Shown here: positions 1 through 33,443 of the stretch, in pieces | Numbering within the stretch: position 1 is the first letter of the stretch | How the letters are laid out: the number at the start of each line of letters is the position of its first letter | Assembly (NCBI GenBank): GCA_022711455.1 | Contig: JAKLEY010000004.1 | Span: 1-33,443, forward strand | Length of the DNA: 33,443 nucleotides | Source of the DNA: Candidatus Cloacimonadota bacterium | GTDB taxonomy: Bacteria; Cloacimonadota; Cloacimonadia; Cloacimonadales; Cloacimonadaceae | Direction: 5' to 3' | Program-made: the position numbers and the translations under genes | The notes under the pieces: model-generated | The model's input: the letters and a program-made list of their open reading frames with translations, nothing else | The model's database searches: none | What the model was told of the DNA's origin: nothing

Positions 1-1
1 A

Positions 2-1345
2 AAGGAATACCCCGATCCCGCTCCTGCTCTGGCACGCTTTGATCTCCTGCAATTGCTTCTGCTTCTATCCCAGATAGGTGACAGCATCAACAGTAAAGCA
101 CTGGCAAACAAGCTCGAAAGCAGCGTTAAACCGGGAGAACTCCGCCTCAGCATCATCTATGGACTGGCCTATTCAAACATCCTCCTGCAGGAAGGCCGTG
201 TTCCGGAGCTCAAACGGCTCTGGCTGAGCCTGGTGTTGCACTGCTTTTATCACGACGGAGCCGAATGCGCCATCTTCATTTTGATCAGATGGGTCTGTGG
301 TCTGAACTGGGATGACCGGACCGACCTCAAAAAAGAACTGCTCTTAAAGCTGGATGCCATGCTAAAGGAGCGCAAGGGGCAAAATTCCGCTCTGGTGCTA
401 TACGAACTCTTTGATCTTCCCGGCAAGCAGATCACACATGCCCGGAAATATGAATATTTCAAACGTCTGGCCAAGCTCCAGCCCACTCTGCTTTCCGTTT
501 ATCAGCTCCAAATTCTCTATTTCTTTGCCGGAAACTACTCCAGCGGTATCGAATCCCGCTTCAGGGAATCGATCCTCTACTATCAGTATTCCAATTATTT
601 TCTCTATAAATGCTGGGATCAGATGCTCAACACGGGAGAGTATCTGCGGAAGTTCATGACTCCGGAACAGTATTTTGTGGTTGTTCCCATCCTCGAACAA
701 CGGGTCCATGCTCTGGGAAACCAGATCAGCCTGCAAAACAATGCCTATGTGGAAACTCTCCAGGCGGACTATAACAAGATCGAAAAGCTCTATGAACAAG
801 TGGGTGAACTGTCCCTGACAGATGCACTTACAGGCTTGAGAAACCGGCGTTACCTCCAGAATAACATTTATCACATGATCCATCTCGCATCCCGGCATCA
901 GGTCCCCATCAGCTTTGCCATGATCGATATAGACCATTTCAAGGAAGTGAACGACACCCACGGTCATGCGGCAGGGGACTATGTGCTCAAAGAGCTGTCC
1001 CAGATCATCACCAAAGGCTTCCGCAAGAGTGACATCATCATCCGTTGGGGTGGGGAAGAATTTCTGATGCTGCTCTTCGACACCCTGATCGTTCCTGCCA
1101 TGGCGATCATGGAAGAGGTCCGGGCAGCAGTTGAAGAGCATGATTTCATCTTCCAGGGGCAGGCTATTCCGATCACGATCAGCATCGGCCTATCCCGAAA
1201 CAACACCTTCGACAAGAAAGAGCTGGATATCGCGGCCAAGATCGAAGAGGCAGACAAAGCCATGTATCAGGCCAAAAACACAGGTCGTAACAGGGTCTGC
1301 GCCTTTGATGAGATAAATCCTCCCTTGACAGTTTTGACAGATTAA
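2..1345 (+). CDS. GGDEF diguanylate cyclase, 5' end cut by window edge
   Basis: Likely makes cyclic di-GMP from two GTP. The C-terminal ~170 residues form a GGDEF domain: an entry motif LTDALTGLRNRR (about 821-856), the metal-site segment IDIDHFKEVND (about 923-955) and the active-site GGEEF at 1049-1063. RKSD at 1022-1033 lies exactly five residues before GGEEF, matching the RxxD product-inhibition I-site, so feedback inhibition is expected. The N-terminal ~260 residues are helical with no recognised sensor domain; a TPR-like fold is possible but unproven. The frame is open to the left edge, and the first possible start in the window is only a TTG at 53, so the gene almost certainly begins outside. 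It ends 30 nt before the ABC ATPase gene on the same strand. Confidence 0.9.
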   Translation, partial: KEYPDPAPALARFDLLQLLLLLSQIGDSINSKALANKLESSVKPGELRLSIIYGLAYSNILLQEGRVPELKRLWLSLVLHCFYHDGAECAIFILIRWVCGLNWDDRTDLKKELLLKLDAMLKERKGQNSALVLYELFDLPGKQITHARKYEYFKRLAKLQPTLLSVYQLQILYFFAGNYSSGIESRFRESILYYQYSNYFLYKCWDQMLNTGEYLRKFMTPEQYFVVVPILEQRVHALGNQISLQNNAYVETLQADYNKIEKLYEQVGELSLTDALTGLRNRRYLQNNIYHMIHLASRHQVPISFAMIDIDHFKEVNDTHGHAAGDYVLKELSQIITKGFRKSDIIIRWGGEEFLMLLFDTLIVPAMAIMEEVRAAVEEHDFIFQGQAIPITISIGLSRNNTFDKKELDIAAKIEEADKAMYQAKNTGRNRVCAFDEINPPLTVLTD

Positions 1346-1375
1346 AAAGACCTTAACTTTTGTAAGGAGATTGCT

Positions 1376-2479
1376 ATGGCAAAAGTGCTCGTATCGAATC
1401 TAAATAAGTATTATGACAACGGTTTCCATGCCGTGAAAGACGTGAACTTCACCGCTGAAGATCAGGAATTTGTGGTGCTGGTGGGGCCCTCGGGTTGCGG
1501 AAAAAGCACCATTCTGCGAATGATCGCCGGGCTGGAAGATATATCTTCCGGAGATATTCAGATCGGAGACAAGGTGGTCAACAAGATGCCTCCCAAGGAT
1601 CGGGACATTGCCATGGTCTTCCAAAACTATGCGCTGTATCCGCATATGACTGTCTTTGACAACATGGCCTTTGCGCTCAAGCTGCGTAACGAACCCAAAG
1701 CAGAGATCATCAGGAAAGTCGATCACGCTGCCAAAATGCTGGGCATCGAAGCCAATCTCAAAAGCCGTCCCGGACAGCTCTCCGGTGGGCAAAGACAGCG
1801 CGTCGCCCTCGGCAGAGCCATAGTGCGCAATCCCAAAGTCTTCCTCTTCGATGAGCCCCTCTCCAATCTGGATGCCAAGCTGCGGGTTCAGATGCGTTCA
1901 GAGATCGTGAAGCTGCATCATCAGCTCCAAAACACCATGATCTATGTAACCCACGATCAGGTTGAGGCCATGACCATGGCAGACAAGATCGTGGTGATGA
2001 AAGACGGGATCATCCATCAAATTGCCGCTCCCCTGGAGATCTATAACAACCCCGCAAACATCTTTGTGGCAGGCTTCATCGGCAGTCCCGCGATCAACAT
2101 GGTGGATGGCAAAATCATCCGCAAAGATGGCAGCCTGGCCTTTGACAGCGGTGATTTTATCTGCAAGCTTGCTCCTCAGCAACTGGAACCCCTTGCCTCT
2201 TATGAGAATAAAGCCGTGGTCATGGGAATCCGTCCTGAAGATATCTATGATGCCAGATTTGATTCCATGGCGGACAGTCCACAGAGTTTTGTCACTTTGT
2301 GCGATCTGGTCGAACCCCTGGGCAACGAATATCACGTCCAGCTCAAGACCACAAAATACAATTTCACGGCTCGATTTGATCCCAAGGAACTGCCAAAAGT
2401 GGGGCAGCAACTGGAGATCACCCTGGATATGTTCAAAGCCCATTTCTTCGATCCCACCAGCGAGAATCGTCTCTATTAA
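1376..2479 (+). CDS. ugpC: sugar ABC transporter ATP-binding protein (UgpC/MalK/MsmK type)
   Basis: ATPase subunit that powers carbohydrate-uptake (CUT1) ABC importers at the inner face of the membrane. Visible motifs are Walker [10 protein letters not shown] (residues 37-45, Lys43), the signature [14 protein letters not shown] near 135-148, Walker [13 protein letters not shown] near 155-166, and the H-loop THDQ near 192-195. About 130 C-terminal residues match the TOBE/MOI regulatory domain of this family. At 367 aa it is the normal family length. AAGGAG six bases before the ATG fixes the start. No permease or binding protein is adjacent, so it may be a shared ATPase serving several transporters, as MsmK and MsiK do; that is inference, and the exact substrate is unknown. 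Confidence 0.93.
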
Positions 2480-2489
2480 AGGATAGATC

Positions 2490-3242
2490 TTGAAATATTC
2501 TGTCCTCAGCCTTTGCCTGCTGCTTTGGATTCCGGCATTGGCAGTGGTGACAGAGAATTCAGCTTCCTCCGCAGCGTTGAACGGCTGTGTGCTCTATTCC
2601 GACAACGTGAGTGACTATCAGCTCAGCCCCGTGATCGGTAACACCGGGATTTCGACCTCGTTTGTGAACCGCTTTGGCAGTGCCAATGGCAATGTGTTTG
2701 GCATCCACGGAGCCGAAAATCTGGGCGTGCTGTTCATGGCAGCAGGGCTCAGCTTTACTTCCACGGAGCATTACCGCTGGCAGGATCAATATGTCTCCGG
2801 AAGCCTGGTCTATCAGGGCATGGGCATCGGCTACACCCAGCATTTTCTCTATGAGAAGACAGGCAACGCCTCAGGGCACAACAGCCTGGCCGCGGATCTC
2901 GCTCTGAAGGCTGAGACCGGAGGATACGGCACAGAGATCAGGGTGGTGCGGATGAACAGCCCCGACCGCCAGGTCCATCTCACCACCTCAGCGGAACTCT
3001 ATCCGGGGATCAAAACCGCCACCTCCTATATCATGCAAAAAGACGAACACGGCTATTTTGTGACTGCCACCAGCTATGAGATCCTGTCGCTCCTGAGGAT
3101 GGATTTTTCATGGCAGAGCGAACCCTCCCGGTTCGGAGCCGGAATGAGCCTTCAGGTCGAGCAGATCAGGATAGGCTATGGCATTCGCAGCCATCCCGAT
3201 CTGAAGCTCTCACACGCTGTGGATATCGGCATTCAGTGGTGA
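2490..3242 (+). CDS. putative outer-membrane beta-barrel protein
   Basis: A 250-aa protein with a signal peptide (hydrophobic core residues 4-17, probable cleavage after the LAVV region). The rest has alternating hydrophobic/polar strands rich in Gly, Tyr and Ser, and it ends in an aromatic residue (DIGIQW), the usual C-terminal signature of barrels inserted by BamA. I recognise no family; PorV/PorQ-like or other FCB barrels are possible. The start is TTG at 2490, with AAAGGA seven to eight bases upstream, overlapping the stop of the ABC ATPase gene. No better ATG lies nearby. It sits 10 nt after the ATPase gene, so the two are probably co-transcribed. Confidence 0.7.
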   Translation: MKYSVLSLCLLLWIPALAVVTENSASSAALNGCVLYSDNVSDYQLSPVIGNTGISTSFVNRFGSANGNVFGIHGAENLGVLFMAAGLSFTSTEHYRWQDQYVSGSLVYQGMGIGYTQHFLYEKTGNASGHNSLAADLALKAETGGYGTEIRVVRMNSPDRQVHLTTSAELYPGIKTATSYIMQKDEHGYFVTATSYEILSLLRMDFSWQSEPSRFGAGMSLQVEQIRIGYGIRSHPDLKLSHAVDIGIQW

Positions 3243-3260
3243 TGGGAAGCCGTCCCGGGG

Positions 3261-3301
3261 TGCCGAACTCCGATTCGGCAAGTGGGGAACCGGAGTTCCC
3301 C
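3261..3301 (+). repeat. two adjacent small hairpins with related loops
   Basis: Stem TGCCGAA (3261-3267) pairs with TTCGGCA (3274-3280), and stem GGGGAAC (3284-3290) pairs with GTTCCCC (3295-3301). Read on the minus strand, the second hairpin carries the core ACTCCGGT. The first carries ACTCCGAT on the plus strand. The same core recurs at 4924-4945. The pair fills the space just before the GTG start at 3307, and the only Shine-Dalgarno-like GGAG (3292-3295) lies inside the second hairpin, so the hairpin could affect translation of the next gene. Confidence 0.7.
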
Positions 3302-3306
3302 TTCCC

Positions 3307-4812
3307 GTGAAAGCCCTGCTTATCTTCCTGCTGCTCCTGCCTTTACTGCTATCAGCGCAAACTGAGGAGCTGATCCCGGAGCTTGATCCCCTCCGGCAGG
3401 AGACCGATGCCTTCGACAAGCTGCTCTCGGAGTTCCTGACCGGCAATTTACCACTAAAACTCAGGACTTCCTACAACGTCAGCAGCCAGACATTCTCCCA
3501 AAGCTTGGCTTTCTCTCACAAACTGATCTCCGGAAACCTGAACTATCGCAGGAAAGCAGAGCTCGATCTGTTCAGTGGCGGGATCAGGTTCCAGCCCTCT
3601 TCCAAACTGCTGAAAAGCGTCTATCTGGGCAATTATCGTCCGCAGTTTGGCAAGGGCTTGCTTCTGGGAAGCGGGAGCGTTGAAAGCAGTGGAATGGAAG
3701 TCAAAACCGCAGGCAGTCCGGGTGTCTATCAATTGCAGGGAGCAGCCCTTGAGCTGGTTTTCGGAGCCGTAAAAGCCTCGGTCTTCGGATCCAATCAAGC
3801 GCGTAAAGCCACTATCACAAATGACCAGATCAGCTCCTTGCCTTCCACCCGCTCACAAGCTATCGATCATGTAAAAGAAGAGATAGCGGGCCTGGCTCTG
3901 AGCACTAAAATCGGACATCTGGACCTTGCCTGGCTGAGCTATACTCAAGGCTACGACAGAGCTTTCAGTGCTTCCGGATGGCAGCAGACTCTTTCCGGAA
4001 CCAGTGTTTATGCCAGAACAGAACTGGGCAAAGTGGCCTTTAGCACGGAGCTTGCTTTCACCGGTGACAGAACCGTGAATTCAGTGAGCTCAGCAGAATT
4101 GATCTACCCTAAGTTTCAGCAGGAGATAAAGGTAGCGATCCTGCCCCGCAGACAGATCCCGGCCTATGCCTATCGTCAGACCAGGCTCAGCAGTTCCAAC
4201 CATGCCGATGAATTCAGCTACCGTTTCAGCTGGCAAGCCCTACCCCGCTTAAAATTCAGGTTGCAGTGTGCCAGCCTTCAAAGCAGGGACAGACTTGGCT
4301 CCGCTAAATCTCTGGAACGCATCGATCTGCAATCCGCCTACACGGATTCGCTCAGCTTAGTGCGAGTTTCAGGCAGTTTTTTCGATTCCGAGGTCATTGC
4401 CTTGCAAGACAGTAGCTATTCCAGCACCCGTCCCCTGCAGCTTCGGATGCTTACCGAGATCCGGCGTAAACTGTTCCAGGGGATGGATTTCAGGCTGATC
4501 CTGCGTTATCATCTGGAAGAGAAGACAGAATATCAAAACAACTCCTGGGCTTGGCAGGCTCGCTTCAACTATGCTCTCAAGGCTCTTAACCTATGCTGGG
4601 GGCTGTCCAATTGGCAGAGCAGCAGAAACTATATCCTCAGTGAGGCTGAGCTGGCAGAGGGCTTGTTTAGCGGGGTGACGAAGGAAGGCTTGAACGCGGA
4701 AGCCGGGTTGGAATTGTACTTTCGCAAACTTAAGCTTGGAGCCTCCGGAGCTCTGAGCTTATACACGGGAAACCTGGAGCGGGGACAGGTGTATCTGGAA
4801 TTTAAGATGTAG
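3307..4812 (+). CDS. putative outer-membrane beta-barrel or surface protein
   Basis: A 501-aa exported protein. Residues 1-17 form a signal peptide (LLIFLLLLPLLLSAQ, cleavage near Ala/Gln). The remainder is predicted almost entirely beta: repeated alternating strands and a segment GNYRPQFGKGLLLGSG (about residues 107-122). That segment resembles the barrel part of large ComEA-like helix-hairpin-helix proteins of Bacteroidota; no HhH motif is visible here, so I only note the likeness. It ends YLEFKM rather than in an aromatic residue. The start is GTG at 3307 with a weak, hairpin-embedded GGAG 11 nt upstream. It follows another putative barrel gene by 64 nt of repeat DNA. Function unknown. Confidence 0.65.
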   Translation: MKALLIFLLLLPLLLSAQTEELIPELDPLRQETDAFDKLLSEFLTGNLPLKLRTSYNVSSQTFSQSLAFSHKLISGNLNYRRKAELDLFSGGIRFQPSSKLLKSVYLGNYRPQFGKGLLLGSGSVESSGMEVKTAGSPGVYQLQGAALELVFGAVKASVFGSNQARKATITNDQISSLPSTRSQAIDHVKEEIAGLALSTKIGHLDLAWLSYTQGYDRAFSASGWQQTLSGTSVYARTELGKVAFSTELAFTGDRTVNSVSSAELIYPKFQQEIKVAILPRRQIPAYAYRQTRLSSSNHADEFSYRFSWQALPRLKFRLQCASLQSRDRLGSAKSLERIDLQSAYTDSLSLVRVSGSFFDSEVIALQDSSYSSTRPLQLRMLTEIRRKLFQGMDFRLILRYHLEEKTEYQNNSWAWQARFNYALKALNLCWGLSNWQSSRNYILSEAELAEGLFSGVTKEGLNAEAGLELYFRKLKLGASGALSLYTGNLERGQVYLEFKM

Positions 4813-4945
4813 GTTCGGACTGATCCGAACCAAGTGTACAGGCGGTCGCCGTACCGCCTATCATAGACTATGTTTGTGTATTCCAAGATGGGCGCTACGG
4901 CGAGCGCCCGTACACCTACGGTAGGTTCGGACTCCGTTCCGAACT
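4812..4945 (+). repeat. cluster of four hairpins, middle two an inverted pair
   Basis: Hairpin a: GGTTCGGA/TCCGAACC (4812-4831), starting on the last base of the preceding stop codon. Hairpin b: AGGCGGT, loop CGCCGT, ACCGCCT (4840-4859), preceded by GTGTAC. Hairpin c: GGGCGCT, loop ACGGCG, AGCGCCC (4890-4909), followed by GTACAC. On the minus strand c is a copy of b, and the four differences form two compensated base pairs. Hairpin d: GTTCGGA, loop CTCCGT, TCCGAAC (4925-4944). Hairpins a and d may terminate or protect the upstream mRNA, but no T-tract follows. Confidence 0.75.
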
Positions 4946-4947
4946 GA

Positions 4948-5046
4948 ATGCTTGCAGCCACGCCTCCCGCACGCCCCCCGCATCCTCCAGGCACAAACGT
5001 GTCTGCAGCGTGCCTACAGCATGCCTGCAGCTTAGGAGAGAGTGCA
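4948..5046 (+). repeat. degenerate array with 11-nt period
   Basis: From 4959 the sequence can be cut into consecutive 11-mers whose neighbours resemble each other: CACGCCTCCCG, CACGCCCCCCG, CATCCTCCAGG, CACAAACGTGT, CTGCAGCGTGC, CTACAGCATGC, CTGCAGCTTAG, GAGAGAGTGCA. The unit drifts along the array, so ends differ while adjacent units match. A second array of the same design is at 15743-15863. Confidence 0.6.
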
Positions 5047-5190
5047 GACGAATACTCGGTTTGTGGGGCTGAAGTCGAGCCCGCGCTTGAGTTTAGTAAG
5101 AACTCACAAACTACACAGTAGCGAAGTAGTCCACGGAGCACCTTCAAACCTAATTTAGTGCGGTCACAACTCCAGCGGAACAGGCGCAGC
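5047..5190. other. non-coding stretch with no recognised feature
   Basis: This is the remainder of the 400-base convergent spacer between the gene ending at 4812 and the gene ending at 5212. A minus-strand open frame runs through it (4629-5147), but it has no family signal and covers the repeat cluster, so I treat it as chance. Only minor 5-bp inverted repeats are visible. Confidence 0.5.
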
Positions 5191-5218
5191 TTAATTCTTA
5201 ATTATTAATTCTTAATTT
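5191..5218 (+). repeat. four-unit heptamer array TTAATTN
   Basis: The units are TTAATTC (5191), TTAATTA (5198), TTAATTC (5205) and TTAATTT (5212). The last unit contains the TAA stop codon of the minus-strand radical SAM gene. No facing inverted array is visible here, unlike the arrays near 15681, 18343 and 31376. Confidence 0.75.
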
Positions 5219-6615
5219 TTCTTTAAGGCTTGGTCGAAAGTCTTTCCCAGAAATCTGGTTTTGATCAGGGCCCACAATCCGGCAGCGATGGTGGATGGGT
5301 TCATTGCCTTGCTGCGGAAGCTTTTATAGAGCATGGGGATCAAGCGCCAGCCCTTGCTGAGATAGACTCTCAGGTAGGCTTTGGGGAGGTAGGCTTCCAG
5401 GGCTTTGGGGCTCATGCCAAGGGGTTGATACACGCAGTGCGCGGCATCGTAAAGTTCCCATTTGTAATGTAAAAGGCGTCCTTCAGACTTGATCTTGTTA
5501 TAGAGTTCCGTGCCCGGAAAGGGAGTCAGAATTGAGATCAGGACGTATCCCAGATGCAGGGACTGGAAAAAGCGGATATTCTGCTCGATATACCCGGGAG
5601 CGTCAAATTCATCTCCTGAACCCAGGATCATATACCAGTTGTGTGATATCTTATTGCGGTCCAGAATCTTGATAGCGGTCTTAATATCCTGCAGATTGAT
5701 CTTTTTGTGCATCCGTTCCAGGACTTCCGGGATGCCGCTTTCGATTCCGATGGAACACAGACTGCATCCGGCTTTGGACATCAAAGCCAGCAGTTCCGGA
5801 TGACGCACGATGCTATCGACCCGGCTCATGCAGTTCCACCTGAACTTGAGGCCCTCAGCGATGATCCGGTTGCAAAACTCAGTCACCCATGCAACATCCA
5901 CAGTCAGATTGTCATCATGAAACCAAAACTGCGTGAAGCCCCAGTCCAGGTAATTCCTGATATCTGCCAAAACAGCTTCGACCTTGCGTTGACGGTAGCT
6001 GCCTCCATAGAATGAGGAGATGGAACAGAAGGAGCAATGGAAGGGGCAGCCCCGGCTGGAAACGATCTTGGGAGAAAAGGTGAAGCCGGGAGCCAGCAAG
6101 TCTCTCGTGATCAGCGGCAGACCGTCCAGATCTTCCAGCAGCGCTATCTGCTCATCATTGTGATAGGTGCCGTCCCGGTAATAGACGATCCCCGGGATAG
6201 CGGGGAAGCTGTTGCCATGCGAAAGGCTGTCCAGAAGCCGCACAAAGACTTCCTCTCCCTCTCCGCGGCAGACATAGTCCACCCCTGTCTCTTCAATGAC
6301 TTCCTTATACATGAAGGTGGCATGGTGTCCGCCAATGATAGAGGGCAGTTCGGGATAAAGTTTTTTGCAGCTTTTCAGGAGCTCACGGGCAATGGGATAG
6401 GTGGCTGAAACGCATGATACTCCAAGGATATCCGGTTTGTAGGAATGAATGTATTTCCCGATGTCATGCTCATCCGCGATCACAACGGTGGTTCTGTGTC
6501 CGGCAGCTTTGGCAGCGGCAGCAACATAGAGCACACCCTGGAGCACCTGATTTCCCTTGCGCAGGCTTTCCAGTCCGCCGGTTTTGGCTGCAGGGGAGAC
6601 GAGCAGGATCTTCAG
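5212..6615 (-). CDS. B12-binding-domain radical SAM protein
   Basis: A 467-aa protein with the layout of the cobalamin-binding radical SAM family. It has an N-terminal Rossmann-like part (KILLVSPA, then DILGVSCVSATY and IIGGHHATF), then the 4Fe-4S/SAM motif CPFHCSFC with Cys at residues 190, 194 and 197 (codons at 6048-6046, 6036-6034 and 6027-6025). A barrel part follows with FWFHDDN and SIGIESG. The family performs methylations, ring formations and other radical chemistry on lipids, cofactors or natural products; the substrate cannot be read here. The first ATG/GTG/TTG start is GTG at 6546, but that would remove KILLVSPA and the first beta strand. I therefore prefer CTG at 6615, with AAGGGA upstream and a 4-nt CTGA overlap with rex. 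Last gene of the minus-strand operon. Confidence 0.85.
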   Translation of the reverse strand: MKILLVSPAAKTGGLESLRKGNQVLQGVLYVAAAAKAAGHRTTVVIADEHDIGKYIHSYKPDILGVSCVSATYPIARELLKSCKKLYPELPSIIGGHHATFMYKEVIEETGVDYVCRGEGEEVFVRLLDSLSHGNSFPAIPGIVYYRDGTYHNDEQIALLEDLDGLPLITRDLLAPGFTFSPKIVSSRGCPFHCSFCSISSFYGGSYRQRKVEAVLADIRNYLDWGFTQFWFHDDNLTVDVAWVTEFCNRIIAEGLKFRWNCMSRVDSIVRHPELLALMSKAGCSLCSIGIESGIPEVLERMHKKINLQDIKTAIKILDRNKISHNWYMILGSGDEFDAPGYIEQNIRFFQSLHLGYVLISILTPFPGTELYNKIKSEGRLLHYKWELYDAAHCVYQPLGMSPKALEAYLPKAYLRVYLSKGWRLIPMLYKSFRSKAMNPSTIAAGLWALIKTRFLGKTFDQALKKN

Positions 6616-7241
6616 TGGGCGTCCCTTTCCGCTAACCTCCGGGAGAGAACGGCCAGAGAGGCAAACATATCCACATATTCCACAATGATCTCGGAAGGCA
6701 CGTGGATCTTTTGAGGAGTGAAATTCCAGATCGCCTTGATTCCGCTGTGGACCATCAGATCAGCCACCAATTGGGCAGATTCCGGAGGGACGGTGATGAT
6801 TCCGATCTGGATCCCCTTGCTGGCTGCTTCGCCTGTGATCTCAAGCACTGAATGCACAGGGACGCCGTGGATCGTGGTTCCGATCTTGGCGGGATCGTTA
6901 TCAAAAGCGCCAACGATGGTCAAACCACGCTGGGAGAATTCCTGATAACCCAGCAGCGCGCTGCCCAGGTGACCCACCCCAACCAGATAGCTGGAAGAGG
7001 TGTCGCTCCAATTAAGCAGGTCTTCAATGGCACGGGAGAGCTTCCTGATGTTGTATCCGCTCTGAGGCACATTGTTTATCCCGGTGTAGGACAGGTCTTT
7101 GCGAACCAGGGTCTGGTGCAGATCGGCAAACACGGAGATCTTGGTGGCAGAGGCTTCTCTCAGCCCCGCGCGGGTGAATTGCTTGAGGACTTCCAGATAC
7201 TGCGGAAGCCGCTTGAGAGTCGAAGTGGGGATCCTATCCAA
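6612..7241 (-). CDS. rex: redox-sensing transcriptional repressor Rex
   Basis: Rex represses fermentation and respiration genes and leaves DNA when NADH binds. The 209-aa length is typical. Residues 1-80 form the winged-helix domain (IPTSTLKRLPQYLEVL and SGYNIRKL, both classic Rex segments). The Rossmann domain follows with nucleotide motif GVGHLGSAL, then FDNDPAKIG, IITVPPESAQLVAD and IWNFTP. The start is TTG at 7241, with AGGAG six bases upstream that straddles the end of the 941-aa protein gene. Its stop overlaps the putative CTG start of the radical SAM gene. Its place inside the DUF6754-type operon is the clearest hint that the module responds to redox state. I found no convincing TTGTGAA-type Rex operator upstream of the operon. 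Confidence 0.95.
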   Translation of the reverse strand: MDRIPTSTLKRLPQYLEVLKQFTRAGLREASATKISVFADLHQTLVRKDLSYTGINNVPQSGYNIRKLSRAIEDLLNWSDTSSSYLVGVGHLGSALLGYQEFSQRGLTIVGAFDNDPAKIGTTIHGVPVHSVLEITGEAASKGIQIGIITVPPESAQLVADLMVHSGIKAIWNFTPQKIHVPSEIIVEYVDMFASLAVLSRRLAERDAH

Positions 7242-7251
7242 ACTATGTCTC

Positions 7252-10077
7252 CTATTCGATCGGGAAGGCGTTTATGAATCCGTTCATGTGGAAGGTGGAA
7301 AGAAGAGCACCAATGATCACCACGATCACGATCACGAGCTTGAAATAGTCTTGTGCCTTTAGCATCGAGACCAGCTCATGGTTTTTGGAAAGATAGGCAG
7401 AAGCGGCATAAAACTCTTCGCCGATCAGAGTGTAATCGCAGGTGGTGATGAAGAACGGCACCTGTGTAACCGCATCGGTAGCAGCGATTTGGATTGCACC
7501 GGCCTGGTTTCCGGTCTCGGTGAGGAGCAGCGCTTCGGCATTGAAATAACCCATGTAAAACACGGTTGCAACCCTCTCCCGGATCGTGATTCCGTTCACA
7601 CCGGCGCAGAAGGGGAACTGGTTATCCGAAATGAAGAAGATATCGCTCTGGTCATAGGCGTCCGGGCGTCCGGCTTCGCTATACGCGCTCTGCACCATCT
7701 CCTGTGCCACCGGCATCACAAAATAGTCGCAATGCGGATTGATCAGACGGATATCGAATTCCGCGGTTTTCTTGGCGATCTGGTTCAGGATCATCATCGA
7801 GGCAATGGTGCAGACCTCACCCAGTGAACCCCAACCGGGAACGAACATCACGGGGCGTCCCATTTCGGTGGCACGTCCCACAGCGTTGTCGATCTCTTCC
7901 AGACCCGCGATGGGGCGGATGTAAACCTCTCTTTTACGTGTGATGATGATGGCATAAACTACCAAAACCATCAGCAGGATCGAAGCCAGGAGGGTGATCT
8001 TTTTACTGGAGTCAAACCACTCAGCTCTGGGATGCATGTATAGCTTGCCGTCTTTATTCTTATACGGTTCAGAGAGGGTCAGCATGGCTTTGCCATCGGT
8101 GACCAGCAGGCGGTAGGAATAGTTTTGTGAATTCTTCAGATACTCACGGACCATTATCTTACGCCATTCCTTCTCACTTTTGGCAGCCTGTGCCGCTTTG
8201 AAGGCAGGATGACTTTCGATAAAGGCAAGATCAGCTTTGGCCTGAGCCAGAGCCTGAGTGGTCTCTTCAGGAGTCTGGGCTCCCAGTTCAGCTGCCTTTT
8301 TTTCCAGAGCTGAGACCTCGTCCCGCAAATCTTTCAGCTGCTTGTTCCAGGCTTCACGGTAGATGGGAACGTTTAAGCCGGAGGAACCGTTGTCATCCGC
8401 GGCAACTGAGATCACGGGATTCATGGTGAAGCGGTCCGTGGCCTTGTCGTAGCCCTGAATGGTCTGGAAGCTTGTTTCCGGCAGCGGGATGGAATGGTCA
8501 TAGGTGCGCACGATGGCAGAGCTGCGAAGACCCTGCATATACATCGGGCTGGTGGCGGATTTGCTGTAGATATCAAAGAAAAGTTCGTTCAGGACCTGGC
8601 CGTTGTGCTCGATCTGATCACCGGCAAAGCGCTTGTTCTTTTTGTCATAGACGATGTGTTGACGGGTGAGATCAGTGCTGAAATCAGGCTCACCCTGCAC
8701 CCAGAGCGAGATCTCGATCTTGATGTCCTTGGTGTCCACCGCGTCTTTGGGCAGATTACAATTGATGATATGATCCACAAAGTGTTCGGTAACGGTGCCC
8801 AGTTCCTTGCCGGAACCGTCTTTGAGGTGAAAACGGATCTTCTTGATCTTGTAGGCTTCGTTTTTGGCAATATCATAATTCAGCCGCAACTTGGTCTTTT
8901 TGGCGTTCAGATAGAAGGCCTGGCTGACGTAGGGCACCGGTTTGCCCAAGGCGATCACGAGGTTGTCGCCCTTATCGTTGTCCTTGTCTTCGACCTTGTA
9001 TTTGGGCAGGCGTGGCAGTTCGGCAGAGGTGGCAAGACGGAAGCTGCGTCCCAGGGCAGCAGCCTGATATTGGCTGGAGTCCATGTAGGAGAGGACGGTC
9101 GTATAGTTTTCAAGGTCAGCCGGGAGGGTGATGCCCTCTGCAGCGCAATCGACTGTGTGGTAATAGACGGGGGCGACATAGTATTGCGGAAGCTGGAAGA
9201 GGGGCAGGGCGGAGCTTTGCCAGCTTGCGGTGTAGACCGAATCCGGCAGCTGGGCATTGGCTGCTTCTTCCTGTTTGAAGCTTTCCACCTGGCTTTTGGG
9301 CAAAAGCCAACCCATCCACATGGCAATATCTGAACCACTGGGAGGGGCTGTCCATTCAAAATTGAATTGATTCTTGTCTTTGATATATGAGCTGTAAAAC
9401 ACAGCTGTGGGCTCCGGACGATTGTCCACCGGGATCACTTTTTGGATATCTGCCGCGGGGAGGAAATTGCCTTTTTCATTCACGGCGATCACGCTGTAAT
9501 AATATGGAGTTCCGGCTTTGGGCAGGGCATAGACGGTGTCAAATTGATAGAGTTTATAACCGGCAAGGGTCTGATCAGCCAGTTTGATCATTTTGCTGCG
9601 GTTGAAGAGCTGGTTGTTCTTGATCACACCCAGCATGTTGTAGCTGCTCATCAGGCTTCCGACCACGTTTCCGGCCTGAGGCACGCGTTGATAGAAGGGG
9701 CTGTTTGCGGCTTGCTTCTTTTCTTTCTTAAGCTTGGTGGGGGCGGATTCAAATTCGATCAGAGGCTGGTCACCCCGGTCATAGTAATAGAGGTTTGGGC
9801 TCATCACCCCCATTTTGGGATCGACCTCTATGCTGGTGAGGAAAAAGAGGCTGTCCGGGTTGGCACCACGGTAGATGTTATATTGGATCACCCGATGAGT
9901 CTTGTCCAGCGGAGTCCATTTCAGGATCACTCCCGCGCCGTCATCATTGGGCATGTCGTAGGCACTGAAACCGGCAATTTTGCCTGCCGCGGAGGCGTTT
10001 CCGGTATCCGATGAGACCGATACCAGGATCATCACGCTGAGCAGTAACGCTCCCATGATCATATATGCTTTCTTCAT
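7252..10077 (-). CDS. large membrane protein, FN3-like repeats plus DUF6754-like C-terminal domain
   Basis: A 941-aa paralogue of the protein at 12666-15590. Residues 1-31 look like a signal peptide or anchor. FN3-like modules start with the pattern D-x-PND-x-G...L-x-W near residue 43 and a related DKDNDKGDNLVIAL near 375. A charged helical/coiled-coil stretch covers about 565-650. A transmembrane helix (ASILLMVLVVYAIIIT) lies near 692-712. It is followed by a conserved ~195-aa domain starting IRPIAGLEEIDNAVGRATEM and ending TTCDYTLIGEE..YAASAYL, then a last transmembrane helix near 912-932. I recall this domain as DUF6754, whose function is unknown. Topology suggests a long extracytoplasmic part and a cytoplasmic C-domain between the last two helices. 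AAGGGG precedes the ATG. Confidence 0.85.
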   Translation of the reverse strand: MKKAYMIMGALLLSVMILVSVSSDTGNASAAGKIAGFSAYDMPNDDGAGVILKWTPLDKTHRVIQYNIYRGANPDSLFFLTSIEVDPKMGVMSPNLYYYDRGDQPLIEFESAPTKLKKEKKQAANSPFYQRVPQAGNVVGSLMSSYNMLGVIKNNQLFNRSKMIKLADQTLAGYKLYQFDTVYALPKAGTPYYYSVIAVNEKGNFLPAADIQKVIPVDNRPEPTAVFYSSYIKDKNQFNFEWTAPPSGSDIAMWMGWLLPKSQVESFKQEEAANAQLPDSVYTASWQSSALPLFQLPQYYVAPVYYHTVDCAAEGITLPADLENYTTVLSYMDSSQYQAAALGRSFRLATSAELPRLPKYKVEDKDNDKGDNLVIALGKPVPYVSQAFYLNAKKTKLRLNYDIAKNEAYKIKKIRFHLKDGSGKELGTVTEHFVDHIINCNLPKDAVDTKDIKIEISLWVQGEPDFSTDLTRQHIVYDKKNKRFAGDQIEHNGQVLNELFFDIYSKSATSPMYMQGLRSSAIVRTYDHSIPLPETSFQTIQGYDKATDRFTMNPVISVAADDNGSSGLNVPIYREAWNKQLKDLRDEVSALEKKAAELGAQTPEETTQALAQAKADLAFIESHPAFKAAQAAKSEKEWRKIMVREYLKNSQNYSYRLLVTDGKAMLTLSEPYKNKDGKLYMHPRAEWFDSSKKITLLASILLMVLVVYAIIITRKREVYIRPIAGLEEIDNAVGRATEMGRPVMFVPGWGSLGEVCTIASMMILNQIAKKTAEFDIRLINPHCDYFVMPVAQEMVQSAYSEAGRPDAYDQSDIFFISDNQFPFCAGVNGITIRERVATVFYMGYFNAEALLLTETGNQAGAIQIAATDAVTQVPFFITTCDYTLIGEEFYAASAYLSKNHELVSMLKAQDYFKLVIVIVVIIGALLSTFHMNGFINAFPIE

Positions 10078-10153
10078 TTATATTCCCCTTCAAAAACGGG
10101 TATCTTCTACATTCCCTTTGATAAAAACTGCCCGCTTAGTTTTTTATAAAGCT

Positions 10154-10196
10154 GATTCCCGCGGAGCAAAGCCAAGGGTTCTGATCCGCGGAAATC
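10154..10196 (-). repeat. intercistronic hairpin in the minus-strand operon
   Basis: GATTCCCGCGGA (10154-10165) and TCCGCGGAAATC (10185-10196) pair at 11 of 12 positions around a 19-nt loop. It lies in the only sizeable gap (133 bp) inside the operon, between the 200-aa membrane protein gene and the 941-aa gene. It could set mRNA processing or stability so that the two large paralogues are made at different levels; that is inference. No T-tract follows in the direction of transcription. Confidence 0.5.
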
Positions 10197-10210
10197 GCTT
10201 CTGACGTTTG

Positions 10211-10813
10211 TTACTTTAGCAATCCCAGCACGTCGTTGACCAGGAACTGGATACGTCCGATCAACAGCGAGATACGAGCCATCACGGTGAGCCCGAAGGA
10301 GGCTCCGAATCCGATCATCATATACCACTTTCCAAAATCGACAAACTTGCCATAAACACCGGTGTGCGCTTTTGAGAAGAAGAAATAAAGCAGCACGGCG
10401 ATAGTGCCGATGAAGATCAGGAAAAGGTTGAAGGTTTCGATCGGAACCATGGCCTGACGCATCTGCACCAGGATCGTGGCATGAATACCCATGGGCACGG
10501 AGGCACCCACAGCCATCATCGAGAAGGCTATCGGATAGCGGGAAAGCCAGCCCAGCTTACGGCTGAAACGCAGCAGATAGAGCATACCCAGGATAGCCGG
10601 GAAGATCAGGACCCACTGGTGTTTGAGGATGATGGGTTGATAAACGTAAGGGATAAAGACCCGGGTGTAAGTAAGCACCAGGCCATAACCCAAAGAAATT
10701 CCCACCAGCAGCTGTTCAGCCATCTGATAGAAAGGATTATCCTTGTAAAGGAAGGAGAATATGCACAGGGTGAAAAAAGCACCCACCAGATTTGACATCA
10801 TTTCAAAAGACAT
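10211..10813 (-). CDS. polytopic membrane protein of the DUF6754-type module
   Basis: A 200-aa protein of unknown family with about six hydrophobic helices (near residues 8-24, 31-52, 67-83, 93-113, 126-146 and 165-185). Helix 2 contains the small-residue run LLVGISLGYGL, and the last helix has GFGASFGLTV, both suited to tight helix packing. No signal peptide or enzymatic motif is visible. GGAGG five bases before the ATG gives a clear start, and the gap to the gene upstream is 10 nt, so translation is probably coupled. Likely an inner-membrane subunit of a complex with its neighbours; no function can be assigned. Confidence 0.8.
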   Translation of the reverse strand: MSFEMMSNLVGAFFTLCIFSFLYKDNPFYQMAEQLLVGISLGYGLVLTYTRVFIPYVYQPIILKHQWVLIFPAILGMLYLLRFSRKLGWLSRYPIAFSMMAVGASVPMGIHATILVQMRQAMVPIETFNLFLIFIGTIAVLLYFFFSKAHTGVYGKFVDFGKWYMMIGFGASFGLTVMARISLLIGRIQFLVNDVLGLLK

Positions 10814-10823
10814 TATTTCCTCC

Positions 10824-12020
10824 CTATTTCACTTTGGCCTGTTTGGCTTTTTGGATGAAGTAACCGACGTTCCCGAGCACGATGAACAGAATGATCATGA
10901 TATGCGCCACGCTCTGGGCGTTCATTCCGATTCTTGCCACCTTGAACTTATAAGGGATATCCCGGCTCATTTTCTTGAGATCAAGGTAGGTGAGTTCACC
11001 CATGGCTTTGCGCTGTTCGGGACTGATGGCGTTGATATCGACCACGATCTTGTCCGCTTCCGGTTTGCCCAGCCCCTGCAGGAGACTCATTTGCTCCGGA
11101 TATTTGGAAACGAAGGCACTAAAATCCTCTTTGGTGAATTCCGCCTTGGTCTGAGTGGTGATATTGATCAGCTTTTTGGTGGATTCATCCTGCAGGATCT
11201 CACGTCCGAAGGGGCGTCCGGCCAATAGTTTCTTGCCGGTCTCGTCGGTCTTGATCCGGTAGTCGATAGCAGGATCACGATAGCCGGCAAAGACATCCAC
11301 CAGCTTCTCGTATTCCGCCGCGCCCTTGAGCCCTGCCAGCATACCGATCATCTGACCAGACTGCAGGTAGGGATACTGGTCGGCAGCCATCACAGCAGTA
11401 ACGCCAACAGCCACATTCAAGCCGAATTTGGGACGCGCGTAGGTGATCCAGGTCATACCCGCTGTGCTTCCGGAGAATTCGACCACGAGGTTAAGCTCGT
11501 TGTAGTTGGTGATGCCTTTCATGATCTCGAGGTTCTCGAGCTTGCGTCCTTCCGCGTCCGTATTCATCGTGTTGGCAATGTTATCACCCATACCGATGAC
11601 CATGGCGAAGGCCTGAGGTTTGTAACCGAAGTTACAATAGTCCACGCCGCTCTTGATATCGGGGAATTCTTCCTTCACGTTGTTGATCGCGTAGTCGATG
11701 ATCGGGGCACCGGAGGGGCTCCAGGTGAGAGTGAAGACCTTGACGTTACGTTCAAAGCAATGTCTTAAGATCGCCACTTCCATGGGATAGAGCTCCGGCA
11801 TGGTGGAAGCATCGTGATAGAAGCTGAGCAGCACTGCCCGGTCTTCACGGCCCGCAAAGGAATCTATCATCTGATAAAGATTCTCGGTGGATGGCGTGGT
11901 CACGTTATCCGAATTGTAGGGAACCATCAACGGAATGATGATCGCAAGGGCAACGACGATATAGATGTAGCGCCGGTCCAGCCTTTGGATACGTTCAAAG
12001 AAACTCATTTTTTCTGCCAT
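10824..12020 (-). CDS. bitopic membrane protein with large extracytoplasmic domain, unknown function
   Basis: About 398 aa. One transmembrane helix lies near residues 18-35 (YIYIVVALAIIIPLMVP) and one near the C-terminus (HIMIILFIVLGNVGYFI). The ~330 residues between have alternating alpha/beta segments (RAVLLSFYHD, VKVFTLTWSPSG, AFAMVIGMGDNI) suggesting a Rossmann-like fold, and a striking run YLQSGQMIGMLAGLKGAAEY. I recognise no named family. A TTG at 12026 is possible, but GGAGGTGA sits only 3 nt before it and a proper 6 nt before the ATG at 12020, so I chose the ATG. That Shine-Dalgarno sequence encodes the Gly-Gly-Gly end of the gene upstream, so the genes are tightly coupled. Confidence 0.82.
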   Translation of the reverse strand: MAEKMSFFERIQRLDRRYIYIVVALAIIIPLMVPYNSDNVTTPSTENLYQMIDSFAGREDRAVLLSFYHDASTMPELYPMEVAILRHCFERNVKVFTLTWSPSGAPIIDYAINNVKEEFPDIKSGVDYCNFGYKPQAFAMVIGMGDNIANTMNTDAEGRKLENLEIMKGITNYNELNLVVEFSGSTAGMTWITYARPKFGLNVAVGVTAVMAADQYPYLQSGQMIGMLAGLKGAAEYEKLVDVFAGYRDPAIDYRIKTDETGKKLLAGRPFGREILQDESTKKLINITTQTKAEFTKEDFSAFVSKYPEQMSLLQGLGKPEADKIVVDINAISPEQRKAMGELTYLDLKKMSRDIPYKFKVARIGMNAQSVAHIMIILFIVLGNVGYFIQKAKQAKVK

Positions 12021-12022
12021 GA

Positions 12023-12652
12023 TCAATCACCTCCACCCAGATAAGAGCGTTCAATGCCAAGCAGGATCTTCAGCGAGGTTGCCACGGAACCCAGACCGAC
12101 ACCCAGCATGATCCCGCGTTTGGAAGCGAGGTTGGGAACGTCCAGGATCCATTGGGAGATGGTGGGCAGGTGTTTGGATATCTTCATTCCCAGCGGCACC
12201 TGAGCCAGCATCACCACGATGGCTGCAACTAAGAGCACGGTTGCTTCCGGGCTTCTGGCACGGAAGGCTTTATAGGCAGCAGAGGCCATATAGAAAGCCA
12301 GCAGTGAGAACATAGTGGCGCTCATCGGCATCTGCATGTTTTCAAACATCCACATGAATACGCCGCCTTTTTGGGTTCCACCAATAAAACCGGCAAGGGC
12401 CGTGATGATAAAACCGGCAAAGAAGAAATAGCTGTATTGCCATTTGGGCGCTCTGCGTTTGATCTTGTTGGAATGCATCATAGAAAGGCTCATCACACCC
12501 AGCAGCATGGCAAAGGGCGCGGAGGCATAGGACCAGGGCAGGTAGAACTTGTTATAAAAGACTTCCTGCAACAGATAGTGCGGACTGAATGCCCAAAGCA
12601 CCCAGATGATTCCGCCGACGATCACTATAAGGAGTGGTATTGTTTTCTTCAT
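12023..12652 (-). CDS. polytopic membrane protein of the DUF6754-type module
   Basis: A 209-aa protein of unknown family with about six hydrophobic segments (near residues 5-22, 41-60, 73-92, 110-130, 137-157 and 180-198). A basic cluster NKIKRRAPK after the second segment suggests a cytoplasmic loop. It ends in LGGGD, where the codons double as the ribosome-binding site of the next gene. It starts 13 nt after the 974-aa protein gene ends. Two different six-helix proteins (this and 10211-10813) flank the bitopic protein gene, which looks like a multi-subunit membrane complex. No catalytic motif seen. Confidence 0.8.
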   Translation of the reverse strand: MKKTIPLLIVIVGGIIWVLWAFSPHYLLQEVFYNKFYLPWSYASAPFAMLLGVMSLSMMHSNKIKRRAPKWQYSYFFFAGFIITALAGFIGGTQKGGVFMWMFENMQMPMSATMFSLLAFYMASAAYKAFRARSPEATVLLVAAIVVMLAQVPLGMKISKHLPTISQWILDVPNLASKRGIMLGVGLGSVATSLKILLGIERSYLGGGD

Positions 12653-12665
12653 TAAAAATACCTCT

Positions 12666-15590
12666 TTATTTTAACGGCAATAGCAGGGTTAATCCAGTAA
12701 TCTGGAAGGTTGAAAGGATAGCCCCCACGATCACTACGCTGAGGATCACAAACTTGAAGTAATCCTGAGCTTTGAGCGTTCCGAGGAGCATGGGTTCGCG
12801 ATTCAGGTAGGCGGAAGCGGCATAGAGCTCTTCTCCGATCAGAGTGTAATCGCAAGTGGTGATAAAGAAGGGGATCTGGGTGATGGCATCGGTTCCGGCT
12901 ATCTGCACGGCTCCGACTGCGTTTCCGGTCTCTGTCATCAGCAAGGCTTCCGCGGCAAAGAATCCCATAAAGAAGTTCGTCGCCATCCGTTCACGGATCA
13001 TGATCCCGTTCACACCTGCCACATAAGCAAACTGTACGTTGGTGAGGTAAAACACGGAATTCTTGTCATAAGTATCCGGACGCCCCACGGAATAGTGCGC
13101 TTCCCGCACGATCTCCTGAGCGATGGGCATGATAATATAGTCATAGCAGGGCACGATCAGCTTGGTGTCATACTCTGCTGCCTTCTTTGCAACCAGCCCC
13201 AGGATTCCCATGGAGGCCAGAGTCGCAACGTCGGACAGACCACCGTTACCCATGCAATACAGCATCGGACGCCCCATTTCAGTGGCGCGGCCAATGGCGT
13301 TGTCGATCTCGGAAAGTCCTGCGATCGGACGAATATAAAGGTCTTTTCCGCGTTTGGCAAGGTTCACGAAAATGATCACCGAAAGACCAAAGAGCAGGGT
13401 GGCAAAGAGAGTCACGAACTTGTTGCGGTCAAACCAGTTGGACACCGGTTTGGTCAGGACGGGCTTGCCGTCTTTATCCAGCAGCATATCGCTTTCCACA
13501 AACATACCCTTACCGTCAGTCTTAACCACCTGATAGCCCTGATAACGGCTGTAATCCTCACGCAATCCGGCAATATAGCGCATCCGTCCATTCTTGGATT
13601 TGATCGCGTTTGCTTTCTTGAGCTCAGGATTGGAGGTGAGAGAGGCCAGCTTGCCTTTCAGGGATTTGAGTTGATCGGTCATCTTGGCAAGCTGGGGAGG
13701 GGCGGGATTGAGGGCGGACATCGTTGCCAGATTGGCTTCCAATTCCTTGATCTGGGTGCCCAGCTTGGTGCTTTGTTCTTTCACCAATTGCAGAGCGGGA
13801 CCGGGGAAGAGCCTGGTTTGAACCGAAGTTTCGTTTTTGGCGTCATAAGTGACGTCGATTCCGGCATCCACCAGACTGTAGTTTCCGGTGTTCTCTCCGG
13901 GCTTGATCTTGCGGGCAAAGCGAGTGGGCTTCTCCGCGTTGTACATTATGGAGATCAGAGAGTCTCCGGACGCGTAGCTGAAGCCGTAAACAGGCTTCTG
14001 CAGCACGGTCGGATAGGCCACGGTGACATCCAGATTGTTATCAAAAGAGGTGTTTTTCTTCACCAGGATCATGGTATCGGATGCCATGCCTCTGCGATAG
14101 ACCACATTGGACAGGGTGGAAACCTCGTATCCGTTGCGATACAGTTCCTTACCCGGCATCAGGGTCATCATCTTCTTGTCCCAGAGCAGGTCTTGTTCGA
14201 GCACATAATCGTTCTTGGGACTATCGGTATCCATGGTGATCCTGACCCGGAAACCCTTGGCATAGTCATATCCGGCAGGAACTTTGAGCATGATCGAATT
14301 GTCCTGATAATACTCTTTGACCTTGGCAAAGGCATTGCTTTCGCCGGCCTTGAAGAATTCAAAATAGATGTTTTTGACTTTCTGAGTCTCGGCCTTATTG
14401 AGCTGATAGTTGATCTTCAGCTTGGTGTTGTCTTTATTCTGTGAGCTGGTCTTGGTCACAAAAACAATAGGCTTGTCCCAGAGGACGGTGAGGCGGTCAC
14501 CCTTGTCGTTGGGCTTGTCTTCCACGATAAAATTGGGTTTGGGCGGCAATTGCGCGCTTTGCAGCAAGCGGGGGGTGGACAGAGCAGAATATGAGCTCAT
14601 CCCCTGGCTGTCGATCAGTTGCAGACAGAACCGCGCGTTCTTCATCTGCGCGGCTTGAGCGGCATCGACAGGGAGGCTGGTATAGTTCTTGAGCAAAAGA
14701 TAACCCTGTGAGACTCCACCCGCTGCGATCGGAGTGGCAATATTTTCCACTGCTGTGGGGAGCTTGCGGACCCTCAGCCAGGTGCTGTCTGAAACACCGC
14801 TCACCAGCAGGATCTGATATTGCTGCAGGTCATCTTTGTAAAGCGGATATTCCCATTCAAAACGCAGCTCGTTCTTATCTTCCAAAAGCACGCTGTAAAG
14901 AGCGTTGGCAGGATCCGGAGCATCCGGAACGGGGCTGCCCTCGGCAACTTTAGCAAAGTTTTGGAACTGGTTGCGTTCATTCACTGCCAGGACAGTATAA
15001 TAGTATTTCTGGCCGGGTTTGAGGAAGGCCAGGATAGTCTGGCGGTTCATCTTCATTCCGGCATAGGCGGTGCTGTCCGCGGAATCAGCCGAGTAGACCT
15101 CTTTCGAGCTGTAATAGAGATGGTTTTTCTCGATCACGGAAAGCAGATCATAGCTCTTTCCCAGCTCAGCCAGCAGCTTCACGTCCCGGGGGATCTTGCG
15201 AAAGAGAGGGCTGTTTGAAGGCTGCTGCTTTTCCCGTTTCAGTTTGCCGGGAGAATTGACATCCAGGAATTCACTTCCGGAATTGTCATAGTAATACATC
15301 TTATCCGAGGCAACCCCACTCTTGGGATTCACCTGGATCGACTCCAGGAAAAACATCTGATCAGGCGAAACGCCCCGATACACACGATATTCAATGATTC
15401 TTTTGTCCCGTTCCAAAGGCTTCCAACTCAGCATCAAGCCGGAACCATCATCGGATGGCACATCTTCAACCTTAAAATCTTGAACCACATAATCATCCCG
15501 CTGCGCTTGCTTCTGCGCTATGACCACGCTGACCAGCGCGATCAAAACCAACAGCAAAACCGGGATCAGGCGACGTTTGTCCAACCTCAT
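12666..15590 (-). CDS. large membrane protein, FN3-like repeats plus DUF6754-like C-terminal domain
   Basis: First gene of the operon; 974 aa and paralogous over its whole length to the 941-aa protein. An N-terminal hydrophobic anchor (VLLLVLIALVSVVIA) comes first, then FN3-like modules marked DVPSDDGSGLMLSWKPL (near residue 43) and DKPNDKGDRLTVLW (near 360). A helical, probably coiled-coil region spans about 600-665, with a transmembrane helix near 722-745. The conserved DUF6754-like domain begins IRPIAGLSEIDNAIGRATEM near 752 and ends TTCDYTLIGEELYAASAYL, with a final transmembrane helix after it. AGGAG seven bases before the ATG supports the start. Upstream on the minus strand a TTGACA lies at 15668-15663, but I see no -10 box at normal spacing, so the promoter is unproven. 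Confidence 0.87.
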   Translation of the reverse strand: MRLDKRRLIPVLLLVLIALVSVVIAQKQAQRDDYVVQDFKVEDVPSDDGSGLMLSWKPLERDKRIIEYRVYRGVSPDQMFFLESIQVNPKSGVASDKMYYYDNSGSEFLDVNSPGKLKREKQQPSNSPLFRKIPRDVKLLAELGKSYDLLSVIEKNHLYYSSKEVYSADSADSTAYAGMKMNRQTILAFLKPGQKYYYTVLAVNERNQFQNFAKVAEGSPVPDAPDPANALYSVLLEDKNELRFEWEYPLYKDDLQQYQILLVSGVSDSTWLRVRKLPTAVENIATPIAAGGVSQGYLLLKNYTSLPVDAAQAAQMKNARFCLQLIDSQGMSSYSALSTPRLLQSAQLPPKPNFIVEDKPNDKGDRLTVLWDKPIVFVTKTSSQNKDNTKLKINYQLNKAETQKVKNIYFEFFKAGESNAFAKVKEYYQDNSIMLKVPAGYDYAKGFRVRITMDTDSPKNDYVLEQDLLWDKKMMTLMPGKELYRNGYEVSTLSNVVYRRGMASDTMILVKKNTSFDNNLDVTVAYPTVLQKPVYGFSYASGDSLISIMYNAEKPTRFARKIKPGENTGNYSLVDAGIDVTYDAKNETSVQTRLFPGPALQLVKEQSTKLGTQIKELEANLATMSALNPAPPQLAKMTDQLKSLKGKLASLTSNPELKKANAIKSKNGRMRYIAGLREDYSRYQGYQVVKTDGKGMFVESDMLLDKDGKPVLTKPVSNWFDRNKFVTLFATLLFGLSVIIFVNLAKRGKDLYIRPIAGLSEIDNAIGRATEMGRPMLYCMGNGGLSDVATLASMGILGLVAKKAAEYDTKLIVPCYDYIIMPIAQEIVREAHYSVGRPDTYDKNSVFYLTNVQFAYVAGVNGIMIRERMATNFFMGFFAAEALLMTETGNAVGAVQIAGTDAITQIPFFITTCDYTLIGEELYAASAYLNREPMLLGTLKAQDYFKFVILSVVIVGAILSTFQITGLTLLLPLK

Positions 15591-15680
15591 AGGCGGTCTC
15601 CTATACTATTCTTATTTCGAGAATTTTCTACTGTTTATCATCGCCTCTCAAACGTGGATTTATGTCAATCACTTTTTTTG

Positions 15681-15738
15681 GAGTGACGAGTGACAAGTAA
15701 CGAGTGACGGGTCTCTCGTCACTCGTCACTTGTCACTT
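15681..15738 (+). repeat. heptamer array with facing inverted array
   Basis: Four direct units GAGTGAC, GAGTGAC, AAGTAAC, GAGTGAC (15681-15708), a 9-nt spacer, then three inverted units GTCACTC, GTCACTT, GTCACTT (15718-15738). The arms form a hairpin of about 21 bp with one mismatch. It lies just upstream of the start region of the minus-strand operon and could act as an upstream boundary or terminator-like structure. Same design as 18343-18428 and 31376-31528, with a different unit. Confidence 0.8.
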
Positions 15739-15742
15739 AGTG

Positions 15743-15863
15743 TTCCTGCCGGTCATTCCCCTGTCTGACCGCTATCATACCGCTTGCTGACCGCTTTCAA
15801 ACCGCTTCGGGAGCGTTATGCCAGCGTTATGCAAGGGATATGCCAGGTATATGACAGCTTGAT
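15743..15863 (+). repeat. degenerate array with 11-nt period
   Basis: About eleven consecutive 11-mers, clearest from 15765: CTGACCGCTAT, CATACCGCTTG, CTGACCGCTTT, CAAACCGCTTC, GGGAGCGTTAT, GCCAGCGTTAT, GCAAGGGATAT, GCCAGGTATAT. Two neighbouring 22-mers (15765-15786 and 15787-15808) match at 19 of 22 positions. The unit drifts along the array, as in the array at 4948-5046. Confidence 0.65.
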
Positions 15864-15866
15864 CAT

Positions 15867-16021
15867 GTAGAGCAGGATGCCGATGCTGCTGAACAGATAT
15901 AAAACACTCAGCAGCATTGGTAGAGCAGGATGCCGATCCTGCTAAAGATCGCAGTTCAGCAGCATCAGCATCAGCATGCTGCTCTACATATAAGTTCAGC
16001 AGCATCGGCATGCTGCTCTAC
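15867..16021 (+). repeat. four copies of a 28-nt hairpin element, two per orientation
   Basis: Copies A (15867-15894) and B (15920-15947) start GTAGAGCAGGATGCCGAT. Copies C (15954-15987) and D (15994-16021) are the reverse complement type, starting GTTCAGCAGCATC. Each folds as an 8-bp stem on a GCCG loop. B pairs AGCAGGAT with ATCCTGCT, and D pairs AGCAGCAT with ATGCTGCT, so the changed base pair is compensated. A has one mismatch and C has an enlarged loop. The cluster ends 16 nt before the putative promoter of the FeS operon. Confidence 0.8.
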
Positions 16022-16036
16022 CTCCAAAGATTTCTC

Positions 16037-16066
16037 TTGCCAGAAATAGCATAGTAAATTACTATG
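16037..16066 (+). promoter_or_regulatory. promoter and palindromic operator of the FeS operon
   Basis: A -35-like TTGCCA (16037-16042) is followed after 17 nt by a -10-like TACTAT (16060-16065). The perfect 17-bp palindrome CATAGTAAATTACTATG (16050-16066) covers the -10 box. A repressor bound there would block RNA polymerase, and the next gene encodes an Rrf2-family repressor, so autoregulation is likely (inferred). A transcript starting near 16072 would have a 25-nt leader before the ATG at 16097. Confidence 0.65.
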
Positions 16067-16096
16067 TATTCAGAACGAGAATGGAGACCACTCAAA

Positions 16097-16534
16097 ATGG
16101 CAATAAACACAAGAACCGAATATGCCCTCAGGGCATTGATAGAACTGGCAGGAAGCAATGAAGACGCTCTTTCCGCCAGGGAGATATGCGAGCGTCAGGA
16201 TCTGCCCAAGAAATACGTGGAGCATCTTTTGGCGGGCTTGAAAGCTGCTGAATTGATCTCCAGCAGTGCCGGCAGCAGGGGTGGTTATGTGCTTTCCCGT
16301 TCCCCGGAGCAGATCGATCTGGCTCAGATCATGGCTGCGGTGGAAGATAAAAGCCAGGATCTGGCTTGTTACTCCTGCAAGGAAAGCTATTGTCTGGGAA
16401 CATCCTGCAGCCTCAGCGAGATCTTTGAGGAGCTCAGCGGCAGGCTTTCCGGGGTGCTGGCATCCTATAAACTCAGCGATTTCTATCACAGATTTAAATC
16501 CCAAAATCAGGCTGTTGCCAAGGAGAAAAAATGA
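16097..16534 (+). CDS. Rrf2-family transcriptional regulator (IscR-like)
   Basis: A 145-aa winged-helix regulator. The start MAINTRTEYALRALIELA is the usual beginning of Rrf2 proteins, followed by a recognition region near residues 28-60 and the wing GSRGGYVLSR. Four cysteines at residues 91, 94, 99 and 104 (ACYSCKESYCLGTSC) lie where IscR holds its FeS cluster, so it probably senses cluster supply. An upstream ATG at 16064 is in frame but lies inside the -10 box and palindrome, so I reject it as the start. Its stop overlaps the desulfurase start (ATGA), placing the regulator in the operon it presumably controls. Confidence 0.9.
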   Translation: MAINTRTEYALRALIELAGSNEDALSAREICERQDLPKKYVEHLLAGLKAAELISSSAGSRGGYVLSRSPEQIDLAQIMAAVEDKSQDLACYSCKESYCLGTSCSLSEIFEELSGRLSGVLASYKLSDFYHRFKSQNQAVAKEKK

Positions 16535-17718
16535 AACCCGGTCAAATATACATGGATAATTGCATCACCAGCCGTCCTGCCCCGGAGGTTTTGGAAGCCA
16601 TGCGTCCCTACTGGGAAGAGAAATTCTGGTATCCGGGCAGTTTTGTTTCCACCGGTGAGGCCATCAACACCGAATTGAACAGCTTTAAGGCAGTTATCGC
16701 AAATTCTCTGGGAGCAGCTCCGGACGAGATCCATTTCACCTCCGGAGGCACTCTTGCCAATAATATCGCGATCAAAGGACTGGCTCAGGCAAACGCTAAG
16801 AACGGCAAACACATCATTTGCTCCGTGGTCGATTATCCGGATATCCTCACCAATGCCGCTTATCTGGAGAATCTGGGTTTTGAGCTCAGTTATCTCAGCG
16901 CGGATTCTGAGGGCTTCATAAACCTCTCGGAATTAAAGGCATCGCTCCGCAAGGACACGATCATGGTGATGACCACCATCGTCAATCACGTGATCGGAAC
17001 CATTCAGCCCATTGCTGAGATCAGACAGATCCTCGATTCTGCCGATCATAATATCTATCTGCATGCCGATGCCGGGCAAGCCTATGGCAAAATGCCTCTG
17101 AACGTTGATGAACTGGGCGTGGACACCATGTCCGTCTCTGCCCACAAGATCCATGGTCCGCAAGGGATCGGAGCGCTCTACGTGCGCAAGGGGACCAAGC
17201 TGGGACAGAGCATTCACGGGGTCAAGCGGGTGGACAATCTGCAGACCGGAGGTTTGAACATCGCGCTGATAGCAGGCTTTGCCAAGGCCGTGGAGCTTAG
17301 TTTTGCCAATATCAAACAGACGGAAGCCGCCCTGCGTGAGCTCTCCGATTATTTGATAGAGAAGATGGAAGCCACGATCCCGCAGATCGAACTGAACGGT
17401 CCCAGAGGAGCAAAGCGTGCTCCGCACAACGTCAATATCTCCATCGATTACATTGAGGGAGAAGCAATTACCATGATGCTGGATATGTACGGGATCACGG
17501 TCGCGACCGGCTCCGCCTGTGCCTCTCAGGGTTTGCAGGCAAATTATGTGCTGATGGCGATCGGCAAGAATCACGTGCAAAGCCATGGCTCCATGAAGTT
17601 TACGCTTTCCAGATATAACACTAAAGCAGAGATCGACGAGCTCGTTTCGCGCCTGGCAGAGATATCTGCGGAGCTTCGCAAACGCAGTCCACTTTATAAC
17701 GCCTTACAGGAGAAATAA
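16531..17718 (+). CDS. cysteine desulfurase, NifS/IscS type, divergent
   Basis: PLP enzyme that takes sulfur from cysteine for FeS cluster assembly. At 395 aa it has the family length. Present: DAGQAYGK with Asp180 and Gln183, the PLP lysine Lys206 in SAHKIHGPQG, and the catalytic loop GSACASQ with Cys330. Unusual: the EH pair that stacks on PLP in IscS is Asp101-Tyr102 (VVDYPDIL), the NNE segment reads NHV (152-154), GGTEANN reads GGTLANN, and the start DNAATT reads DNCITS. AAGGAG precedes the ATG. It is placed between an FeS-sensing regulator and IscU, so FeS assembly is the expected role, though a change in PLP chemistry cannot be excluded. Confidence 0.88.
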   Translation: MKPGQIYMDNCITSRPAPEVLEAMRPYWEEKFWYPGSFVSTGEAINTELNSFKAVIANSLGAAPDEIHFTSGGTLANNIAIKGLAQANAKNGKHIICSVVDYPDILTNAAYLENLGFELSYLSADSEGFINLSELKASLRKDTIMVMTTIVNHVIGTIQPIAEIRQILDSADHNIYLHADAGQAYGKMPLNVDELGVDTMSVSAHKIHGPQGIGALYVRKGTKLGQSIHGVKRVDNLQTGGLNIALIAGFAKAVELSFANIKQTEAALRELSDYLIEKMEATIPQIELNGPRGAKRAPHNVNISIDYIEGEAITMMLDMYGITVATGSACASQGLQANYVLMAIGKNHVQSHGSMKFTLSRYNTKAEIDELVSRLAEISAELRKRSPLYNALQEK

Positions 17719-18339
17719 ATGCAATACTCAGAAAAGGTCCTCGACCACTTCATGCACCCTCGCAATATCGGCAAGATGGAAAACCCTGATGCCAGTGCCA
17801 CCGAGGGCAGTCCCGCTTGCGGAGATCAGGTCACGGTCTACCTCAAGGTCGACGATAAAGACCTCACCATCAAAGACATCAGCTTCCTGTCCTATGGCTG
17901 TGCCTCCAATATAGCCACAGCTTCGATGATCACCGATATCGCCAAGGGCAAGACCCTCGAAGAAGCCAAAAAGATCACCTGGCGCGAAGCCATGGAAGCC
18001 CTGGACGGACTTCCTCCCGTGAAGGTGCATTGCTCTGTGCTGGCAGCAGATACGCTGCAAACTGCCATCTCCAATTATGAGATCGCGCATGGGCTCAAAG
18101 AGGTTCCGAACTTCAGCAAGGAGACCATCCTCGATGAGCTTAAGAAGATCATCTATCCTCAAGTCGGCGAAGACATTGTCTCCCTGAAGATGGTAAAATA
18201 CGTGGGCTTTACGGATGGCGAAGTGCTGATCGATCTCAATATCCCCTCCTTTGACCAATGGCGCGGCAATATTGCCGATGAGATCAGGGAGCATCTGGAA
18301 AAGTATCCGGAAGTGAAGGATATTCAGATCAATATGTAA
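17719..18339 (+). CDS. iscU: FeS scaffold IscU fused to a MIP18/DUF59 domain
   Basis: A 206-aa protein. Residues 1-125 are IscU/NifU-N, with the three cluster ligands Cys34 (SPACGD), Cys61 (YGCASN) and Cys105 (VKVHCS), plus Asp36, which permits cluster release. Residues about 130-206 (ILDELKKIIYPQVGEDIVSL, then GEVLIDLNIPS) match the MIP18/DUF59 fold found in SufT and FeS carrier proteins. This differs from the NifU C-terminal thioredoxin-like domain because there is no CxxC. Scaffold and cluster-transfer activities may therefore sit in one chain. AGGAG lies inside the preceding gene, and the ATG directly follows the desulfurase stop. Confidence 0.9.
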   Translation: MQYSEKVLDHFMHPRNIGKMENPDASATEGSPACGDQVTVYLKVDDKDLTIKDISFLSYGCASNIATASMITDIAKGKTLEEAKKITWREAMEALDGLPPVKVHCSVLAADTLQTAISNYEIAHGLKEVPNFSKETILDELKKIIYPQVGEDIVSLKMVKYVGFTDGEVLIDLNIPSFDQWRGNIADEIREHLEKYPEVKDIQINM

Positions 18340-18342
18340 AAA

Positions 18343-18428
18343 AATTAGCAGATTAGCGGATTAACGGATTAGTTTTGCTCCGCTGCAGGCAGCAGCCGCT
18401 AATCTGCTAATCCGTTAATTTGTTAATC
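18343..18428 (+). repeat. octamer array with facing inverted array
   Basis: Four direct octamers AATTAGCA, GATTAGCG, GATTAACG, GATTAGTT (18343-18374), then four inverted octamers CGCTAATC, TGCTAATC, CGTTAATT, TGTTAATC (18397-18428). The outer 16 bases of the direct arm pair at 15 of 16 positions with 18397-18412. A small GCTGC/GCAGC hairpin lies between. It starts 4 nt after the iscU stop codon and may end or protect that transcript. Confidence 0.8.
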
Positions 18429-18530
18429 TTGAGATCACTTATTCCTTGACTATATCCCCAATCCCTCCAGAATTGCATACTGGAAAAATGGGGGTTATTT
18501 ATCCCCGGAATCAGCTGTTTAGGAGAAACA

Positions 18531-20084
18531 ATGAGGAACCTGAAACTGTATCTGATAGTGCTGGCAGTGCTATTTGCGGGCACGGTCAATGCCATAAGTC
18601 TGGATGAATTCTATGAGGCTGTCTTAAATCCGGACAGCATCTCCGTGGGAGCGGAATTCAACAAGTTTTTGCAGGAAGCGGAGACCGTCGAGGACATCGA
18701 CGATGCCGTTCAGACCTGGAGTTCATACGATGACAATGCCTGTCGGGACTGGATCACCAAGGCTTATAAGAAACACAAGACCGACCGTAATCTGGGCATT
18801 GCCCGGGTCTTGGTAGAAACCGATCCGGCAGCAGCTCAGAAGCTGGCCAAAAAGCTGATCATTCTGAACCGCAAGGATCCTCTGGCCTACCAGGTTCTTG
18901 TGATGAATCTCCTGACTCAGCTTGCGCCCTATCTGAACGCGGAGGACTGGTTCTATTACAATGGTGACCTCATCAAGCATTCTTCGTATATCAAACGCTA
19001 TTACGATCTGGCTCCGGAAGCTGATTGGGCTCTCTTTGGCAAGCTAGCGCTGGATATGGCGCAAAACCGGTTCCAAGATGCGCGTGACACACTCCAGAAG
19101 ATGGCAGGATTCAATATTCAGCTCAATCGTATCTTTGCCCTCGGAGATTTGGTGGCCGATCCGGGCTGGCGTGAATTGATGCAATATTATGTGGGCCTGA
19201 TCCCGGAGCACGTCCAGAGCTATGGAGACCCGGAAGCAATGCTGGACGCGGCTTCTGCACTTTCAAGCTATTGGTCTGAACAGGAAGAATGGACCTCCAT
19301 TGTGGATACCTTTGCCCCGATTCCCGAAACCCTGGATCTGGGAGAAGTCTTTATCGATCTCCTGATCGCCTATGATAAACTGGGACGTAATCAGGAAGGT
19401 CTGGATCTGATGGCTGGCTACAGCGATGGAGCTGCCGCAGAGATCATCACCTGGTGGAGAACCAACTATCCTGAGAAAGGCTTGCAGGAATATATAGACA
19501 GTCTGAGGCAGGAATTCAACGCGAACCCTGTGGTCGATGCCGCATATCTGGGCTCACTTTCTGAAACCACCCAACTGCTGAACGAAGGACGCAACTACTG
19601 TGCTGCCTATCCTGAAGCGCTTTTGGGTTATAAGACTCTCTTCTCCTCCTGGGGGGAATTCTTTACCAAAGAAAGCTATTCCAATGCTGAGACAGATATC
19701 GCCAGCGCTGATTTCAGAGCTGATCTGGAACTCTGGGACGACTATGCTCTGCTGAATGAGGAGGAGGCGATCCTTTCCATTCAAAACCTGCTGGAACGCA
19801 TCTATTATGGTGAAAAGCTTGTCAACGCCACCCTGATCTACACCCTGCGTCCGTCCTGGATCGAGACCCCGGGCATCCAGTTCCTTGCCGTGAACAGCTT
19901 CTTTAACCTTGCGGATTACGATTCCGTGATCCGTTTGCTGAACTATATGGTCGACGCCAAAACCATCTCTGCCAAAGACCTCGAACAGCTGGCAACAGAT
20001 GAGAACCCCGTTTGTGCACACAAGGACTGGCAAAGCCTGCTGGATTATGCCCGCAGCATCGCTACTCCTGATGAAGATAATTAA
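18531..20084 (+). CDS. exported protein of unknown function
   Basis: A 517-aa protein with a clear signal peptide (residues 1-21, ending VNA before ISLDEF). The mature part is acidic and mainly helical with paired-helix periodicity (for example WALFGKLALDMAQNRFQDAR and the segment near residue 290), reminiscent of TPR/SEL1-like solenoids but with no clean consensus. No catalytic motif, lipobox or sorting domain is visible. AGGAG precedes the ATG by five bases. The 100 bp upstream holds a TTGACT (18446-18451) without a convincing -10 box. The next gene starts 24 nt after it, so both may be co-transcribed, suggesting a shared envelope or secretion role. Confidence 0.75.
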   Translation: MRNLKLYLIVLAVLFAGTVNAISLDEFYEAVLNPDSISVGAEFNKFLQEAETVEDIDDAVQTWSSYDDNACRDWITKAYKKHKTDRNLGIARVLVETDPAAAQKLAKKLIILNRKDPLAYQVLVMNLLTQLAPYLNAEDWFYYNGDLIKHSSYIKRYYDLAPEADWALFGKLALDMAQNRFQDARDTLQKMAGFNIQLNRIFALGDLVADPGWRELMQYYVGLIPEHVQSYGDPEAMLDAASALSSYWSEQEEWTSIVDTFAPIPETLDLGEVFIDLLIAYDKLGRNQEGLDLMAGYSDGAAAEIITWWRTNYPEKGLQEYIDSLRQEFNANPVVDAAYLGSLSETTQLLNEGRNYCAAYPEALLGYKTLFSSWGEFFTKESYSNAETDIASADFRADLELWDDYALLNEEEAILSIQNLLERIYYGEKLVNATLIYTLRPSWIETPGIQFLAVNSFFNLADYDSVIRLLNYMVDAKTISAKDLEQLATDENPVCAHKDWQSLLDYARSIATPDEDN

Positions 20085-20108
20085 CAGATGCCATTTTTAG
20101 GAGATATT

Positions 20109-22958
20109 ATGAAAAAATTAATTCTTGCTCTCAGCCTTGCGCTGATGCTTGGCCTTGCCTTTGCTCAGCCATATGCCGCGGATCTCTTCTTCTCGGAATA
20201 CGTCGAAGGAAGCTCAAACAACAAAGCCATCGAGATCTTCAACGGCACCGGGGTCGCGGTCGACCTCTCCCAGTATACCGTCAAACTCGCTTCCAACGGG
20301 GGCGCCTGGTCCACCACCAATATCATCACCCCCACCGGAACAGTTGCCCATAATGACGTGTTTGTGATCGCCAATTCCGCTGCCAATGCGGCAATTCTGG
20401 CACAATCGGACGTCACTTCCACCGTTACCTATTTCAATGGTGATGACGCGCTGGGGCTCTTTCACGGAGAGACTTTGATCGATATCATCGGAGTTTATCA
20501 GAATGATCCCGGAACTGCCTGGCCGGTTGCCGGAGTTGCGGATGCTACCCTGAATCATACTCTGATCCGCAAACCCACTGTTATCCAGGGTTCTCTGGAT
20601 TGGGCAGTCTCCGCGGGAACCAATGCTGACGATTCCCAATGGATAGTTCAGGCTATCGACTACATCACAGATCTGGGCGTTCACACCTTCACTCCCGGAG
20701 GCGGAAACAACACTGCCACCCCCACTTTCAACCCTGCCGGAGGCACTTATTCCTCTCCTCAGAGCATCACCATTTCCTGCAGCACACCTGCTGCAGTGAT
20801 CTATTACACCACCGATGGCAGCACTCCCACTCTCACTTCTCCGGTCTACTCGACCCCTCTGACCATCAGTGCGACCACCACTCTCAAAGCCATAGCCAAG
20901 GCTCCTGCTTTGGCTGCCAGCTATGTTGCCACTGCGGTCTATACCTTCCCCGTGACTGTCAGCACCCTCTCTGCCTTGCGTAGCTCTCAGGCTGATAACA
21001 CTACTCTGTATTACCTCACGGCAGAGGTCTATCTGAGCTTCAAGCAGACCTTCCGCAACCAGAAGTATTTCCAGGACGACCAGGCAGGGATCCTCGTTGA
21101 TGACGTGGCCGGTGTCATCACCACCCCTCTGAATGTCGGAGACGGCGTTGAAGGCATGCTGGGCAAGCTCAGCGAGTTCGGCGGCATGCTGCAATTCATC
21201 CCCACTGCCAACATCACCAGCGTGACCTCTACGGAAAACCCGATCATCCCGGTAGTTATCTCCTACACCAATCTGATCGATAATTTTGACACCTATGAAT
21301 CCCGCGTGGTCAAGGTCATGAACGTCAGTTTCAACGCACCCACCGGCAATTTTGCCAATGGGATCAGCTATCCCAGCTATGACCCCAATGATGACTTCCC
21401 CATCCGCACCACCTTCTACGATGTGGATTATATCAACACTCCCGTCCCCACCACCCCCATGCACATTTCCGGAATCCCCAATTCCAGAACTGACGGCAGC
21501 TATTTCACTCCCCGCAACCTGGCAGATTTTGAAGTGCCTGCCGGAGAAGTGGCAACTCCTGTTTTTGATCCCGCCGGTGGTTTGATCCTCACCCCCTCAG
21601 TGAGTGTGGCGATCTCCACCACCACCCCCGGAGCCACTATTCATTACACCCTGGACGGCAGCATTCCCAGCAATAACTCTTTGCAATACACAGTTCCGCT
21701 AAACGTTAGTTCAACTACCACCGTAAAAGCCATAGCCTATCTTGGAGCTCAAAGCTCCTCCGTGGCTTCAGCTACCTACACCTTCCCGGTCAGCGTTGCC
21801 AGCCTCGCCGATCTCCGCGCTCAAACAGTGGACAGCACCATCTACCGGGTCTCCGGTCAGGTCCAGGTGGTCTATCAGCAGAGCTATAGAAACCAGAAGT
21901 TTGTGCAGGACTATAATGCGCCCACATTGAGGGGTATCCTCATTGATGATTTTAACGGCATCATCACCAATACCTATCAGGAAGGAGACGTCTTCACCGG
22001 TCTGGTGGGAACCCTGGCAGAATACGGTGGCATGCTGGAACTCGTTCCGGTTGCCAATGCCGGAGCAAACCTGGGCAATCAGCCTCTGATCCCGCTCCAC
22101 GTCACTCTTGCCCAGCTGAATGAACCTGCTCTCTATGAGACCTACGAATCCCGTTTGATCGCGCTGGATTCCGTGCATTTCAATGATCCCGGAACCTTCG
22201 CTGCCGGAACGGTCTATCCCATCTCCAGCCCCAACGCAAGCTTCAATTTCCGTAGCAGTTTCTACGATGCGGATTATATCGGACAGCCTATCCCTGCCGG
22301 TGTAGGCTATTTCATGGGTATCGCCAATTCCCGCACGGACGGCAGTTTCTTCAGTTCCAGAAGACTCAGCGATTTCGTGCTCTACCAGCCACTTGCCAAT
22401 GTCAATGCAAGCTCTCCGGCCTCCGGAGTGGTCGATCTGAACTGGAGCTGGACTCCCGGAGCCCCTCCGGACTACGTTATAGGCTATGAAATCTACCGGG
22501 ACGGCGCAGAACTCGCCAACATAAATAATCCTCAACAACTTAGCTACACAGACAACACCAGTATCCCCGGCACTACCTACACCTATGGCATTGCAGTCCT
22601 CTGCTCGGATAGCTACGTGATGGACCCCGTAACTGTGCAGATCACAGCCACTTCCAATGATGACCCCTCCAGTCCCGTGCTGACCACAGCTCTGGGTTCA
22701 GTTTATCCCAATCCCTTCAGAGCTCAAACCGTGATCAATTATAGCATCAAGGACGGCAGCCCGGTAACCCTCGGGATCTACAACGTCAAAGGCCAGCTGG
22801 TGCGCGCTCTGGTAAACGCTCCCAAAGCCAGCGGTTTTTACAGTGTGACCTGGGATGGCAGAGCTGACAACGGTCTGCCGGTCAGCAGCGGAATCTATTT
22901 CTACAAGATGAATGCAGGGAAATACAGCTCCACCCGTAAAGTCATCATGATGAAATAG
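20109..22958 (+). CDS. secreted lamin-tail-domain protein with type IX sorting domain
   Basis: A 949-aa exported protein. Signal peptide: residues 1-19 (ending AFAQ). Residues about 20-195 are a lamin tail domain (LFFSEYVEGSSNNKAIEIFNG). Two tandem ~280-aa units follow (about 203-482 and 482-757). Each has a chitobiase C-terminal-like beta-sandwich (YYTTDGSTPT, HYTLDGSIPS) and an OB-fold-like module (RNQKYFQDD, RNQKFVQDY) ending NSRTDGS. Then come an FN3 module and the sorting domain VYPNPFRAQTVINYSI...GIYFYKMNAGKYS. It is likely delivered to the cell surface by the Por system; binding of polysaccharide or nucleic acid is possible but unproven. The start is ATG 20109 after AGGAG; an in-frame ATG at 20088 lacks a signal-peptide fit. 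Confidence 0.85.
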   Translation: MKKLILALSLALMLGLAFAQPYAADLFFSEYVEGSSNNKAIEIFNGTGVAVDLSQYTVKLASNGGAWSTTNIITPTGTVAHNDVFVIANSAANAAILAQSDVTSTVTYFNGDDALGLFHGETLIDIIGVYQNDPGTAWPVAGVADATLNHTLIRKPTVIQGSLDWAVSAGTNADDSQWIVQAIDYITDLGVHTFTPGGGNNTATPTFNPAGGTYSSPQSITISCSTPAAVIYYTTDGSTPTLTSPVYSTPLTISATTTLKAIAKAPALAASYVATAVYTFPVTVSTLSALRSSQADNTTLYYLTAEVYLSFKQTFRNQKYFQDDQAGILVDDVAGVITTPLNVGDGVEGMLGKLSEFGGMLQFIPTANITSVTSTENPIIPVVISYTNLIDNFDTYESRVVKVMNVSFNAPTGNFANGISYPSYDPNDDFPIRTTFYDVDYINTPVPTTPMHISGIPNSRTDGSYFTPRNLADFEVPAGEVATPVFDPAGGLILTPSVSVAISTTTPGATIHYTLDGSIPSNNSLQYTVPLNVSSTTTVKAIAYLGAQSSSVASATYTFPVSVASLADLRAQTVDSTIYRVSGQVQVVYQQSYRNQKFVQDYNAPTLRGILIDDFNGIITNTYQEGDVFTGLVGTLAEYGGMLELVPVANAGANLGNQPLIPLHVTLAQLNEPALYETYESRLIALDSVHFNDPGTFAAGTVYPISSPNASFNFRSSFYDADYIGQPIPAGVGYFMGIANSRTDGSFFSSRRLSDFVLYQPLANVNASSPASGVVDLNWSWTPGAPPDYVIGYEIYRDGAELANINNPQQLSYTDNTSIPGTTYTYGIAVLCSDSYVMDPVTVQITATSNDDPSSPVLTTALGSVYPNPFRAQTVINYSIKDGSPVTLGIYNVKGQLVRALVNAPKASGFYSVTWDGRADNGLPVSSGIYFYKMNAGKYSSTRKVIMMK

Positions 22959-22981
22959 GGACTCCGATTTTAAGAATAGAT

Positions 22982-23013
22982 AAGAGGGGATTGGGAAACC
23001 CCAACCCCCTCTT
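22982..23013 (+). terminator. strong hairpin after the lamin-tail gene
   Basis: AAGAGGGG-A-TTGGG (22982-22995) faces CCCCAACCCCCTCTT (22999-23013): a GC-rich stem of about 14 bp with one mismatch on a tiny AAA loop, 24 nt after the stop codon. No T-tract follows, so it may be a factor-dependent terminator or an mRNA 3'-end stabiliser. The rest of the 265-bp spacer to 23224 holds only a short palindrome AAGGCT/AGCCTT near 23156. Confidence 0.45.
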
Positions 23014-23223
23014 CTATTCGGATACAAACCGATCGTATTTATGGTCGAGATCTATGAGCAACATCTGCAAGTCTTTCGAGTGCTATTCCTTGGGGAGCTT
23101 ATTCCTATTGCTGAAAATGGAATCAAATTTGCTTTACTTATCTCACAGTAATTGGCAAGGCTTATAAGAGCCTTATCGGACCAGAGGTTTTGTGTATAAA
23201 GCAAGCTCCGGAGGTGGAGGATT

Positions 23224-24642
23224 ATGAAACATAAGCTTTTGTTTTTGTTGTTATTGCTTGCCTGCAGCATGGCCTGGGCAGAGCATGGCTTCCTAAGCAC
23301 CATTCCAATCATACACCCGCTCTACGGGCAACTCTATCAGTATGAACCCAAGGGTGTCTATCCGCTCCCGGATGGCTCAATGTACGTTCTCGGAACAGCC
23401 GGCTGGTTTGATGACATTAATGGCATTCCCTGGAGCTATGGGGCTGTTGTCACTCTGCTCGATCCCAATGGCAACCTGGTGTGGCATCGCTATCCAATTC
23501 AATTTGGATCTGAATGCGAAGTAACGTTTGTCGATCTTGATGACAGTAATAGTATTCACTATATTATCAATTTCAATGGGCTCTACTATGTAGCAAATAC
23601 GGACTCAACTGGTGTGTCAATTGTTGGATCCCAGCATAGAATACGCAATGAACCACTTAAGATAAGCCGGACCAGGAGGCTAAGCAATGGCGACATAATA
23701 CTGGCTGGGCAAATCAGTAATTGGTATGCTCTATTGGCACGCTTGGAAGCCAGCGGAGATTCTATTTCAATCTCAACCTATCCTCCCGATCCCACACCCA
23801 ATAATGGGTCCAGCACAATCGTGGATTTTTTGATTGACAATGAAGGCAATCTTGTTAACCTATGTCGTTTACATTCACAAATCCCGGCAACAATAGTAAA
23901 GACAGATTCTTTTGGGAGTATTATATCAAGAACAGATTATCAGGATACTGCAATTATTAATGGTATAGCAAAACGTTTCATAGGAGAAACGCTTAGTGGC
24001 AGTTATGAAGTGTTAATACTCTCCAGCCCAGCAGCATCACCATTAACATGGGCCATAGTTCAATATCTTAATGATGAGTTTTTATGGAATGGATTTATTG
24101 ATAATCTACCAATCAATACAATAAAGTGTGCAACAATTTGCGGGAATAATCACTTCTATTTAGGTAGTAGTAGTTCAGGGACTGCGATTGTAAAGACTAG
24201 CATTTCTGGTGAAATTGTGTGGACATGGAGTCAAAATATCAATTGGAGTTTACCTTCTTATGGTGGTGACAATTTAGTACTTCATGGTGATAAAGTCTTT
24301 GCAGTTGGTGGAGATTATTACAATCTCAAGGCAGTAAAGCTTCTTCCGAATGGTCAAGTAGAGCTGGATGATGAAACACATTCACCTGTCGTGAACGCTC
24401 TAACAGCATATCCAAACCCTATGAAAGATAGACTAACTATTAGAACCCAAAGTTCAATCGTGAAAAACGCTAGTCTTGACATCTACAATACCCGGGGGCA
24501 AAAGATAAGGTCGATCCTTATGAAGACAAGTGCTACTGAGTGGGATGGAAAAGATAGCAGTGGGCGATCTTGCTCGAATGGAGTATATATCCTCAAAGAC
24601 CTTTCCTCTAATACCTCAAAATACATTACGAAAATTAAATAA
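23224..24642 (+). CDS. secreted protein with type IX sorting domain
   Basis: A 472-aa exported protein. The signal peptide is residues 1-19 (CSMAWAE). The mature part has repeated beta-strand patterns with Gly-Asp and Asn-Gly turns and Trp (PDGSMYVLGTAG, LDPNGNLVWH, TSISGEIVWTW, LLPNGQVEL), resembling beta-propeller blades of the delta-60/PQQ-repeat kind. The last ~85 residues are a sorting domain (AYPNPMKDRLTI...DSSGRSCSNGVYIL). GGAGG is four bases before the ATG. Base composition becomes AT-rich from about 23500. It precedes the giant lyase gene by 9 nt and is probably co-transcribed; function unknown. Confidence 0.78.
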   Translation: MKHKLLFLLLLLACSMAWAEHGFLSTIPIIHPLYGQLYQYEPKGVYPLPDGSMYVLGTAGWFDDINGIPWSYGAVVTLLDPNGNLVWHRYPIQFGSECEVTFVDLDDSNSIHYIINFNGLYYVANTDSTGVSIVGSQHRIRNEPLKISRTRRLSNGDIILAGQISNWYALLARLEASGDSISISTYPPDPTPNNGSSTIVDFLIDNEGNLVNLCRLHSQIPATIVKTDSFGSIISRTDYQDTAIINGIAKRFIGETLSGSYEVLILSSPAASPLTWAIVQYLNDEFLWNGFIDNLPINTIKCATICGNNHFYLGSSSSGTAIVKTSISGEIVWTWSQNINWSLPSYGGDNLVLHGDKVFAVGGDYYNLKAVKLLPNGQVELDDETHSPVVNALTAYPNPMKDRLTIRTQSSIVKNASLDIYNTRGQKIRSILMKTSATEWDGKDSSGRSCSNGVYILKDLSSNTSKYITKIK

Positions 24643-24651
24643 GGCGGGAAA

Positions 24652-27600
24652 ATGAAAAAGTCATTGTTTCTTGGTATTTTAATTCTCTGTTTGAACATCG
24701 TAATCTGTACAGCAGAAGTTACACGAACCCTTACTGTTGATTCTACTCAGCTCTCTCAAATGAGAAATTCACTGCTGGTGGGCAGCACGAATTATGATAG
24801 TTTTATCGCTAGAACCCGAAATCAATCCTCTGACGTACTGCTTCCTGATGACGTCCCTCCGAGCCCTTTAACGCCATCAGAATGTTATGACATTATTGAA
24901 ACAGCAATGATGCTCAATGCCGCGTTATTTTCGGAGGATATTATAGATCAGAATAATATGCTTGAAGATATGAATACTAATCTATATTCAATTAGTAATA
25001 GTGACTTTGTTACTCCATACTTTACAGCTCAAGCCGTCAATCCACCCAGGCGTGCTTTGGATCTGATATACTTGTTAGTAAACACATCTATGTTGTACGA
25101 TTGTCTATATTATGAAGCAGATTATATTGATCCGGAAAATTTTAGTAAGTTAAAGCGTATTATGGCGGACTGCATCAATGTTATCGAGTCAACAGAAGTT
25201 CATTATGCAGAGCAAGCAGGAACTCCGATTAGCAACGGAAATGCTTATTGGCAAGCTGATTATACTGTGTCCTCTCAATCCCCTTATCCTTCGTTTGTGT
25301 TGACTCAATACCGGTTCGGTATGTACACTGCCCTGGGTATTGCATCAATCCTCCTTCACCAATCTGCGCTGATCGAAGGTAACCTAACTGAAGCTCAGTT
25401 AATGCTGGAGAAAGTAAATTACGTAGATGAAAAACTCCAGAGCGAATTGCTTCCAATTGTCTTTCCCTTAGAAAACCAATCAGACAGTATGATAGCGTTC
25501 CATACATCACAATCAGGAGCATACATAGAATGTCAGAGCTATCTGATTCAGCTGATCGGAGAAGCGATCCCATACTTTCTTGCCAGGAAGAGAATTAGTA
25601 ATGCAAACTTACCCTACAATAACTATTTTGATAACCCGTTTTTGATCTCATGGGCCAACGATGCAACAATGAAGATCACTCCATCTTTGGATGATTGGCC
25701 CTATAATGATACACATTATGCAGTAGGAGCGGCCAGTTCGCGGCTTAATCCATTTCCGGCTGTGTGCTACTATAATTCATCATCAGTTACTGAGGATATA
25801 TTTGACAATTTTGCCTGTTACTATCAGTCGAAAATCAGCGTGTTAGACAATAAGTTCATTACTCATGGACAGGTCATAAGCAATAACTTCCAAGTAATCT
25901 ATTCGTCCAACCCCGATATCCCGCTTGCAAACAAGATATTGAATCGAAGCATCGCAAACCCTATTCCTGCCTATGGTTCAATCTCGAATAGCGAATTTAC
26001 TATCCTCAGGAAACAGACCTCCACAAACGTCATTGAAGCCACTAACGGATTGATAAATGACCCTGCAATGTACATTGTGCATGAGAATAGCTTCAACGGT
26101 GGGCACGGACATGCAGATCAGACCAGCTTTACTTTCTATAACAAGGGGCAGTACTTTTTGATTGACCCCGGTTATTTACCATATAATGAACCTCTTAAAC
26201 GTAAATGGGGTCTGTCTCCATACGGACATAATATGGTGATCCTGAAACCCGATACTGTCAGAGAAAATAACACAATCGCCGGGATCACGCAGGACATAGA
26301 TGAAGCAGAGAACTACCATTATCGACCCAGGGGTGCATTTCGATATTATAATAGAACAAGCGTGTCTGAGAGCATGATCGTGGAAGATCCATGTATCAAA
26401 GACTATTTTCAGAAATCTGACGATCTCGATATTCTAAGGCTTAAGCTAACCTATGACGATACTGTCTTCCCGGCCCAGCATCCGGAGCTAGCTCAGCCAA
26501 TTGCGGATCTCGATCGTACTTTTATCCGTGATAACGACATATTTGTCGTCTATGACAACGTCCAAACGAGGCTCAACTGTGGGCCGTACGAGGCTTGGAA
26601 TCTTCTGCACTTTGGCACCAACACTGCAATCACTCCTGTGGATAACACATACGCGCTTACGGTTGGGTCTGAAACAATCGATCTGGTATGTGGAACCCCA
26701 AATCAACAAAACTCAACTCTATGTGAGAATGATTTGTACCCAAACACAAGTGAACTGCCATATGGACAACATAAACGCAGTAAGACCGTAGTCTCGTCCA
26801 GCAGTAATCCAATTTTTCTGAATGTGATACTGCCGAGATCAGGAACTTCGGGGACATCAAGGGTTGAGCAAGTACTCACGACAACCGGGAAGTTCGCGAC
26901 GAAGGTGCGCTCCTGGAGCAGCACTGATCCAGCCTCGGAGTGCAGAACCTACATTGGGGGACAAACATCGGCAAGCACCAATTTTGCTTTTAGTGGGCGA
27001 ACCATAAGAACTGATGCAGATTTATTCATGGTATCATGCGTTAGTACCCTGAGTGAGATCATTGTTGTTGATAACTCATTAGTCATGAAGAAGGGTACGT
27101 TTTTAACGATTGAAGACAAAAAGATCGTAGATACATTTGATAGCAGCTTGGAGAGCGTGTCAATCGAGTACAGATCCCATATGATAGATATAACATTGAA
27201 CAATCCCAGTGTTATATCCCCCAGGATGAAGATATATCGTAATGGTGTCGATGCTGATCACTTTTCAGCCAGGATCAGGACTCCGGATGCCAACCCCATA
27301 GATGAACCGGTACCGATGGTCATAAATCCGGATTTTGGTTTCGTAACGACTGACATTATTCAATCACTTGCCTACGATGATACTTATTTTTATGTAAATT
27401 ACAGTTTCTTAGAATTGACAAATGAAGGTTGCGACGATGGCGATTTGGTGATTGTAAAAGGTGAATTGCCGGTGCATACCAGATCAACTGATTTAGGTAT
27501 TGCCGGGGATGTGACGATCGCCGGAATCATGACCATTCAAAGCGGTGTGACCGTTTCAATCTTAGCTGATAGTGATCTGTCCTTCGCAGAAAATGCGGGA

Positions 27601-29163
27601 ATCATCAATAGCGGATACTTGTCTATCCAGGGTGAGGAAAACGAAGGACTTGTGTATCTGAGAAATAGCTCCGGTCAATGGATGGGTCTTGTCAATCATG
27701 TTGATGGTGAATTAACCTGCGAGGGAGCCGTAATTGAAGGTGCTGTAACAGCGATAATCCTGCGGGGATCCGGATTAGTCAAGAATTGCACCATTTCACA
27801 ATGTGACGATGGAATCTCAGTCACAAACACCCAATCTTTCGAGATCAGAAACAACACTATCCATAGCTGTGGCACTGCTGTAACAATCGCAAATGTGGTG
27901 ATGCCAGAGGGATCAGCTTATATCACTAACAACGCCATCTATAATAATAGCAATGGAATCAGGTGCTATAATAGTTCTCCCATGATCAATGACAACAATA
28001 TTCACGATAATTCAGATGGGGGGATGGTTTTCTACAGCGAATCCTGCCCAATAGTGGTTGATAACCTGATCAGCAACAGCGGATCCACAGCCTCTGTTGT
28101 ACCCGAAATCCGTTTGGAAAAGGGTTCGTATCCTATCCTGGATGACGGCAGGAATGATATCAATACGGATGGCAGTGGCTTTGCGCTCTATTATGGAATC
28201 AGTTCAGAAAAGCTGAAGCATTTGGAGGCCAGGAATAACTTTTGGTCATTCAATACTGAGCAGACAATCCTGAATACTATTTCGCCCTCAAACTGGAGCA
28301 TCAATGTCGTACCGTTCTGCAATTCTGCAAACACTCCCTACTATATTCCCGAAGATCCTTTCAAGATGGCTTTATCGGCAGAAAGTGGAGGTGATTTTGA
28401 GACTGCGGTTGACCTCTATAGAAGTATAGCTTCCAGCACACCGGACAGCCTCGTAGCCATCCAGAGTCTTGGCAGATTAAACAACATGTATGCCCTCTCA
28501 GACACTTTGGTTCCGGATCTTCGTAGTGTTTATGCTCAATTCATTTCTGCTTGTAGCGATAGCACAAACGAGAAATCAGCTGAGCACCTGGAGATAATGC
28601 TGGATCGGATAGATGGAAACTATCCCTCGGCCTTGAGTTCATATGAGCAGCTCTTGAATAACAGCACATGCACTAGTGATTCCTTGGTTTACCTGCTGGA
28701 TATTGCTTATACAATTGAGGAAATGCTCTATGATGATTCAAACAAAAGCGAAAACACAGGTCTTGCATATTACAAATATGGCCTCAATATCACTTCAAGA
28801 GAAAGCGCATTATATACAATCAATTCTCTTTGGGATCGCATATTCTTGAATTCCGAGATTAGCGATGGCTACACCTATCAGACCCCTGCCACAATCCGGG
28901 TATCAAATTACCCCAATCCGTTTAATCCCACTACGACTATAAAATATAGCTTGCCACAATCCGGCATGATCCAGATATCGTTATACAATATCAAAGGACA
29001 ATGGATTAAAGACCTGATTAACGAGGATAAGATAATGGGAAATTATAAGCTTGTGTGGGATGGTACCGATGCCGGTGGCAGAAGTGTCAGCTCCGGAATA
29101 TACTTCGTGAGAGCAAAGACAGCCGGCAGGTATGTAAACCACAAAATAATGTTGTTGAAATAG
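24652..29163 (+). CDS. giant heparinase II/III-like lyase with beta-helix and type IX sorting domain
   Basis: A 1503-aa exported protein. Signal peptide: residues 1-22. Residues about 30-430 are mainly helical, as in the alpha/alpha toroid of polysaccharide lyases. The heparinase II/III-like core follows with GGHGHADQTSFTFYNKG (His485, His487) and DPGYLPYNE. A beta-sandwich comes next. Parallel beta-helix repeats span about 1020-1170 (NCTISQCDDGISV, NNTIHSCG, NNAIYNNSNGI), then TPR-like helices about 1240-1390 and the sorting domain from YPNPFNPTTTIKYSL near 1420. Probably cleaves uronic-acid polysaccharides at the cell surface; the substrate is unknown. Combining toroid, beta-helix and TPR in one chain is unusual. 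Sampled lines are about 40% GC, against about 57% for a sampled line of the 12.7-15.6 kb region. Confidence 0.82.
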   Translation: MKKSLFLGILILCLNIVICTAEVTRTLTVDSTQLSQMRNSLLVGSTNYDSFIARTRNQSSDVLLPDDVPPSPLTPSECYDIIETAMMLNAALFSEDIIDQNNMLEDMNTNLYSISNSDFVTPYFTAQAVNPPRRALDLIYLLVNTSMLYDCLYYEADYIDPENFSKLKRIMADCINVIESTEVHYAEQAGTPISNGNAYWQADYTVSSQSPYPSFVLTQYRFGMYTALGIASILLHQSALIEGNLTEAQLMLEKVNYVDEKLQSELLPIVFPLENQSDSMIAFHTSQSGAYIECQSYLIQLIGEAIPYFLARKRISNANLPYNNYFDNPFLISWANDATMKITPSLDDWPYNDTHYAVGAASSRLNPFPAVCYYNSSSVTEDIFDNFACYYQSKISVLDNKFITHGQVISNNFQVIYSSNPDIPLANKILNRSIANPIPAYGSISNSEFTILRKQTSTNVIEATNGLINDPAMYIVHENSFNGGHGHADQTSFTFYNKGQYFLIDPGYLPYNEPLKRKWGLSPYGHNMVILKPDTVRENNTIAGITQDIDEAENYHYRPRGAFRYYNRTSVSESMIVEDPCIKDYFQKSDDLDILRLKLTYDDTVFPAQHPELAQPIADLDRTFIRDNDIFVVYDNVQTRLNCGPYEAWNLLHFGTNTAITPVDNTYALTVGSETIDLVCGTPNQQNSTLCENDLYPNTSELPYGQHKRSKTVVSSSSNPIFLNVILPRSGTSGTSRVEQVLTTTGKFATKVRSWSSTDPASECRTYIGGQTSASTNFAFSGRTIRTDADLFMVSCVSTLSEIIVVDNSLVMKKGTFLTIEDKKIVDTFDSSLESVSIEYRSHMIDITLNNPSVISPRMKIYRNGVDADHFSARIRTPDANPIDEPVPMVINPDFGFVTTDIIQSLAYDDTYFYVNYSFLELTNEGCDDGDLVIVKGELPVHTRSTDLGIAGDVTIAGIMTIQSGVTVSILADSDLSFAENAGIINSGYLSIQGEENEGLVYLRNSSGQWMGLVNHVDGELTCEGAVIEGAVTAIILRGSGLVKNCTISQCDDGISVTNTQSFEIRNNTIHSCGTAVTIANVVMPEGSAYITNNAIYNNSNGIRCYNSSPMINDNNIHDNSDGGMVFYSESCPIVVDNLISNSGSTASVVPEIRLEKGSYPILDDGRNDINTDGSGFALYYGISSEKLKHLEARNNFWSFNTEQTILNTISPSNWSINVVPFCNSANTPYYIPEDPFKMALSAESGGDFETAVDLYRSIASSTPDSLVAIQSLGRLNNMYALSDTLVPDLRSVYAQFISACSDSTNEKSAEHLEIMLDRIDGNYPSALSSYEQLLNNSTCTSDSLVYLLDIAYTIEEMLYDDSNKSENTGLAYYKYGLNITSRESALYTINSLWDRIFLNSEISDGYTYQTPATIRVSNYPNPFNPTTTIKYSLPQSGMIQISLYNIKGQWIKDLINEDKIMGNYKLVWDGTDAGGRSVSSGIYFVRAKTAGRYVNHKIMLLK

Positions 29164-29171
29164 GAGTATTG

Positions 29172-30029
29172 ATGAAGCGAATTGGACTCTTTCTATTGAC
29201 CAATCTTTTGGTCATCATCACGATCTCGGTGATCTTGCAGCTGACCGGGATCAACATCGCTCAGAACTCAGGTTTGCTGATGTTTTGCGCGCTCTTTGGT
29301 TTTGGCGGAGCCTTTATCTCTTTGCTGCTCTCCAAGACCATGGCAAAATTCAGCTACAAGATCCAGATGATCGACCGCACAAACGCCAGCGGCAGATATC
29401 TGACCCTTTATGACAACATCGAAAAGATGGCCGCGCATCTGGGGATCAAAACTCCCCAGGTGGGGATCTATCCCTCTCCGGATGTGAATGCCTTTGCCAC
29501 CGGAGCCTCTGCCAACAAGGCTTTGATCGCCTTTTCCTCTGCCATTGTGGAGAGGCTGGAAGATGACGAATTGGCAGCAGTCGCGGGGCACGAACTGAGC
29601 CATGTAACAAACGGAGATATGGTCACCATGACCCTCTTGACGGGGGTTGCCAATACCTTTGTGATGTTTTTCGCGCGCATCGTTGCCGGGATCCTTTCCG
29701 GCAGCAGCAGAGACAACCGGGGGCTTGGAACCATGGGCTATTATGCCATTGTGATGATCCTCGAGAATGTGATGATGATGCTGGCCTATATCCCGATCTC
29801 AGCCTTTTCCAGATGGCGTGAATTTGGCGCGGATGAAGGCGCAGCCAGGATGACAACCGCCGGGCCCATGATCGATGCCCTGCTCAAGATCGACCGCAAC
29901 TACCAGCCGGTGGCAGACAACAAAGATTCCTTTGCCATGGCCAAGATCGGAGGCCGCAAACGGGTTTCGCTGTTTGCGACGCATCCCTCGATCGAAGCGC
30001 GGGTCGAACGCTTGAAGAAGCTGGCATGA
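29172..30029 (+). CDS. htpX: membrane zinc metalloprotease HtpX (M48)
   Basis: Inner-membrane protease that clears misfolded membrane proteins; 285 aa, the family length. Two N-terminal transmembrane helices (LFLLTNLLVIITISVILQL and the AFISLLL region) are followed by the zinc motif HELSH (His140-His144), then two more hydrophobic stretches near 150-170 and 195-215. FSRWREFGADEGAA carries the third zinc ligand Glu. The frame stays open upstream to 29055, inside the lyase gene, but ATG 29172 matches family starts (MKRIGLF). TAGGAG, made from the lyase stop codon, lies six bases before it. It overlaps rlmD by ATGA. Confidence 0.95.
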   Translation: MKRIGLFLLTNLLVIITISVILQLTGINIAQNSGLLMFCALFGFGGAFISLLLSKTMAKFSYKIQMIDRTNASGRYLTLYDNIEKMAAHLGIKTPQVGIYPSPDVNAFATGASANKALIAFSSAIVERLEDDELAAVAGHELSHVTNGDMVTMTLLTGVANTFVMFFARIVAGILSGSSRDNRGLGTMGYYAIVMILENVMMMLAYIPISAFSRWREFGADEGAARMTTAGPMIDALLKIDRNYQPVADNKDSFAMAKIGGRKRVSLFATHPSIEARVERLKKLA

Positions 30030-31381
30030 GAGAGCTTAAAGGTCTCAAAGTAGAAAAGATAGCCCTTCACGGCTACGGAATCGCGCATAGTGCCAACCGC
30101 ACCATCTTCGTCCCCTACACCGTTCCCGGAGATGTGGTCGATATCCACCTCACGGAGCAGCGTAAGGACATCGCCTTTGGCAGCGTCACCCGCTATGTCT
30201 CACGTCCGGATTTTACAATCAAACCGAGCTGCGACGCCTTTGGCCCCAAAGCTCAGTGCGGAGGTTGCGACTGGCTGATGACGCCCTATGCCAAACAGCT
30301 GGAATGGAAACAGGAACTGATCCATGGCGTCTTTGACACGGTGATCGATCCCCATTTGATCCAGCCCATAGTCCCTTCCCCGCAGGAGACCGGATACCGC
30401 AACAAAGCGTTCTTCCCGGTCTCTTCACGCAAGGGACGGCTGATCTTTGGCATGTATCAAAGCTGGACCCACAGCGTGGTTCCCCACCGAGCCTGCCAGA
30501 TCCAGATGCCGATCTTCGACGTGATCGCGCAGCGCATCATCATGCTGGCTCAGAAGGCAGGAACTCAGGCTTATCAGGAAGACAGCCATGGCGGAAACCT
30601 GCGTCAGATCGGCTTCCGCAGCAATTCGGACGGCTCTCAGATCGTGGTTGTCCTGGTCACTAAAAGCTCCAAGCTACCCTTTACCCAGCTCCTGGTGAAG
30701 CATCTGAATACAGAATTTCCCCAGATCACCGGTATCGTCCAAAACATCCAGAGACGGCGCACCAACGTCATCCTGGGAGACGAGGACAAGCTGCTCTTTG
30801 GCAAGCCCTGGATCACAGAAGATATCCGGGGTCTCAAGTTTCAGGTGCACTATAAAAGCTTTCTGCAAGTGAATTCCGGCACCATGGATCTGATCGGCAA
30901 ACGCCTGGCTCTGATTCTGGGTTCCGGCAAACGCGTGATCGATGCCTACAGCGGGATCGGGAGCATCGGACTGGGTCTTGCGGCTGCCTGCAAACAACTC
31001 ACTCTGATCGAGGAAAACCCTCAGGCAGTGGAAGACGCGCGTCTAAACGCGGAAGCGAACAAGATCACGAATGTCTCTTTCTACACAGGAAGGACCGAGA
31101 TCGAACTGGGCAAGCTTGCCCACGTCAGAAGCGGAGATAAAGCCCGGTTTGAAAGTATTATAGTTGATCCTCCCAGGGCCGGACTCGATCCGGAAGTGAT
31201 CAAAGCCATAGCTCAGGCCAATCTGAACCAGGTGATCTACCTCAGCTGCAACCCCATGACTCTGGCGCGGGATATCAAGCTGCTCTCTGCCAAAGGCTAT
31301 CAAGTCAAGAGTTTACAACCCTTCGACATGTTCCCCCAGACCTGGCATATTGAGACTTTGGTGGAACTGGTCAAAGAGTAA
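30026..31381 (+). CDS. rlmD: 23S rRNA uracil-5-methyltransferase, RlmD/TrmA family
   Basis: SAM-dependent methylation of a uridine in rRNA (or tRNA, since RlmC, RlmD and TrmA are close). A TRAM domain spans residues 1-60. The FeS cluster site is Cys69, Cys78, Cys81 (SCDAF...CGGC) and Cys near 158 (PHRAC). The SAM-binding region VIDAYSGIGSIGLGLA is followed by IVDPPRAGLD, the nucleophile Cys408 in YLSCNP, and the general-base Glu in TWHIETL. At 451 aa it is normal in length. The intact FeS cysteines favour RlmD/RlmC over TrmA. The stop codon TAA sits inside the first heptamer of the array at 31376, so the repeat abuts or has shaped the gene's end. Confidence 0.9.
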   Translation: MRELKGLKVEKIALHGYGIAHSANRTIFVPYTVPGDVVDIHLTEQRKDIAFGSVTRYVSRPDFTIKPSCDAFGPKAQCGGCDWLMTPYAKQLEWKQELIHGVFDTVIDPHLIQPIVPSPQETGYRNKAFFPVSSRKGRLIFGMYQSWTHSVVPHRACQIQMPIFDVIAQRIIMLAQKAGTQAYQEDSHGGNLRQIGFRSNSDGSQIVVVLVTKSSKLPFTQLLVKHLNTEFPQITGIVQNIQRRRTNVILGDEDKLLFGKPWITEDIRGLKFQVHYKSFLQVNSGTMDLIGKRLALILGSGKRVIDAYSGIGSIGLGLAAACKQLTLIEENPQAVEDARLNAEANKITNVSFYTGRTEIELGKLAHVRSGDKARFESIIVDPPRAGLDPEVIKAIAQANLNQVIYLSCNPMTLARDIKLLSAKGYQVKSLQPFDMFPQTWHIETLVELVKE

Positions 31382-31528
31382 TGAGTGATGAGTAATGAGT
31401 GATGAGTGCTGACGCTCGTGGAAGAACTAACATCTATGATCGCTAAATTGATCAGAAGTTTCGGACCCTGCCTGCACCCTCCGAAGCGAGCGAAGCACGC
31501 ATTACTCATAACTCATTACTCATCACTC
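31376..31528 (+). repeat. heptamer arrays facing each other across ~90 bp
   Basis: Left: GAGTAAT, GAGTGAT, GAGTAAT, GAGTGAT, GAGTGCT (31376-31410). Right, inverted: ATTACTC, ATAACTC, ATTACTC, ATCACTC (31501-31528). The left array holds the rlmD stop codon; the right array is translated as part of the next gene. The unit differs from GAGTGAC at 15681 by one base, so the two loci are likely related. The shape recalls a small element with terminal inverted repeats, but no target duplication is visible. Confidence 0.8.
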
Positions 31529-31930
31529 CTATTAACCCTCCTCCTTATAAGCTCCTGCACCCTTACCGAGCCCAACTACAGCCCTGAAAACCAGATCAAA
31601 AACAGTCTTTATGATATCAGCAGGTGGTTTGACAATAAAAATTTGAATCCGATCCTGGATCTGGTGCACGAGGATTATCTTCATAACGGAATGACCAAGT
31701 GGAACTTCCGTGAGCTCTGGCAGGACCGGATGGGACAGTATGCGCTGCTGGATATCAGCGCTATTCAGTTGACTTTTAACGGGGATTATGCCACGGTCAA
31801 GATGGTGCTGGATTTCACTGATCCGGAGGGAAACCTCACTCTCAACGAGCCCTGGGACAGCGGGGACCTCAGCTATTTCTATTATAACGGGAATTCCTGG
31901 GTGATCTGCGGCAACCAATTTGTCCCTTAA
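31436..31930 (+). CDS. small putative lipoprotein, NTF2-like
   Basis: About 164 aa from ATG 31436. A hydrophobic stretch (LLLTLLLIS) runs into the lipobox ISSC, so the mature protein would be lipid-anchored at Cys. The mature ~125 residues (SLYDISRWFDNKN, ILDLVHEDYLHNG, ending WVICGNQFVP) have the helix-then-sheet pattern of small NTF2/SnoaL-like folds, which often bind a ligand; this is a resemblance only. The start is uncertain: GTG 31406, ATG 31436 and TTG 31448 are all in frame and none has a good ribosome-binding site. Residues ALLITHYSSLL before the lipobox are encoded by the inverted heptamer array, so the repeat supplies part of the signal peptide. Confidence 0.65.
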   Translation: MIAKLIRSFGPCLHPPKRAKHALLITHYSSLLLTLLLISSCTLTEPNYSPENQIKNSLYDISRWFDNKNLNPILDLVHEDYLHNGMTKWNFRELWQDRMGQYALLDISAIQLTFNGDYATVKMVLDFTDPEGNLTLNEPWDSGDLSYFYYNGNSWVICGNQFVP

Positions 31931-31948
31931 ACACTTTTAGGAGTAGCT

Positions 31949-32614
31949 ATGAAGCAGACCTGGCTCTACACATATCTGGGCAAGACCTGTGGTCCTGCCA
32001 GTTCCGCTGAGATCGCCAAACTGGTGCTGGAAGGCAAGCTGGAACCGGACAGCACCGTGCAATCCAGCGTGGACCAGCTTTGGAAAAAGATCTCTACCAT
32101 CAAGGAGATCACCGATATCTACCATCAAAGAGAAACCATAACGCTCTCGGATGAAGACACCGCAAGGCAGTTTCAGACCTTCCTGAAGATCAATCCGGAC
32201 GGCAAGGACAGCAGCCCGATCTTTTACAATATCAATTGGAAGACCCTCTTTTTTCTCAATATGATCACCGGCAATCTAACTACTGTGGTCTGGTTCTACC
32301 GGCAATGGGAATATCTGAAAAACCACCGCAAAGACTATCAGACCTACAGACGCGTCTCGTTCTGGTTTTTCAATTACGACATCTTCTGCGCCATCGAACG
32401 CCATCCCGAATTCATGAGGATCCGCAGAGCGCCCTACAATTCTGCTCATCTGGCTATTCTGGAGGCCCTCTTGATCGTCTCTCCCTCCACCGGCTTCGGC
32501 ATCGGTTGGATCGAATGGCTGCTCTACGCGATAGTCTACGTCGGCATCGGCTACACCATCATCCCGGTGCAGAAGTATATTAATGAGTGCAATCAGGCGC
32601 TGGGCAGAAGCTGA
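31949..32614 (+). CDS. GYF_2-domain membrane protein
   Basis: A 221-aa protein. Residues 1-60 match the bacterial GYF_2 domain (WLYTYLGKTCGPASSAEIAKL..GKLEPDSTV), thought to be a peptide-binding module at the membrane face. The C-terminal part has transmembrane stretches near 95-113 (FFLNMITGNLTTVVWFY) and 165-203. It contains the segment WFYRQWEYLKNHR, which recalls DUF4234-type proteins commonly joined to GYF_2. AGGAG six bases before the ATG fixes the start, 18 nt after the lipoprotein gene. Function unknown; a role as membrane adaptor is inference. Confidence 0.75.
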   Translation: MKQTWLYTYLGKTCGPASSAEIAKLVLEGKLEPDSTVQSSVDQLWKKISTIKEITDIYHQRETITLSDEDTARQFQTFLKINPDGKDSSPIFYNINWKTLFFLNMITGNLTTVVWFYRQWEYLKNHRKDYQTYRRVSFWFFNYDIFCAIERHPEFMRIRRAPYNSAHLAILEALLIVSPSTGFGIGWIEWLLYAIVYVGIGYTIIPVQKYINECNQALGRS

Positions 32615-32716
32615 GGTAGCGGCGCTCTCCTGAAGCGCCGTAGCTTGGTGGTTATTGGGTTGATAGTTAATGGTTAATAGGTTAGTGGTGAGGTAGCGGC
32701 TCTCTCCTGAAGCGCT
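32613..32716 (+). repeat. 27-nt direct repeat bracketing a GTTAAT-type array
   Basis: GAGGTAGCGGC(G/T)CTCTCC begins both copies (32613-32639 and 32690-32716), which match at 25 of 27 positions. The first folds as GGCGCT...AGCGCC; the second has lost part of the pairing. Between them lies a run of 7-8-mers: GGTTATTG, GGTTGATA, GTTAATG, GTTAATAG, GTTAGTG (about 32650-32687). The first copy overlaps the stop of the GYF_2 gene. Confidence 0.65.
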
Positions 32717-32749
32717 TTGTTTTCAATCCGTTTTTTACTGAAATATCGT

Positions 32750-32856
32750 TTGCCATCCATCAGGCTTTGCTTAAAATATAACATTGTGTTGAGTGTTAAA
32801 CAATCCGCTCAGATGCTATTATCCCAATAATATGAAGTGGTATTGAGTAGTAAACA
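32750..32856 (+). promoter_or_regulatory. possible promoter and direct repeats before the GspE-like gene
   Basis: TTGCCA (32750-32755), 16 nt, then TAAAAT (32772-32777) is a plausible but weak sigma-70 promoter. Downstream, TTGAGTGTTAAACA (32789-32802) and TTGAGTAGTAAACA (32843-32856) form a direct repeat with 12 of 14 matches, start to start 54 bp. They could be regulator sites in the leader. The remaining spacer 32717-32890 shows nothing else. Confidence 0.3.
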
Positions 32857-32890
32857 CACTTTCGGAAAAGAAGTGATTAAGGATAGATAT

Positions 32891-33443
32891 ATGAATAGTT
32901 TAGTAAGATTTTGCAAGTATATCAAGGGAACAAGCAATTTTGATGCTGATACGCTCAAACAGGCAATTGCAAAAATGGAATCCTACGGGGAAAACTCTCC
33001 CGCGGCGCTTGCCAAAGTGCTGATCAGCGAATTTGCCTATGAACGTGATGAGATAAACAGAGCTGTGGCAAAGTATTACGCCTTTGGTGAAGTGAACGTG
33101 AATCCGGATGCTCTGGATAAAAACCAGATCTGCCTGATCAAGTTTTTACATGAACGGATCGAGCACAACTACCTGAGCAGGATTCTGGAATCTCACATCT
33201 TTCCCTACAAACTGGTGGGGAAGAACCTCGATATCGTGATGGTCCTCGTCTCAGACACCACCGATCCCATGATCCGTTCCCTGGAAGAGATGATGCCATT
33301 TAAGACCATTGAGATCAGCTGGGCCCCCCGGGACACGATCGAGAAATTGATCGAGAAGTCCCAATTGCCGGTTGAATTTTGCCATATCATGCGCAAAAGC
33401 GAGCAAACCATCCTCGAAAGCAGTAAGCCGGTTGATAAGCTGG
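32891..33443 (+). CDS. GspE/PilB-like N-terminal domain protein, 3' end outside window
   Basis: An open frame from ATG 32891 runs uninterrupted to the right edge (184 codons). AAGGA lies about eight bases upstream. The translation contains AVAKYYAFGEVNVN, then HIFPYKLVGKNLDIVMVLVSD and DTIEKLIEK. This follows the pattern of the MshEN/GspE-N module (Tyr-rich entry, PxK or PxxL strand, then a hydrophobic strand ending in a turn) that precedes type II secretion and type IV pilus ATPases. The ATPase core, if present, would lie beyond the window, so it could also be a stand-alone domain protein. Confidence 0.6.
   Translation, partial: MNSLVRFCKYIKGTSNFDADTLKQAIAKMESYGENSPAALAKVLISEFAYERDEINRAVAKYYAFGEVNVNPDALDKNQICLIKFLHERIEHNYLSRILESHIFPYKLVGKNLDIVMVLVSDTTDPMIRSLEEMMPFKTIEISWAPRDTIEKLIEKSQLPVEFCHIMRKSEQTILESSKPVDKL

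Follow-up and report, generated by a model that had tools for sequence, protein, structure and literature searches.

Organization of the locus

In a genome of the Cloacimonadota, two giant paralogous membrane proteins are encoded at the two ends of a run of five genes whose three inner members encode further membrane proteins, which raises the question of what system these genes encode and which of them belong to it. The window, that is, the whole stretch of 33,443 nucleotides analysed here, is contig C193 of a 2.24-Mb Cloacimonadota MAG that is 88% complete. An initial annotation had taken all five genes for one unit. ORF coordinates confirmed the five reading frames on the minus strand, where their 5' to 3' order is A-T1-B-T2-E, separated by 13 nt, a 4-nt overlap, 10 nt and 133 nt. 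Proteins with a DUF6754 domain, such as A and E, are called D below.

12666..15590, minus strand: A, 974 aa, first giant D protein (Pfam PF20539, 389 bits, and hydropathy); signal/anchor helix, ectodomain of about 690 aa (weak FN3 signal, helical segment), TM helix 726-744, DUF6754 domain predicted to be cytosolic, TM helix 947-965
12023..12652, minus strand: T1, 209 aa, polytopic membrane protein, no family above cut-off
10824..12026, minus strand: B, 400 aa, bitopic, Rossmann-like alpha/beta domain between two TM helices (structure model and hydropathy)
10211..10813, minus strand: T2, 200 aa, six-helix membrane protein with the conserved end TVMARISLLIGRxQFL, without family match
10078..10210, minus strand: T2-E intergenic stretch, stable hairpin without a terminator U-tract
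7252..10077, minus strand: E, 941 aa, second giant D protein, apparently a Cloacimonadota duplicate of A
6612..7241, minus strand: Rex-like redox repressor gene, 10 nt after E

The spacing agrees with the early description of short or overlapping gaps with a single, hairpin-bearing exception: the 133-nt gap between T2 and E folds at -41.4 kcal/mol (z = -3.6), which none of 200 shuffles matched, and it lacks a U-tract. The Rex-like gene keeps its position after E in three genera of family f1 only and is probably a local operon partner, not a core part. Divergent from A lie genes for an Rrf2-type regulator and for NifS-like and NifU-like proteins (window 16064-18339), and together with the Rex-like gene they suggest that the region is under redox or iron-sulphur control. 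Further along, positions 20088-29163 encode three large secreted Por_Secre_tail proteins with LTD/CHB, heparinase-like and beta-helix modules. In four genomes (L025, L029, L033 and L039) the contig stops about 150-250 nt past the E gene, as if a repeat came next. The window's own genome carries a third DUF6754 locus on contig C217, in which a 368-aa D gene is followed by homologues of T1, B and T2, with no giant stalks.

The conserved unit has four genes

To define the unit, the neighbourhoods of related loci were compared. All of the relatives' loci compared, 20 stalked and 20 compact, had the invariant order D-T1-B-T2. In the window's family and in some others T2 is followed by E, which L040-L042, all compact loci and other phyla lack. 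Therefore, the real unit is the quartet D(DUF6754)-T1-B-T2 and not five genes; the proposed five-gene unit stands as far as these four are concerned, whereas E is a lineage-specific duplicate absent from many four-gene loci. Profiles of D, T1, B and T2 were then run over 41 relatives, all Candidatus Cloacimonadota and one of them (G002) from the window's own genus. All four genes were present in 39 genomes and all four absent in the other two, G030 (91% complete) and G034 (93% complete), which belong to different families. Neighbourhood conservation had been set beforehand as the check on the five-gene proposal, and its outcome was positive, with the order kept in all loci first compared and presence all-or-none in the 41 genomes. 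DUF6754 itself was found in 74 of 76 genomes of Cloacimonadota, a sample made up of the window's own genome and 75 others with a completeness of 90% or more.

A DUF6754 alignment scan of genome contigs returned at least 576 relatives. The best 80 of these fall in Zixiibacteriota, WOR-3, Edwardsbacteria, Stahlbacteria, Coatesbacteria, Eisenbacteria, Latescibacterota, Fermentibacteraceae, Mcinerneyibacteriota, CSSED10-310, Armatimonadota and Poribacteria. Among the matches listed, 97 of 121 D genes, from many phyla, are followed by T1-B-T2 on the same strand; 12 are cut by a contig end, and the other 12 are mostly extra D copies such as E. Gaps of 60 nt or less separate D from T1 in 96 of the 97 quartets, T1 from B in 94 and B from T2 in 91. 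In the phylum of an Armatimonadota MAG, the quartet gene D occurs in 54 of 61 sampled genomes, and 18 of 20 fetched loci hold the full quartet. The quartet is thus spread over a dozen or so mostly uncultured bacterial groups. Next to a normal quartet, locus L114 has a second, strongly diverged one (L114:13070-17466; D 67 bits, B 51, T2 86), which may represent a distant branch of the families. Lone D genes of 795 and 399 aa, without T1-B-T2, occur in L148 (Zixibacteria) and L159 (CSSED10-310) as extra D copies like E.

Quartets are multiplied and inherited as blocks

Genomes carry one to six D copies, and in Zixibacteria and WOR-3 two or three quartets lie head to tail. Over 131 quartets, the pairwise distances of D, T1, B and T2 correlate at 0.82-0.89, and for 41 of the 49 tandem quartets all four genes have their nearest relative from outside the locus at the same position. 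These results show that quartets, including tandem ones, are inherited as blocks. On one Zixibacteria chromosome (L133), B and T2 share a single 571-aa frame, an apparent fusion that could be one sequencing error, the B-T2 gap being only a few nt in relatives.

In the D tree, the E proteins of f1 form one clade (support 0.999) adjoining the A proteins of f1 (0.53), and compact D proteins group with Zixibacteria quartets (0.97). From this tree, the two quartet classes seem to be older than the phylum split, and E seems to be a later Cloacimonadota duplicate of A. Identity to f1 counterparts is 43-52% for E and about 74-90% for T1 and T2. Two Armatimonadota loci (L173 and L174) have two short D genes in tandem ahead of only one T1-B-T2 set; as with A/E, D has been duplicated, here independently.

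D combines a conserved, probably cytosolic domain with a variable ectodomain

Both giant proteins match DUF6754 (PF20539) at 389.3 bits (A) and 368.6 bits (E) against a cut-off of 27. They share one order of parts, a signal/anchor helix, an ectodomain, a TM helix, DUF6754 and a second TM helix, with three helices by hydropathy, as had been described for them at first. The FN3-like modules also assigned to both were seen only as a sub-threshold match in A (18.6 bits, cut-off 25). From the positive-inside pattern, we infer that the DUF6754 domain is cytosolic.

An alignment of 148 diverse D sequences has 54 columns that are at least 95% identical, located in the juxtamembrane and cytosolic part; the near-invariant features are R55, GRATEMG, E182, ETG, Q197, QxPFF, CDxTLxGEE and K241/D244/K247. 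The cytosolic domain is the most conserved region and nearly constant in length, whereas the ectodomain is the variable region and ranges from almost nothing to about 700 aa. Such conservation would fit a shared ligand, an active site or a fixed interface. Armatimonadota D proteins are about 265 aa long (usual range 255-335 aa) with the ectodomain nearly absent. Therefore, the long stalk, which had been regarded as the defining trait of the system, is a Cloacimonadota-specific elaboration of D. The predicted structure of D was weak (pLDDT 62.5), and a Foldseek search of the PDB with this weak model gave nothing at E <= 1e-3, only F-ATPase gamma helices at low TM-scores.

T1, B and T2 match no described family

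Searches of T1, B and T2 against Pfam, NCBIfam and PADLOC gave nothing above cut-off. Two six-helix proteins had been expected from the locus; 19-residue hydropathy finds six helices in T2 and at least four, only four of them strong, in T1. It also supports the single bitopic protein, since B has two helices, with Lys/Arg-rich ends. The B model is confident (pLDDT 85.6, pTM 0.81), with an alpha/beta domain between the two helices that is predicted to be extracytoplasmic, given that the Arg/Lys-rich ends would lie inside. In family f1, B has an extra insert of about 75-100 aa ahead of the second TM helix. Against the PDB, Foldseek found no match to B at E <= 1e-3, only generic Rossmann matches at low TM-scores, and sequence profiles found no solved relative for D, T1 or T2 and one chance match for B.

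Columns conserved at 95% or more number 32 in T2, 20 in T1 and 19 in B, and conserved polar residues include H375 and N386 in the second helix of B and R180 and R187 in the last helix of T2. We also considered D-B and T1-T2 as homologous pairs, and this was rejected when hhalign found no homology (24-30 rows; 131 rows). On visual inspection, the parts of D and B that lie between two TM helices resemble each other in beta-alpha order, and the best hhalign P-value (0.04 with 131 rows) was in register and not significant, so that D-B homology is a suggestion only.

A cytosolic gene set is linked to the quartet in several phyla

A fuller operon, S1-S0-MutL-M375-D-T1-B-T2, occurs in several phyla, and the order is complete from S1 to T2 in L086, L091-L093, L104/L160, L138, L179 and L180. 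S0-MutL-M375, whole or in part, lies upstream of D on the same strand in 11 loci from CSSED10-310, Coatesbacteria, Armatimonadota, Effluviviaceae and others; M375 is present in these loci and MutL usually so, and in three Zixibacteria the genes are divergent from D. The two small genes before MutL encode S0, of about 110-130 aa, and S1, which is about 155 aa long and has a TM segment. For S0 and M375 there was no family match above cut-off, and S1 gave at most a weak bacterial PH match.

MutL looks soluble, with no clear membrane segment. It conserves DCGSTTTK and VDIGGATTD, ASKHA phosphate motifs that we take to be the two phosphate-binding motifs of the actin-like fold, and matches PF13941 above cut-off at 441 bits. 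Against the NCBIfam GlmL models it scores below the cut-offs (245.1 vs 475 for NF040745, 176.5 vs 204.05 for TIGR01319). Cloacimonadota commonly carry a second MutL paralogue, about 960 aa long, with an M375-like C-terminal fusion (L145:4276-7158, L147:7663-10494 and L040:3-2879, the last directly upstream of A).

In Armatimonadota, S0 stands directly 5' of D or of MutL-M375-D in all 20 loci, and MutL does not adjoin D in 17 of the 20. Among 30 chosen genomes, S0 was single-copy in every quartet-bearing genome tested and also in G030 and G034, and it was absent, as was T1, from all seven quartet-less Armatimonadota. In Cloacimonadota, S0-MutL-M375 form a separate locus that persists in the quartet-less G030 and G034; because it is kept there, the set must have another role or be a remnant. 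Strict co-occurrence of MutL with the quartet was accordingly rejected, MutL being present in 41 of 41 relatives, the two quartet-less ones included.

Comparison with known systems

Every D protein studied here, A and E included, matches DUF6754 far above cut-off. Pfam names the domain only, and the T1/B/T2 partners, the quartet, its tandem copies and the link to S0/MutL/M375 are, as far as our searches show, not described there; the literature searched contained no paper naming DUF6754 or PF20539. The initial view of an undescribed system is supported by these results together with the lack of family matches above cut-off for T1, B and T2 and of matches in the PDB. The linked MutL resembles GlmL/MutL (PF13941, TIGR01319), the accessory ATPase-like protein of glutamate mutase operons, in its PF13941 score and ASKHA phosphate motifs, but it falls under the NCBIfam GlmL cut-offs and no glutamate mutase was seen nearby. 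ECF-type transporters, in which one shared energising module serves many membrane modules, likewise combine a single-copy cytosolic set with several membrane modules per genome. In contrast, the S0/MutL/M375 set has no P-loop ABC ATPase, its MutL is an ASKHA protein and there is no homology; an ABC_tran search found no match in A, T1, B, T2, E, MutL, M375 or S0. The resemblance of T1 to TauE/SafE exporters is weak (20.4 bits, below the cut-off of 32.6), and a role in anti-phage defence was rejected, as there was no PADLOC match.

The neighbouring genes were considered as a clue to the substrate (PPDK, acyl-CoA synthetase, transketolase, MazG, TonB-dependent receptor, M23 peptidase, ABC-2) and rejected. 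Because each is confined to one or a few lineages, no substrate is claimed. In several f1 genomes, the compact quartet comes after genes for an ABC-2 exporter of 1,090 aa and a lipoprotein of 266 aa (L043:3713-7804 and relatives), and in an f9 genome this pair lies downstream of the quartet on the opposite strand (L060:11594-15736). On the features tested, the quartet fits no known kind of system, and its function is not thereby established.

Discussion

We consider it somewhat more probable than its negation that the copy in the window, stalked and of the A/E type, belongs to an inner-membrane complex that is widespread and undescribed and has D, T1, B and T2 as its core. The complex is probably coupled to a cytosolic ASKHA ATPase. 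What it does has to be weighed against several other explanations.

The quartet might be a membrane-bound enzyme of cofactor, lipid or sugar chemistry, in which the cytosolic domain of D is catalytic and MutL, M375 and S0 serve as an ATP-dependent chaperone that matures or reactivates the enzyme. The ASKHA reactivases of B12 enzymes offer a precedent for such a chaperone, and MutL is GlmL-related by its PF13941 score; many of the 54 conserved D columns hold residues of catalytic types (R, T, E, C, D, Q), and a D nearly without ectodomain suffices in Armatimonadota. However, D matches no known catalytic family or fold (although its model is weak), no B12 mutase was seen to recur beside the quartets, and two polytopic subunits with an external domain would be much for a simple enzyme. 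We regard this explanation as unlikely.

Alternatively, the quartet could be a sensor or an envelope scaffold, with the D ectodomains and B binding periplasmic or surface partners and the D cytosolic domain signalling to MutL/M375/S0. The variable ectodomain joined to a nearly fixed cytosolic domain would agree with this, as would the multiple specialised copies per genome. Yet there is no output domain of a known signalling type, recurrent response genes are lacking nearby, and T1 and T2 are retained just as strictly as D, which is unusual in a receptor; a sensor therefore appears decidedly unlikely. A secretion-related module, for example part of type IX-like secretion, came to mind because Por_Secre_tail proteins abound in the window and its relatives. 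The link to type IX secretion was rejected by the phyletic pattern, CTD proteins being abundant in both quartet-less genomes (at least 105 Por_Secre_tail matches in G030 and at least 69 in G034), and this explanation is very improbable. It is barely credible that the five genes are no more than unrelated membrane genes of housekeeping type kept together in a conserved cluster, for although operon compactness alone can produce short intergenic gaps, the order and all-or-none presence across many phyla, the block multiplication and the paralogue positions kept by all four genes speak against it.

We prefer transport or assembly across the inner membrane to an enzyme or a sensor mainly on two grounds: two polytopic subunits are retained as strictly as D, and several membrane copies share a single cytosolic set. 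This preference is modest, and no fold match of B or D in the PDB speaks for a transporter. In the transport or assembly model, T1 and T2 would form the membrane core and B would present its alpha/beta domain on the outside, while D would span the membrane with a conserved cytosolic docking or active domain and an optional ectodomain. The single-copy cytosolic S0/MutL/M375 set may couple ATP hydrolysis to the quartet; a common engine would then serve one to six specialised membrane quartets, whose most likely task would be to move or assemble something across the inner membrane. The A/E stalks of Cloacimonadota would extend into the periplasm to a partner, and A and E may form a heteromer, as first proposed. 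The main difficulty is that G030 and G034 keep S0-MutL-M375 without quartets.

More tentatively, these genes might represent a new class of ATP-coupled envelope machine present in Cloacimonadota, Zixibacteria, WOR-3, Armatimonadota and other little-cultured groups. In it, a single-copy engine of S0, the ASKHA ATPase MutL and M375 would drive one to six interchangeable quartets, and the D ectodomain and B would give each quartet its specialisation. The finding concerns a membrane complex without described function that is present, with up to six copies, in 74 of 76 Cloacimonadota genomes and in 54 of 61 sampled genomes from the phylum of an Armatimonadota MAG. The question can be put to the test with the compact quartet and the single-copy S0-MutL-M375 set, and the near-invariant residues of D offer mutation targets. 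If it is true that an ASKHA and not a P-loop ATPase drives the quartet, this would be a new way of powering envelope traffic.

Follow-up and report, generated by a model that had tools for sequence, protein, structure and literature searches.

An inverted-repeat element of heptamer arrays at the N-terminus of a predicted Cloacimonadota lipoprotein

We propose, with a probability of roughly two in three, that a polar inverted-repeat element landed at the rlmD stop codon, displacing the start of the adjoining predicted lipoprotein gene, and that the reverse array of this element connected that gene with a new start. The element lies in the window, by which we mean the whole stretch of DNA analysed, namely the entire 33,443-bp contig C193 of a 2.24-Mb Cloacimonadota draft genome (258 contigs, 88% complete); its features and those of the two genes that flank it are collected in Table 1. 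The rlmD product matches PF05958 (E=3.5e-28) and TRAM in Pfam, and rlmD is found upstream of the lipoprotein gene in the orthologous loci as well. The lipoprotein itself has no Pfam match at E 0.001. The locus illustrates concretely how the start of an exported protein may arise from non-coding repeat DNA.

Table 1. Positions of the features at the rlmD-lipoprotein junction, numbered along the window
Feature	Position	Strand	Basis or remark
rlmD	30026..31381	+	ORF; RNA (uracil-5-)-methyltransferase family; label from the original prediction
Left heptamer array, forward sense, GAGTAAT/GAGTGAT	31376..31407	+	Stop codons in 3/3 frames; TRF, inverted-repeat search
Tail GTGCTGACGCTC	31406..31417	+	Directly 3' of left array
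Element loop	31418..31486	+	Single open frame, that of the lipoprotein
Likeliest lipoprotein start codon, ATG	31436..31438	+	Preferred on inference over GTG 31406, GTG 31418 and TTG 31448
Inverted, diverged tail copy CGAGCGAAGCAC	31487..31498	+	Sequence, plus pairing in the fold; precedes right array
Right heptamer array, reverse sense	31501..31528 (TRF: 31500-31528)	+	LLITHYSSL in lipoprotein frame; open in 2/3 frames
Hydrophobic core and lipobox, LLTLLLISSC	31529..31558	+	Translation; by-eye judgement
Predicted lipoprotein, function not assigned	31436..31930	+	174-aa frame; relatives throughout the order

What kind of repeat is this? TRF reports both arrays with period 14 (score 64 for 31376-31407 and 51 for 31500-31528) and calls period 7 for both as well. 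The arms 31376-31410 and 31494-31528 are inverted copies of one another, 86% complementary over 35 nt with a 25-nt stretch at 96%, and the two facing arrays with their 12-nt tails make up one inverted-repeat element of 153 bp (31376-31528). The segment 31370-31540 is predicted to fold as a long hairpin of -70.9 kcal/mol, whereas 200 shuffles average -35.3 (sd 4.0), which gives z -9.0; the tails of both arms also pair in this fold. The tail sequence of the left arm occurs at eight places in 514 kb, the window included, where 0.1 would be expected, and each occurrence is directly 3' of an array. The arm complementarity, the TRF scores and the Markov shuffles described below lead us to reject the array pair as a chance product. 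The original prediction had spoken of a mobile or expanding repeat; the repeat is indeed found at the N-terminus, and its unit is an inverted-repeat element with tails, which is more than an expanding microsatellite. In the manner of a MITE, this element has inverted repeats at both ends and a short interior that holds no transposase gene.

The loop matches itself alone in a search of its own genome, and conserved cargo in the loop was rejected on this ground; the 18 nt of loop that precede ATG 31436 are unlike the sequence found after other tails. No target-site duplication is visible by eye at 31376/31528, where there is no same-species empty site for comparison. A Y1_Tnp search of the genome returned one match above the cut-off (contig C213) and one below (contig C182), and the C213 sequence (L113) contained no array of period 7, 8 or 11. 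With one Y1_Tnp gene above the cut-off and no demonstrated link between it and the arrays, a RAYT gains no support as mobiliser from this search. A chimeric contig at the repeat is unlikely because rlmD, the lipoprotein gene and the next gene are kept together in both same-genus relatives, G002 and G001.

How does the element enter the lipoprotein frame? The frame translates as MIAKLIRSFGPCLHPPKRAKHALLITHYSSLLLTLLLISSC..., and the translation agrees with the claim that the inverted heptamers encode LLITHYSSL just before the hydrophobic core and the lipobox ISSC, whose Cys codon is 31556-31558. The opposite array likewise lies over the rlmD stop as had been claimed, with TAA 31379-31381 inside it. 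In the forward sense the array has stops in all three frames and ends an upstream frame in any phase. In the reverse sense no frame is closed by ATCACTC and ATTACTC units, and an ATAACTC unit closes one. Since a perfect ATCACTC array yields the identical seven-residue cycle in every frame, a repeat of this type can join frames almost anywhere. Only the lipoprotein's frame is open among the three that cross the loop. The choice of start is ambiguous, as was anticipated: GTG 31406, GTG 31418, ATG 31436 and TTG 31448 are all in frame, and the next candidate, TTG 31643, is past the lipobox. We regard ATG 31436 as the probable start; the nearest purine-rich stretch to it is, by eye, far away, and our home-made gene caller placed the start at 31643. 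A start downstream of the array was sought in the sequence, and the frame holds no ATG, GTG or TTG between 31448 and 31643. Any product that bears the lipobox would therefore include the array, barring an unusual start codon.

The features of a signal peptide are present by eye, with a positively charged n-region KRAKH, a core LLLTLLL and the lipobox, and on these features we predict that the product is exported and lipidated. The lipobox Cys is kept in 11 of 11 aligned proteins, which suggests that export of the lipoprotein is still under selection. We also note that the left array contains overlapping TAATG and TGATG stop-start motifs, and that over 31379-31446 a chain of mini-frames could, by termination-reinitiation, bring ribosomes from rlmD near ATG 31436.

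Do orthologues carry the repeat? The lipoprotein has matches in 80 of the 97 genomes searched, its own included, and upstream regions were compared at 29 orthologous loci, all from other genomes. A heptamer array within 260 nt upstream is present in none of these loci, and a LITH/THYS-like motif is absent from all 29 upstream regions in each of the three frames; thus none of the orthologues compared retains the same N-terminal residues without a repeat. Alignments to the 174-aa frame begin at residue 40-42 in 19 loci, at residue 38-42 in 23, and at residue 24-36 in six, and the array ends at residue 41, so lipoprotein homology begins at about the array end. The absence of the array from these orthologues, this onset of homology and the lack of an in-frame ATG, GTG or TTG between array and lipobox support the original prediction that a repeat created or replaced the N-terminus of a predicted exported protein.

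The orthologous junctions are compact. Of the 29 loci, 12 show a 4-nt overlap of the lipoprotein start with the rlmD stop, and 21 have the start within -4 to +6 nt of that stop; the leaders are 15-28 residues long in 27 loci, with 32 residues given for L047; the start-calling rule found no start for L049 and chose a far-upstream ATG for L025 and L047. The distance from the rlmD stop to the lipobox Cys is 174 nt in the window, 23-96 nt in 28 of the 29 loci, and 228 nt in L045. Among the same-genus relatives it is 44 nt in G002 and 75 nt in G001, the latter genome being weak support with its 6% contamination and with a locus (L134) whose rows in the peptidase comparisons described below are identical to those of a G040 locus (L133), an identity that itself suggests a contaminated G001 draft. 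Excision of 31382-31528 would leave 27 nt before the Cys, shorter than in 28 of the 29 orthologues, so the old leader would have been partly lost or would now sit in the loop. With the closest relatives at 48-52% identity across the matched part of the protein, and with no same-species empty site, we infer the old rlmD-lipoprotein junction from these loci; a contig scan with the lipoprotein for a same-species strain lacking the element, a scan that may omit the genome itself, returned no relative. Two of the orthologous loci have repeats or repeat-like sequence of their own. In L045 (G063) another, repeat-like spacer separates rlmD from the lipoprotein gene and an ATG leader is retained, and in L036 (G015) the hydrophobic core of the lipoprotein (LALALALA) is itself a CCTGGC hexamer repeat.

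We propose that the element of about 153 bp, each arm of which consists of about four heptamers and a 12-nt tail, entered at the rlmD stop codon, a junction at which, in most of the relatives compared, the following gene has its start overlapping that stop or very close to it. The left arm would now provide the rlmD stop, and the insertion would have severed the lipoprotein gene from its old start. With few or no stops in the reverse arm, the gene could then join a start inside the element, most plausibly ATG 31436; provided that the loop is open, a start within it would connect to the downstream frame. The new n-region (MIAKLIRSFGPCLHPPKRAKH) would thus precede the hydrophobic core and the lipobox. 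Since a signal peptide mainly needs a basic stretch and a hydrophobic core, exported proteins are the likely survivors of such an event, and the tolerance of signal peptides for variation may be the reason why both cases described here are predicted exported proteins. A more general proposal, which we consider doubtful at present, is that the mobile inverted-repeat element may act as a portable start-and-leader cassette at stop/start overlaps. One arm would end the upstream gene, and the other, nearly stop-free arm would give an exported protein a new start codon, an n-region and perhaps part of the core, with export kept.

A second case is found in contig C13, in a gene for a clostripain-family (C11) peptidase (PF03415, E = 1.3e-41) that is unrelated to the lipoprotein. 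The upstream gene, which we take to be buk, ends in ..EYPY-stop and is followed by an array with the same tail as the left arm in the window, and then by an ATG in the loop. This ATG (10350) stands 18 nt after GCTGACGCTC, a spacing equal to that in the window, and the 18 nt between tail and ATG have 5 of 18 positions in common at the two loci. Downstream of the ATG are reverse arrays of two kinds and then LLLLTLLLLSPLGA, with the core LLLTLLLLS. The C13 loop beside the tail resembles, up to the ATG, the sequence that follows other tails (by-eye consensus AA.TCG.GGTTTACGGAC). The C11 query matches 47 of 48 genomes of the family, its own included, some of them in the C-terminal part alone. Of 29 relatives' loci, 27 align from residue 58-67 onwards (of 623) and the remaining two from residues 41 and 86; the array ends at residue 65. 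Most of the relatives' C11 loci have ordinary short leaders, one locus being masked and one cut. The end motif of the upstream gene is near the C11 gene in 18 of 30 loci, its own included, the motif search having missed 12, and a chimeric contig at C13 is for this reason unlikely. Among the 17 relatives' loci in which the upstream end motif was found, seven have a TTG that overlaps the upstream stop in the C11 frame. At the same junction in L131 (G002) we observe another tandem repeat, with repeated AATAAGTG/AACAAGTG-like units before the C11 ATG.

The N-terminus of the lipoprotein can also be explained without the insertion of a single element. Two solo arrays might have inserted around a retained native start, the left one 3' of the rlmD stop and the right one within the signal peptide and in frame. 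MIAKLIRSFG.. would then be the original n-region, and the protein would have gained just some 20 residues. Facing pairs number just 19 among 93 seven-mer arrays and many arrays stand alone, MIAKLIRSFG is like an ordinary n-region and loosely similar to MKIQKLRHWCLFG of G001, and the loop is single-copy in the genome and unlike the sequence after other tails. However, the tails pair too, as the ends of one element would, and loop plus core come to about 91 nt from stop to Cys, which exceeds the distance in 27 of 29 orthologues. The loop in C13 also stands against solo insertions, since next to its tail it does resemble the sequence after other tails up to the ATG. We judge this account rather unlikely. 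An untranslated role for the arrays is in our view very unlikely. Under that account the arrays are spacer and the lipoprotein begins at an unusual codon 3' of them, and at other genes there are indeed arrays that stop immediately 5' of an ATG preceded by a ribosome-binding-like stretch (L085 877-906, L098 5810-5839 and L102 5245-5275). Against it stand the lack of in-frame start codons noted above and the single open frame of the loop; moreover, a start at 31643 would drop both the lipobox Cys and conserved sequence.

A further account concerns the leader itself. The stretch 31471-31555, which comprises basic residues and the core, might have been copied between the lipoprotein and C11 genes, either by array recombination or within the element, and the core would then be non-native. 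Both non-array flanks of the right array find their best match in 514 kb, both strands, at one place, beside the C11 array in C13. There 31471-31497 agrees at 20 of 27 positions, the runner-up reaching 18, and 31529-31555 agrees with the leader of the C11 peptidase (L088 10545) at 21 of 27, the runner-up reaching 19. A BLAST search of the whole genome gives 84% over 56 nt versus C13, and the other hits all end by query position 33, the array end being at 29. The observed scores were reached by a fraction of 0.0002 of 5000 mononucleotide shuffles for the outer flank and by none for the inner flank. The leader proteins are similarly alike, with PCLHPPKRAKHA..LLLTLLLISS in the lipoprotein and ACLCTPKRAQPP..LLLTLLLLSP in the C11 peptidase. 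Against copying we weigh the existence of two copies only, the similar codon use across hydrophobic cores, and the likeness of the outer flanks of arrays generally: 40 of 4278 pairs reach at least 20 of 27, and under that all-array rule the lipoprotein/C11 pair scores 22, a score that 26 pairs reach. From these comparisons it is likely that the leaders of the lipoprotein and the C11 peptidase share an origin, but flank likeness is common among arrays, and we consider it unlikely that the leader was copied between the two genes.

How widespread are the arrays? BLAST of the 171-bp query against its own genome gives 102 matches, and the non-self ones are confined to query positions 4-48 and 113-170, that is, to the arrays, the tails and a few extra bases. 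Among 48 other genomes of the family, one has a single weak match to the element. Arrays of period 7 number 96 in 41 stretches (517 kb), among them the window and a stretch masked throughout, and each of three first-order Markov shuffles contains one, taken as the masked N stretch. In 514 kb (39 stretches and the window) there are 95 arrays of period 7, 51 of period 8 and 22 of period 11, and 0, 1, 4, 3, 4 and 1 arrays of periods 4, 5, 6, 9, 10 and 12, respectively. The tandem arrays of this genome (L082-L120 and the window) are thus nearly all of period 7, 8 or 11, and many have about four copies. Several tandem 7-nt copies occur at many intergenic places, with 93 of the 95 period-7 arrays and 166 of the 168 arrays of periods 7, 8 and 11 being intergenic according to our home-made gene caller. 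The units are GAGTRAT, GAGTGAC, AATTAAG, ATTTAAG and a few others, and TAACTGA is not the unit here. With the all-N stretch L121 left out of the array counts and two CCCTAAT arrays unclassified, there are 93 classified period-7 arrays, of which 48 are GAGTRAT arrays; the surveyed contigs were mostly picked for GAGTRAT arrays, and the densities are not genome-wide.

The arrays are polar with respect to genes. The outer end is within 12 nt of a gene 3' end in 38 of the 93 classified arrays, and the inner end in one; for AATTAAG arrays, 15 of 17 are at 3' ends. Similarly, the outer end is within 40 nt of a called 5' end in 13 of the 93 arrays and the inner end in one, these distances being rough, as the genes surveyed were called with a codon model of our own making. 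Neighbouring arrays that share a gap are in the order F..R in 19 instances (11 of one unit family and 8 mixed), R..F in none, and in the same direction in 13; the 13 and the 8 mixed pairs weigh against our proposal. This polarity would be expected if the pairs are the ends of elements lying among tightly spaced genes. The single arrays call for a different explanation, and why arrays are so strictly polar at gene ends is a distinct question that can be tested.

Repeats of related form are known from other bacteria. REP/REPIN and BIME elements with RAYT transposases are short opposed repeat pairs between genes, as in the genome studied here, and REPs are palindromes, unlike the heptamer arrays. 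The palindromic elements of Rickettsia are not known to be built from heptamer arrays either. Porphyromonas gingivalis reportedly has a minisatellite inside a MITE, that is, tandem repeats within an inverted-repeat element, as here. The closest description that we found is of the TAACTGA heptamer repeats of marine Beggiatoaceae, some Cyanobacteria and Bacteroidetes (PMC4679880). Like the arrays described here, these are few-copy heptamer arrays and mostly intergenic. Forward, each of the three frames contains stops, and an array may lie across the stop codon of the preceding gene; in reverse the arrays are open, and 11 ORFs include them in translation, for the most part close to a protein terminus (PMC4679880). 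They differ in sequence, and many are just upstream of starts, whereas the outer ends of the arrays described here are at either gene end; a replaced signal peptide is not among the features described in the part of that source consulted (PMC4679880). The Rickettsia elements, the closest parallel for palindromic inserts in frame, are palindromes of about 150 bp fused in frame to unrelated genes of one genome, and in this they can be likened, by description, to the element reported here, but they are inside coding sequence, whereas 166 of 168 arrays are intergenic in our survey (PMC10969869). Geobacter metallireducens likewise has tandem heptanucleotides in families of four or five units at many places, both within and between genes; its units differ (GGGACCG and MTYCTGA) and are proposed to be regulatory RNA or binding sites, and N-terminal fusion is not among the features given in the accessible excerpt (PMC2700814). 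Our literature search, which included a Cloacimonadota-directed one and had most subscription papers outside its coverage, found no paper on a repeat-made or element-replaced signal peptide.

Finally, the relatives sampled have arrays of other sequence: 120 kb of G002 contain 7 of period 11, and 140 kb of G011 contain 7 of period 8 and 7 of period 11. Further arrays are found in the window itself. Opposed octamer arrays of the ATTAGCGG family (18344-18429) begin 5 nt past the stop codon, at 18339, of an apparently NifU-like gene. At 15681-15737, opposed GAGTGAC arrays that are nearly loopless lie between two divergent genes, and at 5190-5217 an AATTAAG array extends over the stop codon of a presumably radical-SAM-like gene on the minus strand (5212-6546).
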